Assembly (NCBI GenBank): GCA_004322045.1
Contig: SCRN01000043.1
Coordinates: forward strand, 124,001-188,000
DNA length: 64,000 nt
Source: Paraburkholderia sp.
GTDB lineage: Bacteria > Pseudomonadota > Gammaproteobacteria > Burkholderiales > Burkholderiaceae
Reading direction: 5' to 3'
The notes beneath the pieces are model-generated. The model did no database searches. It saw nothing but the letters and a program-made list of their open reading frames with translations, and was not told the origin of the DNA. Of the stretch, positions 1 through 64,000 are shown in pieces. How positions within the stretch are numbered: the first letter of the stretch is position 1; each line of letters opens with the position of its first letter. The position numbers and the translations under genes are program-made.

Positions 1-678
1 CAGGTGACGGTGCGCTACGTCGACGGCAAGCCGTATGCGATCGACACCGTGGTGCTCTCGACGCAGCATTCGCCCGAGGTCGAGCTCTCGACGTTGCGCG
101 AAGCCGTGATCGAAGAAGTGATCAAACCGACGTTGCCTGCCGATCTGATCAAGGGCGATATCAAGTTCCTCGTCAACCCGACCGGCCGTTTCGTCATTGG
201 CGGCCCGCAGGGCGATTGCGGCTTGACGGGCCGCAAGATCATCGTCGATACGTATGGCGGCGCGGCGCCGCACGGCGGTGGCGCGTTCTCGGGCAAGGAT
301 CCTTCGAAGGTGGATCGCTCGGCCGCTTACGCCGGCCGCTACGTCGCGAAGAATATCGTCGCGGCGGGGCTCGCCTCGCGCTGCTTGATCCAAGTGTCGT
401 ATGCCATCGGCGTGGCGCAGCCGACTTCGGTCATGGTCAATACGTTCGGCACGGGCCGCGTGTCGGATTCGACGATCACTGCGCTGGTGCGCGAGCATTT
501 CGATCTGCGTCCGAAGGGCATCATCCAGATGCTCGACTTGTTGCGCCCGGTGTACGAGAAGACGGCCGCGTACGGCCACTTCGGCCGCGAAGAGCCGGAA
601 TTCTCGTGGGAAGCGACCGACAAGGCGCTTGCGCTCGCTGAGGCGGCTGGCACGGAGCCGGTCGTGGAAGTGGTGTAG
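1..678 (+). CDS. metK: S-adenosylmethionine synthase, C-terminal part (start lies before the window)
   Basis: Makes S-adenosylmethionine from methionine and ATP in the cytoplasm and supplies the methyl cycle that ahcY and metF complete further right. The frame is open from base 1, so the N-terminal domain is missing only because the window begins here; about 225 residues remain, the last 55-60% of a typical 390-residue enzyme. Visible MetK signatures are [20 protein letters not shown] and the glycine-rich loop [19 protein letters not shown], which bind ATP, phosphate and cations. The C-terminus ends normally. An intrinsic terminator follows at 741-770, so the gene probably ends its transcript. 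Family assignment is not in doubt. Confidence 0.97.
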
Positions 679-740
679 TGAGCAGCCGCGCCAATGCGGC
701 GCGGCAGTATGCGATAGCGGTAGTGATAGCTGCCGCTATA

Positions 741-770
741 AAAAACCCTGGCTGAGTCCAGGGTTTTTTT
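741..770 (+). terminator. Intrinsic terminator after metK
   Basis: A short GC-rich stem (ACCCTGG pairing with CCAGGGT) with a small CTGAGT loop is followed by a run of seven T and preceded by a run of A, so it could work on both strands. It lies 62 bases after the metK stop, the textbook arrangement for a rho-independent terminator. Confidence 0.9.
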
Positions 771-912
771 GTGTGCGCCAAGCGGCAATTCACGGTGGGA
801 TCTATATCACCGCATCGAGTGTTTGCCTGCCACTGCCGGTCATTTGATCGATACGCGCGTGGCCTGCGCGTCGGCCCGGCAGGCTTGCCGCGCACGCCTT
901 CAGGGGTGCGCT

Positions 913-1131
913 TCAATCCCAGCAATTGCGGAAGGCGACAGCGGCGATCACGGGGACGCAAAGCACCAGGGGAATGGCGAAGTACGGGACTTCGAGGTCG
1001 GTGATCCAGCTATAGACGAGCCAGCCGACCCCAGCCGCGAGGGTGGCCACGCCGACGAGCGCCGTCAGCACATTGAGCGTACGCCTGGACGGCGTTTTAC
1101 GCGTGTGCGGTTCGGGAGTGGGCGTATTCAT
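913..1131 (-). CDS. Small two-helix membrane protein, function unknown
   Basis: A 72-residue protein. The start at 1131 (MNTPTPEPH) is preferred over the ATG at 1242 because the added N-terminus would be low-quality sequence and an AGGA-like site lies about 10 bases upstream of 1131. After a basic, polar N-terminus (TRKTPSRR) there are two hydrophobic helices, roughly residues 18-39 and 47-66, so it probably sits in the inner membrane with both ends in the cytoplasm. I do not recognise a named family. It converges on metK with the metK terminator between them. The hydrophobic pattern and clean codon use support a real gene. Confidence 0.6.
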   Translation of the reverse strand: MNTPTPEPHTRKTPSRRTLNVLTALVGVATLAAGVGWLVYSWITDLEVPYFAIPLVLCVPVIAAVAFRNCWD

Positions 1132-1333
1132 GACGACATCCTGGCCGCTCGGCCAAGCCATTCGATGTAGACCATTCGATTTTACGCCAGCGCAATGGCG
1201 CCGAATGCCGAGGCGCGCGTACGCAAACGGCAGCAACTGCAAAGGACGCTCGGCAAAGGGCGGCGGCGGGCCAGCAGCTTGGAAGTAGGAACTAGGGAGT
1301 TGCGGCTAGGGTGCAGCGACCCCTGAGGCAAGA

Positions 1334-1699
1334 CTACCGGCTGGCGAACCCGAACCAGCCGGCGCTGCCCGCGAGCCGACGCGGCCGGCGATTGCCGCCC
1401 GAAGTCGCCGAGCGTTTGGCCGGTGTGACCGCCGAACGGCGGATCGTCGCGCGCCGCAGTAACCGGCGCAGCAGTAGGCGACGCGCCCGCGTGCCGGTGC
1501 GCAATGCCGAGATAACGGCGCGAAGCCAGGCGCGCAGGCCGTGGGTCTGGGCGGCCGAGGCTTGCGCGTGCGCCGGTTGCTGCGAAAGGGCGCGCGTGCG
1601 TACTGCGTGGTGCCGTAATGCGGGCATCGGCGCGCGGCGGATCGGCCGCGCGGGACTAAGCGTCATACGATTGTGACGAGAAGCGAGACGTTTATGCAT
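1334..1699 (-). CDS. Doubtful arginine-rich ORF in an otherwise gene-free stretch
   Basis: Bases 1132-1998 hold no convincing gene. The only candidate is this minus-strand frame of about 121 residues from the ATG at 1699, with further ATGs at 1666 and 1627. It is very rich in Arg and Ala, has no good ribosome-binding site, and its C-terminal half is low in complexity. Third codon positions are GC-rich, as in genes of this genome, but that also happens by chance in such DNA. I cannot assign a family. It may be a lineage-specific small protein or no gene at all. Confidence 0.2.
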   Translation of the reverse strand: MHKRLASRHNRMTLSPARPIRRAPMPALRHHAVRTRALSQQPAHAQASAAQTHGLRAWLRAVISALRTGTRARRLLLRRLLRRATIRRSAVTPAKRSATSGGNRRPRRLAGSAGWFGFASR

Positions 1700-1998
1700 G
1701 ATGAAGAAAAAGCGTGGTGCTGCTTCGCACGGAGGACGAGGCAGCTGCATCGCAGCAGCAATCGTGCCTGGCGTGCGCGGCGACAGCGAGTTCGGGGGAG
1801 TGCGTGAGCGGCGCGCGGCGCAATATGGGGCGCAAGCGGCCGACAATGGCGATCGACATGCGAGGCAGACTACACGCGAATCGTGACGCGTGTAAGTCGT
1901 GCAGACCCCGCCCATGACCGGTGCGGCGACGCACCGCTCGCACCCGCCGTAAAATAAAATGTTTCCGCTACGGGCGGCCCTTCGGCAAGGAAGGTTTC

Positions 1999-2760
1999 AT
2001 GTCAGCGCAATCGAAAAAAGAACAAGTGCAAGTGCTGCGCGAGCGCGGCTTCGTGGTCGTCAAAGGGCTTTTGGCGCGGCAGCGGTGTGCGGCGATCAAA
2101 GCGGTGGCCGAGCGCCAATTGGCCGAAGCGGCGCAACCGCTGGAGTACGAAGCCGACCTGCGCTATCCGGGTGCGCCCGAGTCCAAGCATGCGCCCGGAG
2201 GACACACGGTGCGCCGCTTGCTCGACGCCTATGCACGCGACGCCCTATTTCGGGAATGGGCCACGGCGCCGGAAATCAAAGGCTGGATGGAGTTGTATTT
2301 AGGCGAGGCGCCGCGCCTGTCGCGCGCTCACCATAACTGCATGATGACCAAGCACCCCAACTACGGAAGCTTGACCGGGTGGCACCGCGACGCGCGTTAT
2401 TGGTCGTTCGAGCGCGACGATTTGGTCTCGACCTGGCTCGCGCTCGGCAACGAGACGGTCGAGAACGGTGGACTCTGGTTCGTCCCCGATTCGCACGCGA
2501 TGACATTCACCTCCGAACGGTTCGATGCGCAGAAATTTTTTCGCGCGGACCTCCCGGAAAACGAAGCGTTGATTCGGACGGCGGTATCGCCGGAACTCGA
2601 GGCGGGCGACGTCGTCTTTTTCCACTGCAACACGCTGCACTCGGCGGGACAGAACCGCAGCGACCAGGTGAAGTTCTCGCTTGTGTGCACCTACCACGGC
2701 GCGAGCAATCTACCGCTGCCCGGTACGCGCTCGGTCTCCAAGCCCGAAGTCGCTCTGTGA
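1999..2760 (+). CDS. Phytanoyl-CoA dioxygenase (PhyH) family Fe(II)/2-oxoglutarate oxygenase
   Basis: A 253-residue cytoplasmic oxygenase expected to hydroxylate a small molecule using O2, 2-oxoglutarate and Fe(II). The iron ligands are visible: His129-x-Asp131 in GWHRDARYW and a distal His near residue 214 in LHSAGQNRS, where the Arg could bind the 2-oxoglutarate carboxylate. The start at 1999 follows a strong AAGGAAGG site; an upstream in-frame start at 1921 lacks one. PhyH members act on fatty acyl-CoAs, ectoine, halogenated natural products and others, so the substrate cannot be read from sequence. It stands alone, with a small membrane gene converging on its 3' end. Confidence 0.88.
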   Translation: MSAQSKKEQVQVLRERGFVVVKGLLARQRCAAIKAVAERQLAEAAQPLEYEADLRYPGAPESKHAPGGHTVRRLLDAYARDALFREWATAPEIKGWMELYLGEAPRLSRAHHNCMMTKHPNYGSLTGWHRDARYWSFERDDLVSTWLALGNETVENGGLWFVPDSHAMTFTSERFDAQKFFRADLPENEALIRTAVSPELEAGDVVFFHCNTLHSAGQNRSDQVKFSLVCTYHGASNLPLPGTRSVSKPEVAL

Positions 2761-2795
2761 GCGACATGGCTCGGTATGGCCTTTCGCTGCCGGGT

Positions 2796-3002
2796 TCAGC
2801 GCTTGCCGAAAGAGGTAGTCAATCCGACGATGCCGGCGAGCGTCGCGACCGCGCCGCCTGCGATGAGCCATATCGTCTTGTTGGTGGGCGCGCCGGTGAA
2901 GGTGCGCGAGAGGTCGTTCGCGAACGAGTGGAACGACTGGCCGCCGAAATACAGGAGCACCACGCCACCCGCAATCAACGCTACGGAAATCGCTTTGATC
3001 AT
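2796..3002 (-). CDS. DUF3185 family small membrane protein
   Basis: A 68-residue inner-membrane protein with two hydrophobic helices (about residues 2-20 and 42-62) separated by a polar loop containing FGGQSFHSFANDLSRTFTG, the pattern of DUF3185 proteins. The start at 3002 (MIKAISVAL) gives a normal length; the longer frame to 3074 would add a polar tail lacking a ribosome-binding site. Function is unknown in the family. It lies tail to tail with the PhyH gene and head to head with the aldo-keto reductase at 3136, so the 133 bases between 3002 and 3136 should hold both promoters. Confidence 0.78.
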   Translation of the reverse strand: MIKAISVALIAGGVVLLYFGGQSFHSFANDLSRTFTGAPTNKTIWLIAGGAVATLAGIVGLTTSFGKR

Positions 3003-3135
3003 GTCGGTCTCAATGATGGTTCGAGCAGGCGGCAGTGTATGAAACTTGCCGGGCGCGTGTCCATCGATCCGCACTCATCGCCGCCGCGCGCGAGCTCGCG
3101 CGACGGCTCCATCCACGGTTTCATCGAGGACTCTT

Positions 3136-4179
3136 ATGGCTTATGACGCTGCTCCCGCCCGCTACTCGGATATGCAATACCGCACCTGTGGCCGCTCGGG
3201 TCTGAAACTGCCCGCGCTCTCGCTCGGCTTATGGCACAACTTCGGCGATACGACGCCGCTGTCGACGCAGCGCGACATGCTGCGCACGGCCTTCGATCTG
3301 GGCATCACCCACTTCGATTTGGCCAACAACTACGGGCCGCCTTACGGCAGCGCGGAAACGAACTTCGGCCGACTGTTCAAGGACGATTTTCGTCCGTACC
3401 GCGACGAGCTGTTGATTTCGACCAAGGCCGGGTGGGACATGTGGCCGGGACCCTACGGCCAGGGCGGCGGCTCGCGCAAATACGTGTTGGCCAGCCTCGA
3501 TCAGAGCCTTGCGCGGATGGGCCTCGATTACGTCGACATCTTCTACTCGCATCGGTTCGACGCCGACACGCCGCTCGAAGAAACGGCCGCTGCGCTCGCG
3601 AGCGCGGTGCAGCAAGGCAAGGCGCTCTATGTCGGGATTTCTTCCTACTCGGCCGCCAAGACGCGGGAAATGGCGTCGCTGCTGCGCGAGCACAAGGTGC
3701 CGCTCTTGATCCATCAGCCGTCCTACAACATGCTCAATCGCTGGATCGAGCATGAGTTGCTCGACGCGCTCGACGAAGCGGGGACCGGGTGCATCGCGTT
3801 CACGCCGCTGGCGCAGGGCCTGTTGACCTCGAAATACCTGCAAGGCGTGCCGGCCGACGCTCGCATCAATAAACCGGGCGGCGGCTCGCTTCAGCAAAGC
3901 CACCTCAGTGCGGAAAACATCGAGCACGTGCGCAAGCTCAACGCGATCGCCGAACGGCGCGGGCAAAGCCTCGCGCAGATGGCGCTCGCATGGGCTTTGC
4001 GCGACCCTCGCGTGACCTCGGCCCTGATCGGCGCGAGCCGCCCGGAGCAAGTGCGTGAAAACGTCGGGGCGCTGGCGAACCTCGCGTTTTCGCACGAAGA
4101 GATCGCCGAGATCGATCGCTATGCGACCGAGGGCGGAATCAATCTGTGGGAGAAGCCCTCTACCGATCAGCGCGTATAG
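3136..4179 (+). CDS. gpr: L-glyceraldehyde 3-phosphate reductase (YghZ/GPR-type aldo-keto reductase)
   Basis: A 347-residue aldo-keto reductase matching the GPR/YghZ subgroup closely in length and sequence. GPR reduces L-glyceraldehyde 3-phosphate, methylglyoxal and related aldehydes with NADPH, a detoxifying role in the cytoplasm. Tetrad regions are visible: the Asp/Tyr segment DLANNYGPPYGSAE, Lys in ISTKAGWDMWPGPYG, and His in YVDIFYSHRFD. The GGSRKY motif and the NADP-binding end ALIGASRPEQ are typical of GPR. The start at 3136 has a GAGGA site six bases upstream; an earlier in-frame start at 3046 reads through GC-rich leader. It appears to be monocistronic and ends before a perfect hairpin at 4209. 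Confidence 0.94.
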   Translation: MAYDAAPARYSDMQYRTCGRSGLKLPALSLGLWHNFGDTTPLSTQRDMLRTAFDLGITHFDLANNYGPPYGSAETNFGRLFKDDFRPYRDELLISTKAGWDMWPGPYGQGGGSRKYVLASLDQSLARMGLDYVDIFYSHRFDADTPLEETAAALASAVQQGKALYVGISSYSAAKTREMASLLREHKVPLLIHQPSYNMLNRWIEHELLDALDEAGTGCIAFTPLAQGLLTSKYLQGVPADARINKPGGGSLQQSHLSAENIEHVRKLNAIAERRGQSLAQMALAWALRDPRVTSALIGASRPEQVRENVGALANLAFSHEEIAEIDRYATEGGINLWEKPSTDQRV

Positions 4180-4208
4180 GCAGGCGAAGGGCTTAGCGCC
4201 CGTGCGCC

Positions 4209-4235
4209 GGGCGAACGCATCGACGACGTTCGCCC
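4209..4235. terminator. Perfect 9-bp hairpin between convergent genes
   Basis: GGGCGAACG at 4209-4217 is exactly complementary to CGTTCGCCC at 4227-4235, with a nine-base loop. It lies between the stop codons of the convergent gpr and 4241-4426 genes, where a shared terminator is expected. There is no T-run, so it may stop or protect both transcripts without being a classical intrinsic terminator. Confidence 0.55.
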
Positions 4236-4240
4236 AAGCG

Positions 4241-4426
4241 CTACATCAGCGCGGGCAACCCTTCGACGAGCACGACGGCGAAGCCCACGCCGATCAGCGC
4301 GCCCAGCACGCGCAAGACGTTGTGCAATGAGCGGGAGGACGTCGGCAGCGCCCCAAGAAATAGCGCACCCGCTAGCGCCATCGGAATGATCAAGATGAAG
4401 TCGCTGATCGTGAAGGATGTCGGCAT
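4241..4426 (-). CDS. Small hydrophobic membrane protein, function unknown
   Basis: A 61-residue protein with two transmembrane helices (about residues 8-28 and 38-57) joined by a short loop (PTSSRSLHN). The start at 4426 has a strong GGAGGGG site immediately upstream, which favours this short protein over the much longer minus-strand frame that continues to 4861. I do not recognise a family; small proteins of this kind are common in Burkholderiaceae. It converges on gpr and lies 155 bases downstream of the lipoprotein gene on the same strand, so they may be co-transcribed. Confidence 0.65.
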   Translation of the reverse strand: MPTSFTISDFILIIPMALAGALFLGALPTSSRSLHNVLRVLGALIGVGFAVVLVEGLPALM

Positions 4427-4581
4427 GCTCGTCCCCTCCGTATTTTCTCTGTGGCGCCACGCCGCAGGCGTGTGTACGCGTTGATCGAGTATAGGAGACA
4501 TTGCAGCGTTTGCTACATGGCGGCCGCCGATGGCGCACCCGGCATGAATGCTTCGGCGGCGAGCCACGGCGCGTTGCGCTG

Positions 4582-4797
4582 TCATTGTGGAGGCGCCGGT
4601 TCCGCCGACGGTGCGGGCGGCGCGCTGGGCTGCGACGAGTGATAGGCCGTCGTCGCCGTCGGCCTGACGTTGTCCAGCCCATCCTGCGCGCAAGCGCCGA
4701 GCGCAAGCGCGGCGCTGACGAGGCCAAGCACGCGAATCCACGCGCTGTGCCGGGCTCGTAGCCGACGTGGCGCGCTGCATTGCGAAGATCGATTCAT
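4582..4797 (-). CDS. Small Pro/Ala-rich lipoprotein, function unknown
   Basis: A 71-residue predicted lipoprotein. A basic N-terminus (RRLRARHSAWIR) is followed by a hydrophobic stretch and the lipobox LALGAC, so cleavage would leave an acylated Cys near residue 40. The mature part is only about 30 residues, ending in a Ser/Pro/Ala-rich tail (QPSAPPAPSAEPAPPQ) that resembles a flexible tether. The start at 4797 has a GGAGAA site. The long n-region before the lipobox is slightly unusual. No family recognised; the lipoprotein call rests on the signal sequence alone. Confidence 0.65.
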   Translation of the reverse strand: MNRSSQCSAPRRLRARHSAWIRVLGLVSAALALGACAQDGLDNVRPTATTAYHSSQPSAPPAPSAEPAPPQ

Positions 4798-5153
4798 CGT
4801 GGGTTCTCCCTTTCTCCCTGATAAAGCACCGAATCGCCTGGTGCAGGAGGCGGCGTGCCATCGGTGCGCCGCCGCGATTCGCGCCCGAATGCTGCGCCGC
4901 GCAATAGACGCTCGCCCCGGTCGCGCTATGCTTTGACTATAGCGCTCGTCTGCGATGCGCGCCGCGCCCCCTCGCCGAACCCAACGGCGGCACAAGCACC
5001 CGGCGAGCCCAGCGGTTCACCATCTAGGTAGTCAGTTTGCTGTAAGAATGATCGGGAGAAATAGCACCCAATAGACCATCACATTCGGCTTTTCTCGATG
5101 GCCCCTTCCGTGAACAATCGAGTCATCGCTCAAATACCCTGAGGGGATACATC
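4798..5153. other. 356-bp intergenic region, no gene seen
   Basis: This lies between the minus-strand lipoprotein gene and the plus-strand gene at 5154, so it should contain both promoters. I see no coding frame with good codon use, no repeats and no clear -10/-35 pair. The right half (about 5020-5153) is noticeably more AT-rich than its surroundings. Confidence 0.5.
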
Positions 5154-5369
5154 ATGCAAATCGGTTCAATCGTCAGGTCGGTGCATATGGCCGTGCCGTC
5201 AGGGGCCCGCGGCATCGTCATGCGCATACTCGGCGATATGGCGATGGTCGTTTGGTATGCCGGCGAGCCCGGCTCGTCGCTGCAGCTGAACACCGAGCCG
5301 TTCTTTCTGGAAGATTTGATCGATACGGGCGAGCTGGTCGCACGTCCGGCCGGTTCGCTCGTGCATTGA
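5154..5369 (+). CDS. Small soluble protein, function unknown
   Basis: A 71-residue protein with well-formed codons and a GAGGGG site eight bases before the ATG at 5154. It starts MQIGSIVRSVHMAVPSGARG and is mostly beta-strand-like, without membrane segments or cysteines; the pattern (a short barrel-like start, then WYAGEPGSSLQLNTEPF) resembles small SH3-like or regulatory domains, but no family can be named with confidence. It stands alone, followed seven bases after the stop by a long GC-rich hairpin (5376-5432). Confidence 0.7.
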   Translation: MQIGSIVRSVHMAVPSGARGIVMRILGDMAMVVWYAGEPGSSLQLNTEPFFLEDLIDTGELVARPAGSLVH

Positions 5370-5375
5370 CCCGTG

Positions 5376-5432
5376 GCGTCCGGGGCCGCAGCCTGCGCGT
5401 TGGCTGCGCTGCGCTGCGCGCGGGCCGGACGC
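5376..5432 (+). terminator. Nested hairpin just after the 5154-5369 gene
   Basis: GCGTCCGG at 5376-5383 pairs exactly with CCGGACGC at 5425-5432, and inside it GCAGCC at 5388-5393 pairs with GGCTGC at 5402-5407. The structure starts seven bases after the stop codon. No T-run follows, so a terminator or 3'-end protecting role is inferred from position. Confidence 0.4.
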
Positions 5433-5755
5433 GATGGCGCTCGCTCGGGCTGCCTCGTCGCAGCTCAACCTCATGAGTCGTCCAATACCGGCACGGCAAG
5501 CCGCCGTGCCCGGCCGCTTGTCCTCGCAGCGTACAATTCGTTCCTCACCGATCCAAGGCGCTCGATGCGGCGCTCGGGTACCAGCACCGCCGCCAGACGC
5601 ATCCGCCTGCAAGCGCCGCCGCCGTCAAGCAATGCTTGCAAGGCTCGTTTCGTTTCGAAATCGGTGCGCCGCCGAGGCCGCACTCTCGCTCACGGCCCGC
5701 CCTAGATCTCCCGTCGTGCCGCAGCGCAGATTGGGCTTTGCTTAACAACCACGAC
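5433..5755. other. Intergenic region before dbpA, no gene seen
   Basis: All frames here have poor codon use or no start site. A TACAAT hexamer at 5532-5537 could serve as a -10 box for dbpA, but no matching -35 stands at the right spacing. Frames continuing upstream of dbpA lack ribosome-binding sites. Confidence 0.4.
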
Positions 5756-7153
5756 ATGACACATACACCGACCGCCACGCCTTTCACCACGCTCGCGCTT
5801 GCGCCCGCCATGCTCGCCAATCTCGACCGGCTGGGCTATACCGCCATGACGCCGATCCAAGCGGCCAGCCTGCCCGTCGCGCTCGCGGGACACGACCTGA
5901 TCGCTCAGGCCAAGACGGGAAGCGGAAAGACGGCGGCATTCTCGCTCGCGTTGCTCACGCGGCTCGACGTTCGTCGCGTGCAAGTGCAGGCCATGGTGCT
6001 GTGCCCGACGAGAGAGCTCGCCGATCAGGTGACGCAGGAGATCCGTCGCCTCGCGCGCGCCGAGGAGAACATCAAGGTGCTGACGCTATGCGGCGGCACG
6101 CCGATGGCGCCGCAGACCGCGAGCCTCGAACACGGTGCGCATATCGTGGTCGGCACGCCCGGGCGCATCATGGATCATCTCGAGCGCGGCAATCTCGCGC
6201 TCGATGCACTGAATACGCTCGTGCTCGACGAAGCGGACCGAATGCTCGATATGGGCTTCTACGACGACATTGCAACGGTGGTGAGTCAGTGCCCTAAGGA
6301 GCGGCAAACGTTGTTGTTTTCAGCGACGTACCCCGAAGGTATCGCCAAACTGAGTCAGCGGTTCTTACGCAATCCGAAAGAAGTGCGGCTCGAGGCGCAT
6401 CACGACGAGCGCAAGATTCGTCAGCGTTTTTATGAAGTGACGGAAGACGAGCGGCTGCACGCGGTCGGGATGTTGCTCGATCACTATCGCCCCGTGAGCA
6501 CGCTCGCGTTTTGCAACACGAAACAGCAATGCCGCGACCTGCTCGACGTGCTGCGCGCGCAAGGTTTTCATGCATTGGCGTTGCACGGGGAGCTCGATCA
6601 GCGCGAGCGCGATCAGGTGCTGATCCAGTTTGCCAACCGCAGTTGCTCGGTGCTCGTGGCCACCGACGTTGCGGCGCGCGGCCTCGACTTCGCGCAGCTC
6701 GAAGCGGTGATCAACGTCGACGTGACGCCGGATCCCGAGGTGCATGTGCATCGGATCGGCCGCACTGGCCGGGCGGATCAGGACGGTTGGGCGCTGAGCC
6801 TTGCGAGCATGAACGAGATGGGGCGAGTGGGAAACATCGAGCAGGCGCAGCAGCGCGAGTTCGAATGGCACCCGCTGGCCGAGCTGCAGAAAGCCGATGG
6901 CGCACCGCTGTTGCCGCCAATGGCCACGCTGCAGATACTCGGTGGGCGCAAAGAGAAGATCCGCCCGGGCGACGTGCTCGGTGCGCTGACCGGCGAAGCG
7001 GGCTTTAGCGGCGCGCAGATCGGCAAGATCAATGTGACCGACTATTCGACGTACGTCGCCGTCGAGCGAAGCATCGCGCGCGATGCGGTGCGCAGGCTCA
7101 GCGCCGGCAAGGTGAAAGGCAAAAAGGTGAAGGTTCGTTTGATGGACGAATAG
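5756..7153 (+). CDS. dbpA: ATP-dependent DEAD-box RNA helicase DbpA
   Basis: A 465-residue cytoplasmic helicase that remodels 23S rRNA during large-subunit assembly. Motifs in order: Q-motif (MTPIQAASLP), motif I AQAKTGSGKT, Ia PTRELADQV, Ib TPGR, II DEAD, III SAT, then motif V DVAARGLD and VI HRIGRTGR in the second RecA-like domain. The last 75 or so residues, after LQILGGRKEKIRPGDVLGAL, form the RNA-binding domain that recognises 23S hairpin 92 and separates DbpA from RhlE or CsdA. The start at 5756 (MTHTPTATPF) fits the family; upstream in-frame sequence is unlike a helicase N-terminus. No obvious operon partner. Confidence 0.95.
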   Translation: MTHTPTATPFTTLALAPAMLANLDRLGYTAMTPIQAASLPVALAGHDLIAQAKTGSGKTAAFSLALLTRLDVRRVQVQAMVLCPTRELADQVTQEIRRLARAEENIKVLTLCGGTPMAPQTASLEHGAHIVVGTPGRIMDHLERGNLALDALNTLVLDEADRMLDMGFYDDIATVVSQCPKERQTLLFSATYPEGIAKLSQRFLRNPKEVRLEAHHDERKIRQRFYEVTEDERLHAVGMLLDHYRPVSTLAFCNTKQQCRDLLDVLRAQGFHALALHGELDQRERDQVLIQFANRSCSVLVATDVAARGLDFAQLEAVINVDVTPDPEVHVHRIGRTGRADQDGWALSLASMNEMGRVGNIEQAQQREFEWHPLAELQKADGAPLLPPMATLQILGGRKEKIRPGDVLGALTGEAGFSGAQIGKINVTDYSTYVAVERSIARDAVRRLSAGKVKGKKVKVRLMDE

Positions 7154-7196
7154 GGCGACCCACGACGGTTTGCCGCCGATGCGGCACAATGCGGGC

Positions 7197-8234
7197 ATGA
7201 ACGATCCGCTTTCTCCCGATTCCTCCGACGTGCGTGGCGCGAGCGCCGCGCACCCTTTCACCCGGCTCACCCCGGAGTGCGTGCTCGACGCCATCGATAG
7301 CGTGCTGGCTCGAACCGGTGTGCGCACCGACGGGCGGCTGCTGTCGCTGAACAGCTACGAGAACCGCGTCTATCAAGTCGGCGTCGAGGATGGCCCGCCT
7401 GTCGTCGCGAAGTTCTATCGGCCGCAGCGTTGGTCCGACGAAGCGATCCTCGAAGAGCATGCGTTCGTCGCCGAACTCGTCGAAGCGGAAATTCCCGCTG
7501 TGCCGGCGCGGTCGATCGACGGCGCGACCTTGCATACGTTCGACGATTTTCGGTTTGCGGTGTTCGAGCGACGCGGCGGGCGCGCGCCCGAGCTCGACCG
7601 GCGCGATACCCTCGAATGGATGGGCCGCTTCATTGGCCGCATTCACGCGGTCGGCAAGCGCAAGCCTTATGTGTCGCGGCCGACGCTCGATATTGCCGCC
7701 TTCGGCTACGAGCCCCGTGAGTTCCTGCTTGCGCACGATTTCTTGCCGCCGGAGTTGCGTGCCTCCTACGAGGCAGCGGCGACGCTCGCCTTGGAGGGCG
7801 TCGAGCGCGCCTTCGAGGCGGCCGGCGACGTCGCTCACCTGCGGCTGCACGGCGACTGCCACGCGAGCAACGTCCTGTGGACCGATGCAGGCCCGCACTT
7901 CGTCGACTTCGACGACAGCCGCATGGGCCCCGCCATTCAAGACTTGTGGCTGCTGCTGCCCGGCGGGCGCGCGGATGCTTCGCGCGCGTTGACCGATTTG
8001 CTCGCGGGTTACGAAGATTTTTGCGAGTTCGAGCCGCGCGAGTTGCATTTGATCGAAGCCCTGCGCACGCTGAGGCTGATCCATTACGCCGCTTGGCTTG
8101 CGCGGCGTTGGGACGATCCGGCGTTTCCGGCCGCGTTTCCCTGGTTCAATACCCAGCGCTACTGGGAAGCGCGCGTGCTGGAGTTGCGCGAGCAAATCGG
8201 CGCGATGCTCGAGGGGCCGCTTTGGCCCGTGTGA
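7197..8234 (+). CDS. srkA: Stress response kinase A (SrkA/YihE/RdoA-like Ser/Thr protein kinase)
   Basis: A 345-residue member of the APH-fold kinase family. In E. coli SrkA phosphorylates proteins on Ser/Thr and limits stress-induced cell death. Visible are the ATP-binding N-lobe with SLNSYENRVYQVG and a Lys in VVAKFYRP, the catalytic loop LHGDCHASNVLW (Asp base, Asn metal ligand) and the metal-binding segment FVDFDDSRMGPAIQDLW. The start at 7197 (MNDPLSPD) is preferred; the frame opens 27 bases earlier at a site without a good ribosome-binding sequence. It converges on the aldehyde dehydrogenase gene with only 23 bases between stop codons. Confidence 0.93.
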   Translation: MNDPLSPDSSDVRGASAAHPFTRLTPECVLDAIDSVLARTGVRTDGRLLSLNSYENRVYQVGVEDGPPVVAKFYRPQRWSDEAILEEHAFVAELVEAEIPAVPARSIDGATLHTFDDFRFAVFERRGGRAPELDRRDTLEWMGRFIGRIHAVGKRKPYVSRPTLDIAAFGYEPREFLLAHDFLPPELRASYEAAATLALEGVERAFEAAGDVAHLRLHGDCHASNVLWTDAGPHFVDFDDSRMGPAIQDLWLLLPGGRADASRALTDLLAGYEDFCEFEPRELHLIEALRTLRLIHYAAWLARRWDDPAFPAAFPWFNTQRYWEARVLELREQIGAMLEGPLWPV

Positions 8235-8257
8235 CCCGCTTCGAACCTCAGCTTCGC

Positions 8258-9676
8258 CTAAACCTTGAACATCAGCCGCATGACCGCGTGAAAGCGCCGT
8301 CCGTAGGGCGGCAGCAGTAGCGCGCGTGCGTTCAGGCGTGGCTGCACGAGCACCGGCTTCATTTGCGAGAACGCCTTGAAGCCGTCGTATCCGTGATACG
8401 CGCCCATGCCGCTCGCGCCGACGCCGCCGAATGGAAGCCCCTCGCACGCGATGTGCAGCAATGTCTCGTTGACGCATACGCCGCCCGAGACGGTTTCGCG
8501 CAGCACGCGCTCGACGCTTCCTTGCTCGTCCTCGAATAGATACAGCGCGAGCGGCCGTGGCCGCGCGTTGACGTAGCGGATCGCGTCGTCGAGCGTCTCG
8601 TAAGACACGAGCGGTAGCAGCGGGCCGAAGATCTCTTCGCGCATCAATGCGCACGTATCGGGCGCATGGGTGACCACGCAAGGCGGGAACAGCCTGCGCG
8701 TGGCGTCCGGTTGCGCATCGGTCAGCGGATGCAGCACAGCGCCGGCTGCCACCGCTTCGTCCACGAGTCGTTGCAGCCGCGCGAAATAACGCTCGGAGAC
8801 GATGCTCGTATAGTCGCGATTGGCATCGAAGCGGGGGTAGAGCCGTGCGACGCGTGAGCGCGCACGTTCGATGAACGCTTGCTCCGAGCCGCGCGGCACG
8901 AGCACGTAATCGGGCGCAATGCAGGTCTGGCCCGCGTTGAGCGTCTTACCCGCGACGATGCTATCGACCGCGGCGGGAAGGCGCCCGTGCGGTCCGACGA
9001 TCGCAGGCGATTTACCGCCCAACTCGAGCGTGACGGGTGTCAAATTGGCCGCTGCCGCAAGCATGACCTCCCGGCCTACCGCCGTCGATCCGGTGAAGAT
9101 CAGATGATCGAAGGGCAACGCGCAGAAGGCTGCGGCCACCGAGCCATCGCCGGTCACGACCGCTACGTGTTCGCGTGCGAATGTGCGCCCGACGCATTGC
9201 TGAAACAGCTCGGCCGTGCGCGGCGTGAGTTCCGACATTTTGATCATGGCGCGATTGCCCGCCGCCAGCGCGCAGATCAGCGGACCCACCGCGAGCAAGA
9301 GCGGATAGTTCCATGGCGCGACGATGCCGACGACACCGAGCGGCTGGGCGACGACCTTCGCCGCGGCGGGCCGCAGCCAGATACCAGTCGCGCGCCGCTG
9401 CGGCTTCATCCAACGCTTGCCGTGCTTGAGCGCCGAGTCGATCTCGCTTTTGGCGAGCCACAGTTCGGAGAGCAGCAATTCGGCTTTCGAGCGCTGGCCG
9501 AAGTCCGCATCGAGCGCGGCGGCGAACGCATCGACGTTCTCCAGCAGCATGGCGCGCAGCGCGCGCAGATGCGTGGCCCGTGTCTCCCACGACGGGTAGG
9601 GCTCGCGTGCGTACTCCTCGCGCTGCGCCTGCAGCAAGGCCGCGAGCGTCGTATCGGCGGGCAAGTCGTTCTTCAT
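8258..9676 (-). CDS. Coniferyl-aldehyde-dehydrogenase-like aldehyde dehydrogenase
   Basis: A 472-residue NAD(P)-dependent aldehyde dehydrogenase oxidising an aldehyde to its acid. The Rossmann part contains GVVGIVAPWNYPLLL and the sequence FTGSTAVGREV; the catalytic region shows ELGGKSPAIV (general-base Glu) and LNAGQTCIAPDYVL with the nucleophilic Cys. The C-terminal segment LLPPYGRRFHAVMRLMFKV is typical of the short coniferyl/long-chain subgroup, which often ends in a membrane-associating tail. The start at 9676 has a GGAGA site. It lies downstream of the AidB-like gene and near a GMC oxidoreductase, suggesting alcohol-aldehyde-acid oxidation, but the true substrate is unknown. Confidence 0.9.
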   Translation of the reverse strand: MKNDLPADTTLAALLQAQREEYAREPYPSWETRATHLRALRAMLLENVDAFAAALDADFGQRSKAELLLSELWLAKSEIDSALKHGKRWMKPQRRATGIWLRPAAAKVVAQPLGVVGIVAPWNYPLLLAVGPLICALAAGNRAMIKMSELTPRTAELFQQCVGRTFAREHVAVVTGDGSVAAAFCALPFDHLIFTGSTAVGREVMLAAAANLTPVTLELGGKSPAIVGPHGRLPAAVDSIVAGKTLNAGQTCIAPDYVLVPRGSEQAFIERARSRVARLYPRFDANRDYTSIVSERYFARLQRLVDEAVAAGAVLHPLTDAQPDATRRLFPPCVVTHAPDTCALMREEIFGPLLPLVSYETLDDAIRYVNARPRPLALYLFEDEQGSVERVLRETVSGGVCVNETLLHIACEGLPFGGVGASGMGAYHGYDGFKAFSQMKPVLVQPRLNARALLLPPYGRRFHAVMRLMFKV

Positions 9677-9803
9677 TCGGTCGTCTCCGTATGCAATGGG
9701 ATTCTTTCTGCAGCAGCGCTTGCACGGGGCGTGCATCCGACGCTGCGCGTTTCAGCGATCGAGGCTACTGCGGCTGCGGCTGCGGCGATTACGCCATCGT
9801 CCT

Positions 9804-11510
9804 TCAGGCGCCGAACGCATGCTCGATGATCGCGCCGTGATCGAAAGCGGTAGGCAGCGTTCCGTACACACGTCCGCAGGCGAGGCCTGCGTCGATGGCG
9901 GCCAGTCTCGTCGCGGCGAAGGCCTGCGCATGCTGTGCCGGCGACGCGCGCAAGAGCAGCACTGCCTGGGCGCACAAAACGAGTTGTTGCGCGAGTGCGC
10001 GGGCGGCCGCTTCACGCTGCTCGGCAGGCTCGCCGAGCGCGGCTTCGAGCGCATCGAGCGCGCGAGCAAGCGCGCTCGCCTCGTGTGCGTCGGCGCGCCA
10101 GTCGGCGATCAGCGCATGCGCGGCTTGGGGATCGCGTTCGAGCGCGCGCAGCACATCGAGACACATGACATTGCCCGACCCTTCCCAGATGGAATTGACG
10201 GGCGCCTCGCGGTAGAAGCGCGCCATCGGCCCTTCTTCGACGTAGCCGTTGCCGCCCCACACTTCCATGGCTTCGCCCGTGAATTCGAGGGCGCGCTTGC
10301 AGACCCAGAACTTCGCCGCCGGGGTCATGATGCGTCGCCACGCACGTTCCAGATCCGACTCCGCGGCGCCCGCCCTCGCTGCGGCAAGGTGGGCGTCGAA
10401 TGCGCGTGCGAGCCGCATGAAGAGCACCGTGGCCGCTTCGCTTTCGAGCGAAAGGTCGGCGAGGACGTTGCGCATCAGCGGCTGATCGACGAGCTTGCGG
10501 GAAAACGCAACGCGATGGCGCGCATGATGGATCGCTTGCACGAGCGCGGCGCGCATCAGTGCGGCGCTGCCGATCACGCAATCGAGCCGTGTGTAGTTCG
10601 CCATCTCGATGATGGTCGGCACCCCGCGTCCCTCGTCGCCGATCATGATGCCGTAGGCGTCGACGAATTCGACTTCGCTGCTGGCGTTGGAGCGATTGCC
10701 GAGCTTGTCCTTCAAGCGCTGAATGACGATGGCATTGCGTGCGCCGTCGGGCGTGAAGCGCGGCACATAAAAGCATGAAAGCGGCGCGTCGGCATGCGTA
10801 CGGGCAAGCACGAGATGCGCATCGCATTGCGGCGCCGAGAAGAACCATTTGTGACCGAGAAGACGGTACTCGCCCCCGCGTCCCGTCGTGCTTCCAGCGG
10901 CCGCCGCGCGCGTTTGATTCGTCCGGACATCCGAGCCGCCTTGCTTCTCGGTCATGCCCATGCCGATCATCATCGAGCGCTTGAGCGCGAGCGGCGCGTC
11001 GCTCGGATCGTGTTCGCGCGCATAGAGCTTATCGGCGAGCTGCGCGAACAGCGCCGGCTCGCGTTGCAACACGGGGATGCTCGCGAACGTCATCGTGAGT
11101 GGGCACAGCGAGCCCGATTCGAGTTGCCCATGCAGGAAATAGCCGGCGCAGCGTGCCGCCATCGCGCCCGCGCGAGGCGTATCGAAGGGTAGCGCCTGCA
11201 GCCCTTCCTGCCGCAGCAACGCGAGCAATCGATGCCAACTCGGATGAAACTCGAGCGCGTCGATCCGCTCGCCGCGTGGACTGAAGGCGAAAAGCTCCGG
11301 GACGTGACGGTTCGCTGATGCGGCGAGCGCGAGCACCTCGGGCGTGCCGAGCGCGGCGCCGTCGCGCGCGAGCGCCTGGGTATGCCAACCGGCGCTCTCG
11401 CGCTCGACGGCGGCCATGAGCGTCGTATCGCATTCGAACAGGTTGTAGTTTTCGAGCGGCGGTACCTGATTCGTGACCTCGTGCGTAGCCGGCGGGGCTT
11501 GCGGTTCCAT
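9804..11510 (-). CDS. AidB-like acyl-CoA dehydrogenase
   Basis: A 568-residue flavoprotein of the AidB branch of acyl-CoA dehydrogenases. It has the AidB-type extended N-terminus (PPLENYNLFECDTTLM), the FAD-binding stretch GMGMTEKQGGSDVRTNQT, the core RLKDKLGNRSNASSEVEF, and EFTGEAMEVWGGNGYVEEGP followed by RFYREAPVNSIWEGSGNV, which holds the position of the catalytic acid. AidB in E. coli belongs to the adaptive response to alkylation and binds DNA; many genomic AidB homologues are instead annotated isovaleryl-CoA-type dehydrogenases. The start at 11510 has a CAGGAGA site. Co-oriented with the aldehyde dehydrogenase 127 bases downstream. Confidence 0.9.
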   Translation of the reverse strand: MEPQAPPATHEVTNQVPPLENYNLFECDTTLMAAVERESAGWHTQALARDGAALGTPEVLALAASANRHVPELFAFSPRGERIDALEFHPSWHRLLALLRQEGLQALPFDTPRAGAMAARCAGYFLHGQLESGSLCPLTMTFASIPVLQREPALFAQLADKLYAREHDPSDAPLALKRSMMIGMGMTEKQGGSDVRTNQTRAAAAGSTTGRGGEYRLLGHKWFFSAPQCDAHLVLARTHADAPLSCFYVPRFTPDGARNAIVIQRLKDKLGNRSNASSEVEFVDAYGIMIGDEGRGVPTIIEMANYTRLDCVIGSAALMRAALVQAIHHARHRVAFSRKLVDQPLMRNVLADLSLESEAATVLFMRLARAFDAHLAAARAGAAESDLERAWRRIMTPAAKFWVCKRALEFTGEAMEVWGGNGYVEEGPMARFYREAPVNSIWEGSGNVMCLDVLRALERDPQAAHALIADWRADAHEASALARALDALEAALGEPAEQREAAARALAQQLVLCAQAVLLLRASPAQHAQAFAATRLAAIDAGLACGRVYGTLPTAFDHGAIIEHAFGA

Positions 11511-11821
11511 GTCGAGCGTCTCCTGTGATCGGGCCGGAGGGGAGAGAGTTTTCGGCGGTGCGTTTGAAGTTTCGCGCGTGGGCCGTGAGCAGCGGGCGAG
11601 GGGCTCGGGATGGCCGTTTGATCCAGGCGCGCACAGGCAGCGCGCGGGTGTGCGCTTGACTCAATGATAGGTTCGCCCAGGCCCCGCCGTTTAGAGGAAT
11701 CGCTCTGCGTCCCGGCCGCGCGTGCAGCGCGGCGCTCTTTACAATGCGCGAAAACATAACGACGAGCGCCCATTGGCGAGACTTGCCGCAGGGCGTCGAG
11801 ACAGGCGTCAAGGAGGAGCGA
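11511..11821. other. Divergent promoter region between the AidB-like and GMC genes
   Basis: These 311 bases separate two divergent genes and contain no frame with convincing codon use. A TACAAT hexamer at 11740-11745 faces the GMC gene, but I see no good -35 partner. A TTGACT sits at 11654-11659 without a matching -10. A strong AAGGAGGAG ribosome-binding site at 11809-11817 belongs to the GMC gene. Confidence 0.45.
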
Positions 11822-13486
11822 ATGCAATACGACTACATCATTGTCGGCGGCGGCTCGGGCGGCGCTGCGCTCGCAGGCCGGCTCGCGCAGCGATGCCCGG
11901 ACGCGACGATCGCCCTAATCGAACAAGGCCCGCATACGCAGCGTAACTGGCTCGTCAATACGCCGCTGGGCATTGCCGCGCTCGTGCCGTTCAAACTGAA
12001 GACGAATTACGGCTATCGCACGACACCGCAGCCGGGGCTGGCCGGGCGCAGCGGCTATCAGCCTCGCGGACGGGGCTTGGGCGGTTCGAGCGCGATCAAC
12101 GCCATGATCTACACGCGCGGTCACCCGCTCGATTACGACGAATGGGCGCGCTTGGGCTGCACGGGCTGGGGCTGGTCGGATGTGTTGCCGTATTTTCGCC
12201 GGGCCGAACGCAACGAGCGGGGCGAGGACGAGTGGCATGGCGCGAACGGCCCGCTCAGCGTAGCGGACTTGCGCTTTCGGAACGCGTTTTCGACACGCTT
12301 CGTCGCCGCGGCCGTCGAGGCCGGCTACCGCTCAAATGACGACTTCAATGGCGCGCAGCAAGAAGGCGTCGGCTTCTATCAGGTGACGCAACGCGAGGGC
12401 AGGCGCTGCAGCGTGGCGTGCGCGTATTTGTATGAAGCGGCGGCGGGCAAGGCCGGTATGCCCTCCAATATCGACGTGCTGGTCGATGCCTGCGTCATGC
12501 GCGTCGTGTTCGACGGCGCGCGTCGCGCAACAGGTGTCGAAGTGATGCGCGCCGGCCGCATCGTGACACTGTCGGCGCGGGCGGAAGTGATTCTCGCGGC
12601 GGGTGCATTCGGTTCGCCGCAATTGTTGATGTGCTCGGGAATAGGCCCGCAAGAGACGCTGCGCGCGTTCGGCGTGCCGCTCGTGCACGAGGCGCCCGAG
12701 GTCGGGGGCAATCTGATCGACCACATCGACTTCACGTTGAACGTGCGGGTCGCTTCGACCGATCCCGTCGGCTACTCGCTGCGCGGCTTCGCCAAGATGG
12801 CGGCGCAGCTACCCGCGTATCTGAGGCGAGGCGAGGGAATGTGGTCGAGCAACGTTGCGGAAGCGGGCGGCTTCATCAAAACCGACCCCTCGCTCGATCG
12901 CCCCGATCTGCAGTTGCATTTCTGCGCCGCGCTCGTCGACGACCACAGCCGGCGCTTGCATTGGGGACACGGCTACTCGGTCCACGTCTGCGTGCTGCGG
13001 CCTAAAAGCCGCGGCACCGTTTCGCTCGCGAGCGCCGACGCGCGCGTCGCGCCGCGCATCGATCCGCGCTTTCTGTCCGATCCGTACGACGCCGACTCGC
13101 TCGTCGCCGGCGTGCGCATCGCGCAGCGCATCGTGGCCTCGCCCTCGCTGGCCGAGCAAGGCGGCCGAACGCTCTACATCCCGCCGCATGCGACCGATGC
13201 CCAACTGCGCGAAGTCATTGCGCGGCACGCCGACACGATCTATCACCCCGTCGGCACTTGCCGCATGGGCAGCGACGCGCGCTCGGTCGTGGACCCCGAA
13301 CTGCGCGTGCGCGGCGTGAGCCGCCTGCGCGTCGTCGATGCCTCCGTGATGCCGACGCTGATCGGGGGCAACACGAACGCGCCGACCGTCATGATCGCCG
13401 AGCGCGCCGCCGATTTCATCGCGTCGGCGCGCGACGCGGTTCAGGCGACGCCCGGGGCGCCGGCGACGTTGTCGGAGCGCGTGTAG
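11822..13486 (+). CDS. GMC-family FAD-dependent alcohol/choline dehydrogenase
   Basis: A 554-residue glucose-methanol-choline oxidoreductase. The N-terminal dinucleotide-binding motif is YIIVGGGSGGAALAGRLAQ; GMC signature 1 lies at GRGLGGSSAINAMIYTRGH and signature 2 around EVILAAGAFGSPQLLMCSG. The C-terminal active site has His475 in TIYHPVGTCRMGSD and a conserved Asn in GGNTNAPTVMIAERAAD. There is no export signal, so it is probably cytoplasmic and oxidises a primary alcohol to an aldehyde. The start at 11822 follows AAGGAGGAG. Its 3' end overlaps the convergent LysR gene by 46 bp, which is unusual but both reading frames look genuine. Confidence 0.92.
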   Translation: MQYDYIIVGGGSGGAALAGRLAQRCPDATIALIEQGPHTQRNWLVNTPLGIAALVPFKLKTNYGYRTTPQPGLAGRSGYQPRGRGLGGSSAINAMIYTRGHPLDYDEWARLGCTGWGWSDVLPYFRRAERNERGEDEWHGANGPLSVADLRFRNAFSTRFVAAAVEAGYRSNDDFNGAQQEGVGFYQVTQREGRRCSVACAYLYEAAAGKAGMPSNIDVLVDACVMRVVFDGARRATGVEVMRAGRIVTLSARAEVILAAGAFGSPQLLMCSGIGPQETLRAFGVPLVHEAPEVGGNLIDHIDFTLNVRVASTDPVGYSLRGFAKMAAQLPAYLRRGEGMWSSNVAEAGGFIKTDPSLDRPDLQLHFCAALVDDHSRRLHWGHGYSVHVCVLRPKSRGTVSLASADARVAPRIDPRFLSDPYDADSLVAGVRIAQRIVASPSLAEQGGRTLYIPPHATDAQLREVIARHADTIYHPVGTCRMGSDARSVVDPELRVRGVSRLRVVDASVMPTLIGGNTNAPTVMIAERAADFIASARDAVQATPGAPATLSERV

Positions 13487-14385
13487 ACGAAGTCGTCGCC
13501 GGGCTGTCCCGGTAGCGTTTCGCGCGCCACGTCGAGCCAGGCCCGCGCGGCATGCGAGAGGTAGACGCTCTTGCGCCAGGCGATAGCCATTTCCCAGCGG
13601 ATTTCGGGCTCGACCACGGGCCGGCAAGTGAAGTGTGCCGGATCGAGCCGCCGGCAGTACGGCGCGGGCAGCAGCGCGATCCCCACGCCCGCATGCACGA
13701 GTGCGGCCATGAAATCCCAATGACTGCTGCGCGAGACGATTTGCGGCGCGAAGCCTGCGTCGCGGCAGGCACGCGTGACGACATCGTTCAACGCCAGGCT
13801 TTCGCCGTAGAAGACGAACGGTTCGGATGCGAGTTCGGGCAAGCGCACTTCGCTTGCGCCGTCGAAGCGCGAGCCGTGCCGCGCGACGACCCACAGCAGT
13901 TGCTGCGAGATCGGCAGCACATCGAACATCTGCGCATCGACGGGCAGCAGCACGCCGCCGAACTCCAATTCGCCCGCGACGAGTGCGGCTTCGATCGCGC
14001 GCGAGCCCTGCTCGAACAGCTTGAGCTCGACTTTGGGATAGCGCGTGCGAAACGCCGCGATGACCGGCGTGAAGAGCGAGCCGCCCATCGGGGGAATGCC
14101 GATCGTCAGCGTGCCGCGGCCGAGCGTGCCCACATCGTCGAGTTCGGCCTGCAGTTGGGCATAGGCCGCGAGCACATCCTGCCCGCGCTGAAAGACGATG
14201 CGGCCTTCGTCCGTCAGTACCATTTGCCGCCCCTCGCGAAGCAGCAACGGCGCACCGATCTCTTCTTCGAGCGCTTTGACCATCTTGCTGATGGTGGGCT
14301 GGGTGACGAACATGTGTTCGGCCGCCAGCGTGAAGCTTTGCTGCCGAACGACTTCGATGAAATAGCGCAGCGCGCGCAGCTCCAT
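13441..14385 (-). CDS. LysR-family transcriptional regulator (CidR-like), probable regulator of lrgAB
   Basis: A 314-residue LysR-type regulator. The winged helix-turn-helix is at residues 1-60 (LRYFIEVVRQQSFTLAAEHM, then TQPTISKMVKALEEE), followed by a linker and a periplasmic-binding-protein-like effector domain from about residue 90. It is divergent from lrgA-lrgB, 112 bases apart, the arrangement seen for CidR-type regulators of cid/lrg operons, so control of lrgAB and of itself is likely (inference). A perfect T-N11-A palindrome at 14403-14415, 17 bases before its start codon, is the obvious binding site. Its 3' end runs 46 bp into the GMC gene. Confidence 0.92.
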   Translation of the reverse strand: MELRALRYFIEVVRQQSFTLAAEHMFVTQPTISKMVKALEEEIGAPLLLREGRQMVLTDEGRIVFQRGQDVLAAYAQLQAELDDVGTLGRGTLTIGIPPMGGSLFTPVIAAFRTRYPKVELKLFEQGSRAIEAALVAGELEFGGVLLPVDAQMFDVLPISQQLLWVVARHGSRFDGASEVRLPELASEPFVFYGESLALNDVVTRACRDAGFAPQIVSRSSHWDFMAALVHAGVGIALLPAPYCRRLDPAHFTCRPVVEPEIRWEMAIAWRKSVYLSHAARAWLDVARETLPGQPGDDFVYTRSDNVAGAPGVA

Positions 14386-14402
14386 GAGACGGCCCCGGAG
14401 AG

Positions 14403-14415
14403 TTCCAAATTGGAA
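14403..14415. promoter_or_regulatory. Likely LysR operator, perfect palindrome TTCCAAATTGGAA
   Basis: This 13-base sequence is a perfect inverted repeat with the T-N11-A form of LysR-family sites. It sits between the divergent LysR gene and lrgA, close to the regulator's start, as expected for an autoregulatory recognition site. A possible -10 box for lrgA (TACAAT, 14462-14467) lies about 50 bases downstream. Confidence 0.7.
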
Positions 14416-14497
14416 TGACAGCGATAAGTTTAAGTCATTTTATTTATGCGTCGCTCGATCTTACAATTTGATTGTGATGTCAATAGGGGGTTGTGCC

Positions 14498-14917
14498 ATG
14501 ACCGGATCGATCGAACGCCTGACGGGCTTGGCCCGCATTGCGGCGCAAAGCGCTTTGTTGGCCGGCGTGTGGTTTGCCGCCGATTTCGCCGCGCGCCACT
14601 TGAGCTTACCGGTGCCGGGCGGCGTCCTCGGGCTCGCGGCGCTCCTGGCGCTGCTGCTCACGGGCGGCGTCGCTCCGCGCTGGGTCAAGGCGGGGGCCGA
14701 CTGGCTGCTCTCCGACATGCTGCTCTTCTTCGTGCCCGCTGCCGTCGCGGTCGTGCAGTACGGCGGACTGTTCAAGTCCGATGGCTGGCGCCTTGCGCTC
14801 GTCGTCGTCTTGGGCACGTTGATGGTCATGGTGGCGGTTGCCTACACCGTCGATCAGGCGGCGCGGCTCGAACGCGTCTTGGCCGCGCGTCGGGTCGCCG
14901 CGATGCGGCGCGCATAG
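14498..14917 (+). CDS. lrgA: CidA/LrgA family holin-like protein
   Basis: A 139-residue inner-membrane protein with about four helices, related to phage holins and acting with LrgB in control of murein hydrolase activity, cell lysis or pyruvate uptake, depending on species. The typical PVPGGVLGLAALLALL segment and the loop VAPRWVKAGADWLLSDMLLF identify the family. Start choice: ATG at 14498 has AGGGGG seven bases upstream, better than the in-frame ATG at 14477. It is followed after 33 bases by lrgB, and transcription probably depends on the divergent LysR protein. Confidence 0.92.
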   Translation: MTGSIERLTGLARIAAQSALLAGVWFAADFAARHLSLPVPGGVLGLAALLALLLTGGVAPRWVKAGADWLLSDMLLFFVPAAVAVVQYGGLFKSDGWRLALVVVLGTLMVMVAVAYTVDQAARLERVLAARRVAAMRRA

Positions 14918-14950
14918 CTCCGCCGCACGCGCAATAGCGAGGGTACGTCG

Positions 14951-15679
14951 ATGTCGCTTTCGTCGATTCTGTCTTGGCCCGTTACCGAAGCGGGACCGCG
15001 GTGGGTGGCGGCCGCGTGCTTTGTGTTGACGATCGCTTTCTACGCCGTGGGCAAGCGCCTGTACGCCCGCTTCAAACGGCCTTGGCTCACACCGCTCGTG
15101 ATCGTGCCGGCGATGCTCGCCGTGCTCGTGGTCGGCATGCGCATTCCGTATTCGGTCTATTTCGCCGACACGCGCTGGTTGATGTGGCTGCTCGGGCCGG
15201 CCACGGTCGCGTTCGCGGTGCCGATCTACGAATATCGCGACCTCATGCGCCAGCATTGGATTTCGCTCGCGGCCGGCGTCACGGTGGGGATCGTCGTGGC
15301 GGTGAGTGGATCGCTCGCGCTGGCCAAGCTGCTGCACCTCGCGCCGGACGTCGCGCGCAGCTTGATGACGCGCTCGGTGTCGACGCCGTTTGCCCTTGCA
15401 GTGTCCGATCAGATTCACGCGCCCAAGCAATTGACCGCGCTGTTCGTGATTGCGACGGGCGTATGCGGGATGTTGCTCGGCGAGCTCGTGCTGGCGTTTG
15501 TGCCGTTGCGCAGCCGCTTGGCGCGCGGCGCAATGTTCGGCGCGGCCGCGCATGGCGTGGGGACCGCGAAGGCGCGCGAACTTGGCAGCGAGGAAGGCGT
15601 CGTCGCCAGTCTGACGATGATGATTGCGGGCGTCGTCATGGTATTGCTGGCCCCGCTGCTCGGCGCGACTTTCGGGTAG
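14951..15679 (+). CDS. lrgB: LrgB family protein
   Basis: A 242-residue multi-helix inner-membrane protein, the partner of LrgA. Family signatures are LLGPATVAFAVPIYEYRDLM near residues 80-98, the segment RSLMTRSVSTPFALAVSDQI and the C-terminal GAAAHGVGTAKARELGSEEG. Length and topology (about seven helices) are normal. It ends only 39 bases before the predicted ahcY promoter, so ahcY has its own transcript rather than being read from lrgAB. Confidence 0.93.
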   Translation: MSLSSILSWPVTEAGPRWVAAACFVLTIAFYAVGKRLYARFKRPWLTPLVIVPAMLAVLVVGMRIPYSVYFADTRWLMWLLGPATVAFAVPIYEYRDLMRQHWISLAAGVTVGIVVAVSGSLALAKLLHLAPDVARSLMTRSVSTPFALAVSDQIHAPKQLTALFVIATGVCGMLLGELVLAFVPLRSRLARGAMFGAAAHGVGTAKARELGSEEGVVASLTMMIAGVVMVLLAPLLGATFG

Positions 15680-15717
15680 CCTCGTCGCATCGTCTCCGCA
15701 CGCGATTCGTACACCCG

Positions 15718-15746
15718 CTGACCGGCTCGCTGATTTTTGCTACAAT
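15718..15746 (+). promoter_or_regulatory. Predicted sigma-70 promoter of ahcY
   Basis: CTGACC at 15718-15723 and TACAAT at 15741-15746 are separated by exactly 17 bases. Transcription would begin near 15753, a few bases before the first paired base of the SAH riboswitch at 15757, so promoter and riboswitch fit each other well. Confidence 0.75.
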
Positions 15747-15756
15747 CGCCGCGTTT

Positions 15757-15873
15757 CCGAGGAGCGTTGCGACGGACCACTTCCGCCAGGCTCGGGAACT
15801 TCAATCGGACGACAAGCTTTAGCGCGCAATTGAACGGCGCGCGGGCTGGTTCGCTCCATCGAACGGCGCTCAC
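15757..15873 (+). promoter_or_regulatory. S-adenosylhomocysteine (SAH) riboswitch controlling ahcY
   Basis: The conserved blocks of the SAH riboswitch are present in order: CCGAGGAGCGTTGCGAC at 15757-15773, CCAGGCTCGG from 15786, and AACGGCGCTCA ending at 15872. CCGAG (15757-15761) pairs with CTCGG (15791-15795), and GAGCG (15762-15766) pairs with CGCTC (15867-15871) to form the pseudoknot. Between them is an optional extra stem, GCGCGC at 15822-15827 with GCGCGC at 15837-15842. In this class SAH binding switches on expression of recycling genes. It ends 40 bases before the ahcY start, so it may act by exposing the ribosome-binding site or by antitermination. Confidence 0.95.
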
Positions 15874-15913
15874 GTCTATATTTTCTAGAACTCATTTAGA
15901 AAAGGAGGGCGTG

Positions 15914-17335
15914 ATGAACGCCGCTGTGATCGATTCGAAGCAAAATCAAGATTTCCTCGTTGCCGACCTGTCGCTGGCCGATTGGGGGCGCAAAGAGTTG
16001 ACGATCGCCGAGACCGAAATGCCTGGTCTCATGCAGATCCGCGATGAATACAAAGCCGCCCAGCCGCTCAAGGGCGCACGCATCGCCGGCTCGCTGCACA
16101 TGACGATCCAAACCGGCGTGCTGATCGAGACGCTCAAAGCGCTCGGCGCCGACGTGCGCTGGGCGTCGTGCAACATCTTCTCCACGCAGGATCACGCCGC
16201 CGCCGCCATCGCCAAAACGGGCACGCCGGTGTTCGCCTTCAAGGGCGAGTCGCTCGACGAGTACTGGGAGTTCTCGCACCGCATCTTCGAATGGCCGAAC
16301 GGCGAGTTCGCCAACATGATCCTCGACGATGGCGGCGATGCAACGCTGCTTTTGATTCTCGGCTCGAAAGCGGAGAAGGATCGCTCGGTCATCGGCAAGC
16401 CGACGAACGAGGAAGAAGTCGCCTTGTTCAAGTCGATCGCGCGCCACCTCGAGATCGACTCGACTTGGTATTCCAAACGCCTCGCGCAGGTCAAGGGCGT
16501 GACGGAAGAAACGACGACGGGCGTGCATCGTCTCTATCAAATGGAAAAAGACGGCCGTCTGCCGTTCCCTGCCATCAACGTCAACGATTCGGTCACGAAG
16601 TCGAAGTTCGACAATCTCTACGGCTGCCGTGAATCGCTCGTGGACGGCATCAAGCGCGCGACGGACGTCATGATCGCGGGCAAGGTCGCGGTGGTGGCCG
16701 GTTACGGCGACGTGGGCAAGGGTTGCGCGCAATCGCTGCGCGGGCTCGGCGCGACGGTGTGGGTCACCGAAATCGATCCGATCTGTGCGCTGCAGGCCGC
16801 CATGGAAGGCTACCGGGTCGTCACGATGGAATACGCGGCCGACAAGGCCGACATCTTCGTCACGGCCACCGGCAACTACCACGTGATCAACCACGATCAC
16901 ATGAAGGCGATGCGTCACAACGCGATCGTTTGCAACATCGGCCACTTCGATTCGGAAATCGACGTCGCATCGACGCGCCAGTACACCTGGGAAAACATCA
17001 AGCCGCAAGTCGATCACATCGTCTTCCCGGACGGCAAGCGCATCATCTTGCTGGCAGAGGGCCGTCTCGTGAATCTCGGCTGCGCGACGGGCCATCCGTC
17101 GTTCGTGATGTCCAATTCGTTTGCGAACCAGACGCTCGCGCAAATCGAACTGTTCACGCGCGGCGGCCAGTACGAGAACAAGGTGTATGTGCTGCCCAAG
17201 CAATTGGACGAGAAGGTGGCGCGCCTGCACTTGGCGCGCATCGGCGTGCATCTGACCGAGTTGACGGACGCGCAGGCCGGTTACATCGGCGTCGAGAAGA
17301 CCGGTCCGTTCAAGCCGAATCACTACCGCTATTGA
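15914..17335 (+). CDS. ahcY: Adenosylhomocysteinase (S-adenosyl-L-homocysteine hydrolase)
   Basis: Hydrolyses S-adenosylhomocysteine to adenosine and homocysteine, removing an inhibitor of methyltransferases. The protein has 473 residues, the normal length of the proteobacterial type with the internal insertion. Visible are the substrate-binding region [15 protein letters not shown], the NAD-binding motif [20 protein letters not shown], the segment [20 protein letters not shown], and the C-terminal [12 protein letters not shown] that contributes to the neighbouring subunit's NAD site. The start at 15914 follows AAAGGAGGG; a frame opening further upstream only reads through the riboswitch. Expression is controlled by the SAH riboswitch directly upstream. 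Confidence 0.98.
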
Positions 17336-17340
17336 TTCGA

Positions 17341-17392
17341 GCGGGCGTTGGCGTCGCACGTCTTGCGAGAGCGAGGCGTGCGGCAAGCCCGC
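17341..17392 (+). terminator. Long hairpin immediately after ahcY
   Basis: GCGGGC at 17341-17346 pairs with GCCCGC at 17387-17392, and inside it GTCGCACG at 17353-17360 pairs with CGTGCGGC at 17377-17384 apart from one G-T wobble. It starts five bases after the ahcY stop. There is no T-run, so termination is inferred from position. Confidence 0.45.
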
Positions 17393-17545
17393 CCGTAGAC
17401 GAGCGCGCGGCGCGGCCGTTCGCTGCGCCGCGATCTTTTGCTCAATACCCGCTACCGGCTCGTGTCGTTAGCGGTCGCCCGCCTTGCCGTCGTTCGTCAG
17501 ACCCGAAAACCGAATACCACCGACCACTTCGCCGAAGGAACCGCC

Positions 17546-17899
17546 ATGACCGTGCTGCTGACCTGGATCATCAACGCGCTTGCACTGCTGATCATCACGT
17601 ACCTCGTGCCGTCGATTCACATCCGCAGTTTCGGCACGGCGCTCATCGTCGCGCTCGTGCTCGGGCTCATCAACGCCGTGCTGCGGCCGGTGCTGATTTT
17701 GCTCACGCTGCCGGTGACGATCGTCACGCTCGGTGTCTTCATCCTCGTCGTCAATGCCTTGTGCTTTTGGTTGGCCGCATCGCTGCTCAAGGGCTTCGAG
17801 GTATCGGGATTCTGGTCTGCGTTCTTCGGCTCGATTCTGTACAGCATCGTGTCTTGGCTGCTGTCGGCGCTGATCTTCGGCAATCGCAGCCTCGGCTGA
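17546..17899 (+). CDS. Phage holin family (YvlD-like) four-helix membrane protein
   Basis: A 117-residue very hydrophobic inner-membrane protein with about four helices: near residues 5-20, 28-48, 52-76 and 88-108. Sequences such as LLTWIINALALLIITYLVPS and LGLINAVLRPVLILLTLP are diagnostic of the YvlD/phage-holin-4-related family. The name reflects distant similarity to phage holins; its role is unknown. The start at 17546 has a GAAGGA site. It lies 18 bases before metF and is probably co-transcribed with it, an arrangement common between ahcY and metF in Burkholderia relatives. Confidence 0.85.
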   Translation: MTVLLTWIINALALLIITYLVPSIHIRSFGTALIVALVLGLINAVLRPVLILLTLPVTIVTLGVFILVVNALCFWLAASLLKGFEVSGFWSAFFGSILYSIVSWLLSALIFGNRSLG

Positions 17900-17917
17900 T
17901 CGCGCATCCATTGCATC

Positions 17918-18760
17918 ATGACCATCGAAATCTCGTTTGAATTTTTTCCGCCGAAGACGCCCGACGGCGTCGAGAAGCTACGCGCGACACGCGCGCAATT
18001 GGCGTTGCTCAAACCGAAGTTCGTCTCGGTGACGTTCGGCGCGGGCGGCTCGACTCAGCAAGGCACGCTCGATACGGTGCTCGACATGGCCAAGGACGGG
18101 CTCGATGCGGCGCCGCATCTGTCGTGCATCGGCTCGTCGAAGGACAACCTGCGCGAGATCCTCGAGCGCTATCGCGCTAACGGTATCCGCCACATCGTCG
18201 CATTGCGCGGCGATTTGCCATCGGGCATGGGCGAGGTGGGCGAGCTGCGCTATGCCTCCGAACTCGTCGCGTTCATTCGCGCCGAGCACGGCGACTGGTT
18301 CCACATCGAAGTGGCGGGCTATCCCGAGTATCACCCGCAAGCGCGCTCGCCGCGGCACGATTTGGAAAACTTCGCGCGCAAGGTGAAAGCCGGTGCGAAC
18401 GCCGCGATCACGCAATACTTTTACAACGCCGACGCTTATTTCCGTTTCGTCGACGATGCGCGCAAGCTAGGCGTCGACGTACCGATCGCACCCGGCATCA
18501 TGCCGATCACGAACTACTCGCAGTTGATGCGCTTCTCGGAGATGTGCGGGGCGGAAGTGCCGCGCTGGATCGCCAAGCGGCTCGAAAGCTTCGGCGATGA
18601 CAAGGAAGCGATTCGCGCGTTCGGGCTCGACGTCGTCACGCAGTTGTGCGAGCGGCTCGTCAAAGAAGGCGCACCGGGGCTGCATTTTTATACGCTCAAT
18701 GCGGCCACGGCGACGAAGGCGGTGTGCGAACGGTTGGGGTACGCGGGGCGGCCGGCGTAG
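17918..18760 (+). CDS. metF: 5,10-methylenetetrahydrofolate reductase
   Basis: A 280-residue FAD enzyme reducing methylenetetrahydrofolate with NADH to 5-methyltetrahydrofolate, the methyl donor for methionine synthesis. The N-terminal active-site pattern EISFEFFPPKTP carries the catalytic Glu; GAGGSTQQGT, HIVALRGDLP, GYPEYHPQA and QYFYNADAYFRFVDDA are typical barrel segments, and LHFYTLNAA is near the end. It completes the remethylation branch of the cycle with metK and ahcY in this window. A long inverted repeat lies between it and the convergent ggt gene. Confidence 0.97.
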   Translation: MTIEISFEFFPPKTPDGVEKLRATRAQLALLKPKFVSVTFGAGGSTQQGTLDTVLDMAKDGLDAAPHLSCIGSSKDNLREILERYRANGIRHIVALRGDLPSGMGEVGELRYASELVAFIRAEHGDWFHIEVAGYPEYHPQARSPRHDLENFARKVKAGANAAITQYFYNADAYFRFVDDARKLGVDVPIAPGIMPITNYSQLMRFSEMCGAEVPRWIAKRLESFGDDKEAIRAFGLDVVTQLCERLVKEGAPGLHFYTLNAATATKAVCERLGYAGRPA

Positions 18761-18884
18761 CTTCGGCTTATCGATTCCCTCATCGGGCGCTGACCGACAC
18801 GTCCGCGCTTTTGAGCGGTTGCCGTTGGTTAGCCCGCCTAGTTGATAGTTGATCGTTGATGGCGAGGGCACGGCAATCGCTCGT

Positions 18885-18930
18885 GAAGGCTACCGATATC
18901 CAACATGACTTGCGGCTATCGGCAGCCTTC
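18885..18930. terminator. 14-bp inverted repeat between convergent metF and ggt
   Basis: GAAGGCTACCGATA at 18885-18898 matches the reverse complement of TATCGGCAGCCTTC at 18917-18930 at 13 of 14 positions, with an 18-base loop. It lies 20 bases beyond the ggt stop and 124 beyond metF. It lacks a T-run and probably acts as the 3' end structure for ggt. Confidence 0.5.
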
Positions 18931-18949
18931 ATGCTGCCCTCGACTTACG

Positions 18950-20728
18950 TCAATATCCGAGCGCCTCGCCTGCCGGGCGCCGTTCGTCGTTCGCCCCGTA
19001 GAAGTAGCCCACGCGCACCTTGCCCGATACGGAAGAATCGTTCCCGGAGCTTTGCGACGCATCGGCAGCGAGCCCGGGTAGCCCCACTTCGATCAGTTCA
19101 GTCGCGCCCCACGGCGTTTGTTGAACCATCTTGTAGCCCTCGCTCGCCAGGATCTTCAGCGTATCGGCCGATAGAGCGTACGGCTCGTAGTAGACGACAT
19201 CGGGGAGCCACTGCTCGTGAATGCGCGCAGCGTCCACGGCTTCTTGCGGCGCCATGCCGTAATCGATGATGTCGATCGCCGTCTCGAGCGTCGTCGTAAT
19301 GATGCGCGAACCGCCCGGCGAGCCGATCACGAGGAACACCTTGCCGTCCTTCGTCACGATCGTCGGCGCCATCGACGATAGCGGCCGCTTGCCCGGCGCG
19401 ATCGCGTTGTTCGGGCCTTGCACGAGGCCGAACATGTTTTGCGCGCCCACCTTCGACGTGAAATCGTCCATTTCGTCGTTCAGGAAGAAGCCCGTGCCCG
19501 GCGCGATGACGACGGCGCCGAAACGGCCGTTGACCGTGTAGGTCGTCGACACCGCATCGCCTTGCTTGTCGACGATGGAGTAGTGCGTCGTCTCCTTCTT
19601 TTCGGGCAACGAGGCAGCGTCGGCGAGTTCCATCGACGGCGTGGCTTTGTCGGGGCTAATCGAAGCGCGAATCTGCGCCGCGTACGATTTGCTGAGCAAC
19701 TGGTCGAGCGGATTGTCGATGAATGCCGGATCGCCGAGCTTCGTATTGCGATCGGCATAGGCGTGGCGCATCGCCTCCGAGAGGTAATGCACGGCCGCGG
19801 CCGAATGCCATCCGAAGCCCTTGAGGTCGTAGCCTTCGACGGTATTCAAGATCTCGCACATGGTCGTGCCGCCCGAGCTTGGCGGCGGCGCCGAAATGAA
19901 TTTGAAGCCGTGGTAGTCGCAGCTGACGGGCGTCATTTCGGTTGCGCGATAGTTCGCGAAGTCGGCTGCGGTCAGCAAGCCATCGCCCGCCTTCGATGCG
20001 GCTTCGATCGTCCGCGGGATCTTGCCCTTGTAGAAGGCGTCGGGGCCGTGCTTCGCGATCGCTTCGAGCGTATTGGCCAAGTCCTTCTGCACGAGCCGAT
20101 CGCCAGGCTGCAACGGCGTGCCGTCCTTGCGCAGGAAGATGCGCGCGGCGTCCGGATCGTCCTTGAAGCGCTTGACCGTCGTATCGAGGATATCGGTGTC
20201 CGCGCGCGTGAGGACGAAGCCTTTGCGGGCGAGGCGGATTGCGGGCGCCATCACTTGCGCGCGCGTGAGCTTGCCGTACTTGCGCTCTGCCAGGTCGAGC
20301 CCCATCACGGTGCCGGGCACGCCCGCGGCAGCGTAGCCATAAAGGCTGGCGCCTTTTTTCACGTTGCCGGCAGCATCGAGGTACATGTTCGCGGTGGCCG
20401 CCGCCGGGGCGGTTTCGCGGAAGTTGATGAACGTGTCGCGTCCGTCGGCGAGATGAATCGTCATGAAGCCGCCGCCGCCGATATTGCCGCAGCAGGGATT
20501 GACGACGGCTTGCGCGTAGCCGACGGCCACGGCGGCGTCGATCGCGTTGCCGCCCATCTTGAGGATGTCGACGCCCACTTGCGACGCCAAGTGTTGCGAG
20601 GTGACGACCATGCCGTTCGCCGCTTCGACGGCGGGGCGAGAGGCGGCCATCGCGCCGCCGGCTGCCATGCCGGAGGCGACGAGCGCCGCGACGAGCGCGG
20701 CCATGCAGGTGCGGTTCTTCTTCATCAT
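18950..20728 (-). CDS. ggt: Gamma-glutamyltransferase (periplasmic)
   Basis: A 592-residue N-terminal-nucleophile hydrolase cleaving gamma-glutamyl bonds, chiefly of glutathione, in the periplasm. The signal peptide is MKKNRTCMAALVAALVASGM followed by an Ala-rich cleavage region. The precursor self-cleaves before the nucleophile Thr380 in KKETTHYSIVD; the small-subunit pocket motifs GPGTGFFLND-like APGTGFFLNDEMDDF and SSMAPTIV, and GSPGGSRIITTTL, are intact. The start at 20728 is taken because it begins the signal peptide, though 20755 is possible. The neighbouring dipeptide importer would take up the released Cys-Gly (inference). Good length and all key residues suggest an active enzyme. Confidence 0.95.
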   Translation of the reverse strand: MMKKNRTCMAALVAALVASGMAAGGAMAASRPAVEAANGMVVTSQHLASQVGVDILKMGGNAIDAAVAVGYAQAVVNPCCGNIGGGGFMTIHLADGRDTFINFRETAPAAATANMYLDAAGNVKKGASLYGYAAAGVPGTVMGLDLAERKYGKLTRAQVMAPAIRLARKGFVLTRADTDILDTTVKRFKDDPDAARIFLRKDGTPLQPGDRLVQKDLANTLEAIAKHGPDAFYKGKIPRTIEAASKAGDGLLTAADFANYRATEMTPVSCDYHGFKFISAPPPSSGGTTMCEILNTVEGYDLKGFGWHSAAAVHYLSEAMRHAYADRNTKLGDPAFIDNPLDQLLSKSYAAQIRASISPDKATPSMELADAASLPEKKETTHYSIVDKQGDAVSTTYTVNGRFGAVVIAPGTGFFLNDEMDDFTSKVGAQNMFGLVQGPNNAIAPGKRPLSSMAPTIVTKDGKVFLVIGSPGGSRIITTTLETAIDIIDYGMAPQEAVDAARIHEQWLPDVVYYEPYALSADTLKILASEGYKMVQQTPWGATELIEVGLPGLAADASQSSGNDSSVSGKVRVGYFYGANDERRPAGEALGY

Positions 20729-20779
20729 GTTCACTCTGACTGTGAGGGGTCTCATTTCTAGGGAGGGATGATCGGCCGG

Positions 20780-21637
20780 TTACACGTCCTCGGCGACGCG
20801 CCCGGCTCTCAGTGCTTCGATGCGTTTCAATCTGGCTTTGGCTTCATCCGGCAGCCGATGCACGAGTGCGGCGACGATGGATTCGGTTTGCGCGAGCGCA
20901 GGTACTTTCGTATCGAACGGCGAGGCGCTTTGCACGAGCGAGACGAGCACGGCATCGGCGAAGCTCGCAATCGGCGAGCGCCATTCGTCGGTGAACAACA
21001 CGACCTGCGCGCCGAGCGTCTTGGCCGCGTGCGCGAATTGCACGACGCTTTCCTGGTAGCGGCGATAGTCGTAGACGACGAGCACGTCGCCGGGCTCGAG
21101 ATCGGCCAGGGCTTCGGAGCCGCGTTCGAGCGACGGTTCGATATGGCACGCGTGTGGGCGCATTTGGCTCAGCAAGGTGACGAGCCAAGAGGCGATGAAG
21201 CTGCTCGCCCGGCCGCCGCAACTGAATACGGTGCGCCGTGGGTCGGCCAGCAACGAGACGGCCGCCTCGAAGTCTTCCCGCGACGCTTGCGCGGCCGTAT
21301 GGCCGATAGCGAGGGTGAGCGAGCCGAGCATCGCCTGCTGCATATCTTGCGCATGAGGCTCGGCAGCCGAAGCTTCCAGGCGCGATAGCGGCGAATTCAT
21401 TCGTGCGTCCACTTCGGCGAGCAGGGCGCGCTGGAACTCCGGATAGCCTTCGAAACCGAGCTTGAGGACGAGGCGATGAACGGTGGGATCGCTAACGCCG
21501 GCGCTGCCCGCGAGCTGCGAGATCGAAGTGAGCGCGGCGCTGGGGTAATTGGCGAGCAGCACGCCTACGACGCGCCGCTCCGACACGGTAAAGGTTTCTT
21601 CGCGCTGTTCGAGCAGGGTCCGCACGGAAGGGCGCAC
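20780..21637 (-). CDS. MurR/RpiR family transcriptional regulator
   Basis: A 285-residue regulator with an N-terminal helix-turn-helix (about residues 15-75, including VSERRVVGVLLANYPSAALT and GVSDPTVHRLVLKLGFEGYP) and a C-terminal SIS domain (about residues 125-260) that in this family senses sugar phosphates. Here the SIS loop reads FSCGGRASSFIASWLVTLL. It lies between ggt (same strand, 52 bases downstream) and the divergent dpp operon, so it is the natural candidate to regulate both. RpiR-type proteins next to peptide importers occur in proteobacteria, but the effector here is unknown. A palindrome-like element at 21646-21675, directly before its start, may be its operator. Confidence 0.9.
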   Translation of the reverse strand: MRPSVRTLLEQREETFTVSERRVVGVLLANYPSAALTSISQLAGSAGVSDPTVHRLVLKLGFEGYPEFQRALLAEVDARMNSPLSRLEASAAEPHAQDMQQAMLGSLTLAIGHTAAQASREDFEAAVSLLADPRRTVFSCGGRASSFIASWLVTLLSQMRPHACHIEPSLERGSEALADLEPGDVLVVYDYRRYQESVVQFAHAAKTLGAQVVLFTDEWRSPIASFADAVLVSLVQSASPFDTKVPALAQTESIVAALVHRLPDEAKARLKRIEALRAGRVAEDV

Positions 21638-21645
21638 GCAAATGC

Positions 21646-21675
21646 CTCATTCGATGAAAACTTCGAATCAATGAG
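21646..21675. promoter_or_regulatory. Possible RpiR operator (imperfect inverted repeat)
   Basis: CTCATTCGAT at 21646-21655 is matched by AATCAATGAG at 21666-21675: the arms CTCATT and AATGAG are perfectly complementary, and GAT/ATC pair after a one-base bulge. It begins nine bases upstream of the regulator's start codon, where an autoregulatory site would overlap the promoter. Confidence 0.4.
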
Positions 21676-21891
21676 CGGGCCGAAGACCCGCTGTGTAACG
21701 TCTATTACGTGAAGAAGATGCTAACAAGCCATAAATGAGCGTCAATGGCGTAATTGATCGGTGTTTACCCGCTTCGGATGTGCGAGCGCGTCGCGAAGCG
21801 AGATTTTTGAAGTGATAGTTATTACATACACGCTGCGAGGCTGCGGGAGGGCCGTGCTACGCTTGCCGGCTCAGTCATGGGAGGAGCGCAT

Positions 21892-23532
21892 ATGCCGGTA
21901 TGTCGTCCGCTTTTCGCCGTTCGTTTGACGTCTTTGATCATCATCGCCGCAGGCGGTGCCTATTCGTTATTCGGCGGTGGCGGCAGCGAAGCGGCCGAAC
22001 TGCCCACGAAAACGCTCGTGTACTGCTCCGACGCGAGCCCCGCGGGCTTCGATCCCGCTCAATACACGACGAGCGTTGAGTTCTCGGCGGCCGCCTACAC
22101 GGTGTACAACCGTCTCGTCGAATTCGAGCACGGCGGCACCAAGATCGAACCGGGTCTCGCGCAGCGCTGGGAAATTTCCGGTGATGGGCTCGTCTACACC
22201 TTTCACCTGCGCCACGGCGTGAAGTTTCACACGACGTCGTATTTCAAGCCCACGCGCGAGTTCGATGCCGACGACGTCGTGCTCACATTCGAGCGCATGC
22301 GCGACCCCGCCAATGCACTGCGCGTCGCTTATCCGGCCGTATTCCCGTACTTCAACGATCTCGGGCTCGCGAAAAATCTCGCCAAGGTCGAAAAGCTCGA
22401 TCCGTACACGGTGCGAATGACGCTCAATGCGGTTAGCGCTCCGTTCTTGTCGGAATTGGCGATGCCTTTCGCTTCGATCCTCTCGGCCGAATATGCGGAG
22501 CAATTGATCGCCGCCGGCAAAGCGGCGGATCTGAACCGCTATCCGATCGGCACCGGGCCTTTCATTTTTCACAGCTACGAAAAGGACGCGACGATTCGCT
22601 TCGAGGGCAACCCCGACTATTGGAAGCCCGGCGTCGTGCGCGTCGGCAAGCTTGTGTTCGAGATCTCGCCCGATCCGGCCGTGCGCGAGCAAAAGCTCAA
22701 GGACAACGAATGCCAAGTCATGAGCTATCCGCGCCCGGCCGATATCGCTTCGCTGTCGGCGGACCCGAATCTGCAAATGCCGCATCAAGTCGGTTTCAAC
22801 CTCGGCTTTCTCGCCTACAACACGACGCACAAGCCCCTCGACAACGTCGACGTTCGCCGTGCGCTCGATATGGCTATCGACAAGCAAGCGATCATCAAGT
22901 CGGTGTATCAAGGCGCGGGGCAAGCGGCCGTCAATCCGATGCCGCCGACGCAGTGGTCGTACGATGCGAGCCTCAAGGATGCTCCCCTCGATCCGGCTCG
23001 AGCAAAGGCGCTGCTCGCCAAGGCCGGATACCCGGATGGGTTCGAGCTCACGCTATGGGCGATGCCGGTTCAGCGGCCCTATAACCCGAACGCACGGTTG
23101 ATGGCCGAGATGATTCAGGCGGACTGGGCGAAGATCGGCGTGCGCGCGAAGATCACCACGTACGAGTGGGGCGAATACGTGAAACGAGCGCACGCCGGCG
23201 AGCACGATGCGATGCTGATCGGCCTGACGGGCGATAACGGCGATCCTGACAATTGGCTTGGCGTGCTGCTCGGTTGTTCGGCGGTGCACGGTAGCAATTT
23301 CGCGAAGTGGTGCTACAAGCCGTTCGACGATCTGGTCGTCAAGGCGCGCGAGACGAACGACATGGCGGAGCGCGTCAAGCTCTACACGCAGGCGCAACGC
23401 ATCTTCAAGCAGCAAGTCCCATTCACGCCCATCGCGCATTCGACGGTGTACCAGCCGCTGCGCAAGAACGTGGTCGGTTTCAAGATCGACCCGTTCGGGC
23501 CGACGCAATTCTGGAACGTGGGATTGCGCTAG
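21892..23532 (+). CDS. dppA: Dipeptide ABC transporter periplasmic binding protein (first copy)
   Basis: A 546-residue SBP family 5 protein binding dipeptides (or haem) for import. After a signal peptide (residues 1 to about 38) the mature part begins ELPTKTLVYCSDASPAGFDP, very close to DppA of E. coli. Further DppA signatures are YNRLVEFEHG, FKPTREFDADDV, IGTGPFIFHSYEKD, ECQVMSYPRPADI and AMPVQRPYNPNARLMAEMIQ. The start at 21892 has GGGAGGAG six bases upstream; the in-frame ATG at 21877 has none. It is the first gene of the dpp operon and is divergent from the RpiR regulator. A paralogue follows after 333 bases; this copy has a shorter, odd signal region (GAYSLFGGGGSEA). Confidence 0.94.
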   Translation: MPVCRPLFAVRLTSLIIIAAGGAYSLFGGGGSEAAELPTKTLVYCSDASPAGFDPAQYTTSVEFSAAAYTVYNRLVEFEHGGTKIEPGLAQRWEISGDGLVYTFHLRHGVKFHTTSYFKPTREFDADDVVLTFERMRDPANALRVAYPAVFPYFNDLGLAKNLAKVEKLDPYTVRMTLNAVSAPFLSELAMPFASILSAEYAEQLIAAGKAADLNRYPIGTGPFIFHSYEKDATIRFEGNPDYWKPGVVRVGKLVFEISPDPAVREQKLKDNECQVMSYPRPADIASLSADPNLQMPHQVGFNLGFLAYNTTHKPLDNVDVRRALDMAIDKQAIIKSVYQGAGQAAVNPMPPTQWSYDASLKDAPLDPARAKALLAKAGYPDGFELTLWAMPVQRPYNPNARLMAEMIQADWAKIGVRAKITTYEWGEYVKRAHAGEHDAMLIGLTGDNGDPDNWLGVLLGCSAVHGSNFAKWCYKPFDDLVVKARETNDMAERVKLYTQAQRIFKQQVPFTPIAHSTVYQPLRKNVVGFKIDPFGPTQFWNVGLR

Positions 23533-23865
23533 CGCGCCCCGTGCAGCGCAGCGGCTTCATTCGGCACGCGCGACGCCGCTTGCGGGCTGACTGTCCGGGT
23601 GTGACGGACGGCCGCGCCCGCCGCGCTTTATGCCGTGCCGCGGGAAACTCCGTGTTGAAAAAACCGAATATTGGCCTAGACCTTTGTAGGCTTGCGCGTC
23701 GTGCATAATTGTCCCGCAATTTTAGTGGCACTAAACATGCGGCGCGGCCAAAGTCAACGCGTACAAGTGCGGGGCGTTGCCTTTTCCCGACCGCTTGTTC
23801 GGGGTATCAAAGCTCAGTAATATCCGCGTACGCTGGCTTCTGCCGGCCTCAGAATTGGAGGAAAC
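23533..23865. other. 333-bp gap between the two dppA genes
   Basis: No coding frame with acceptable codon use. A CATAAT at 23704-23709 could be the -10 of a promoter for the second dppA, but the -35 region (CTTTGT at 23682-23687) is weak. The stretch 23650-23730 is more AT-rich than its surroundings, consistent with a separate promoter. The second dppA has a GGAGG site directly before its ATG. Confidence 0.4.
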
Positions 23866-25503
23866 ATGAAGCAAAACAGACTGTTGCGCGCCGTGCGGGT
23901 GACCGCGATCGCGGCCGCCGCCGTGACGGTATCGCTTGCCGCATCTGCTGCGCACGCCGCCGACATTCCCAACAAAACCCTCGTTTACTGCTCGGAAGGC
24001 AGCCCCGCCGGCTTCGATCCGGCGCAATACACGACGGGCACGGATTTCACCGCGAACACGTTTACGGTCTACAACCGCCTCGTCGAATTCGAGCGCGGGG
24101 GCACCAAGGTGGAGCCCGGACTGGCGGAAAAGTGGGACGTCTCGCCCGACGGCAAGACCTACACGTTCCATCTCCGTCATGGCGTGAAATTCCAAACGAC
24201 GGATTTTTTCAAGCCCACGCGTGAATTCAACGCCGATGACGTGATCTTCACGTTCGAGCGCATGCTCGATCCGAATCAGCCGTTCCGCAAGGCGTATCCG
24301 GTGCAGTTCCCGTACTTCACCGACATGGGTCTCGACAAGCTGATCACCAAGGTCGAAAAGGTCGATCCGTATACCGTGCGCTTCACGCTGAAGGAAGTGA
24401 ACGCGCCATTCATCCAGAACATGGCGATGGAGTACGCGTCGATTCTATCGGCCGAGTACGCCGATCAGTTGCTGAAGGCGGGCAAGGCCGCCGACATCAA
24501 CCAGAAGCCCGTCGGCACGGGGCCGTTCATCCTCAAGAGCTACACGAAGGACGCAACGATCCGCTATGAAGGCAATCCCGACTATTGGAAGCCCGGTGCG
24601 GTGAAAATCAAGCATTTGATCTTCTCGATCACGCCCGATGCCGGCGTGCGCGTGCAGAAGCTCAAGCGCGACGAATGCCAGGTCATGAGCTATCCGAAGC
24701 CGCAGGACATCGCGCCTTTGAAGGCCGATTCGAATATCGACATGCCGTCGATTCCGGGCTTCAACTTGGGTTACGTTTCCTACAACGTTCAGCATAAGCC
24801 GCTGGACAAAACCGAAGTGCGTCAAGCGCTCGACATGGCCATCAACAAGAAGGCGATCATCGAGTCCGTCTATCAGGGCGCGGGGCAGAGTGCAACGAAC
24901 CCGATGCCGCCGACGCAGTGGTCGTATGACAAGAATCTGAAGGCGCAATCGTACGATCCGGATGGCGCGAAGAAGCTGCTCGCCAAGGCCGGCTACCCGA
25001 ACGGGTTACCGCAGGAGATCACGCTCTGGGCGATGCCCGTGCAGCGCCCGTACAACCCGAATGCGCGCCTGATGGCTGAAATGATCCAAGCCGACTGGGC
25101 GAAGATCGGCGTGAAGGCGAGGATCGTCAGCTACGAGTGGGGCGAGTACATCAAGCGTGCGCACGCGGGCGAGGACGATACGATGTTGATCGGTTGGAAC
25201 GGCGATAATGGCGACCCCGACAACTGGCTCGGCACGTTGCTCGGTTGCGAGGCCATCAACGGCAACAACTTCTCGAAGTGGTGCTACAAGCCGTTCGACG
25301 ATCTCGTCCAAAAGGGTCGCAGCACCAACGGCGTCGAGGCGCGCACCAAGATCTACACGCAAGCGCAAGAGATCTTCGCCAAGGAGTTGCCGTTCTCGCC
25401 GATCGCTCACTCCACGCTCTACCAGCCGGTGAGCAAGAAGGTCGTCGATATGCGAATCGACCCGCTCGGCTACGCCCGTTTCGACGGCGTCAGCGTGAAG
25501 TAA
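23866..25503 (+). CDS. dppA: Dipeptide ABC transporter periplasmic binding protein (second copy)
   Basis: A 545-residue paralogue of the preceding gene, with a classical signal peptide ending in ASAAHAADIPNKTLVYCSEG and the same family-5 signatures: YNRLVEFERGGTKVEPGLAE, FKPTREFNADDV, VGTGPFILKSYTKD, ECQVMSYPKPQDI and AMPVQRPYNPNARLMAEMIQ. It delivers dipeptides to DppBC. The two copies are alike over their whole length but differ steadily, so the duplication is old and the two may bind different peptides. Hairpins just after the stop (25517-25584) are typical of a highly expressed binding-protein gene ahead of its permease genes. Confidence 0.95.
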   Translation: MKQNRLLRAVRVTAIAAAAVTVSLAASAAHAADIPNKTLVYCSEGSPAGFDPAQYTTGTDFTANTFTVYNRLVEFERGGTKVEPGLAEKWDVSPDGKTYTFHLRHGVKFQTTDFFKPTREFNADDVIFTFERMLDPNQPFRKAYPVQFPYFTDMGLDKLITKVEKVDPYTVRFTLKEVNAPFIQNMAMEYASILSAEYADQLLKAGKAADINQKPVGTGPFILKSYTKDATIRYEGNPDYWKPGAVKIKHLIFSITPDAGVRVQKLKRDECQVMSYPKPQDIAPLKADSNIDMPSIPGFNLGYVSYNVQHKPLDKTEVRQALDMAINKKAIIESVYQGAGQSATNPMPPTQWSYDKNLKAQSYDPDGAKKLLAKAGYPNGLPQEITLWAMPVQRPYNPNARLMAEMIQADWAKIGVKARIVSYEWGEYIKRAHAGEDDTMLIGWNGDNGDPDNWLGTLLGCEAINGNNFSKWCYKPFDDLVQKGRSTNGVEARTKIYTQAQEIFAKELPFSPIAHSTLYQPVSKKVVDMRIDPLGYARFDGVSVK

Positions 25504-25516
25504 CGACGATGCGTTA

Positions 25517-25584
25517 CGCTCTCTCGTCAAGCGGGAGAGCGCGTACGACCTCCGGCGACAGGGGCCGGCGCCGCGCGCGGCGCC
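25517..25584 (+). repeat. Two hairpins between dppA and dppB
   Basis: CGCTCTC at 25517-25523 pairs with GAGAGCG at 25535-25541, and GGCGCCG at 25567-25573 pairs with CGGCGCC at 25578-25584. Stem-loops in this position commonly protect the binding-protein mRNA and reduce read-through into the permease genes, giving more binding protein than permease. Confidence 0.5.
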
Positions 25585-25633
25585 GCTCCTCGTCGCCGGT
25601 CGCATTTTTTCTTGCAAGCTAAAGGGACGAACT

Positions 25634-26644
25634 ATGTTCCGATTCGTTTTACGCCGCATCGGCATGGTGATACCGACGTTCATCGGCATCACGATCCTGG
25701 CATTCGCCCTGATTCATTTGATCCCCGGCGATCCTATCGAAGTCATGATGGGCGAGCGCGGCGTCGATCCGGCGATGCATGCCGCCGCGCTGCACCGGCT
25801 CGGGTTGGACGAGCCGCTGCCGATGCAGTACGTCCACTACGTATGGCGCGCGTTGCACGGCAACCTCGGCGATTCGATCATCACCAACACGAGCGTGATG
25901 GGCGAGTTTCTCGCGCGCTTTCCCGCCACCGTCGAATTGTCCATTTGCGCCATGCTGTTCGCGCTCGTCGTCGGGCTGCCCGCCGGCGTTTGCGCGGCCT
26001 TACGGCGCGGCACCGTGGTCGATCACGGCGTGATGGGCACGGCGCTTGCCGGCTATTCGATGCCGATCTTCTGGTGGGGGCTCATCCTCATCATGCTGTT
26101 CTCGGTCACGCTCGGTTGGACGCCGGTGTCCGGGCGCATCGCGGTGGAATACGACATTCCGCATGTGACCGGCTTCATGCTCATCGATTCGCTGCTCGCC
26201 CCCGACGAAGGCGCGTTCAAATCGGCGCTGAGCCATTTGATCCTTCCCGCGATCGTGCTCGGCACGATTCCGCTTGCCGTGGTGGCGCGCATGACGCGCT
26301 CGTCAATGCTCGAGGTGCTGCGCGAAGACTACATTCGCACGGCGCGGGCGAAGGGCCTTTCGCCTGTGCGCGTGATCGTCGTGCATGCATTGCGCAACGC
26401 GCTGATTCCCGTCGTGACGGTGATCGGCTTGCAGGTGGGCACGTTGCTCGCCGGTGCGGTATTGACCGAGACGCTGTTTTCTTGGCCGGGCATCGGCAAG
26501 TGGCTCATCGATGCCATCAGCCGGCGCGATTATCCGGTCGTGCAAGGCGGCATTCTGATGATCGCGACGCTCGTGATCGTCGTGAATCTGTGCGTCGATC
26601 TGCTTTACGGCGTGCTCAATCCCCGCATTCGCCACACGCGCTAA
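25634..26644 (+). CDS. dppB: Dipeptide ABC transporter permease DppB
   Basis: A 336-residue inner-membrane permease with six helices. The N-terminal signature MFRFVLRRIGMVIPTFIGIT and HLIPGDPIEVMMGERG is that of DppB, and the cytoplasmic EAA loop that contacts the ATPases lies at LREDYIRTARAKGLSPVRVI. It pairs with DppC to form the channel. It is preceded by AAAGGGA and followed 13 bases later by dppC. Length and all expected segments are normal. Confidence 0.96.
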   Translation: MFRFVLRRIGMVIPTFIGITILAFALIHLIPGDPIEVMMGERGVDPAMHAAALHRLGLDEPLPMQYVHYVWRALHGNLGDSIITNTSVMGEFLARFPATVELSICAMLFALVVGLPAGVCAALRRGTVVDHGVMGTALAGYSMPIFWWGLILIMLFSVTLGWTPVSGRIAVEYDIPHVTGFMLIDSLLAPDEGAFKSALSHLILPAIVLGTIPLAVVARMTRSSMLEVLREDYIRTARAKGLSPVRVIVVHALRNALIPVVTVIGLQVGTLLAGAVLTETLFSWPGIGKWLIDAISRRDYPVVQGGILMIATLVIVVNLCVDLLYGVLNPRIRHTR

Positions 26645-26657
26645 GGAGCCCGCAACC

Positions 26658-27572
26658 ATGGCAGATATTCAAAACGCGGCGCCGCAGAGCGTCACGCCGC
26701 CAAGCGGGCGCGCCCTCGCGCTACGCGAGTTCTGGCATAACTTCTCGCGCAACCGCGGCGCGGTGGGGGCCGGCGCGATCGTCCTCGTGCTCGTCATCGT
26801 CGCGATCTTCGCGCCGCTCATCGCGCCGCATAGCCCGGTCGAGCAGTATCGCGATTACGTCAAGATCCCACCCGCCTGGCTCGACGGCGGTAACTGGAAA
26901 TTCTTGCTCGGCACCGATGAGGCGGGCCGCGACATCCTCTCGCGCCTCATGTTCGGTGCGCGCATGTCGTTCTGGATCGGCTGCGTGTCGGTCGTGCTCG
27001 CGCTCATCCCGGGCATCGTGCTCGGCCTGTGCGCGGCGTTCTTCGAGTGGGCCGATACGCCGATCATGCGCGCGATGGACGTCTTGCTCGCATTGCCGTC
27101 GCTGCTGCTCGCGGTGGCCGTCGTGGCCATCATCGGGCCGGGGCTGGCCAACACGATGTTCGCGATCGCGATCGTTGCGCTGCCCGGCTACGTGCGCTTG
27201 ACGCGAGCGTCCGCGCAGGGCGAATTGCAGAAGGAGTACGTGACGGCCTCGCGCGTGGCCGGTGCAGGCACGCCGCGGCTCATGTTCTCTCAAGTATTGC
27301 CCAATTGCACCGCGCCGCTGATCGTGCAGGCCACGCTCGGTTTCTCGTCGGCGATTCTCGATGCGGCCGCATTGGGCTTCCTCGGCTTGGGCGTGCAGCC
27401 GCCGACGGCCGAATGGGGTGCGATGCTGGCATCGGCGCGCGATTACATCGACAATGCCTGGTGGATCGTGACGATGCCGGGCATGGCGATTCTCATTTCG
27501 GTGCTCGCGATCAATCTGCTCGGCGACGGGCTGCGCGACGCGCTCGATCCGAAACTGAAACGGATGGCTTGA
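26658..27572 (+). CDS. dppC: Dipeptide ABC transporter permease DppC
   Basis: A 304-residue permease, the partner of DppB. A polar N-terminus leads into the first helix ([20 protein letters not shown]); the characteristic [20 protein letters not shown] motif and the EAA loop ([20 protein letters not shown]) are present, and the C-terminal [17 protein letters not shown] is typical. The start codon follows AAGGAGC. It ends two bases before dppD, so translation is probably coupled. Confidence 0.96.
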
Positions 27573-27574
27573 AC

Positions 27575-28588
27575 ATGAACGATCTTTTGACCATCCGGAA
27601 CCTGGCCGTCACCTTCGGCGGCGCACCGGCTGTCGACGGCGTGAGTTTCTCGGTCGCGCCGGGAGAAGTCGTGGGCGTCGTCGGCGAATCGGGCTCGGGC
27701 AAGAGCGTGACGATGATGGCGTTGATGGGGCTCATCGACGCGCCCGGCGTCGTCACGGCCGACGAAATCACGTTCGACGGCAAGGACTTGCTGCGCGCAT
27801 CCGCAAAAGCGCGCCGCAGGATCATCGGCAAAGACGTGGCGATGGTGTTCCAGGACGCGCTGACGAGCCTGAACCCGAGCTACACCGTCGGCTATCAAAT
27901 CAAAGAAGTGCTGAAGCTGCACGGCGGCTTGCGTGGTTCGGCGCTCGATCGCCGGGCGCTCGACCTGCTCGACCAGGTCGGCATTCCCGATGCCAAGAAT
28001 CGCATCGGCGCCTATCCGCATCAGATGTCGGGCGGGATGAATCAGCGGGTCATGATTGCGATGGCGGTTGCGTGCAATCCGAAGCTGCTGATCGCCGATG
28101 AGCCCACGACGGCGCTCGACGTGACGATCCAAGCGCAGATCATGGATCTGCTCGTCACGCTGCAAAAGGAGCGCGGCATGGCGCTCGTGCTGATTTCCCA
28201 CGATCTGGCTGTCGTGTCGCAAGTCGCGCAGCGCGTGGCCGTCATGTACGCCGGCGAAGTGATCGAGACGAATCGCGTGCCCGATATTTTCGCCCGGCCC
28301 CATCATCCGTACACGGAAGCGCTGCTCGCCGCGATTCCCGAGCACAATCGCGGCGCTAAACGCTTGTCGGCGTTGCCGGGCATGGTGCCGGGGCGCGACG
28401 ACCGGCCGAGCGGGTGCCTCTTTGCGCCGCGTTGCAAGTATGTCGTCGACGATTGCCGCAAGGGCCGGCCGGAGCTCGACGCGCCCGAGCCGCAGCACCC
28501 GCATGCGCGCGCACGCTGCATCAAACCGCTGAATCTCGATGCCGCCCGACCCAGCACGAGTACCACTGAACACGGAGGCGCCCGATGA
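27575..28588 (+). CDS. dppD: Dipeptide ABC transporter ATP-binding protein DppD
   Basis: A 337-residue ATPase on the cytoplasmic side of the importer. Walker A is GESGSGKS, the signature is SGGMNQR, Walker [13 protein letters not shown], and the H-loop lies in LISHDLAVV. The C-terminal oligopeptide-transporter extension with the Cys pattern [14 protein letters not shown], which can hold an Fe-S cluster in this subfamily, is present. It starts two bases after dppC and overlaps dppF by four bases (ATGA). Confidence 0.96.
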
Positions 28589-29604
28589 ACGCAGTACCGG
28601 AAGTTTCGCGCGCGCCGCGGGATGAGCAAGACCTCGTACTGATCGCCGATCAGTTGACCAAGCACTATGCCGTTCGGCGCGGCATGTTCGGCCAAGGGAC
28701 GGTCAAAGCGCTCAACGGCGTCTCGTTTTCGCTCGTGCGCGGCAAGACGCTTGCTGTCGTCGGCGAATCAGGGTGCGGCAAATCGACGCTCGCCCGGCAA
28801 TTGACGATGATCGAGCCGCCCACCTCGGGGCGCTTGCTCGTGGAAGGTGAGGATGTTGCCGGCGCCGATCATGCGAAGATCGCGCAGTTGCGTCGCCGGG
28901 TGCAGATGGTGTTTCAGAACCCGTTCGCCTCGCTCAATCCGCGCAAGACGGTCGAGCAGACCCTGGCCGAGCCGTTGCAGATCAACTCGCAGCTGAGCGC
29001 GGCCGAGCGCGCGAGCCGCGTGGCGCATATGATGCGCACGGTCGGATTGCGGCCTGAGCATGCGAAACGCTACCCGCACATGTTTTCGGGCGGACAAAGG
29101 CAGCGCATCGCGATCGCTCGTGCGATGATTCTGGAGCCGCGCATTCTGGTGGCGGACGAGCCCGTTTCGGCGCTCGACGTTTCCATCCAGGCGCAGATTC
29201 TGAATCTCTTTATGGACTTGCAAGAGCAGTTCAAGACGAGCTACGTCTTCATTTCGCACAATTTGGCGGTCGTCGAGCATATCGCCGACGATGTCATGGT
29301 CATGTACTTCGGCGGCGTGGCCGAATTGGGCGATAAGAAGACGGTTTTCGCCAAGCCACGGCATCCCTACACGCGCTCGCTGATGTCGGCGACGCCGGCC
29401 ATCTTCGAAGTCGATCGGCGTGCGCAGATCAAGCTGCAAGGCGAAATGCCGTCGCCGCTCGATCCGCCCTCGGGCTGCACGTTTCATCAGCGCTGCCCGT
29501 ATGCGATCGAGCGGTGCCGCGTGGAGGAGCCGAAGCTGCGTGAAGTCGATGGCCGGCTCGTGTCGTGCCATCGTGCCGAGGAGGTGGGGGACGTGGATGC
29601 CTGA
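28585..29604 (+). CDS. dppF: Dipeptide ABC transporter ATP-binding protein DppF
   Basis: A 339-residue second ATPase of the importer. Walker [10 protein letters not shown], signature [15 protein letters not shown], Walker [15 protein letters not shown] and H-loop [12 protein letters not shown] are intact; the C-terminal extension carries the cysteine pattern [14 protein letters not shown]. It overlaps dppD by four bases and the following TraB gene by eight. Two short stretches of this gene, 29158-29188 and 29240-29270, reappear as near-identical fragments inside the genomic island at 33445-33556. Confidence 0.96.
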
Positions 29605-30721
29605 AGCGTGGGCGGCGCGTAATCGTGCGCGCCGTTCGCGTCGGGGCGCGCTGGCGGCGGCCCTCGTGCGGCGCGTGCGGGTGCTCGTGCTCGCGTTAGT
29701 CTTCACGCTGGCGATCGATCCGCGCTCGGGCGGCTTGATCGCACCGGCCTTCGCCGGGTCCGCTGCGGCGCCGGTGGTGCAGGCGGCCCCTGGGGCGCCT
29801 GTGGCTCCGGGCGCCACAATTCCGGGCTTTCATGGGCCGCCGCCCGACTTCGGCGGGACGAGCGCGAGCGGGCCGGTGCGGGCCGAGCCGGCGCACATGC
29901 CGTTTTACGTCGCGACGAAAGGCACGACGACGATCTACGTGCTGGGAACATTGCACGTGGGCGACCCTTACGACTACCCGCGAAGCCAACCGTTTCGGCC
30001 GCCTATCTTGGCTGCGTTGGCGGCATCGCCTACGCTCGCGCTCGAAATTTCGCCGGACGACCTGCTTCAATCGCAAGACGACGTATCGAAGTACGGCGTC
30101 TGCTCGTATGCATGCTTGCCGCGTCTATTGCCCGATGCACTGTGGCGGCGCCTGGCGTGGCGCTTGCGCGGCAATCAGGCCGCGCTCGAGGAAATCAAAA
30201 AGACGCGGCCCTGGCTCGCTGCATTGCTGGTCGAAACCTACGATTCGATCGCGGCCGGCTTGCAAACGGAATACGGAACCGAAGCGCAACTGCAGAATGT
30301 GTATTTGCGCACGCGCGGAAAAGTGGTCGGGCTCGAGACGTTGGCGGAGCAAATGCGCGCGTTCACGAGTCTGACGCTTGCCCAACAGCGCGAGATGCTG
30401 GCTCAGGATCTTGCGCAGACGCCTGCGCAGAATATCGACGACGTGAAGACGCTGCACCGGCTTTGGCGTGTGGGCGACGCCGACGCGATCGCGGCATGGG
30501 CGTCGGCGAAGTCGGAGCGGCTTGCGCGCACGCCGGAGATTGCGCGTGCGCTCGACAACCGCATCGTCTACGAGCGCAACCGGCGTTTCGTCACGCGGAT
30601 GACGGCGATCGCCGCTCCCAATCGCCCGGTGTTCGTGGCGATCGGCTCGCTGCATTTGGGTGGGCCGAAGGGGGTGTTGAACTTGTTGCGTCAGCGGGGG
30701 TTCGCGGTGGACGCGGGGTAG
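29597..30721 (+). CDS. TraB/GumN family protein, exported
   Basis: A 374-residue protein whose start at 29597 overlaps dppF by eight bases, with GAGGTGGGG upstream. A basic N-terminus and hydrophobic stretch (VRVLVLALVFTLAIDP) form a signal peptide or anchor, followed by a Pro/Gly/Ala-rich linker. The TraB/GumN domain runs from about residue 105: the paired motifs GTLHVGDPYDYP near the start and GSLHLGGPKGVLNLLRQRGF at the very end belong to this presumed metal-dependent hydrolase fold. Its function is not settled in bacteria. It is the last chromosomal gene before the island; a 51-bp piece of it (30548-30598) is copied inverted at 33474-33524. Confidence 0.88.
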   Translation: MPEAWAARNRARRSRRGALAAALVRRVRVLVLALVFTLAIDPRSGGLIAPAFAGSAAAPVVQAAPGAPVAPGATIPGFHGPPPDFGGTSASGPVRAEPAHMPFYVATKGTTTIYVLGTLHVGDPYDYPRSQPFRPPILAALAASPTLALEISPDDLLQSQDDVSKYGVCSYACLPRLLPDALWRRLAWRLRGNQAALEEIKKTRPWLAALLVETYDSIAAGLQTEYGTEAQLQNVYLRTRGKVVGLETLAEQMRAFTSLTLAQQREMLAQDLAQTPAQNIDDVKTLHRLWRVGDADAIAAWASAKSERLARTPEIARALDNRIVYERNRRFVTRMTAIAAPNRPVFVAIGSLHLGGPKGVLNLLRQRGFAVDAG

Positions 30722-30738
30722 GGGGGACCGCCCAACCG

Positions 30739-30856
30739 CGATTCGCCTCTTTCCAGAGATTGCTGACTGGCTAAGGATTATCGATGGCGGGAGACGCGAT
30801 CTGCCTCGCGGCCCTACCTCTGGCAGTAACCCATGCAGGCTTGGCGGCGGAAGCGA
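30739..30856 (+). pseudogene. Relic of an MFS transporter 5' end
   Basis: Read in frame this gives SFQRLLTG, a TAA stop at 30772-30774, then GLSMAGDAICLAALPLAVTH. That is clearly related to the N-terminus of the intact MFS gene at 40419 (SFRMLLTGQGLSMAGDAVCL), with the Gln codon replaced by a stop. About 105 bases are recognisable, at roughly three-quarters nucleotide identity to the intact gene, so it derives from a related but distinct copy rather than a recent duplication. It then fuses in frame to the ManC relic. Confidence 0.75.
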
Positions 30857-31081
30857 TTTGCGCCGCAAGCCTGGCGGTGCATTCTCAGTACGGAGAGGAC
30901 GTTTGCATCATCGCGATGCCGGCCGACCGCGTAGTCAATGGACTGGACACGCCATCGCATCGCGAATACCGGGACGGACGACCTCATCGTCATCGAGGTG
31001 CAATTTGGCCAATTGCTTTCCGAAGACGACATCGTCCGGTTCGACGATATTTACGGGCGTGGCGAGTTGAACGACGCCTAA
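30857..31081 (+). pseudogene. Relic of mannose-1-phosphate guanylyltransferase (ManC-like)
   Basis: Two pieces are seen. The first reads ICAASLAVHSQYGEDVCIIA then MPADRVV, resembling the MPADH(V/I)I region of ManC nucleotidyltransferases. The second, in the +1 frame, reads RHRIANTGTDDLIVIEVQ followed by LLSEDDIVRFDDIYGR, the diagnostic C-terminal cupin end of ManC, with a TAA at 31079-31081. Several hundred residues between them are missing. ManC makes GDP-mannose, so the ancestral locus had a sugar-nucleotide gene next to an MFS gene. Confidence 0.7.
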
Positions 31082-31093
31082 CGCGGATGGCGC
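31080..31093. repeat. 14-bp direct repeat, left copy, at the island edge
   Basis: AACGCGGATGGCGC occurs here and again at 42751-42764, after the last gene of the island operon. The two copies bracket the intact island genes, 11.67 kb apart. A 14-base match can arise by chance in a 64-kb GC-rich window, so an attachment-site role is only a suggestion. Confidence 0.35.
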
Positions 31094-31164
31094 GCCACGC
31101 GCTCATCCTCGTGGAGGGCGGCTGACAGGAGCGCGGGGGTACCGTGGCGGCCCCCTAGGCCGCA

Positions 31165-32919
31165 CTACAGGCGAGCTTGAAAATCTCCCGGTGATTCCGA
31201 CTCTCGCTCCCACAACGCGCTATACAACCCGCCGCGCGCAATCAACTCGTCGTGAGTGCCATCCTCAACAACCACGCCGTGGTCGAGAACAATTATCCGG
31301 TCGAGTGGAGCGACCATCCTGAGTCGATGGGCAACCACCAATACCGTCGTTGACGCGCAAATTCCGAGCAGTGCGTCACGTATTGTGTCCTCAGTAAGCG
31401 GGTCGAGATTCGCCGTCGCTTCATCGACAATCAGGACCGAAGCGTCCCTCGCGAACGCTCGTGCAATCGCGATCCTTTGCCGCTCGCCGCCAGAAAGGGC
31501 CACACCGTTGCAGCCCACCAACGTATCGTATGAATCAGGTAAGGCGTCAATGAAATCATGCGCGTGAGCCAACCGGGTCGCGCAGTGAATGCCGTGAACG
31601 TCGGCACCGGCATGTCCATACCGCAGATTCTCTAAGATAGATCGATTGAAAAGAAGGGCTTCCTGTGGAATGACGGCGATGTTACTTCGCAGGTTTTCTA
31701 GGCAAATGGCATCGATGCTTTCATCACCGAACCAGATCCTTCCGGAAATCGGCTCGTGTAGCTTGAGCAGCAACCTTAGAATCGTGCTTTTCCCGGCGCC
31801 GGACGGTCCCACTATTCCGATCTTCTGTCCCGCAGGAATTTCCAGCGTCAAATTCTTGATTATCAACTGCTCCGTATCGTAAGCGAATTCAATTCGCTCA
31901 AAGCGTATATCGCGGCCGCGCATGGAATGATGCTCCTTGCAAGTACATGGCGCAGCCTCGGTTTGTTCCAGCAGCGCAAACACGCCATCGTTTAATCGAC
32001 CCCAAAAACCAAAAAAATCGGCAAACCTTTGACTTAGATTGTGTGTGTAATTGATGATGTTGATGATTAACCCAATCGCCATTGCAAATAGGGCTACACC
32101 AATTCCATCTTGCCTGTATAACCAAAATGAAAGAGAGACAACGACGATCGCCAAAATGGCCATGGCGCCGAATTGCGTCCATCGAACCAGTTCGAAATAG
32201 TTGTTTGCGCAGTTGATGGATTCCTTTTCTTTGGTGAGCATCGTCTTCAGGTTCGCTACTTCCCGCGTGGAGCCGTTGAGCAGATCGACGAGCAGGTGAT
32301 TTGCCAAGGTGTCAGAAATATGTGCATTCGTTTCATTTTCACTCTTTGCGGCCCGCAGCGCGTGAGTTGCCCCCATTTTCGCAAACATAAACGAAGCGAC
32401 AAAGTAGATAGAGATCCAACTCGTCATAAATATCCCGAGCCATACGGAAGCGATGAAGAGCATCAGTGCGGCCGAGCAAAGCGCCACCAGCATGGGCCAA
32501 AAATCGAAAATAATGCAACCCAAAATTTGATTAATGGAAACCGATGTTTCGGCAAGTCGATGCGATATAAGCCCTGACGACTGCTTCGAATAAAATGCAT
32601 TCGGATATCGTAGCACGCGTGCGTACAACCACTCTACTGCCCAGTGCCTTTGTTCAGCTAACGTCCGCACAAACATACGGCCGGAGAGCCGCGAATACAC
32701 CATGTCACCTAAGATCAACGTCAAAAACACTGCTAACAGCGTCACCTCCTTCTCGATGGAGGAATCGTGCGAACCGACTGCATCGACTAGTAATCCGAAA
32801 ACAAGAGGGGCCAAAATTCCGCTCGCTGCTTGAAGTAGCTCGAATAGCCCAATCGTAAAATATCTGACGCGATATCGTTTGATGATTGCGCTAAAGAAAG
32901 AAAGTGGTGTGACGTTCAT
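31165..32919 (-). CDS. ABC exporter, fused membrane and ATPase domains
   Basis: A 584-residue half-transporter of the MsbA/lipid-peptide exporter type, acting as a dimer in the inner membrane. The transmembrane domain spans about residues 15-315 with six helices; the ATPase has Walker A GPSGAGKST (371-379), signature LSGGERQ (475-481), Walker B VLIVDE (495-500) and the D-loop ANLD. There is no N-terminal C39 peptidase domain, so it does not itself process leader peptides. Its G+C content is visibly lower than that of flanking core genes. A truncated GT4 glycosyltransferase ends two bases before its start, so it was once part of a glycoconjugate operon; the cargo may be a glycolipid or small glycoside (inference). 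Confidence 0.9.
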   Translation of the reverse strand: MNVTPLSFFSAIIKRYRVRYFTIGLFELLQAASGILAPLVFGLLVDAVGSHDSSIEKEVTLLAVFLTLILGDMVYSRLSGRMFVRTLAEQRHWAVEWLYARVLRYPNAFYSKQSSGLISHRLAETSVSINQILGCIIFDFWPMLVALCSAALMLFIASVWLGIFMTSWISIYFVASFMFAKMGATHALRAAKSENETNAHISDTLANHLLVDLLNGSTREVANLKTMLTKEKESINCANNYFELVRWTQFGAMAILAIVVVSLSFWLYRQDGIGVALFAMAIGLIINIINYTHNLSQRFADFFGFWGRLNDGVFALLEQTEAAPCTCKEHHSMRGRDIRFERIEFAYDTEQLIIKNLTLEIPAGQKIGIVGPSGAGKSTILRLLLKLHEPISGRIWFGDESIDAICLENLRSNIAVIPQEALLFNRSILENLRYGHAGADVHGIHCATRLAHAHDFIDALPDSYDTLVGCNGVALSGGERQRIAIARAFARDASVLIVDEATANLDPLTEDTIRDALLGICASTTVLVVAHRLRMVAPLDRIIVLDHGVVVEDGTHDELIARGGLYSALWERESESPGDFQARL

Positions 32920-32921
32920 TT

Positions 32922-33317
32922 CTAGGTCAACTCTGAATTATCTTGAGAGATGGTACGGCCATCGCCCCAGCGCATCATTCGTTCATCACGAAGAGCGATT
33001 AAAGCGGCTTCTGACGACGGCGCCGCTCCGTTATGACAAGAGCGAATCACTGAGAATATTTCACGTATTCGATGCTGCACGCTGTACCTCTCAACAATTG
33101 TTTCCCGGGCGGCGGTCGCGATTTCCTGGCATCTATTGGTGTGATTTTGAAGATATCGCAATACGTGCGCCGCTTGATCCACCGCACCTTCCTGGTAGAG
33201 GAATCCGTTCTTTCCGTCGCTGATGAGGTCTTTGATACCCGCGATGCAAGGAACAACCGGTACAAGGCGGGCTGGGCGATAGCGAGGTGATTGTATGAGT
33301 GGCCAGGCGTGGGATGC
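32922..33317 (-). pseudogene. C-terminal stump of a GT4 (group 1) glycosyltransferase
   Basis: The frame reads RLVPVVPCIAGIKDLISDGK then NGFLYQEGAVDQAAHVLRYL and ETIVERYSVQHRIREIF, the typical nucleotide-sugar-binding C-terminal domain of GT4 enzymes. A TAG lies just upstream (33318-33320) and no start or N-terminal domain is found, so roughly two thirds of the enzyme is gone. The stop codon is two bases from the ABC exporter start, showing they were once co-transcribed. An in-frame ATG at 33182 would give an 86-residue fragment, probably without function. Confidence 0.75.
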
Positions 33318-33444
33318 CTAAATGGGAAAATTTTCAGACGTTTGCCCGAATTGAGGATAGATAGTTCGCAGCGGTCGCCCGACGGACGCAACCAGCGCCC
33401 GAGCCGCAACGCCTGGTCCGCTTCAGGAGCCAGCAGGAGGGAGG

Positions 33445-33556
33445 GAGCCTGTTTCGGCGCTCGACGTTTCCATCCGCGTGACGAAACGCCGGTTGCGCTC
33501 GTGGACGATGCGGTTGTCGAGCGCTACCACCAAATTGTGCGAAATGAAGACGTAGC
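33445..33556. repeat. Patchwork of three fragments copied from dppF and the TraB gene
   Basis: Three abutting pieces match chromosomal genes 3-4 kb to the left. 33445-33475 matches dppF 29158-29188 in direct orientation, 30 of 31 bases. 33474-33524 matches the reverse complement of 30548-30598 in the TraB gene, 50 of 51. 33526-33556 matches the reverse complement of dppF 29240-29270, 30 of 31. The pieces are too short to code for anything here. Such filler DNA suggests error-prone joining or template switching during island insertion or rearrangement. Confidence 0.85.
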
Positions 33557-34128
33557 ATGTCGTCAAGAACCTGTTCCACCGCCGCAAGTTCCGGTACAAG
33601 GGGGCGACCAAAATTTGATGCGACTGTTCAGCCCGTTCGCCTTGGCGAACTCGGTGACCTTGAAAAATCCGCTTCTCTTGATACATGGGGTCGCCTGCCA
33701 TGTATGAAAATGGAGCGGGTGGATCGCCTATTCGAGCGAAACCCAATCCGGTCGCAACGATATTCTTTCCTGTTCCAGAAATCGAATTGCCCCCTGTTTC
33801 CCCCATTCGGTATCCGTCGTCGATGTGAGCGTCATCTGGTCTGAAAATTTACGCTTTGAGTAACGCGCACGATTCAAGCGGATATATTTCTGCACACGGT
33901 ACGTGCGCTTCATGTCGCGGCCAACCTTGGCAGGCTGTCACAGGTTTCGGGCGCTATTTAAGAGGCATCGTTTGCACGTGCGATCCATTGCTTCGCGCTA
34001 CGCATGTTCGGCGTGCGTTGATTCGTTGAGCCGAGGCATGCCGTTGCCGTGCGTACCGAGATACAGCGTTCGCAGCTCATTTCGTCCTAGTGACATTTAT
34101 AAACAGTTTCGGATACGGGTGATTTGAC
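33557..34128. other. Non-coding remnant DNA before the island operon
   Basis: No intact gene. On the minus strand about 33695-33818 reads SISGTGKNIVATGLGF then ARIGDP, which weakly resembles a PAAR-type repeat (ARxGD), but stops flank it. On the same strand about 33590-33680 reads FFKVTEFAKANGLNSRIKFW before a stop, unassigned. The last 60 bases should hold the promoter of the operon at 34129; TATAAA at 34098-34103 is a possible -10 box without a clear -35. Confidence 0.4.
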
Positions 34129-35445
34129 ATGGAGACACGATTCGGTGAAACGCGAGTGGGGAACGTATCGGCCGGCTGGAATCACCTTCCGGAGATTGGT
34201 TCGACGCAAATTCGTGACGCACGCGGCGCGCGCATACAAACGGCATCGGGCGAGTGGCGCGATGACTACATAATGGGTTGGGGCTCCTGCTTCCTTGGTC
34301 ATGACAGCGCCATCATCAAGGACTCGATAGCTCGATCGATATCGGGCGGTTTCCTTCAGCAATATGAAACGGAGGAGCATCAACGACTGAGTGAGCGCTT
34401 CTGCGCAGTTGTCCCGTGCGCCGAAAAACTCCGCCTCGTGAATTCAGGTCTCGAAGCCACCATGTATGCCACGCGGGTGGCGCGCGCAGTTACCGGAAGG
34501 CGCATGATCCTGAAGTTCGAGGGACATTTTCACGGGCTGAATGATACGCTCACCTGGAATGTTGATTCCTCCGCACGAAGCGGTATCCGTCAAGCGAGTG
34601 GTGAACTCGAGCGCATGGCCGGCACGGTAGGCATTCCGCGCGAACTAGGACTGCTGACAATACCAGTGGCCTGGAACGACCTCGATGCCGTGCAAAGGAT
34701 ATTCGAACTTTACCCCGACGACTTGGCCGGGGTCATTTTGGAGCCGATAGCGCTCAATCTAGGTTGCATCAGGCCGGATGACGGCTTTCTCGAAAGCCTG
34801 CGAGCAATCGCTACCAAGTACGGTGCGCTTTTGATCTTCGACGAAGTGCTGACCGGGTTTCGCGCCAACATTGGTGGCGCGCAAGCGCAACTCGGCGTTG
34901 TTCCGGACATCGCGACATTCGGGAAGGCGTTTGGCTGCGGGATGCCGATCGCTGGCATCGCCGGCCGGGCCGAGTTCATGGATGTCATTGCGCCGCGCGG
35001 GCCGGTTCAAATCAGCGGAACAAACACCGGACGCTACCTCGCAGTGGCTGCCGCGAGCGCTGTTATCGAACATCTCGAACGCAGTGACGCTTTTCAATAC
35101 GTCGCGGCGATGGAGGAGGCGCTGAGGAAAAACTTGGATTCAATATTCGTGAAGCATGGTATTCCGTGCCATATAGACGGTTACGGTGGTCGAATAGGCG
35201 TTCATATGGGATCGTCAGTGCGCCCGCGTTCAATGAGGGATATTGAGAAAACCTACCCTATCGGCTTTGCGCGAAAATTGTTTCATTTGCTGTCGACCGA
35301 GTACGGTTTGTACGGATTCCTAATGCCGCTCATGTATTGTCCGGAGCCAATTACGTTATCGGCCGCGCACACCTCTAACATGATCGGAAATGCATGCGAT
35401 CGTTTGGATTCCGCACTCAATAGACTTGATTACCATGCCGACTAG
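34129..35445 (+). CDS. Class III PLP aminotransferase/aminomutase, GSA-aminomutase-like
   Basis: A 438-residue PLP enzyme and first gene of the island operon. It has the class III layout: LRLVNSGLEATMYATRVARA near residues 101-120, KFEGHFHGLND, the PLP-binding Asp238 in LLIFDEVLTGFR, and the catalytic Lys266 in ATFGKAFGCGMPIAG. These segments follow glutamate-1-semialdehyde 2,1-aminomutase, but the bacterium should have its own hemL elsewhere, and the context of sugar and nucleotide enzymes argues for a secondary role, such as transamination of a small keto-phosphate or keto-sugar (inference). Start at 34129 has only a weak ribosome-binding site. The next gene begins inside its last codons. 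Confidence 0.87.
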   Translation: METRFGETRVGNVSAGWNHLPEIGSTQIRDARGARIQTASGEWRDDYIMGWGSCFLGHDSAIIKDSIARSISGGFLQQYETEEHQRLSERFCAVVPCAEKLRLVNSGLEATMYATRVARAVTGRRMILKFEGHFHGLNDTLTWNVDSSARSGIRQASGELERMAGTVGIPRELGLLTIPVAWNDLDAVQRIFELYPDDLAGVILEPIALNLGCIRPDDGFLESLRAIATKYGALLIFDEVLTGFRANIGGAQAQLGVVPDIATFGKAFGCGMPIAGIAGRAEFMDVIAPRGPVQISGTNTGRYLAVAAASAVIEHLERSDAFQYVAAMEEALRKNLDSIFVKHGIPCHIDGYGGRIGVHMGSSVRPRSMRDIEKTYPIGFARKLFHLLSTEYGLYGFLMPLMYCPEPITLSAAHTSNMIGNACDRLDSALNRLDYHAD

Positions 35446-35938
35446 AAATGATAGGCCAATTTCGATTCGTCGATTCGATAAATCCGATCTGAATCGCGTG
35501 CTTAGGTTGGTGTCTCAAATCGACTCACCGGAAGATCTCGTAATGGCCGCGCAGGCGCAATTCACTCGAGAATTCGAAGAGAAACCTTGCGATGAGGCGA
35601 GGTTTGTTGCGGATTACGCCGGTGTTGTCATCGGAACTATGGGATGTAGTCGTGGCCCCATCCCCTCAAAGCTCGCCTTGTGGGCGGATTGGCTTGTCGT
35701 CGATAAAAGATTTCGTCGACAAAATGTGGCGACGTTGCTCTATAAGAATGTTGAAAATTTCGCAATGACACTTGGGAAAAAATATTTGTGTCTGGATGTC
35801 GGCAACATTGATGCACAACGCGCCGCGTATGCCTTTCATTTCAGAAATGGTTTTCAAATTGTTGGGCAGATCCCTGATTACTGGGGAGAGTTGCAACACC
35901 TAAACATCATGACCAAATATCTGGCTAAAAAGGATTGA
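35435..35938 (+). CDS. GNAT-family N-acetyltransferase
   Basis: A 167-residue protein; the start at 35435 (MPTRNDRPISIRRF) overlaps the preceding gene by 11 bases. The GNAT fold is visible: a beta strand with ADWLVVDKRFRRQNVATLL, where R-R-Q-N-V-A matches the acetyl-CoA pyrophosphate loop, then LCLDVGNIDAQRAAYAFHFR and the C-terminal NGFQIVG. It would acetylate an amine, plausibly one installed by either aminotransferase of the operon (inference). Base composition is strikingly AT-rich for this genome: 35701-35760 has 21 G+C of 60 bases. That supports recent transfer from a lower-G+C donor. Confidence 0.85.
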   Translation: MPTRNDRPISIRRFDKSDLNRVLRLVSQIDSPEDLVMAAQAQFTREFEEKPCDEARFVADYAGVVIGTMGCSRGPIPSKLALWADWLVVDKRFRRQNVATLLYKNVENFAMTLGKKYLCLDVGNIDAQRAAYAFHFRNGFQIVGQIPDYWGELQHLNIMTKYLAKKD

Positions 35939-35945
35939 TGTCGAC

Positions 35946-36467
35946 ATGACAATTTTGTGCGAGATTATAGAGCTTCAGGCCCTCGTCGATCGTTATCGAA
36001 CCGACGGGTTACTAGTGGGGCTTTGCCACGGTTGCTTCGATATTGTTCATTGCGGACACATTTATCACCTGCGTCAAGCCAAGGCGCTTGTAGATCGCCT
36101 TTTCGTATCGGTCACGGCCGATAAGTTCGTCAATAAGGGCCCGGACAGGCCGGTATTTGCTGCTGGCGCGCGCGCGGAACTCATCGCGTCGATTCGTTAC
36201 TGTGATCACGTCTTCGTGAATTATTCGATGACGGCAGAAAGCGTTATTTCAGCGCTCCGGCCGGATGTGTTTTTCAAAGGGGCTGACTATCAATCCGCCG
36301 TGGATCCAAGACTGAGCGCTGAGCGGTCGATCGTCGAACGCAACGGCGGGCGCGTGGTGCTTACGGACAACGCCGTGATGGATTCAACGTCACGAATCGC
36401 GCATGTCATCATGTCCACGCACATGCAAACAGCAAGGGGGCGAAATGAAATCACTGCTGCTGCTTGA
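35946..36467 (+). CDS. Nucleotidyltransferase of the HldE-C/TagD (cytidylyltransferase) fold
   Basis: A 173-residue alpha/beta phosphodiesterase-superfamily nucleotidyltransferase. The N-terminal motif GCFDIVHCGHIYHL contains the HxGH signature (His35 to His38) that binds the nucleotide phosphates, and the second half has ALRPDVFFKGADY and the DSTSRI segment in place of the usual ISTT-type motif. Relatives activate heptose 1-phosphate with ATP (HldE C-domain) or glycerol 3-phosphate and phosphoethanolamine with CTP. No heptose kinase or isomerase gene is present here, so the substrate is open. It follows the GNAT gene by seven bases and overlaps the HAD gene by 23. Confidence 0.83.
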   Translation: MTILCEIIELQALVDRYRTDGLLVGLCHGCFDIVHCGHIYHLRQAKALVDRLFVSVTADKFVNKGPDRPVFAAGARAELIASIRYCDHVFVNYSMTAESVISALRPDVFFKGADYQSAVDPRLSAERSIVERNGGRVVLTDNAVMDSTSRIAHVIMSTHMQTARGRNEITAAA

Positions 36468-37098
36468 TCTTGACGGAACCCTAATCGACACGCCGCACTA
36501 TGAAGCATGGCGCCGCGCGGCAGCTCGTATGGGCATCATTGATTTTACGTACCACGAGTATGTCGTTCACCTGGCTGGGCGACCGCGTCAGGAAGGGGCC
36601 GTTCGTTTGTTGGAATTGAAAAAAGGTGATGCGCGACGGACGGTGTGCGGCTCCGACGACGTTAGCGCGTTGGCGCACGCCAAGCAAGCAGAGTTCTTGC
36701 GGCTCGCGGCACGGACGCAGCTTTTCGAAGACGCACGTCGGTTACTCGAGCGTGTGCGGAGCACTGACCAATGCGTCAAATTCTATACGGCGTCGGAGAA
36801 CGCGGCCAGTCTATTCAAAGCTGCTCTGCGCGGATCCGAGCAGTCGGTGATTCGGGGATGCATGGTCCGGCAACGCGGCGACCAGACACGAGAAGCGCTA
36901 TTCGCATCGCTCGCGAGCGAGTATCCGCGAGAAGCGATGATCCTTGTGGACGACGCGCCGCACGCTGTCGACGCTGCCTGCCGGCTCGGAATGCGAGGCT
37001 ATCAGATTCGCCGCAACGAATACGCGCCCGTACCGACTGAGTCGTGCGCGCGCACGATCCCGACGCTCGACGATATCACGCTGCCGATTCGTTATTGA
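36445..37098 (+). CDS. HAD-superfamily hydrolase, beta-phosphoglucomutase/phosphatase-like
   Basis: A 217-residue HAD enzyme; the start at 36445 follows AAGGGGG and overlaps the previous gene by 23 bases. Motif I is LLLLDLDGTLIDT with nucleophile Asp8 and acid Asp10; the cap has HLAGRPRQEGAVRLLELKKG, similar to beta-phosphoglucomutase-type caps; motif II TASENA and motif IV MILVDDAPHAVDAA follow. It could be a phosphatase for a sugar phosphate, or a mutase interconverting beta-hexose 1-phosphate and 6-phosphate. The second option fits the GH65 phosphorylase two genes on, because GH65 enzymes release beta-glucose 1-phosphate and are often paired with such a HAD protein. Confidence 0.82.
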   Translation: MKSLLLLDLDGTLIDTPHYEAWRRAAARMGIIDFTYHEYVVHLAGRPRQEGAVRLLELKKGDARRTVCGSDDVSALAHAKQAEFLRLAARTQLFEDARRLLERVRSTDQCVKFYTASENAASLFKAALRGSEQSVIRGCMVRQRGDQTREALFASLASEYPREAMILVDDAPHAVDAACRLGMRGYQIRRNEYAPVPTESCARTIPTLDDITLPIRY

Positions 37099-37111
37099 CA
37101 AAGGACATGTA

Positions 37112-38158
37112 ATGAGTGAATGCAAAAATGTGCTGGTAACCGGCGGAGCTGGGTACATCGGGGCACGTTTGATCCCAAAACTCGTGGCTGAAGGGTACTC
37201 GGTTCGCGTTCTCGACGCGCAATTCTTTGCGGGTGGGTCGCAACGGTTCCTAAATCAGCGTCGAATCGAAACGGTCAGAGGCGATATCCGGGACGATGCG
37301 CTTGTAGAGGACGCGCTACGTGGGGTTCATACGGTAATACACCTTGCCGCGGTTGCAAACGATCCCAGTTTCAACAGTGACCCGGCGGTGAGCCGGTCGA
37401 TCAATATCGACTGTCTCCCCCACCTCATGTGCACCGCAAAGCGCTCCGGCTGCCGTCGCTTCATTTATGCGTCGTCTGCGAGCGTGTACGGCGTCAACGC
37501 CGATCCTGTCGTCGATGAGGCCCAACCATGCGTACCCGTGACGGACTATAACCGATACAAGGCACAGGGCGAGGCGATGCTCTTCGAACTGGACGACTCG
37601 TCGTTCGAAACGATTGCCGTGCGCGCCGCCACCGTTTGCGGCTGGTCGCCCAGGCAGCGTCTCGACCTGACTGTCAACATACTGACGGCCAGCGCCCTCG
37701 CGGAGGGGGAAATCACGGTACTTGGCGGACATCAATATCGGCCGAACGTGCATATTGCCGACCTCTGCCGCCTATACGCATTGCTTGTCAAGAAAGAGTC
37801 CTTAGGCGCGCTATGTGGGCGTCCGATCAACGTCGGCAACGAGAATCACACCGTGGCTGAACTAGCGGAGCGCGTCAAAACGGTAGTCGACCGCTACTTA
37901 GGGACGGACGTGCTGATTCGGATTGCGCCTTCCGACGATATTCGATCCTACAGGCTTGATTCAGCGCTGATACGGCGCGAACTCGGGTTTGAGTTTGCAT
38001 ATTCGATTCGGGACGCAGTGCTGGAGCTATGCGAGCGCTGGCAATCAGGTTGGTTCAACGACAGTCCGAATGTTCTCACAGATCCCCGTTACCACAACCT
38101 GTTGAACATGCGCTCGTTAAACTGGTCCTACCGTTCCCCGGCGGGGCGCGCATGCTGA
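37112..38158 (+). CDS. NAD-dependent sugar epimerase/dehydratase (extended SDR)
   Basis: A 348-residue extended short-chain dehydrogenase of the nucleotide-sugar-modifying type. The Rossmann motif is NVLVTGGAGYIGARLIPKL, the catalytic region has [11 protein letters not shown] and Tyr146-x3-Lys150 in TDYNRYK, and the RPNVHIADLCRLY segment is typical of 4-epimerases and 4,6-dehydratases. The ATG at 37112 follows AAAGGA, 13 bases after the HAD gene. It would oxidise a sugar nucleotide or sugar phosphate, making the keto group an aminotransferase needs (inference). It overlaps the GH65 gene by seven bases (ATGCTGA). Confidence 0.88.
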   Translation: MSECKNVLVTGGAGYIGARLIPKLVAEGYSVRVLDAQFFAGGSQRFLNQRRIETVRGDIRDDALVEDALRGVHTVIHLAAVANDPSFNSDPAVSRSINIDCLPHLMCTAKRSGCRRFIYASSASVYGVNADPVVDEAQPCVPVTDYNRYKAQGEAMLFELDDSSFETIAVRAATVCGWSPRQRLDLTVNILTASALAEGEITVLGGHQYRPNVHIADLCRLYALLVKKESLGALCGRPINVGNENHTVAELAERVKTVVDRYLGTDVLIRIAPSDDIRSYRLDSALIRRELGFEFAYSIRDAVLELCERWQSGWFNDSPNVLTDPRYHNLLNMRSLNWSYRSPAGRAC

Positions 38159-40422
38159 TCATTTCCCACAGGGATCAACATGAATCGGTGGCCGCACTAA
38201 ACCGTGCATCGTCATCCTTCGTCTCATGTATGACCACATTGGCCAATACGCTCATCGGCGTGCGACCTCATGTACCTGATAGTTCATCGCGCGCTAGGAA
38301 GTTGCAATTGCTCGCGACGGGTGTGTACGCCCCGGGCACGGGCGTGGCGCGCGAGATCGTTTCATTGCCCGCCCCGCGCATTCTTCGAATCTACAACGTG
38401 CGTACCGGCGAGCCGGCTTTGCGCGCAAACGGCACGACCGCGAGGGTCGTGCTTTCCCTTGACGACGCGGTTGTAGAGAGTACCGAACATTTGCAGATCG
38501 GGGGCGTAAGGTTCGAACTCGTGGTCAGGCAATTTATCGACGTGCAGGAAAAGTCGAGCGTTTCCACTTCGATCCGATTACAGCGGATGAGTGACGGTTG
38601 CGTCGCGCCAAGCTTGGTACGAGTGGACTACGGCATCGATGATTCTGCAGTCAACGAATACTTGGGCAGTTCGCGATGGCTGACGGCTCGATATTATGAC
38701 ATCGAGTCATGCCGACAAGGCGATCGCCATTTCAGTGCAATTGTCGTTACCGACGAACACCGGTTGCGCTACGACGTGCAAGTCGAACCATCACCGCACT
38801 CTGGTGCCCATACATCGACTTGGAGTGATGTCGAGCAAGGCTGCGTGATATCCGCCACCTTCGACTTTTCCATGGCGGACTGCCGGCATCTCTTCACCTG
38901 CTGGCAGGTGCGCCCGGCGTTGGAATTCCCATGCTCAGGGCAGGTCCGTGCAATGTCGGAATTTTTGGATATTGAAAGCGAACACCGCGCTCTTTGGGCC
39001 GCGATTTGGAAAAGCCATTTCGTGCAGATCGACGCCAATCAAGCGCCCGTCGAGTTGGGAGTGAAGTACGCCGTATTCCAGCTGCTTCAGCATGGCACAG
39101 GTCCTCAACATCCAGAGCGCGGTTTCATTTCGCCGGCGCGTGGACTCACGAGTACGTATCACTCGGGGGCGACGTTCTTTGACACCGAACTACACAAGTG
39201 CATTTTTTGGATATGGAATGATCCGATTATGGCAAGGGCACTCATCGATTATCGATATCTCCACCTGGAGGACGCTGTCCGGTTTGCAAATGCCACCGGC
39301 TTCTCAGGCGCACGATTTCCCGAGGCTTCGAATGATCGGGGTGGGGAAAACGGGCCGCGCTACGTCCTGCTCTATCCGAGTGCGGAGATAACGCGCGAGT
39401 GGAGTGTCGACGAAGTCCTGCACATATCAGCGAACGTTTGTTATGCCGTGCATCGGTACTGGACCGTCACCCGTGACGACGCGTATATGAGTGACCGCGG
39501 TAGCGAAATCGCCATGGCATGCGCGAGATTTTCCGTATCAGCATTGACATGGTCGGATAGCAAGCAGGCGTATGTTGTTAATCGTGTAATGGGTCCCGAT
39601 GAATACCACTACCATGTCGACAATAGCTTTTACACGAATTACTCTCTCAGTTGGTGCATTCAGTTCGCACTGTCGTTGATCGACCTCGGGTTGGTGCGTG
39701 AATTCCGAGCCGATGAGGTGGCGCATTGGCGACGCCTTGCAAGCAGCATATATCTTCCATGGATGGAGGCTGACGGCATCTCGATTCCCGAGGAGTTTGA
39801 CGGATACGCGAATCTACCCGATACGCCGCTGCGCGTCGCGAAAGGAAGCGGGCCGCAATTTGTTAGCGAGCTCGAACGACATTCAGCGGAAAAGATGGAG
39901 AACTTTCCTTCGAAAGTCATAAAGCAAGCCGATGTGGTCTTACTTCTCTCACTGTTTCCGCAGCACTTCTCACATGAGGTCAAGCGCGCCGCGTTGGCGT
40001 TCTACGAGCCTCGAACGGTACATGAATCGTCACTGAGCTACGGGCCCCACGCCGTGCTCGCCGCCGATGTCGGCGAGTCCTCGGCTTGTGCTGATTTCAT
40101 CGCGCGTGCGAGCCGCTACAACCTCGACTTTACCAAGGTGGACGACTATGGCAACGGCTTGCATTTATCCGCGTACGCCGGTGCTTGGCAAGGGCTCGTC
40201 GAGGGGATGGCCGGACTTCGCGTCGAGGGCGATGGTCTGTCATTCCGACCGCAGTTGCCGGAACAGTGGAATTCCTACCAGTTCACGATTTGCTTTAGAG
40301 GCAGGAGATTACACGTCACCGTTCCCGCTAACGGCGCGATACAGATTGAACACGACGGCAACAGCTTACCCGTTCAATGGCGTGCGGACGGACGAGCGCA
40401 CTGTTGCGGAGCGTGCGCGTGA
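38152..40422 (+). CDS. Glycoside hydrolase family 65 (disaccharide phosphorylase-like) enzyme
   Basis: A 756-residue GH65 protein, normal length for maltose, trehalose and kojibiose phosphorylases. An N-terminal beta-sandwich (about residues 1-270) is joined by a helical linker to the (alpha/alpha)6 barrel. The barrel carries FFDTELHKCIFWIW, the catalytic motif MGPDEYHYHVDNSFYTNYSL with the presumed acid Glu484, the phosphate-region segments KQADVVLLLSLFP and YEPRTVHESSLSYGPHAVLA, and a C-terminal sandwich. GH65 enzymes break or form alpha-glucosidic bonds with inorganic phosphate and beta-glucose 1-phosphate. Replacement of the usual Glu after GPDEYH by Tyr is atypical. Inside a biosynthetic operon it may build a glycosidic bond rather than degrade sugar (inference). 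Confidence 0.88.
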   Translation: MLIISHRDQHESVAALNRASSSFVSCMTTLANTLIGVRPHVPDSSSRARKLQLLATGVYAPGTGVAREIVSLPAPRILRIYNVRTGEPALRANGTTARVVLSLDDAVVESTEHLQIGGVRFELVVRQFIDVQEKSSVSTSIRLQRMSDGCVAPSLVRVDYGIDDSAVNEYLGSSRWLTARYYDIESCRQGDRHFSAIVVTDEHRLRYDVQVEPSPHSGAHTSTWSDVEQGCVISATFDFSMADCRHLFTCWQVRPALEFPCSGQVRAMSEFLDIESEHRALWAAIWKSHFVQIDANQAPVELGVKYAVFQLLQHGTGPQHPERGFISPARGLTSTYHSGATFFDTELHKCIFWIWNDPIMARALIDYRYLHLEDAVRFANATGFSGARFPEASNDRGGENGPRYVLLYPSAEITREWSVDEVLHISANVCYAVHRYWTVTRDDAYMSDRGSEIAMACARFSVSALTWSDSKQAYVVNRVMGPDEYHYHVDNSFYTNYSLSWCIQFALSLIDLGLVREFRADEVAHWRRLASSIYLPWMEADGISIPEEFDGYANLPDTPLRVAKGSGPQFVSELERHSAEKMENFPSKVIKQADVVLLLSLFPQHFSHEVKRAALAFYEPRTVHESSLSYGPHAVLAADVGESSACADFIARASRYNLDFTKVDDYGNGLHLSAYAGAWQGLVEGMAGLRVEGDGLSFRPQLPEQWNSYQFTICFRGRRLHVTVPANGAIQIEHDGNSLPVQWRADGRAHCCGACA

Positions 40423-41660
40423 GATCCTTCGCCGAGCGCATGTCGCCGTATCGAGACGCTCTGCGCTTCACATCCTTTCGGATGCTGCTGACTGGCCAGG
40501 GACTGTCGATGGCGGGCGATGCGGTTTGTCTCGCAGCCCTGCCTCTCGCGGTCATTCACGCGGGGCTTACGGCCGACATCTTCGGTTTCCTGATGGCCGC
40601 CGTGGGCATCGGCACGGTGGTCGGTGCGATTGCCGGTGGGGTGCTCGCAGATAGCAGATCGCCGAAGCACGTGCTGATCGCAACCGACGTTTCGCGCGGC
40701 ACAGTGCAGATTTCCGTGGTCGCTCTAATGACGTGCGGCGCTCCTTCTTGGTGCCTCGTATTTGCCTATCTCGTGTTCGGCATCGGGATCGGCATCTCGC
40801 GTCCATGCACCCAGGTATTGCTCGCCAATCTGCTGCCGAAAGAGGCCTTGATTGCCGGCAACGGGGCGATGAACTTCCTCGACAACCTCGTTGCGGTCAT
40901 TTTTCCGGCCACGCTAGGCGTCTTGATCATTGTGTGGGATCCCGTGTGGGGCGTGCTCATCGACGGGGTCACGTTTTTTGCCGCTGCGATGTTTACCGTC
41001 CTGGTGCCAAACCAAGGCAGGCTGGATTGCGGCGATGAGTTCTCGATGCGCAAAGCATTCGATGGCCTCGCGATCATCGTCCGTAAGCGCGAATTATTGT
41101 TGGGCTTTTTCGCAACCCTTTTCGTCAATGTTTTTTGCTTTCCGGTTTTTTTGGTAGTCGCCCCCTATGCGGTGAGCGATCGCTTTGGCGACACCATGTG
41201 GGGAATATGCCTTGCAGCGTCCGGATTGGGAGCATGCCTTGGGTCCGTCATCACGGTGCTAGCGTGCGGGCATCGGCGTCTCATCGCACTCGCGGTTACC
41301 TGCGGGGTACTTCTCTGCGGTGCGCTGGCCGTGCTGGGATTGGGGGATCTCGGCTGGATGGCGGTGCTGGGTGCCACGTTCGTTGGCATTGTCGAGGCGT
41401 CTTGGCTGACGGGCTGGGCAACGGCGATGCAGACCCATTCACCCGAAAAAGATCTGGGCAAGGTTGTCGCGGTCGACACGTTCGTGACTAGTGGCTTGCA
41501 TCCGTTTATTTACGTGGGCGGGAGCCTCGTAGGGCAGGCGGTCGGTTACGCCCACACCCTCACGATTGCTGCCGTTGTCAGCGCGGCCGGAACCCTGGCA
41601 ATCGGGCTGGTGGGCACCAAGCGAAGCGCGCAAAGGGTGACTTATGATCAGATGCAATAA
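40419..41660 (+). CDS. MFS-family exporter, about 12 helices
   Basis: A 413-residue major facilitator, probably a drug/proton antiporter-type exporter of the EntS group. The start is taken as GTG at 40419, which overlaps the GH65 stop in a GTGA arrangement; ATG at 40440 is an alternative. Twelve hydrophobic segments are visible, with the MFS loop-2/3 motif represented by GGVLADSRSPKHVLIATDVS and IGIGISRPCTQVLLANLLPK. Being last but one in a biosynthetic operon, it probably exports the product. A decayed related copy of its 5' end lies at 30739-30856 at the other end of the island. Confidence 0.88.
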   Translation: MRSFAERMSPYRDALRFTSFRMLLTGQGLSMAGDAVCLAALPLAVIHAGLTADIFGFLMAAVGIGTVVGAIAGGVLADSRSPKHVLIATDVSRGTVQISVVALMTCGAPSWCLVFAYLVFGIGIGISRPCTQVLLANLLPKEALIAGNGAMNFLDNLVAVIFPATLGVLIIVWDPVWGVLIDGVTFFAAAMFTVLVPNQGRLDCGDEFSMRKAFDGLAIIVRKRELLLGFFATLFVNVFCFPVFLVVAPYAVSDRFGDTMWGICLAASGLGACLGSVITVLACGHRRLIALAVTCGVLLCGALAVLGLGDLGWMAVLGATFVGIVEASWLTGWATAMQTHSPEKDLGKVVAVDTFVTSGLHPFIYVGGSLVGQAVGYAHTLTIAAVVSAAGTLAIGLVGTKRSAQRVTYDQMQ

Positions 41661-42738
41661 CGTCCAAGAACAGACGTCCGATTTGTCTGAATTGTTCATT
41701 GAACGGTGGCGCCATGTTCTCGCCGCCGGGGATTTCGTGCTCGGTGAGGAAGTCGACTTGTTCGAGAACTGGATGTCGCGGCGCTGCAGCGGTGCTTATG
41801 CGGTATCAATGAATTCCGCCACCGACGCTTTGTTTCTCGCGTTGCGGGCGCTCGGAATCGGGGTGGGCGATGAAGTCATCACGTGTTCGAATACGTTCAT
41901 TGCTACCGTCGGCGCGGTTGTCGCTGCGGGTGCCCGGCCCGTCCTGGCGGATGTCGGCGATGATGAACTCATGCACGTCGACTTGATCGCGCCGCTGATC
42001 AACGCTCGGACGCGCGCCGTTATACCCGTTCATCTTCGGGGGCGGCCGGTTGACATCGGCGCGATCGTTGCGTTGTGCCGCCCCCGAGGCATAGCGGTGG
42101 TGGAGGATTGCGCCCAAGCAATCGGAACGACGATCGACGGCCGCCAAGTCGGTACTGACGGCGATGCCGCGGCGTTTTCGCTGCATCCGCTAAAGACACT
42201 CGGCTGCTTAGGCGACGGTGGTGTGCTGGTCACGACTAATCCGGGCATCGTGGAATACGTCATGAATGCGCGCAACCACGGCTTGCTCACGCGCGAGGAG
42301 TCGGTCGCGTTCGGGATCAATTCTCGGCTCGATACCCTGCAGGCGGCCGCGTTGAATGTCAAAGCCGCATATGTCGACCAATGGTTGCGCCGTCGTAGGG
42401 AAATTGCCGCCTTCTACGACGAAGCACTCGCCGAAACCGCAACGGGGACAGATCTAGGGAAGAGCAAGCCAGGGAACGCCTATTACCACTATGTTGTTCG
42501 ATCCAAGAACCGAGATGAGCTGCTTCGACACATGGCAATGCATGGCATTCAGGCGGCAATCCACTATCCGATCCCTATTCATCGGCAAAAGGCATGGTTG
42601 TGCAGTCAGCCATCAGTATCGTTGCCGACGACGGAGGGATACGCTCGGGAAATCGTCACCATTCCCTGCCACCATCATCTGTCGGACAGCGACGTCGAAA
42701 GCGTCGTGAGGGCGATACGACGGTTCGACACCAGGTAG
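41644..42738 (+). CDS. DegT/DnrJ/EryC1/StrS family sugar aminotransferase
   Basis: A 364-residue PLP aminotransferase of the kind that converts keto-sugars to amino-sugars. Family features: MNSATDALFLALRALGIGVG, VVEDCAQAIGTTIDGRQVG with PLP-binding Asp155, the internal-aldimine Lys184 in FSLHPLKTLGCLGDGGVLVT, and FGINSRLDTLQAAALNVK followed by AIHYPIPIH near the end. It starts 17 bases inside the MFS gene. With the SDR enzyme as keto-forming partner and the GNAT as possible acetylating partner, it points to an amino-sugar in the product (inference). It is the last large gene of the island. Confidence 0.93.
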   Translation: MIRCNNVQEQTSDLSELFIERWRHVLAAGDFVLGEEVDLFENWMSRRCSGAYAVSMNSATDALFLALRALGIGVGDEVITCSNTFIATVGAVVAAGARPVLADVGDDELMHVDLIAPLINARTRAVIPVHLRGRPVDIGAIVALCRPRGIAVVEDCAQAIGTTIDGRQVGTDGDAAAFSLHPLKTLGCLGDGGVLVTTNPGIVEYVMNARNHGLLTREESVAFGINSRLDTLQAAALNVKAAYVDQWLRRRREIAAFYDEALAETATGTDLGKSKPGNAYYHYVVRSKNRDELLRHMAMHGIQAAIHYPIPIHRQKAWLCSQPSVSLPTTEGYAREIVTIPCHHHLSDSDVESVVRAIRRFDTR

Positions 42739-42750
42739 TGCGATATCAGG

Positions 42751-42764
42751 AACGCGGATGGCGC
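42751..42764. repeat. 14-bp direct repeat, right copy, at the island edge
   Basis: AACGCGGATGGCGC repeats the sequence at 31080-31093. It starts 13 bases after the stop of the DegT gene and overlaps the start of the small ORF at 42758. See the left copy for the caution about chance. Confidence 0.35.
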
Positions 42765-42853
42765 TGCGTTCGATAAGTCCCACACTCGCACCGGCCATGC
42801 CCGAGTTCAACTGGGTTCAGCAGCTCAGTTGCCGCGGCATGCGTCCATCCTGA
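42758..42853 (+). CDS. Possible 31-residue peptide at the end of the island operon
   Basis: The frame starts ATGGCGCTGCGT, has AGGAA five bases upstream, and ends with TGA at 42851-42853. It encodes 31 residues, beginning MALRSISPTLAPAMPEFNWV and ending QQLSCRGMRPS, with one Cys and one Trp. It lies 19 bases after the DegT aminotransferase and just before a strong hairpin, so it would be transcribed with the operon. No leader-peptidase or RiPP-modifying enzyme is next to it, and an ORF this short can be chance. Confidence 0.25.
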   Translation: MALRSISPTLAPAMPEFNWVQQLSCRGMRPS

Positions 42854-42863
42854 CGTCGCTCGC

Positions 42864-42891
42864 CGGCCCGCGCCCTTCGGGCGGCGGGCCG
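42864..42891. terminator. Strong hairpin between the island operon and the DUF979 gene
   Basis: CGGCCCGC at 42864-42871 pairs with GCGGGCCG at 42884-42891, extended by GCCC (42872-42875) with GGGC (42879-42882) around a TTC loop and one bulged G. It sits between convergent transcription units and probably ends both, though no T-run is present. Confidence 0.55.
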
Positions 42892-42907
42892 TACGCTTCA
42901 GATGCCC

Positions 42908-43864
42908 TTACCGAAACATCAGCAGATTCAACAACACGATATTGAGTATCAGAAGAAACACGCCGGTCGGCGCCTGCGCCTTGATGACGGCATTCTTATC
43001 CGGCAATTCCAGCAGCGCCGCGGGCACCATGTTGAAATTTGCCGCCATCGGCGTCATCAGCGTGCCGCAGTACCCGGAGAACATCCCGATCGCCACCATG
43101 ACCGCCGGGTTGCCGTGGAACACGTTGACGAGAATCGGCACGCCGATGCCGCCCGTCATGACCGGAAACGCCGCAAAACCGTTGCCCATCACCATGGTGA
43201 ACAGGGCCATGCCGATGCAGTACATCGCGACGGCGACGAAGCGATAGTCGAGATTGACGTAGGTCGTCGCAATGTGCGCAACGGCCTTACCGACCCCCGC
43301 ATCCGCAAACACGAGGCCCAGCATCCCGAGCATCTGCGGCAACACCGCAGCCCATGAGAGCGCATCGATGAGGCGCCGCGCCTCCTTCGCCGATTGCCCG
43401 ACCGAATCGCGCGTGACGTAGCAGGCCACGGTCAACGCGATCACGCACCCGATACCGAAGCCGACGAGCGTCGCATTCTTCGGATCGATGAGGGGCGTCC
43501 CGCCGAAAACGAGCCGGCCCGCAGCGAGCGTCACGATAACCGTCACCGCCGGAATCGTCAGCGCCGGGACGAACAGCAGGTTGCCGAGCCGTTTGGCGCT
43601 CGCGCGGCGCGTATCCTCGCTCAGCATATTCGGCTTGGCGCCGACTACGCCGCCAAAGCCGGCGATGACCGCCATGGCGATGACGAGCACGCCGACGAGT
43701 TCGGCCGGCAGCTTATCGCCCACGAGAAAAATGAGCGCATAAATGATCCAAAATCCGCCCGCCGCGAAACGGCGCGGATGCGCCTTATCCGTGACGATCA
43801 TCGCGCCGACGACCAACAACAGCGCGCCGATGAGCCAAAACAGATGAGTGAGCAAAAGGGTCAT
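42908..43864 (-). CDS. DUF979 family membrane protein, putative permease subunit
   Basis: A 318-residue inner-membrane protein with about nine helices, of the DUF979 family. Comparative genomics ties the DUF969-DUF979 pair to 5-oxoprolinase genes, suggesting a two-component permease for 5-oxoproline or a related acid. Recognisable segments are LFWLIGALLLVVGAMIV at the N-terminus, MGNGFAAFPVMTGGIGVP, GMFSGYCGTLMTPMAANFN and the C-terminal LLILNIVLLNLLMFR. It overlaps DUF969 by four bases (ATGA). Its 3' end is the right chromosomal flank of the island. Confidence 0.92.
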   Translation of the reverse strand: MTLLLTHLFWLIGALLLVVGAMIVTDKAHPRRFAAGGFWIIYALIFLVGDKLPAELVGVLVIAMAVIAGFGGVVGAKPNMLSEDTRRASAKRLGNLLFVPALTIPAVTVIVTLAAGRLVFGGTPLIDPKNATLVGFGIGCVIALTVACYVTRDSVGQSAKEARRLIDALSWAAVLPQMLGMLGLVFADAGVGKAVAHIATTYVNLDYRFVAVAMYCIGMALFTMVMGNGFAAFPVMTGGIGVPILVNVFHGNPAVMVAIGMFSGYCGTLMTPMAANFNMVPAALLELPDKNAVIKAQAPTGVFLLILNIVLLNLLMFR

Positions 43865-44640
43865 GCTTGTTCTCCCGCGTTCGTCGAAGGACGCGCCGTC
43901 GCGCGCGATAGCAGCGATGAGTCGGCCTCTTCGGCGCGCGAAGCGTCCTGAGCCGCCTGGCTCCCCAGTTCCTTGTCGAGACGACGATCGAGCAAATACA
44001 AGCGCACGCTGTGAATCACGAACGCGCCGAGCGCGGTAGGCATGCCCCAGACGGCCACGTGCATCGGTGCAACGACGATGCCGGACTCCTTCAGGAAGGT
44101 CACCATCAACACGATCGCGCCGAATGCAACGAAGATGTCTTCGCCGAAGAACAGCCCGACGTTGTCGGTGGCCGCAGAAAACGCGCGCAATTTATAGCGG
44201 ACGGCATCGGAAATCTTGCCGTAGCGGGTTTCGGTCGCGCCCTCGGCCATCGGCGCAAGCAGCGGCCGCACCATCTGCGGATGACCGCCGAGGCCGGTAA
44301 GGCCCACCGCCGCGGTCAATTCGCGAACGAGCAGATAGACGATCAGCAGGCGCCCCGCAGTGGCCGCTTTGATGCCCGAAATCCAGATCTGCGCGCGCTC
44401 GCGTAGGCCGTGGCGCTCCAGCAAGCCGATGACGGCTAGCGGCAGCAAGATGATGAGTGGAATATTGCGCGTTTTGAGGAAGCCGGTACCGATGGCGGCC
44501 AGCAGCTTATCGAGCGGGAAGTGCGCGCAAAGCGGCGTGACGATCGCCGCCGCGGCGACGATCAACATCGGATTGAATCGCAGGATGAAGCCGACGATAA
44601 TGACGGCCACACCCAACAACGGCCATAGGTTTGTCTGCAT
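43861..44640 (-). CDS. DUF969 family membrane protein, putative permease subunit
   Basis: A 259-residue inner-membrane protein with about six helices, partner of DUF979. The start at 44640 (MQTNLWPLLGVAVIIVGFIL) has GGAGA nine bases upstream; the longer frame to 44730 begins with polar sequence. Typical segments are KTRNIPLIILLPLAVIGLLE, GLTGLGGHPQMVRPLLAPMA and ATDNVGLFFGEDIFVAFGAI. The last 35 residues are charged and cytoplasmic. It lies downstream of pxpB-pxpC-pxpA on the same strand after a 376-bp gap, so co-regulation with the oxoprolinase is likely, though perhaps from its own promoter. Confidence 0.92.
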   Translation of the reverse strand: MQTNLWPLLGVAVIIVGFILRFNPMLIVAAAAIVTPLCAHFPLDKLLAAIGTGFLKTRNIPLIILLPLAVIGLLERHGLRERAQIWISGIKAATAGRLLIVYLLVRELTAAVGLTGLGGHPQMVRPLLAPMAEGATETRYGKISDAVRYKLRAFSAATDNVGLFFGEDIFVAFGAIVLMVTFLKESGIVVAPMHVAVWGMPTALGAFVIHSVRLYLLDRRLDKELGSQAAQDASRAEEADSSLLSRATARPSTNAGEQA

Positions 44641-45016
44641 AGGTTTGTCTCCAGTCGACCCGAGCCGGCGCTCGGCGTCCCTTGTCCCTTGCCCCACGTT
44701 CGACCAGGCTAGCGCTTGTGACGCTCGCACTCGGTCTTACGCAACGTTGAATACGTCGCTGCGCGCATCGTTCGTTCTGTTTTGCCCAAATGCACACTGC
44801 GACGGATGCCCACGATGCCCTCCTGCGCATCGTTCTTCATGCGGCTCTAACGGCCGCTTGCCCTGCTCAAGAGCGAAGCGCACCCCCTGCCGGGGCACGG
44901 CCCGCTCATCGTTCATCTGCCCGCGATGCGACTCTTTTCTCCCGCGGCATAGACGACGCACCCAAGCACGCTCGGCGACGTGCATCGTCGACGGCTCGCA
45001 CATGCGAGCCCTAACC
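44641..45016 (-). other. 376-bp gap between pxpA and the DUF969 gene, with one hairpin
   Basis: No coding frame is convincing. Just downstream of pxpA lies a perfect 7-bp stem, GGCTCGC at 44993-44999 with GCGAGCC at 45004-45010 and a four-base loop, seven bases after the pxpA stop on the minus strand; it may end or attenuate the pxp transcript. The remainder should hold a promoter or leader for the DUF969-DUF979 pair, but I see no clear -10/-35 set. Confidence 0.4.
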
Positions 45017-45769
45017 TCAATGCGACTGCGCGGAAGCGGCACGCACGGCGATGCCGTTCGTCTCGAGCGTGTCGCGCAATCTCTGCGCGAACGCGAGCGC
45101 GTGCGGTCCATCTCCGTGCAGGCACAACGTGCGCACGTCGAGCGGCACCCAGCCTCCCGTCACCGCGCGCACCCGTTTGTCGCGCACCATCGACAGCACG
45201 TGCTCGAGCATTTCGTCTTCATCGTCGATGAGGGCGCCGGGCTCCGAGCGCGGCACGAGCGAGCCGTCGGCGCGATAACCGCGGTCGGCGAACCCCTCTT
45301 CGATCGCAATGAGTCCCGCCTCGCGCGCCATCGCGATGAAGCGGCTGTTGGCCAGACCGAAGACGGCGACCGACGGATCGAAGTCATGCACGGCCGAAAT
45401 GATCGCTTCGGCAATCGCCGGATCGCGCGCGGCCTGGTTATAGAGCGCGCCATGCGGCTTCAGATGCGCCACCCGTGCGCCTTCGGCTTGCGCGATCGCC
45501 GACAGGGCCCCGAGCTGATAAAGAATGCCGGCGTAGATGTCGTCGGGCGGCAGATGCATTTCCTTGCGCCCAAAATTGGCCGGATCGTGAAAGCTCGGAT
45601 GCGCGCCGATCGCGACGCCGCGCTGCACGGCAAGCCGAACGCTATCGCGCATGGCATTGGCGCCCCCGGCGTGCCAGCCGCAGGCAATGTTCGCCGAGCT
45701 CACGAGACCGAGCAGCGCTTCATCCGCGTCGCCGCCTTCGCCGAGATCGGCATTCAAATCGATTTGCAT
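45017..45769 (-). CDS. pxpA: 5-oxoprolinase subunit A (LamB/YcsF family)
   Basis: A 250-residue subunit of the ATP-dependent 5-oxoprolinase PxpABC, which opens 5-oxoproline (pyroglutamate) to glutamate. Family signatures: [20 protein letters not shown] at the start, [70 protein letters not shown] and [14 protein letters not shown]. The start at 45769 follows GAGGGTG. It lies 20 bases after pxpC, giving the order B-C-A. Confidence 0.96.
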
Positions 45770-45789
45770 GACACCCTCATCCAAAACCA

Positions 45790-46848
45790 TCAAGCGGCGT
45801 GCGCGCGCCCGGCCTGGCGCTGCATCCGCTCTTCATGCATGGCGATCGCGGCATCGATCTGCCGCAAATACGCCTGTTGCTCGGCGAGCGCGTAGCGCGC
45901 TTCTTCGCGCGTCGAGCGCACGAAGCGCACAGCCCCGCCTAGCCGCACCTGCGCGAGCTTCCACAGATCGGCGGCGATGACGACACCGATGCGCGGGTAG
46001 CCGCCCGTCGTTTGCGCATCGCTCATGAGTACGATCGGCTGGCCGTTGCTCGGGACCTGAATCGTGCCGGGCAGCACCGCGTGCGAGAGCATGTCGCCGC
46101 TGTGCGCGCCGGTTAGCGGGCTGCCGGCCAGGCGATATCCCATGCGATTGCTTTGCGGGGTAACGCACCATTCGTCCGACCAGAACGCCGTGCGCGCCGC
46201 TTCGTCGAAAGCATCGTATTCGGGGCCGCGCAGCACCCGGATCACCGCTGCGCGCTCTGCGCCAGCGACGTGCTTGCCGCGCCGTACCGGCTCGTGCGCC
46301 ACTTCGGCGAAGCGGCACCATTGCGGCGCCTTGACGCCGAATGCGGGCGCATCGACCGCCGACACGCGGCGCGGCCCCGCCGCAGGCACGCCGAGCGCAA
46401 GCCTGTCGCCGTCGCGCAGCTTGCGTCCGCCCAGCCCGCCGAAGCGCGCGGCAAGATCGGTGCTGCGCGAGCCGAGCACCGGCAGCACGTCGATGCCGCC
46501 GCGGATGCACAGGTAGCCGCGCATGCCGCGCGTCGGGCCGTGCAACACCAACTCTTGCCCTGCGCGCACCGGCAAGCTCCACCATGTATAGACGGGCACG
46601 CCGTCCAGGGTGGCGGCGAACTGCGCACCCGTGATGGCGATGCGGGTGGCCCGTGTGAAGCGAAACGCGGCGGGGCCGACGGTAATTTCGATCGCGGCGG
46701 CCTGCGGCGCATTGGCGACGAGGCGGTTACCCACTTCGAGCGCGAGCACATCGAGCACGCCGGCTTGGGCGACCCCGAGATGCCGCAAGCCCGCGCGGCC
46801 CAAATCCTGCACCGACGATAGCACGCCGGCGCGCAGCACCTCGATCAT
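45790..46848 (-). CDS. pxpC: 5-oxoprolinase subunit C (biotin-dependent carboxyltransferase-like)
   Basis: A 352-residue AHS2-domain protein. With PxpB (AHS1) it phosphorylates or activates 5-oxoproline. Signatures: [20 protein letters not shown] at the start, [32 protein letters not shown], and near the end [13 protein letters not shown] and [20 protein letters not shown]. It overlaps pxpB by four bases (ATGA), so it is translationally coupled. The last 40 residues form a charged helical tail. Confidence 0.95.
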
Positions 46849-47498
46849 GGGGCGAACTCCACGACGGAAAAACGCACCCGATCGCCGCTTTGCAGCAGGG
46901 TGGGCGGATTGCGCGCGGGATCGAACAGGGTCGACGCCGTGCGCCCGATCAACTGCCAGCCGCCCGGCGACGCGGCCGGATAAACGCCGGTTTGCGCGCC
47001 GCCGATGCCGACCGAGCCGGCCGGCACTTCGAGCCGCGGCACCGCGCGGCGCGGCGTATGCAGCGAGGGGGCGAGCCCGCCCAGATAGGCGAAGCCCGGC
47101 TGAAAGCCGATGAAGAACACGATGTATTCCGCGCTCGAATGGCGCCTGATGACTTCCTCGGCGCTGAGCCCCGCGTGCTGCGCCACTTCCTGCAGATCGG
47201 GACCGTCGTCGCCGCCGTAGCGAACGGGGATCTCGATCTCGCGGGCCGCAGCTTTCACGGCCACGGTGTGGTTCCACGCGTGCCCTAGTTGCCGCGCGAG
47301 CGCTTCCATATCGGCGCGAAGCGGATCGAAGACGATCGTCAGATTGTTCATGCCCGGCACCGCTTCGACCACGTGCGCCCATTCGCGCGCCGCCTGCGCG
47401 AGCGCCCAGATGCGCTCCTGACATGCGAGCGTAGCCGGTGGCGGCGCCTCGCAGACGAGCGCGCTATCGCCGAACGGATAGATACGTGGTTCTGTCAT
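46845..47498 (-). CDS. pxpB: 5-oxoprolinase subunit B (AHS1/KipI family)
   Basis: A 217-residue AHS1-domain protein, first gene of the pxpB-pxpC-pxpA set. Diagnostic segments are RIYPFGDSALVCEA, VPGMNNLTIVFDPLRADMEA, IPVRYGGDDGPDLQEVAQHA, VFFIGFQPGFAYLGGL and VGIGGAQTGVYPAASPGGWQ. Homologues in Bacillus (KipI) were first known as kinase inhibitors, but with pxpA and pxpC adjacent the oxoprolinase role is secure. The start at 47498 (MTEPRIYPFG) is preferred over 47525. A MarR-type regulator is divergent 155 bases away. Confidence 0.95.
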   Translation of the reverse strand: MTEPRIYPFGDSALVCEAPPPATLACQERIWALAQAAREWAHVVEAVPGMNNLTIVFDPLRADMEALARQLGHAWNHTVAVKAAAREIEIPVRYGGDDGPDLQEVAQHAGLSAEEVIRRHSSAEYIVFFIGFQPGFAYLGGLAPSLHTPRRAVPRLEVPAGSVGIGGAQTGVYPAASPGGWQLIGRTASTLFDPARNPPTLLQSGDRVRFSVVEFAP

Positions 47499-47653
47499 CT
47501 GAGCGCCTTCGCCGGTCGCATGCATGCATTGTATGGGACGGCATTATCGATAAATTATCGACATTTTACCAATAAGCGTTTTCGCTAATGCTGAGCGGTT
47601 AGCGGGCGGCGTACACTTCGCCCACTCCTTCTCATCCTCGGCAGCAGCCCGCT

Positions 47654-48166
47654 ATGTCGCGTCACCCGACCAAGATCGTGTCTTCGGAACATCTCGTCTC
47701 CGAGGCGAGTGTCGAACTGTCCGAGTTCGAATACGGGCTCATCATGGCGAGCAACGCGTTCAACCGCTGGATGGTGCGATGCATGTCGGCAGCGGGCGCC
47801 AAGGACATGACCGCTATCGAAGTCTCGCTGCTGCATCACGTAAGCCATCGCGAACGCAAGAAGAAGCTTGCCGATATCTGCTTCGTGCTCAACATCGAAG
47901 ACACGCATGTCGCGACTTACGCGCTAAAGAAGCTCGTGAGTAGAGGGTATGTAAAAAGCGAAAAGACCGGCAAGGAAGTATTCTTCTCCGCGACCGCGGC
48001 GGGGCGCGAGCTTTGCGGCAAGTACCGGGAAGTGAGAGAAAGCTGTCTGATTGCGGCGCTCAAGGAAAGCGGGCTCGCGAACGAGCAGATCGGCGAGGCC
48101 GCACAACTCATGCGCAATGCATCGGGCCTGTACGACACGGCGGCGCGCGCCGCCGCTTCGCTTTAA
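47654..48166 (+). CDS. MarR-like winged helix regulator, probable regulator of pxpBCA
   Basis: A 170-residue DNA-binding protein. A helical N-terminus (ELSEFEYGLIMASNAFNRWM) leads into a winged helix at about residues 52-115: LLHHVSHRERKKKLADICFV, then DTHVATYALKKLVSRGYV as recognition helix and KTGKEVFFSATAAGRELC as wing. It is divergent from pxpB, which suggests it controls the oxoprolinase operon and itself; effector unknown. The ATG at 47654 has a weak ribosome-binding site, but no better start is seen. Confidence 0.85.
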   Translation: MSRHPTKIVSSEHLVSEASVELSEFEYGLIMASNAFNRWMVRCMSAAGAKDMTAIEVSLLHHVSHRERKKKLADICFVLNIEDTHVATYALKKLVSRGYVKSEKTGKEVFFSATAAGRELCGKYREVRESCLIAALKESGLANEQIGEAAQLMRNASGLYDTAARAAASL

Positions 48167-48225
48167 GCGTCAGCGCTCTGAGCGCCGGGCCCGACACCCT
48201 GGCGGCCCCCCGCCAACACCGACGC

Positions 48226-48834
48226 CTAAGATCGTTCGACGGTGTGTGCGCTCGCGAACAGCCCGGCGTCCGTGACGACGGCATCGAGCGCAATGTCGTG
48301 CGGCTCGCGCGGCAGCGCGGTGCGGCATGCCTCGTAAGCGATGCCGAGCGTGACCGGTTTGGCGATATCGGACCAGGCGGCGAGCGTGCGGTCGTAATAG
48401 CCGCCGCCGTAACCGAGCCGATAGCCGTCTTCGTCGAATCCCACGCAGGGCACGAGCAGCAGGTCGGGCAGGATGGATTGCGCCTGCTCCGGCTCGGGGA
48501 TCCGATGGTGGCCGAAGCGCATCGGCGCATCGGGCGTCCACGCGTGAAATTCCAACGCGTGGCCTTTCATGGCGACGACCGGTAGTGCGGCTTGCCGACG
48601 CACGTCCTGCGCCAGCCATTCGGCGACGATCGTGCGCGCGTCGAACTCGCCGTCCAGCGGCCAGTAAAAGCCCACAGTGTGGGGCGCGTAGCGCGCCAGC
48701 GCAGCACGCAAATGGGCCGCGAGCAAAGGGTCGGCACGGCCTGCCGCTGCCGCCTCGTTGCGCGCCTGCAGCAAGCGTTTTCGCAGCTCGGCTTTCGAAT
48801 TTGTCGAAGGGTTGCGTGCTATGCTTTCGCTCAA
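48226..48834 (-). CDS. ygfA: 5-formyltetrahydrofolate cyclo-ligase
   Basis: Converts 5-formyl-THF and ATP to 5,10-methenyl-THF, returning a stored folate to the one-carbon pool. About 202 residues: SKAELRKRLLQARNEAAAAG at the N-terminus, FYWPLDGEFDARTIVAEWLA, LLVPCVGFDEDGYRLGYGGG with the following YYDRTL as the nucleotide-binding signature, and EPHDIALDAVVTD. No ATG fits; the start is taken as TTG at 48834, which has GGAGCG seven bases upstream and gives the family length. The slt start codon is only 22 bases away on the other strand, so the two share a very compact divergent promoter. Confidence 0.92.
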   Translation of the reverse strand: MSESIARNPSTNSKAELRKRLLQARNEAAAAGRADPLLAAHLRAALARYAPHTVGFYWPLDGEFDARTIVAEWLAQDVRRQAALPVVAMKGHALEFHAWTPDAPMRFGHHRIPEPEQAQSILPDLLLVPCVGFDEDGYRLGYGGGYYDRTLAAWSDIAKPVTLGIAYEACRTALPREPHDIALDAVVTDAGLFASAHTVERS

Positions 48835-48855
48835 TTTTTCGCTCCACGAACCACG

Positions 48856-50841
48856 ATGTCGAAACGCTTCGCTCGAGTATATCGCGCGGCCGCTCTGGCG
48901 CTGGCCGCCGTTGCGCTCGTCGCCTGCGGCACGGCCAGCGCCGGCCGTCATGCCCGCCCCACTGCGGCGCCCACCGACGATCAGATATTCGTGCGCTTGC
49001 GCGAAGCCGCCCGCAACAATGACGCGGCGCGCGCGGCGCAACTCGCGGCGATGATTCCGAATTACCCTGCGCCGTCGTACCTCGAGTATTTCCAACTCAA
49101 ACCGCAATTATTCGACGGGAGCGGCCACGCTCGCATCGACGCGCCGGACGCGCCCGTGCTCTCGTTTTTGCAGCGCCACGATGGCGAAGCGATCGCCGAT
49201 CGGCTGCGCAACGATTATCTCGTCGTGCTGGGCGCACGGCACGACTGGCGCAATTTCGATGCGCAGTACGCGCGCTTCGTGCTGGACGACGATACCCAGG
49301 TGAAATGCTACGCGCTCGAATCGCGTGCCGCGCGCGGCGAGAACGTCGCCGAGGCGGCGCGCGCGCTGCTCGTCGAGCCGAAATACTACGGCGACGGCTG
49401 CGTCGATCTGATCGTCGCGCTCGCGGCGAATCATCAGTTCAGCGACGACGACGTCTGGCAGCAAATCCGCCTCGCCTACGAGCAAAACAGCACCAATGCC
49501 GGTAGCCGGCTGTTCGATGCGCTCGGTGCGACACGTCCGGATCCGAAGCTCGTCGATCAAGCGACGAGCGCACCGCCGCTGCTGCTCGCGCGCGGCGTGG
49601 GGCACGATTCCGCATCGCACGCACTGGCGTTGCTCGCCATCACGACCATGGCACGCAACGACGTCGTGTCGGCGGCAGCCACCTTCGCGACGATCGCGCC
49701 GTCGCTGACGTTGGCCGAGCGCGCGATCGGCTGGGGCACGATCGGTTATCAGGGCGCGGCGCGCCAAGTCCCGGGAGCCGTCGATTGGTTCCGGCTGTCG
49801 GCGAACGCACCGCTCTCCTATCCGGCCTATATGTGGCGCACGCGCAGTGCGTTGCTTGCCGGCGATTGGACGATGGTGCGCTGGTCGATCGAGCAGATGC
49901 CAAGCCCGCTGCGCAGCCAGCCGGCTTGGGTGTACTGGCACGCGCGTGCGCTCAAGCAGATCGGCGATGCCGACGACAAGGCGCTCGCGAACCAGGAATT
50001 CTCGCGCATCGCCGCGGGCTTCAATTTCTACGGTCAGCTCGCCAGCGAGGAACTGGGTCGCAAGATCACCGTGCCGCCGAAAACGAGCGTGACCGATGCC
50101 GAAGTAGACGCCGCGAGCCACACGCCGGGCTTCGATCTTGCGCGGCGCTTTTACGCGCTGAACCTGCGGCTCGAGGGCAATCGCGAGTGGAACTGGCCGT
50201 TGCGGGGCATGAGCGATCGGCAATTGCTGGCCGTGGCCGAATACGCGCGCCGCATCGAACTGTACGATCGCACCGTGAACACGGCCGACCGGACGCAAGC
50301 CGACCACGACTTTTCTTTGCGTTATCTTTCGCCGTTCCGCAACATCGTGGAGCGCGACGCGAAATCGACCGGGCTGGACGTCGAGTGGGCCTACGGGTTG
50401 ATCCGGCAGGAATCGCGCTTCATCATCAATGCGCGTTCCGACGTGGGCGCAGGCGGCCTCATGCAGTTGATGCCGGGCACGGCGCAGATGGTGGCCCGTA
50501 AAATCGGCCTCGGGCCGCTCTCGCGCGAGCAGATGAACGACATCGACACGAACATTTTGCTCGGTACCAGCTACTTATCGATGATCTACAATCAGTTCGA
50601 CGGTTCCGCCGTGCTCGCCACGGCTGGCTACAACGCCGGGCCCGGCCGTCCGCGCCAATGGCAAGCGGCGCTGCAGCGTCCCGTCGAAGGCGCGATCTTC
50701 GCCGAGACGATTCCGTTCAACGAAACGCGCGACTACGTCAAGAACGTGCTGTCGAACACGGTCTACTATGCGGCGCTGTTCGAAGGCCGCCCGCAATCGC
50801 TGAAGGAGCGCCTCGGCGTCATCCTGCCGCAAACGCCCTGA
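48856..50841 (+). CDS. slt: Soluble lytic murein transglycosylase-type lipoprotein
   Basis: A 661-residue periplasmic enzyme cleaving peptidoglycan to 1,6-anhydro-muropeptides. The signal peptide ends in a lipobox (ALVAC, Cys about residue 24), so it is probably anchored in the outer membrane, unlike soluble E. coli Slt70. Residues 40-480 form the alpha-helical U/L domains; the catalytic lysozyme-like domain begins about 505 with GLIRQESRFIINARSDVGA (Glu519), then GGLMQLMPGTAQ and ATAGYNAGPGRPRQW. Start at 48856 is an ATG directly after the divergent ygfA promoter region. All catalytic motifs are intact. Confidence 0.94.
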   Translation: MSKRFARVYRAAALALAAVALVACGTASAGRHARPTAAPTDDQIFVRLREAARNNDAARAAQLAAMIPNYPAPSYLEYFQLKPQLFDGSGHARIDAPDAPVLSFLQRHDGEAIADRLRNDYLVVLGARHDWRNFDAQYARFVLDDDTQVKCYALESRAARGENVAEAARALLVEPKYYGDGCVDLIVALAANHQFSDDDVWQQIRLAYEQNSTNAGSRLFDALGATRPDPKLVDQATSAPPLLLARGVGHDSASHALALLAITTMARNDVVSAAATFATIAPSLTLAERAIGWGTIGYQGAARQVPGAVDWFRLSANAPLSYPAYMWRTRSALLAGDWTMVRWSIEQMPSPLRSQPAWVYWHARALKQIGDADDKALANQEFSRIAAGFNFYGQLASEELGRKITVPPKTSVTDAEVDAASHTPGFDLARRFYALNLRLEGNREWNWPLRGMSDRQLLAVAEYARRIELYDRTVNTADRTQADHDFSLRYLSPFRNIVERDAKSTGLDVEWAYGLIRQESRFIINARSDVGAGGLMQLMPGTAQMVARKIGLGPLSREQMNDIDTNILLGTSYLSMIYNQFDGSAVLATAGYNAGPGRPRQWQAALQRPVEGAIFAETIPFNETRDYVKNVLSNTVYYAALFEGRPQSLKERLGVILPQTP

Positions 50842-50905
50842 CGGGGCTGCGCGGTCAGCGAGGGTCGGCAACGCGGTAGCGGTAGTCGCTCGCAGGGAGG
50901 CGAAC

Positions 50906-51862
50906 ATGCGGCATCAATCGATTGCATTGATAGGCGGTTCGGGGTTCATCGGCAGGCATCTGGCCAACGCGCTCGTCGCCGAGGGTAAAAACGTGCGGGT
51001 GGCGACGCGGCGGCGCAGCCATGCGAGCCACCTCACGATGTTGCCGCTCGACGTGATCGAGCTCGATGTGTTCGATCACGTCGAATTGGCCCGCTTCGTC
51101 GAGGGCGCCGATGCCGTCATCAACCTCGTCGGCACGTTGCACGGCCGGCGCGGCACGCCGTATGGGCCGGAATTCGCCAAGCTGCATGTGGAACTGCCGT
51201 CGACGATCGCGGCCGCTTGCGAAGGCAAGGGCGTGCATCGACTGATCCATCTGAGCGCGATCAACGCCGATCCGAATGGGCCAAGCATGTATCTGCGCTC
51301 CAAAGGCGATGGCGAAAAAGCCGTGCGCGCGGCTGCACAACTCGCGACGACTATTTTTCGGCCGTCGGTGGTGTTTGGTCCCGAAGATCATTTCCTCAAT
51401 ACGTTCGCCGTGCTCGAGCGTTTATTCCCCGTATTGCCGCTCGCCAAGCCCGATGCGAAGTTCCAGCCGGTGTATGTGGGCGATGTGGTCAAGGCGATCG
51501 TCGGCACGCTCGATCTCGATGCGGCACATGGCAAGACTTACGAATTGGGCGGTCCCACCGTCTATACGCTCGAAGCGCTCGTGCGCTACTGCGGCGAGGT
51601 CATCGGCCGTCACGCTCGGATCGTGCGGCTACCCGATCCGCTCGCGTATATGCAGGCGCTGACATTCGAATCGCTGCCGGGCGAGCCGCTCATCACGCGC
51701 GACAACCTCGATTCGATGTCGCGCGATGCGGTGCTGAGCGGGCCGCTCGCGCCCGAGTTGAACTTGGCGCCCGTCGCCATCGAGGCGATTGCGCCAACGT
51801 ATCTGAACGACGCGTCGCTGCGCTCGCGCTTCAACGTATTTCGGACCACGGCGGGGCGTTGA
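50906..51862 (+). CDS. Complex I NDUFA9-subunit-like NAD(P)-binding protein
   Basis: A 318-residue atypical extended SDR. The Rossmann motif IALIGGSGFIGRHLANALVA is followed by VRVATRRRSH and INLVGTLHGRRG; the active-site Tyr/Lys pair is replaced in context SMYLRSKGDGEKAVR, and FRPSVVFGPEDHFLNTFA is diagnostic of the NDUFA9/YlbE-type group. In mitochondria the homologue is an accessory NADPH-binding subunit of complex I. In bacteria the role is unclear, perhaps quinone or lipid related. Start at 50906 follows CAGGGAGG. No respiratory genes adjoin it here. Confidence 0.85.
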   Translation: MRHQSIALIGGSGFIGRHLANALVAEGKNVRVATRRRSHASHLTMLPLDVIELDVFDHVELARFVEGADAVINLVGTLHGRRGTPYGPEFAKLHVELPSTIAAACEGKGVHRLIHLSAINADPNGPSMYLRSKGDGEKAVRAAAQLATTIFRPSVVFGPEDHFLNTFAVLERLFPVLPLAKPDAKFQPVYVGDVVKAIVGTLDLDAAHGKTYELGGPTVYTLEALVRYCGEVIGRHARIVRLPDPLAYMQALTFESLPGEPLITRDNLDSMSRDAVLSGPLAPELNLAPVAIEAIAPTYLNDASLRSRFNVFRTTAGR

Positions 51863-52110
51863 TTGCGTCCGTCGAGCGCTGATCGCCGGGCGGCGAGGGC
51901 GGCGCTATCGGCGTAGCCGCTGCACGCTTCGAGAGCACGCTCGGGGCGCCTTGCCGGTGCTTTGAAAACCGGCTCGTTGCTCTCGGTGCAAGTCCCGTAC
52001 GGCGCGTCCCTCGCTGCGCGGATTGCGCCATCGTGGCACCATGGCGGTTCTTGCTTTCTCCCATTCGGTCGACCGATCAATCAACCAACCAACGTTCGTG
52101 GCGGTGACGC

Positions 52111-52764
52111 ATGAAACTCATCATCGGTGATAAGAACTACTCGTCGTGGTCCATGCGGCCTTGGGTCATGATGAAGCACATGGGCATCGAGTTCGAGGAA
52201 GTAATCGTGTTGCTCGGCGAGGCCGATTCGAAGGCCCGAATTCTCGAGCATTCGCCATCGGGCAAGATCCCGTGCCTGATCACTGACGAGGGCCAAGGGA
52301 TTTGGGAGTCGCTCGCGATTCTCGAGACACTGGCCGAGCGTTATCCGCAGCATGGCCTTTGGCCGAGCGATCCGGCGGTTCGCGCGCATGCGCGCGCCAT
52401 CGCGTGCGAGATGCATGGCGGCTTTGGCGAAGTGCGCTCGCAGATGCCGATGAATGTACGCGCCCGGCGGCCGGGCAAGGGCGCGACGCCCGCGGTGCTC
52501 GCCGAGGTAGAGCGTATCGACGCGATTTGGAGCGAGTGTCTCGCGCGCTACCAAGGCCCGTTCTTGTTCGGCAGCACGTTCGGCGCGGCCGATGCCATGT
52601 ATGCGCCCGTTGTCTCGCGCTTCATCACCTATGCGCCGCCGTTGTCCGATGCGGCGCGTGCCTACATCGAAAGCGTGCGTGCTTTGCCGGCGGTGCGCGC
52701 CTGGTTCGACGATGCGCAGGCCGAGACGCATCGCGTCGGCTATTACGAAGACGACGACGCATGA
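52111..52764 (+). CDS. Glutathione S-transferase family protein
   Basis: A 217-residue GST. The N-terminal thioredoxin-like domain has LIIGDKNYSSWSMRPWVMMK, where the Ser pair near residues 10-11 would activate glutathione, then SGKIPCLITD and the ESLAI(L) glutathione-contacting segment. The C-terminal helical domain runs from about residue 90. The protein resembles bacterial GSTs of unknown electrophile. It overlaps cca by four bases (ATGA), a conserved-looking coupling. Glutathione use fits the ggt and dpp theme elsewhere in the window but no direct link is shown. Confidence 0.88.
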   Translation: MKLIIGDKNYSSWSMRPWVMMKHMGIEFEEVIVLLGEADSKARILEHSPSGKIPCLITDEGQGIWESLAILETLAERYPQHGLWPSDPAVRAHARAIACEMHGGFGEVRSQMPMNVRARRPGKGATPAVLAEVERIDAIWSECLARYQGPFLFGSTFGAADAMYAPVVSRFITYAPPLSDAARAYIESVRALPAVRAWFDDAQAETHRVGYYEDDDA

Positions 52765-54002
52765 AGATTTACGCAGTGGGTGGGGCGATTCGCGATGCGC
52801 TGCTCGGTGTGCCGGTGTCCGACCGCGATTACGTCGTGGTCGGCGCGACGCCCGAGCAGATGGTGGCGCAAGGGTATCGCCCCGTCGGCAGGGATTTCCC
52901 CGTTTTTCTGCATCCGCAGACGCAAGAGGAATATGCGCTCGCTCGCACCGAGCGCAAGACAGCCGCCGGCTATCACGGCTTCCACTTCTACTACGCGCCC
53001 GATGTCACGCTCGAGGAAGATCTGGCCCGCCGTGATCTGACGATCAATGCGATGGCGCGCGAGGTGCGCCCCGACGGCGAGCTGACCGGGCCGGTCATCG
53101 ATCCGTTCGGCGGGCGGGAAGATTTGCGCGAGCGGCGCTTTCGGCATGTCGGCGAGGCGTTCGTCGAAGATCCGGTGCGGATTCTGCGCGTGGCCCGGTT
53201 CGCCGCGCGCTTTCATGATTTCACGCTGGCGCCCGAGACGCTCGCCTTGATGCGGACGATGACGGCGGCCGGCGAAGCCGATGCGCTCGTGCCCGAGCGC
53301 GTCTGGCAGGAGCTTTCACGCGGGCTGATGGAGCGCAAGCCCTCGCGCATGTTCGAGGCGCTGCGCGAATGCGGCGCCCTCGTGCGCGTGTTGCCGGAAG
53401 TCGATGCGTTGTTCGGCGTGCCGCAACGGGCCGACTACCATCCCGAGGTCGACACCGGCGTGCACGTCATGATGGTCGTCGATTACGCGGCCGCGCGCAG
53501 GTATGCCTTGCCGGTGCGGTTTGCCGCGCTCACTCACGATCTGGGCAAGGCGACGACGCCCGACGATATCCTCCCGCGCCACATCGGTCATGAGACGCGC
53601 AGCGCCGATCTCTTGCGGCCGCTGTGCGAGCGCTTGCGCGTGCCCAACGAGTGCCGCGACCTGGCGCTGCTCGTCGCCCGCGAGCACGGCAATATTCATC
53701 GGGTCATGGAAATGGGCGCCGCTGCGCTCGTGCGTCTGTTCGAGCGCAGCGATGCGCTGCGCAAGCCCGCGCGTTTCGCCGAAGCGCTGCAGGCATGCGA
53801 ATCGGATGCGCGCGGCCGGCTCGGCTTCGAGACGCGCGAGTATCCGCAAGCCGAGCGGCTGCGGCTCGCGCTGACGGCCGCCCGCGCCGTCGATGCGGGC
53901 GCCGTTGCGCAAGGGTTCGCCGCGCAGCCGGCGAAAATCAAAGACGCCGTTCACCGTGCGCGGGTCGAAGCCGTGGCGCGCGCTTTGGGCGAAGCGGCGT
54001 AA
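52761..54002 (+). CDS. cca: CCA-adding tRNA nucleotidyltransferase (multifunctional)
   Basis: Adds and repairs the 3' CCA of tRNAs. The 413-residue protein has the class II head KIYAVGGAIRDALLGVPVSD with metal-binding Asp pair in SDRDYVVVG, the RRD motif in LARRDLTINAMA, and the neck/body motifs VEDPVRILRVARFAARF. A C-terminal HD domain is present (HVMMVVDYAAARR, then LTHDLGKATTPDDILPRHIG), as in E. coli Cca, giving phosphatase and phosphodiesterase activity. It overlaps the GST gene by four bases and ends three bases from the convergent MidA gene. Confidence 0.96.
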   Translation: MKIYAVGGAIRDALLGVPVSDRDYVVVGATPEQMVAQGYRPVGRDFPVFLHPQTQEEYALARTERKTAAGYHGFHFYYAPDVTLEEDLARRDLTINAMAREVRPDGELTGPVIDPFGGREDLRERRFRHVGEAFVEDPVRILRVARFAARFHDFTLAPETLALMRTMTAAGEADALVPERVWQELSRGLMERKPSRMFEALRECGALVRVLPEVDALFGVPQRADYHPEVDTGVHVMMVVDYAAARRYALPVRFAALTHDLGKATTPDDILPRHIGHETRSADLLRPLCERLRVPNECRDLALLVAREHGNIHRVMEMGAAALVRLFERSDALRKPARFAEALQACESDARGRLGFETREYPQAERLRLALTAARAVDAGAVAQGFAAQPAKIKDAVHRARVEAVARALGEAA

Positions 54003-54005
54003 CGC

Positions 54006-55229
54006 TCAGAGCGTATGCGATCGATCGCCGCGCGCGAACGCATCGATCGGCTCGTCGATGCCGCGCGAAAACGCGATCACCTTGAACAGCTCGCCCATCT
54101 CCGCTTCGGACAGCAGCTTTTGCACGGCGTTGGCCGCGGGTAGGAAGCGCGCGGCATCGGCGGGGTCGATTTCGGACAGGGTCTCGGTGATGCCGGCGTT
54201 CAACAGAAAACGCGCCTGCGAGGTGTAGCCGAGCAAGTCCGCTCCGGTATCGACGCCCGCTTCGGCGATGCGCGTGAACTCGACGTGAGCGGTGATGTCC
54301 TGCAGCCCCGGATAAAGGAAAGGATCGCCGTGCGCGCGGTGCCGGTAGTGACACATGAGCGTGCCCTCGGTGCGTTGCGGATGGTAGTACTCCGCGCGCG
54401 GAAACCCGTAATCGATAAAAAAGGCTGCGCCCTTCACGAGCATCGAACAGACGGTGCGAGTGAAGGCCGCGCCGGCAGCGTGCGTTTCGGCGACGTAATC
54501 GAGCGACGGGTCGACCTCGGCGTCGATTTCGGCCAGCAGGGCGGCATCTTCCTTGGACAATCGGGTGCCGGCGGCATCGAGCGCGCGCGCTTCGAAACGC
54601 AAGGCGCCGTTTTCGCCGGAGGCGGCGACGCCGCGTGCATGCCAGATGCCTCCCGTGCGCGCGTAAAGCGCCACCGGCATGGCATCGAGCACTTCATTGC
54701 CGAGCACGACCCCCTCGAAACGCTCCGGCAGCGCGTCTAGCCAGCATACGCGCGCAGCTAGGTCGCCTCCGAGCGTTGCGATGGTTTCGCGCTGGCGCTC
54801 GCGCAGCTCGCCTGACAGATCGACGATGGCATATCGCTCGAGCGGTGCGCCGAGTGCGTCGAGGGCGGACAGTACGCCGGCCGCGAGCCGCCCCGTGCCG
54901 GCGCCGAACTCCATGACTTCACGCGTGCCGCTGGCTGCCAGCGCTTGGGCGATGGGGCGGGCCAGCGTGCGTGCGAACAGCGGCGACAATTCCGGCGCCG
55001 TGACGAAATCGCTGCCGTCCTCGGCGCGGCGGCCGAATTTGCGCGCGCCGCCGCTGTAATAGCCGAGCCCGGGCGTGTACAGCGCGAGTTCCATGTAGCG
55101 GTCGAACGGCAACCACCCGCCCGCCGCGGAAATTTCGTGACGGATGTGCGCCACGAGCGCGGCGCTGGCCGCGAGTGCATCGGCGGCCGGAACGGGTAAA
55201 CTAGCGGGTTCGTGAGCATTCTGATTCAT
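54006..55229 (-). CDS. MidA/NDUFAF7-like class I SAM-dependent methyltransferase
   Basis: A 407-residue member of the MidA (DUF185) family. The SAM-binding motif is VMEFGAGTGRLAAGVLSAL; the N-terminal signature FDRYMELALYTPGLGYYSGG and the mid-region VLGNEVLDAMPV, AFFIDYGFPRAEYYHPQRTE and GTLMCHYRHRAHGDPFLYPG are diagnostic. The mitochondrial homologue NDUFAF7 methylates an Arg of complex I subunit NDUFS2, so an Arg methyltransferase role is plausible. Start codon is 13 bases from the divergent SDR gene start, leaving very little promoter space. Confidence 0.93.
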   Translation of the reverse strand: MNQNAHEPASLPVPAADALAASAALVAHIRHEISAAGGWLPFDRYMELALYTPGLGYYSGGARKFGRRAEDGSDFVTAPELSPLFARTLARPIAQALAASGTREVMEFGAGTGRLAAGVLSALDALGAPLERYAIVDLSGELRERQRETIATLGGDLAARVCWLDALPERFEGVVLGNEVLDAMPVALYARTGGIWHARGVAASGENGALRFEARALDAAGTRLSKEDAALLAEIDAEVDPSLDYVAETHAAGAAFTRTVCSMLVKGAAFFIDYGFPRAEYYHPQRTEGTLMCHYRHRAHGDPFLYPGLQDITAHVEFTRIAEAGVDTGADLLGYTSQARFLLNAGITETLSEIDPADAARFLPAANAVQKLLSEAEMGELFKVIAFSRGIDEPIDAFARGDRSHTL

Positions 55230-55242
55230 CCCGGCATTGTAA

Positions 55243-56064
55243 ATGACCGCTTCCCCCCATCCTCGATCTGAAGCCGGCGCTGCCGCGGCGCCGGCGCGCG
55301 TCGTCTTGGTGACGGGCGCGGCGCGGCGTATCGGCCGCGCGCTTGCGCTCGGCTTTGCCGCTCAGGGCTGGGATGTCGGCGTCCATTACGGCGCGTCCAA
55401 GGACGAAGCCGATTCGCTCGTGACTGAAATTCGCGCGCTGGGCCGCCGCGCCGTGGCGCTGGCGGCCGATCTCGCCATCGAGCGCGAAGCGGCGGGGCTC
55501 GTTGCGGCATGCACGGCCGCGCTCGGCCGGCCGCTGTGCGTGGTCAACAACGCATCGCGCTTCGTCGAAGATACGGCGCGTGACGTCGGCTACGAGACGC
55601 TGCTCGCGCACATGGCCGTCAATGTGGCCGCTCCGCTGGTGCTCGCGCGCGCCCTGTTCGATGCGACCCCCGAAGCGGCGCGCGAGGACGAAGCGCTGCG
55701 CGGCGTGGTCATCAACGTGCTCGACCAGAAGCTGTACAACCTGAATCCGGATTATTTGTCGTACACGCTGTCGAAGGCGGCGCTGCAGAGCGCGACGGTC
55801 ACGCTGGCGCAGGCGCTGGCCCCGAAAGTGCGCGTCGTCGGCATTGCTCCGGGCTTGACGCTGCAATCGGCCGATCAAACGCCGGACGAGTTCGCGCAGG
55901 CGCACCGCGTCACGCCGCTCGGCCGGGCGTCGACGCCTGAGGACGTCGTGGCGGCGGCCTGCTATTTGGCGCAAGCGCATGGCGTGACGGGCGCCACTTT
56001 GATCGTCGACGGCGGGCAGCATCTCGTGCCGCTGCCGCGCGACGTAATGTTTTTGACGCGGTGA
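55243..56064 (+). CDS. Pteridine-reductase-like short-chain dehydrogenase (FolM-like)
   Basis: A 273-residue SDR. The coenzyme motif TGAARRIGRALALGFA has the TGx3RxG form that marks pteridine reductases and FolM rather than ordinary SDRs; CVVNNASRF is the NNA motif and YLSYTLSKAALQ gives Tyr-x3-Lys. It lies 64 bases before folB, a folate gene, which supports reduction of dihydrobiopterin/dihydromonapterin or dihydrofolate by NADPH. The ATG at 55243 lacks a strong ribosome-binding site and faces the midA start 13 bases away. Confidence 0.87.
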   Translation: MTASPHPRSEAGAAAAPARVVLVTGAARRIGRALALGFAAQGWDVGVHYGASKDEADSLVTEIRALGRRAVALAADLAIEREAAGLVAACTAALGRPLCVVNNASRFVEDTARDVGYETLLAHMAVNVAAPLVLARALFDATPEAAREDEALRGVVINVLDQKLYNLNPDYLSYTLSKAALQSATVTLAQALAPKVRVVGIAPGLTLQSADQTPDEFAQAHRVTPLGRASTPEDVVAAACYLAQAHGVTGATLIVDGGQHLVPLPRDVMFLTR

Positions 56065-56128
56065 CGCGCGTCGGCCCCGGCTGGGCCGGGCCCTCGCGCT
56101 TCGCGCGCGTATTTTGACTGGAACGAAC

Positions 56129-56530
56129 ATGGTTGCCTCACTCTTGCATCCCCGGCTCGCCGATTGCCGCAGGCTTTTTCTGCGCAATTACGAGGTCTAT
56201 ATCAACATCGGCGTGCACGAGTTCGAAAAGCGCGGCGAACAGCGCGTGGTGATCAACGTCGAGCTGTTCGTGCCGCTGTCCGATACGACGCCGATCGAAG
56301 ACAAATTGCACGAAGTCCTCGATTACGACTTCATGCGCGCGACGATCGCGCGCCGCGTCGGGCAGGGGCACATCCATCTGCAAGAGACGTTGTGCGACGA
56401 CATCGCGGCGACGATGCTCGAGCATCCGCGTGTGCGGGCTGTTTCCGTATCGACGGAGAAGCCCGACGTCTATCCCGATTGCGACGCGGTGGGCGTCGAG
56501 GTATTTCGCATCAAAGAGGCATCGGTATGA
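56129..56530 (+). CDS. folB: Dihydroneopterin aldolase
   Basis: A 133-residue enzyme of folate synthesis cleaving 7,8-dihydroneopterin to hydroxymethyl-dihydropterin and glycolaldehyde. Family features: [20 protein letters not shown] with the conserved Glu, [11 protein letters not shown], a central [15 protein letters not shown] and the end [20 protein letters not shown]. The start at 56129 is the first ATG with a plausible ribosome-binding site. It overlaps ttcA by four bases (ATGA). Confidence 0.94.
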
Positions 56531-57543
56531 ACGCGCCAGAGACGATCGCGCAACCGGGCGCGGCGGTCCAACCCGAAACCGCCGGGCTAACGCAGGAAGC
56601 GGCGGGCCAGCCGGAGCAGGCCCACGCGCGCCCCGCGCTCACGCGCCGCGAGCAAAAGGAAGCGTACGAGAACAACAAGCTGTTCAAGCGGCTGGCTCGG
56701 CTCGTCGGCCAAGCGATCGGCGATTTCAACATGATCGAGGACGGCGACAAAGTGATGGTCTGCATGTCGGGCGGCAAGGATAGCTATGCGCTGCTCGACG
56801 TCTTGCTGCGGCTGCGTGAGCGCGCGCCGATCCATTTCGATATCGTGGCCGTCAACCTCGACCAGAAGCAGCCCGGTTTCCCCGAGCACGTCTTGCCCGA
56901 CTACCTGACGAGCGTGGGCGTGCCGTTTCATATCGAGAATCAGGACACGTACAGCATCGTCAAGCGCCTCGTGCCCGAGGGCAAGACCACCTGCTCGCTT
57001 TGCTCGCGGTTGCGGCGCGGCATCCTCTATCGCGTGGCCGACGAACTGGGCGCGACCAAGATCGCGCTTGGCCATCATCGCGACGACATCTTGCAAACGA
57101 TGCTGCTCAATCTGTTTTACGGCGGCAAACTGAAGGGCATGCCGCCGAAGCTGCAGTCCGACGACGGCAAGCACATCGTGATTCGGCCGCTTGCCTACGT
57201 GAAGGAAGTGGACCTCGAAAAATACGCGCAATTGCGTGCGTTCCCGATCATTCCCTGCAATTTGTGCGGGAGCCAGCCGAACCTGAAGCGCGCCGAAATG
57301 AAGGCGATGATCCGCGATTGGGACAAGCGCTTTCCGGGGCGCGTCGAGAACATGTTCAATGCCTTGTCGAACGTCGTGCCGTCGCATTTGATGGACCCGT
57401 CGCTGTTTCCGTTCGCGGGTTTGCGCGCGACGGGGCAGGCCGATCCGGAAGGCGACATCGCCTTCGACGAAGACCCTTGCACGACGGCGTCGAGCGGCGA
57501 GGGCGGCCAAGCGATTTCGTTCGTTCAGTTCGACGATCTTTGA
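56527..57543 (+). CDS. ttcA: tRNA 2-thiocytidine(32) synthetase TtcA
   Basis: Thiolates cytidine 32 of some tRNAs using ATP and a [4Fe-4S] cluster. The 338-residue protein has the PP-loop [20 protein letters not shown], the CxxC cluster motif [36 protein letters not shown] and a downstream [14 protein letters not shown] with the third Cys. The first 40 residues are a polar Ala/Pro/Gln-rich extension common in Burkholderia. Translation is coupled to folB. Confidence 0.96.
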
Positions 57544-57664
57544 CGCGCCGTCAACCTCTCGAGTGCCCCGAACGTGAGCGTTGCGAGGCTTTGCTGGGCG
57601 GCCTTTGCGCGGCTTGACGCGTGTTAAAATCGCGCACTTTGTCCCTTACTCTTTCGCCGATGCC

Positions 57665-59026
57665 ATGAACATCGTCATTTTGGCTGCAGGCACCGGCAAG
57701 CGCATGCGCTCCGCGCTGCCGAAGGTGCTCCATCCGCTGGCTGGCCGGCCGCTTCTCGCTCACGTCATCGATACGGCGCGCGAGCTCGATCCGGCGCGAA
57801 TCGTGGTTGTCGTGGGGCATGGCGCGCAAGCGGTGCAGCAAGCCGTCGCCGCGCCCGATGTCGCGTTCGTGCTGCAGGCCGAGCAGCTTGGCACCGGGCA
57901 CGCCGTGCAACAGGCGTTGCCGTTGCTCGATCCCGCGAAGCCTACGCTGGTGCTGTACGGCGATGTGCCGCTCACGCGGGCTTCGACACTCAAGCGCTTG
58001 GCCGATGCGGCCGTCGATGGCCGCTACGGCATTTTGACCGTGACGCTCGACGATCCCACCGGCTATGGCCGGATCGTGCGCGATGCCGCTGGCTACGTCA
58101 TGCGCATCGTCGAGCAGAAAGATGCGACGCCGGACGAACTGCGCATCCGCGAGATCAATACGGGCATCGTCGTTACGCCCACGGCCCAGCTTGCCATGTG
58201 GCTTGGCGCACTGAAGAACGACAACGCGCAAGGCGAGTATTACCTGACCGACGTCGTGGAACATGCCATCGAAGCGGGCTTCGACGTCGTCACGACGCAG
58301 CCCGATGAAGTGTGGGAAACGCTCGGGGTGAACAGCAAGGCGCAATTGGCCGAACTCGAGCGGATTCATCAGCGCAACATTGCGAACGCATTGCTCGGCG
58401 CGGGCGTGACCGTTATCGACCCTGCGCGCCTCGACGTGCGTGGCGAACTGACGTGCGGCCGAGATGTGTCGATCGACGTCAATTGCGTGTTCGAAGGCAA
58501 AGTCGCGCTGGCGGACGACGTCACGGTCGGCGCGAATTGCGTGCTGCGCGATGCGACGATCGGCGCGGGCACGCGTATCGAGCCGTTCACGCACATCGAT
58601 GGCGCGCAGGTCGGCGCGCGCGCCGTGCTCGGACCGTACGCGCGGCTGCGGCCCGGCGCGGTGCTCGGCGACGAGGCGCATGTCGGCAATTTTGTCGAAG
58701 TGAAGAATGCGACGCTGGGGCAGGGTTCGAAGGCGAATCATTTGAGCTACCTTGGCGACGCCGATATTGGGGCGCGCGTGAATGTCGGGGCGGGCACGAT
58801 CACGTGCAATTACGACGGTGCGAACAAGCATCGCACGGTGATCGAGGACGATGTCTTCGTCGGCTCCGACACGCAATTGGTGGCGCCTGTGCGCGTTGGC
58901 CGCGGCGTGACGATCGCGGCGGGCACGACGATATGGAAGGACGTGCCCGAAGGCGCGCTTGCGCTCAACGAAAAGACGCAGGTGGCGCGCGTCGGTTACG
59001 TGCGTCCGGTCAAGAAAAAGCGCTGA
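57665..59026 (+). CDS. glmU: Bifunctional N-acetylglucosamine-1-phosphate uridyltransferase / glucosamine-1-phosphate acetyltransferase
   Basis: A 453-residue enzyme making UDP-GlcNAc for peptidoglycan and lipopolysaccharide. The N-terminal pyrophosphorylase starts [20 protein letters not shown] and has [15 protein letters not shown]; the C-terminal left-handed beta-helix (hexapeptide repeats from about residue 245) acetylates glucosamine 1-phosphate and contains [20 protein letters not shown] and [15 protein letters not shown]. It is followed after 102 bases by glmS, which supplies its substrate precursor, so the two probably form an operon. Confidence 0.98.
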
Positions 59027-59128
59027 GATGGCGCTGCTTTGACGGCGCATGCGCTTACGCACAGACGTGGGCGCGCTTGCACGGCAGGATCGAAAAGAGA
59101 AGTACTACTCGCGAAAGGAAGGGTTCCC

Positions 59129-60946
59129 ATGTGTGGCATCGTCGGCGCCGTTGCGCAGCGTAATATCGTTCCCGTTCTGGTCGAAGGACTGCGTCGCCTC
59201 GAATATCGCGGCTACGATTCGTGCGGCGTCGCCGTGCTGACGAACGGCGAGCCGCGCCGCGCGCGCAGCGTCGAGCGCGTGGCCGATCTCGATGCGCAAG
59301 TGCGCGCGGGGCACCTCGAGGGCGTGACGGGTATCGCGCATACGCGTTGGGCCACACATGGCGCGCCGATTACCGATAACGCGCATCCGATTTTTTCGCG
59401 CGATGCGGTGGCGCTCGTGCATAACGGCATCATCGAAAACTTCGAGCCGCTGCGTGAAATGCTGCGCGGCAAGGGCTACGTGTTCGTCTCGCAAACGGAT
59501 ACCGAAGTCATTGCGCATCTGATCCACAGCCTTTATCGCGGCAGCCTTTACGATGCCGTTTGCGAGGCGGTCAAGCAATTGCATGGCGCGTATGCGATTG
59601 CCGTCGTGCATAAGGACGAGCCAAACACGGTGGTGGGTGCGCGCCAGGGTTCGCCGCTCGTCGTCGGGGTGGGGCAGGGCGAGAACTTCCTCGCATCCGA
59701 TGCGTTGGCGCTCGCGGGCAGCACCGAACAGTTCATGTTCCTCGAAGAAGGGGACGTGTGCGAACTCACGCTAGGCGGTGTACGCATCAGCGACCGCGAC
59801 GGTGCGGCTGTCGAACGCGAAGTGCGCACGGTGCAGGCCTACGGCGGCGCAGTCGAGCTGGGTCCGTACCGCCACTTCATGCAAAAGGAAATTTTCGAGC
59901 AGCCACGCGCGATTTCCGACACGATTCCTGCTAGCGATACATTCGAGCCGACGCTATTCGGCGAGGCAGCGCCTGCCGCTTTCGACGAAATCGACAGCAT
60001 TTTGATTTTGGCTTGCGGCACGAGTTATTACTCGGGATTGACGGCGAAATATTGGCTTGAATCGATTGCGAAGATTTCGACGCAGGTCGAGATTGCGAGC
60101 GAGTACCGTTATCGCGAATCGGTACCGAACCCGAAAGCGCTCGTCGTCGTGATTTCGCAGTCGGGGGAGACGGCGGACACGCTGGCTGCGCTCAAGCACG
60201 CGCAAGCGCTGGGTCATCGGCATACGCTGGCGGTTTGCAACGTCGGCACGAGTGCGATGGTGCGTTTGACGCAAATGCAGTTCTTGACGCGCGCCGGGCG
60301 TGAGATCGGTGTAGCTTCGACAAAGGCATTCACCACGCAGTTGGTGGCGCTCTTTACGCTGGCGGTGACGCTCGGCAAGATGCGTGGCCATGTCGATGCG
60401 GCCAAAGAAGCCAGCTACATGACTGAATTGCGCCACTTGCCGGCTGCGCTCAATAGCGTGCTTGCGCTCGAGCCGCAAATTATCGGGTGGTCGGAGGAGT
60501 TTTCGCGCAAAGAGAATGCGTTGTTTCTCGGCCGCGGGCTGCATTATCCGATCGCGCTCGAGGGCGCGCTCAAGCTCAAGGAAATCTCTTACATTCACGC
60601 TGAGGCTTATCCTGCAGGTGAACTCAAGCACGGGCCGCTTGCGCTCGTGACCGAAGCGATGCCCGTCGTGACGGTCGCGCCGAACGATACGCTGCTCGAA
60701 AAACTGAAGTCGAACATGCAGGAAGTGCGGGCGCGTGGCGGCCAGTTGTATGTGTTCGCCGATTCCGATACGAAGATCGTCAATGAAGAAGGCATGCATG
60801 TGATTCGCATGCCCGAGCACTATGGGATGCTGTCGCCGATCCTGCATGTGGTGCCGTTGCAGTTGCTCGCGTATCACACGGCGTGTGCGCGCGGGACGGA
60901 TGTAGACAAGCCTCGTAATTTGGCGAAATCGGTCACGGTGGAGTGA
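59129..60946 (+). CDS. glmS: Glutamine-fructose-6-phosphate aminotransferase (isomerising)
   Basis: Makes glucosamine 6-phosphate from fructose 6-phosphate and glutamine. The 605-residue protein starts [12 protein letters not shown] with the N-terminal nucleophile Cys after Met removal; the glutaminase domain shows [10 protein letters not shown] and [12 protein letters not shown]. The two SIS isomerase domains contain [35 protein letters not shown] and [18 protein letters not shown]; the last residues KSVTVE match the family end. Start follows AAGGAAGG. No glmS ribozyme is present, as expected outside Gram-positive bacteria. Confidence 0.98.
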
Positions 60947-61143
60947 GGGAGGCTGGGGCTCGCACTCGCTTGGCAAGTATTGATGGTTTTACTTCAAGCG
61001 GGCCGCAATGTTTCACTTAACGCACGACGGAATTCCTGCGAACGGCCGCAGGGCGACGACAAAGGCGTGCCAATTTCACTAACCATCGAATTGACGAGCC
61101 TTTCGAGCAGGCAACGAGTGCATCGGAGACATCACGCGTCTCT

Positions 61144-62103
61144 TTATGCCGCCAACCGATGCTCGTAGTACAGCCGCTCCCTGTCATCGAGTATGGCGTA
61201 TTGCGCCTTGAGGTTGTCCGCCTCTGGCGCCAGCCACCTATCAACGTTCTCAGGCTTTATCGGAATGATGCATCGGTCGTGGCCCGCGGTGGCCACTTCG
61301 GGTGGAGGCTCGTCGGTAATGGTGGCAAACGAGAGCAAATCGGGCTCGTCCGTTCCAGTCCAGCGTGACCACAAGCAAGCCACCAGCATGTCTTCCGCCG
61401 GGCGGGGCTCGAATCGCAAGACGATGTTTTCGTCTCTTTCGCCGTTGTTGAGTTCACGCCCCTCGAGCTTTGCTTTGCCGACATTCTCGAAAAACGCCGT
61501 TGCGACCAACAAGCCATGTGAGTAGCCAAACAGTTGCCGCCAGAAGCCTTCGAGGCTGTCTCGTCTGGCGTTATACGTACCGGGAAACTTCTTGTCATAG
61601 AACGCGGGTTTGCCAGCAGGGCGGCACTGATATCGCATAGGCTTCACAACCCGCTCGCCGTTCTCCATGACGATGACCGGCGCATAGTGCCCCGGAAAAA
61701 TTCGAGCGTCGCGTTCCAGCAGGTCCGTTCGCCGTAGGTCGTCCAGCCTGCGACGCAGCGCTTCGACTTTGTTGGTCGCAATTCGTCTGCTTTCAGTCGC
61801 GGCCTTCGTCGCCTTCGCTTGCAGCGACCGCTCCGCGTCGGCAAGGCGTGTGCGTTGCTTGAACAATTCCTCTTCGAGCTTTGCTGCCAGCGACTGATTG
61901 AATCGTTCAATCATATCTTTGATGCGCCGCTCGGCGGGCGTTTGCGGCTCCAAGAACATCGAGTCGACAGCCTTGGGAATCAGATGTGCGGCGCCCTGCT
62001 CTCGCTCCCAATAAAGCCTGGTGAACTCCTCGAGGCCGATGCGCGCGCCGAACGTCCTGACAAACCGTCCGTAGTCCGCCTTTATCTGAGCTGAGTAGCA
62101 CAT
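61144..62103 (-). CDS. SRAP (SOS response-associated peptidase, YedK/HMCES) family protein with coiled-coil insertion
   Basis: A 319-residue member of the family that forms covalent links to abasic sites in single-stranded DNA. The catalytic set is complete: Cys2 (MCYSAQIK, exposed after Met removal), Asn178 in GTYNARRDSLEGFW, Glu206 in ATAFFENV and His275 in AGHDRCIIPIKPENVDRWL. Unlike the 220-residue YedK, residues 60 to about 130 form a highly charged helical insertion (EEELFKQRTRLADAERSL, ATNKVEALRRRLDDLRRTDL) that looks like a coiled coil. The start at 62103 follows GGGAGG. It stands alone, next to an AT-rich gap and a broken vgrG, and may be part of mobile DNA. Confidence 0.87.
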   Translation of the reverse strand: MCYSAQIKADYGRFVRTFGARIGLEEFTRLYWEREQGAAHLIPKAVDSMFLEPQTPAERRIKDMIERFNQSLAAKLEEELFKQRTRLADAERSLQAKATKAATESRRIATNKVEALRRRLDDLRRTDLLERDARIFPGHYAPVIVMENGERVVKPMRYQCRPAGKPAFYDKKFPGTYNARRDSLEGFWRQLFGYSHGLLVATAFFENVGKAKLEGRELNNGERDENIVLRFEPRPAEDMLVACLWSRWTGTDEPDLLSFATITDEPPPEVATAGHDRCIIPIKPENVDRWLAPEADNLKAQYAILDDRERLYYEHRLAA

Positions 62104-62511
62104 GGCCGCCTCCCATCCAACGACCTCATAATAGTACGGCAACGACCTGTATGAATATACAGTTGTCGATGATCGCCGCTGGGAGCCGAACCGGAATCGG
62201 TCGGATAACAGCGGACACGAATGCGTCAATCCAAATCTTGAGGCGCCGCGCATATTCCTCAAAGCATTTTCGAGATAGCCTCCATAAAGCTCCGTCCGGA
62301 CAGAATTGCTAAATACCTCTAGGTAAGAAATGCTTCGCCGGTGCGACGATGAAAAATAGGAAACGCTTTCATTTGGCAGAAATTACCGAAATGAAAGGCG
62401 ATAATTCTTTAATTGTTTGGAAAGCGACAGCATCAGTGTAATTCCTTGAATTTATAATCTATGATTCCCCTCCTTTAATTCGGTTGCGCTACTGGAGAGG
62501 AATTAATCGAT
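62104..62511. other. AT-rich gap between the SRAP gene and vgrG
   Basis: No gene is visible. From about 62260 to 62490 the DNA is far more AT-rich than the surrounding genes. TATAAT at 62453-62458 is a perfect -10 hexamer facing vgrG, but the -35 region is poor. GAGAGG at 62494-62499 is the vgrG ribosome-binding site. The composition change suggests a junction of transferred DNA. Confidence 0.5.
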
Positions 62512-64000
62512 ATGGGTAGATCCGCTCACTCACTTATGCTTGAGGTCGGAATCGAGCAAGGCAACAGAGCGTTGATACTCAGCACGCCTCTCGGCGCGCA
62601 GGTGCTGCTGCCTCAACGAGTGGTGGGGGAGTCGCGCATCGGACGCGAGTTCGAGATGACAGTAGATGTCGTGTCCCGCGAGCGCGTCATCGAATTGAAG
62701 AAGCTGATGGCAAAGCCGGTCACGTTGTGGGTCCGCCAGCGGGACAACAGCTATCTCCCCTATCACGGGTTCGTCTTCGCGACGAGAAGGCTTGGCTCCG
62801 ACGGGGGCATGACGTACTACCAGCTTTCGTTCTCGTCCTGGATGCGATTCTTGCGTCATCGGAAGGACGCGAGGATCTTTCAAAACCGAACGACAGCGGA
62901 CATCCTGGCCGAGGTATTCGACGGCCATTCCCATGCACGCGGGCAATACCGATTCGACTTGCGCAACCGTGGCGCGACGCACTCGTACTGCACGCAGTAC
63001 GACAGCGATCACAACTTCGTCCATCGGTTGATGGAATCCGAAGGCTGGTTCACCTACATTGAGCAGGCGGAGAACGGGAAGTCGCATACGGTCGTTATAA
63101 CCGACGACATGTATCGCTTCAAGCCGCTCGACACGCAGGATGTCACTTTTTATCGCGCAGAACGACGAACTAGTGCCGATGCCCTCGTGGAGTGGAGCAG
63201 CGAGCGCGTCGTCCAAAGCGTCGCCTATGCTATTCGCACGTCCGACTACAAGCAGCCCGACTGGCCGAGGGAACGCTCCGGCACCTCGACGGACGGGCAC
63301 GGTGATGTTCCTAGTGAACTCGAAGTTTACGAGTACGCGGGCCCCTACAGCTTCCCTCCGAGAGAGGCGGCGAATGACCGGGGCTCGCTTGCGGTCCAAT
63401 ACCGCCTCGAAGAGTATGAGTCACGAACCAAGCGTTTTTATGGCGTCGGCAGCGGCCTCAGTATGGATGCGGGCGGTGGTTCGACTTGAAGAACCATCCC
63501 GAGCACGATTCGGATAAACCACAAGAGAAGGAATTCGCAACCATCGCGGTAAGGTGGTGCATCCAAAACAACCTGCCGCTGGGAAACAGTCGGCCGTTTC
63601 CGCACAGCCTGCAAAACCAACTTACGCGCATGAGGGCGCGATACAAGGACATGCAATCGCTGTTCACGTCCCGAGACGAGAGCGGCAACGAAAGCTTTTT
63701 CTTGGTCGAAATCGAGGCGCAACGGCGACGGGTGCCGTATCGCAGTCCATTCGACCACAAGAAGCCTGGCATGCATATGCAGACGGCGACGGTTGTCGGG
63801 CCTGCCGGCGAAGAAATATTCACCGACGAGTTGAATCGCGTGAAGGTCCAGATGCACTGGGACCGGCTCGGAAACAACGACCAGTCATCCTCATGCTGGA
63901 TGCGCGTCGTCTCGCCGAATGCAGGGAGCGGCTTCGGTGGGGTTTTCGTGCCACGAGTGGGCCACGAGGTTGCAATTGACTACATCGACGGCGACTGCGA
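62512..64000 (+). pseudogene. vgrG: VgrG-family type VI secretion tip protein, frameshifted and cut by the window edge
   Basis: The first frame (62512-63489) encodes 325 residues of VgrG: LILSTPLGAQVLLPQRVVGE, RIGREFEMTVDVVS, then the gp27-like region up to RFYGVGSGLSMDAG. There it shifts: the sequence GCGGGCGGTGGTTCGACTTG near 63470 would need one more C to continue as GRWFDLKNHPEHD. The next frame is open from there to base 64000 and reads PFDHKKPGMHMQTATVVGPA, RVKVQMHWDRLGNNDQSSS and PNAGSGFGGVFVPRVGHEVA, clearly the gp5-OB part of the same VgrG. So a one-base deletion (or sequencing error) splits it. VgrG is the spike of the T6SS and often carries effectors at its C-terminus, beyond this window. 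Confidence 0.9.

Follow-up and report, generated by a model that had tools for sequence, protein, structure and literature searches.

A mobile eight-gene operon predicted to make and export an amino-sugar glycoside, possibly of the sorbistin type

The 64,000-nucleotide stretch of Paraburkholderia sp. DNA analysed here (the window) carries an eight-gene operon that is rare, mobile and self-contained, and whose products are likely to make and export an amino-sugar glycoside. More specifically, and with slightly less than even confidence, we read it as a cassette, mobile and complete in itself, for the biosynthesis and export of a small amino-sugar pseudo-disaccharide, with a sorbistin-type aminoglycoside as the likeliest product. 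Taken by itself, the assignment of a sorbistin-type product is possible but somewhat doubtful.

Organization of the operon

An ORF check of the window placed all eight genes on the + strand within 34129..42738 (Table 1), as a preliminary description of this DNA had reported. That description had also given overlaps or gaps of 13 bases or less, and the longest ORFs are indeed separated by -56, +7, -65, +13, -7, -46 and -17 bases in turn, with overlaps that get smaller once the starts are trimmed to alignment with relatives. The longest GNAT ORF opens at position 35390, alignments with most relatives begin near its residue 16, and the gene probably starts at 35435; the HAD start was trimmed from 36403 to 36445, while that of the MFS gene is uncertain and perhaps lies within 40413-40440. 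All eight family names proposed earlier are backed by Pfam, that of the HAD protein barely (26.9 bits, with the cut-off at 26.4) and that of the nucleotidyltransferase (NT) by a cytidylyltransferase-like match.

Table 1. Genes of the operon, with positions in the window and family assignments.
Gene product	Position	Strand	Evidence
AT3, class III PLP aminotransferase, glutamate-1-semialdehyde clade	34129..35445	+	PF00202 161.9 bits
GNAT acyltransferase	35435..35938	+	PF00583 36 bits
NT, nucleotidyltransferase like HldE C-terminal domain	35946..36467	+	rfaE_dom_II 105.6 bits
HAD, closest to beta-phosphoglucomutase	36445..37098	+	PDB matches
Extended SDR	37112..38158	+	PF01370 119.7 bits; best PDB match 6vo6
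GH65, phosphorylase type	38152..40422	+	PF03632 246.8 bits (cut-off 27)
MFS exporter	40377..41660	+	PF07690 86.6 bits; TIGR00900 116 bits (under cut-off 320)
DegT sugar aminotransferase	41644..42738	+	PF01041 314 bits

The GC content of the operon is 0.568, compared with 0.64 on both flanks. Promoter and terminator scans gave no excess over shuffled sequence. We weighed whether an ABC exporter at 31165-32919 also belongs to the system and rejected it, since its only counterpart in the flanks obtained for the relatives is a distant ABC ATPase (28%) at one locus, L016. A role in anti-phage defence was likewise set aside, with none of the eight proteins matching PADLOC at E<=0.001.

Distribution and mobility

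The operon order recurs at 11 other distinct places, counting those whose GH65 is at least 54% identical. Nine are complete, and two (L021 and L024) are ended by contig ends with the order kept in the remaining part. Because all eight genes stand in the same order at 9 of these 11 places, chance is excluded as the source of the gene order. Among the relatives AT3 is 66-76% identical; the aminotransferase is read in two frames in two of the nine complete loci, and the mean identities for L019 and L026 use one fragment only of the split aminotransferase. The hosts include Trinickia and relatives, Pseudomonas, Xenorhabdus, Photorhabdus and Klebsiella, as well as a P. aeruginosa conjugative element, and the cassette occupies varying chromosomal places in addition to this element. 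No gene is common to the flanks of all 12 relatives and the window, in a comparison aimed at shared genes rather than at glycosyltransferases as such. Rather than being unique, the operon is dispersed over several bacterial orders. It had been called unrecognised, a label that applies to nothing but its product: in P. aeruginosa records a family name is given to most of the genes, and the HAD gene is labelled 'hypothetical protein'.

Outside this set, a 3,989-base piece had no match in E. coli, and AT3 was absent at E<=1e-80 from all 296 Actinomycetota genomes in a screen run with no positive control. GH65 appeared in 22 phage records, every one below 60% identity. Among the matches listed, none of 79 distant GH65 loci (many of them short contigs, and two without a GH65 ORF) had an ORF matching AT3, GNAT, NT, SDR, MFS or DegT at E<=1e-5, and six had a weak HAD match.

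A phosphorylase-type GH65 with an altered donor site

In native numbering (ATG at 38152) the catalytic and binding residues of the operon GH65 are R330, F343, D344, E484, K591, Q592, S626, S627 and H671. The general acid E484 and the phosphate site R330/S626/S627/H671 are conserved in all 16 operon-type GH65 proteins, as in GH65 phosphorylases; the accessible text of one study defines this site as two Ser, a His and a Lys (PMC8626586), and the structure 4ktp likewise has Arg at the place of R330. No conserved Glu is present at native 659-664, the expected position of the hydrolase base if the alignment is ungapped there.

Glucose donors are held in the -1 subsite by a Trp-Asp-Lys-Gln set, of which the last three residues (D344, K591 and Q592) are kept in 16 of 16 operon-type proteins. 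The first is not: position 343 is Phe in all 16, as opposed to Trp in 81 of 81 distant GH65 proteins among the matches listed, a set that stems largely from scanning with a pair of peptide patterns, is therefore no random GH65 sample, and was counted after removal of ORFs shorter than 600 aa. Nearby changes are Tyr to His, His to Ala or Ser, and Pro to Ile, Val or Met. According to the available part of the same study, the -1 glucose receives a hydrogen bond from this Trp, and conservation of the -1 residues is complete (PMC8626586). By analogy with GH15, the hydroxyl held by the lost Trp would be O4. The exchange of Trp for Phe suggests a donor that is probably other than plain glucose. The earlier proposal had GH65 form or manage a glucosyl bond; with this altered pocket in a phosphorylase-type enzyme, the bond is probably no plain glucosyl bond. 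We somewhat favour a role in which GH65 joins the sugars in the synthetic direction and uses a modified donor.

Sugar activation, oxidation and amination

At E<=0.01 the HAD protein matches 11 PDB sequences (best score 32.9 bits), every one a beta-phosphoglucomutase and several representing variants of a single enzyme; D22, D24, H32, W36 and R62 are invariant among 11 family members. Its score against the equivalog model TIGR01990 (31 bits) is far under the cut-off of 189, as it is under every curated NCBIfam cut-off, and the usual lysine motif is missing on reading of the sequence. The protein appears weakly closest to beta-phosphoglucomutases and may feed beta-hexose-1-phosphate forward, in place of the part in glucosyl-bond handling with GH65 first suggested for it; the missing motif and low scores mean that it may instead be a phosphatase. 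NT, which falls below the HldE adenylyltransferase-domain cut-off of 181.5 bits, is proposed to activate the beta-hexose-1-phosphate.

The preliminary description had the SDR help make the amino sugar. It carries SSASVYG at the position where 4,6-dehydratases have a Thr-Asp-Glu motif, a difference that marks it, by motif, as of dehydrogenase or epimerase type. Its best PDB match (about 105 bits) is 6vo6, which we take to be Campylobacter Cj1427, an NDP-sugar C4-dehydrogenase of heptose modification that makes L-2-hydroxyglutarate, and on this basis we propose the SDR as a putative NDP-sugar C4-dehydrogenase. As described in the accessible text on Cj1427, NADH from C4 oxidation is reoxidised by 2-oxoglutarate to give L-2-hydroxyglutarate (PMC10680097). 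The substrate of that enzyme is a GDP-heptose, unlike the one envisaged here, and the match is modest, but its by-product fits an oxidase gene that accompanies the operon in a single host group.

This gene, which encodes an L-2-hydroxyglutarate oxidase and is broken in one copy, stands next downstream of the operon at all 3 of the 3 Xenorhabdus/Photorhabdus loci, a link restricted to this host group. In genome G766 the linked gene is a second copy, with an intact copy elsewhere, and the gene found 5' of all 12 resident oxidase copies read is missing from the three linked loci. Over its first 113 residues the linked oxidase of L022 is 94.7% identical to the L023 copy, compared with 90.0% to its own resident copy and 85-92% to the 12; this closeness is confined to those residues, the decayed remainder being lower (73% versus 85%). 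In the window's genome no L-2-hydroxyglutarate oxidase scored above the cut-off (best 201.7 bits).

The PDB entries closest to DegT are 7b0d, QdtB, 3uwc, 5u1z and 2oga (DesV). The C3-aminotransferases QdtB, DesV and WbpE rank nearest, with the 4-aminotransferases ArnB and perosamine synthetase scoring lower, and judged by these matches DegT looks C3-like rather than C4. AT3 scores 295 bits against the HemL model, under the cut-off of 527 for glutamate-1-semialdehyde aminomutase, and is proposed to aminate a reducing-end aldehyde. GNAT is proposed to N-acylate the amino sugar, and the MFS protein is a predicted exporter of the small-molecule type.

Proposed pathway and the sorbistin reading

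These assignments support the core of the earlier interpretation, a coherent route to an amino-sugar glycoside that is then exported, with the roles of SDR, HAD and GH65 revised. HAD would provide beta-glucose-1-phosphate, which NT would convert to an NDP-sugar; the SDR would oxidise C4, passing electrons to 2-oxoglutarate to give L-2-hydroxyglutarate; DegT would turn the ketone into an amine, and GNAT would acylate it. Working by reverse phosphorolysis, GH65 would transfer an amino-sugar from its beta-activated form to another amino-sugar with inversion, forming an alpha bond; AT3 would then aminate the aldehyde left free at the reducing end, yielding an amino-alditol, and the MFS protein would export the final product. 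The scheme gives no step from the NDP-sugar back to the 1-phosphate for GH65.

Sorbistin, an antibiotic dating from 1976, is 4-acylamino-4-deoxy-glucose joined alpha-1,3 to 1,4-diamino-1,4-dideoxy-glucitol, and the related LL-AM31 compounds come from Streptoverticillium. In this structure each enzyme class of the operon can be placed (alpha-1,3 pseudo-disaccharide, 4-acylamino sugar, 1,4-diamino-alditol). The ions calculated for the scaffold with an acetyl, propionyl or butyryl group lie at m/z 384.198, 398.213 and 412.229, and the butyryl form computes to C16H33N3O9. This equals the formula given for sorbistin A2 of Pseudomonas sorbicinii in the accessible part of a published source (PMC12175458). 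Against sorbistin, DegT is nearest to C3-aminotransferases whereas the sorbistin amino group is a 4-amino group. Nor did the Actinomycetota screen described above, run with no positive control, show a close homologue of AT3, although Streptoverticillium is a source of LL-AM31 compounds. Among the matches listed, in mainly openly readable papers and partly accessible texts, we found neither a sorbistin gene cluster nor a known cluster with the operon's gene set or product; characterised capsule, O-antigen or antibiotic clusters with the same set were equally absent from this literature and the collections searched.

The C3-like character of DegT would suit a different antibiotic, a 3-amino-sugar glycoside such as a kanosamine- or neotrehalosadiamine-like disaccharide, in which DegT aminates C3, GH65 joins and the MFS protein exports. 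The Bacillus neotrehalosadiamine (NTD) operon ntdABC, which makes an amino-trehalose, also pairs a DegT aminotransferase (NtdA) with a HAD phosphatase. The eight-gene operon, however, adds NT, GNAT, SDR, GH65 and a class III aminotransferase, and Pfam finds in its proteins neither an NtdC-type Gfo/Idh/MocA 3-dehydrogenase domain nor a cupin-type ketoisomerase domain. DegT also scores higher against QdtB (281 bits) than against NtdA (163 bits), and the SDR class together with the linked oxidase points to C4 oxidation. We hold a 3-amino-sugar product to be unlikely.

Two further explanations appear improbable. NT, SDR, DegT and GNAT could supply an NDP-acylamino sugar for decoration of a surface polysaccharide or lipopolysaccharide, and the first three families, with NT being HldE-like, are typical of such clusters. 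Yet Pfam finds no glycosyltransferase, flippase (wzx) or polymerase (wzy) domain in the eight proteins, the operon lacks polysaccharide-export genes, its exporter is of the small-molecule MFS type, and the cassette sits at differing sites with no shared flanking gene in the comparison described above. We give equally little credence to a catabolic or osmolyte unit, in which the MFS protein imports an alpha-glucoside, GH65 phosphorolyses it and HAD yields glucose-6-phosphate. GH65 with beta-phosphoglucomutase is a classic disaccharide-use pair, and the operon GH65 shares with the kojibiose, nigerose, maltose and trehalose phosphorylases its fold family, general acid, phosphate site and donor Asp and Lys-Gln. 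It differs from them in its donor pocket and in standing in an amino-sugar operon rather than a sugar-use operon; two aminotransferases, GNAT and NT are out of place in a catabolic unit, and none of these had matches at the 79 distant GH65 loci among those listed.

The sorbistin-type reading would, tentatively and with the odds against it, amount to an orphan sorbistin route that is Gram-negative and glycosyltransferase-free, that uses a recruited phosphorylase fold and a C4-acylamino donor to form an alpha bond, and that moves between orders and on a P. aeruginosa conjugative element. We know of no precedent for an antibiotic-joining glycoside phosphorylase with a non-glucose donor; such a GH65, if the reading is true, would be new enzymology and a useful catalyst, and a fifty-year gap for sorbistin would perhaps be closed. 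For an amino-sugar compound of Pseudomonas, Xenorhabdus, Photorhabdus and Burkholderia-family bacteria, the operon offers a group of genes open to direct testing. Its occurrence on a P. aeruginosa conjugative element also suggests a competitive trait, one transmissible from strain to strain.

Organization and distribution of the operon

The preliminary description had placed eight genes of named families in one operon on a single strand, and this is borne out by open reading frame positions and Pfam matches. The genes lie in tandem, separated by overlaps or short gaps, and encode class III aminotransferase, GNAT, cytidylyltransferase-like, HAD, epimerase-type SDR, GH65, MFS and DegT proteins. 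None of the eight proteins reached an equivalog cut-off among the NCBIfam matches listed, and the names of known enzymes are therefore not transferable to them. The operon has a GC fraction of 0.568, compared to 0.64 on each side, within a host genome of 6.0 Mb.

A search for the same gene order in other genomes had also been suggested, and it proved productive. A scan of 84,980 species genomes, using a GH65 family alignment and a pattern, kept at least 80 loci; among the matches listed, 8 loci were 55-62% identical over the near-whole protein or its available part, while the remaining 72 were at most 35% identical. Together with further genome searches and a plasmid record, this gave 11 distinct places with wide flanks besides the window (L013, L016, L017 = L020, L018, L015 = L019 and L021-L026). 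At 9 of these places the operon is complete and its order unchanged, although in two of them (L019 and L026) the first gene is split over two frames; in L021 and L024 contig ends truncate the operon, and the surviving part keeps the order. The two-frame genes in L019, L026 and L024 may reflect either decay or sequencing error.

The hosts span Burkholderiaceae, Pseudomonas, Xenorhabdus, Photorhabdus, Klebsiella and P. aeruginosa plasmid records. Three such plasmid records match, and integrative-conjugative-element genes surround the operon in both of those with wide flanks. The P. aeruginosa and Klebsiella operons share a mean protein identity of 81%, each being less similar to the other eight compared. 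The operon is rare. GH65 matches above 900 bits occur in 5 of 398 genomes of the window's family (four from the window's own genus, its own genome counted) and 1 of 369 genomes of its class (its own). The family of L022 has such matches in 2 of 246 genomes and the genus of L025 in 4 of 298, where a fragment with 66% identity was also seen. With the first gene as query, the genus of L022 gave matches in 2 of 30 genomes and an actinobacterial phylum sample in none of 296.

Coordinates of the operon, of features near it and of features in related loci
Sequence	Coordinates	Strand	Feature
Window	30738-30827		76% DNA identity to 40463-40552, where the MFS gene starts
Window	31165-32919	-	MsbA/HlyB-type ABC exporter
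Window	33445-33570		Short TraB/GumN-like and peptide ABC ATPase pieces ahead of the operon, two of three inverted
Window	34129-42738	+	Eight-gene operon
Window	45017-47525	-	Genes resembling, by eye, the 5-oxoprolinase set PxpABC
L013 (P. aeruginosa element)	17238-17414		58-residue frame called OXA-573 by a resistance predictor
L019	5976-7293		Class III aminotransferase gene in two frames
L026	5979-7291		Class III aminotransferase gene in two frames
L024	1653-2131		Nucleotidyltransferase gene in two frames

Insertion site and flanking DNA

By eye, the neighbors at the window's site encode a membrane protein resembling DUF979, a TraB/GumN-like product and the ATPase of a peptide ABC system. The DUF979-like neighbor is present in 6 of 10 same-genus genomes, at 9 places in total, and at all five places inspected the three neighbors occur together, free of the operon. 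The first two lie about 59 bases apart in one genome (G122), while the other four places hold 2.3-6.2 kb of other DNA between them; one of these four genomes (G044) carries the operon at another location. This interval, which ranges from about 0.06 to 6.2 kb with differing contents across the five genomes (L141-L145), is a variable insertion spot.

Comparison of the relatives' flanking DNA revealed no gene common to all flanks besides the operon. The ABC exporter, divergent from the operon and within the same low-GC stretch, was not found next to the operon in the flanks compared. The MFS-like fragment is perhaps a remnant of an earlier or related copy, and the pieces ahead of the operon are probably a rearrangement scar. 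The OXA-573 call is probably a mislabel, as the frame looks too small for a beta-lactamase.

Active-site features of the GH65 and HAD proteins

Residue numbers of GH65 count from the ATG at 38152 (the P0006 number minus one). All 16 operon GH65 proteins retain E484 as general acid, R330, S626, S627 and H671 at the phosphate site, and D344, K591 and Q592 at the donor site. The position before D344 is Phe in 16 of 16 operon proteins versus Trp in 81 of 81 distant ones, among the matches listed. Three nearby positions differ as well, again among the matches listed: the operon proteins have His where 81 of 81 distant ones have Tyr, Ala or Ser where 71 of 81 have His, and Ile, Val or Met where 80 of 81 have Pro. 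The available text of one paper names this Trp, the adjoining Asp, Lys and Gln as the residues that bind glucose at subsite -1, reports complete conservation of the -1 residues and defines the phosphate site (PMC8626586). With catalytic, phosphate and donor residues intact but Trp replaced by Phe, the operon GH65 looks able to form or cleave a bond with a sugar-1-phosphate, and its donor is probably a sugar other than unmodified glucose. By analogy with the related GH15 site, the contact lost with Trp would be that to O4. Known GH65 specificities include nigerose-type alpha-1,3 activity, according to the accessible part of another source (PMC8537180). Four Listeria phage records (H25-H28) also hold GH65 genes, at about 26% identity.

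All 11 PDB matches to the HAD protein at E<=0.01 are beta-phosphoglucomutases, with low scores (best 32.9 bits) and several being variants of one enzyme. DLDGT, an HxxAW motif and an Arg in the cap are conserved across the family, but by eye the usual Lys motif is missing, so that mutase activity is likely but not certain.

The putative dehydrogenase and a linked oxidase

The SDR carries SSASVYG and YxxxK motifs, and its top PDB match (6vo6, 105 bits) is what we take to be Campylobacter Cj1427. According to the available text, Cj1427 is a C4-dehydrogenase that binds NADH tightly and uses 2-oxoglutarate to reoxidize it, giving L-2-hydroxyglutarate (PMC10680097). An L-2-hydroxyglutarate oxidase gene lies next downstream of the operon in all three Xenorhabdus/Photorhabdus loci inspected; two of the linked oxidases score 564 and 586 bits against NF008726 (NCBIfam, cut-off 299), and the third, a broken copy, scores 252. 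In the genus of L022, oxidases exceed the cut-off in 19 of 30 genomes versus 2 of 30 for the operon. All 12 resident copies inspected there share an upstream gene, which the three operon loci lack within the available sequence. The genome of L022 (G766) has an intact oxidase in this usual place and carries the broken one behind the operon as a second copy.

In this host group the oxidase appears to accompany the operon as an accessory, and it provides moderate independent support for a 2-oxoglutarate-using dehydrogenase among the operon's products. Sequence comparison supports the association less strongly than positional linkage does. Over its first 113 residues the broken copy has 94.7% identity to the linked copy of L023, versus 90.0% to the intact G766 copy and 85-92% to the 12; over its decayed remainder identity is lower (73% versus 85%), and the Photorhabdus linked oxidase is no nearer than resident copies. 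This comparison left unmoved our odds, which had rested on the three-of-three linkage and the second copy. In the window's own genome no oxidase exceeds the NF008726 cut-off (best 201.7 bits).

Proposed pathway and candidate product

From the operon's parts we infer the whole order of steps. The HAD protein would supply a beta-hexose-1-phosphate, which the nucleotidyltransferase would convert to an NDP-sugar, the SDR to a 4-keto sugar, DegT to an amino sugar and GNAT to an acylamino sugar; GH65 would form an alpha bond by reverse phosphorolysis, the class III aminotransferase would aminate the reducing-end aldehyde, and the MFS protein would export the product. An alpha product agrees with beta-1-phosphate enzymes and an inverting GH65.

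The structure of sorbistin, a bacterial aminoglycoside made by Pseudomonas sorbicinii, has exactly the features that this pathway would produce. Against this reading, DegT is closest in PDB comparison to enzymes such as QdtB, which we take to be C3-type aminotransferases, and the NDP-sugar would have to revert to a 1-phosphate or serve GH65 directly. A sorbistin formula appears as a tentative annotation, with an m/z that does not fit it, in the accessible part of one paper (PMC12175458); by our computation it corresponds to the sorbistin scaffold with one butyryl group added. No gene cluster for sorbistin or its producer was found in the accessible text of the literature searched. The prediction of an amino-sugar glycoside that would be made and exported is stronger than that of sorbistin itself.
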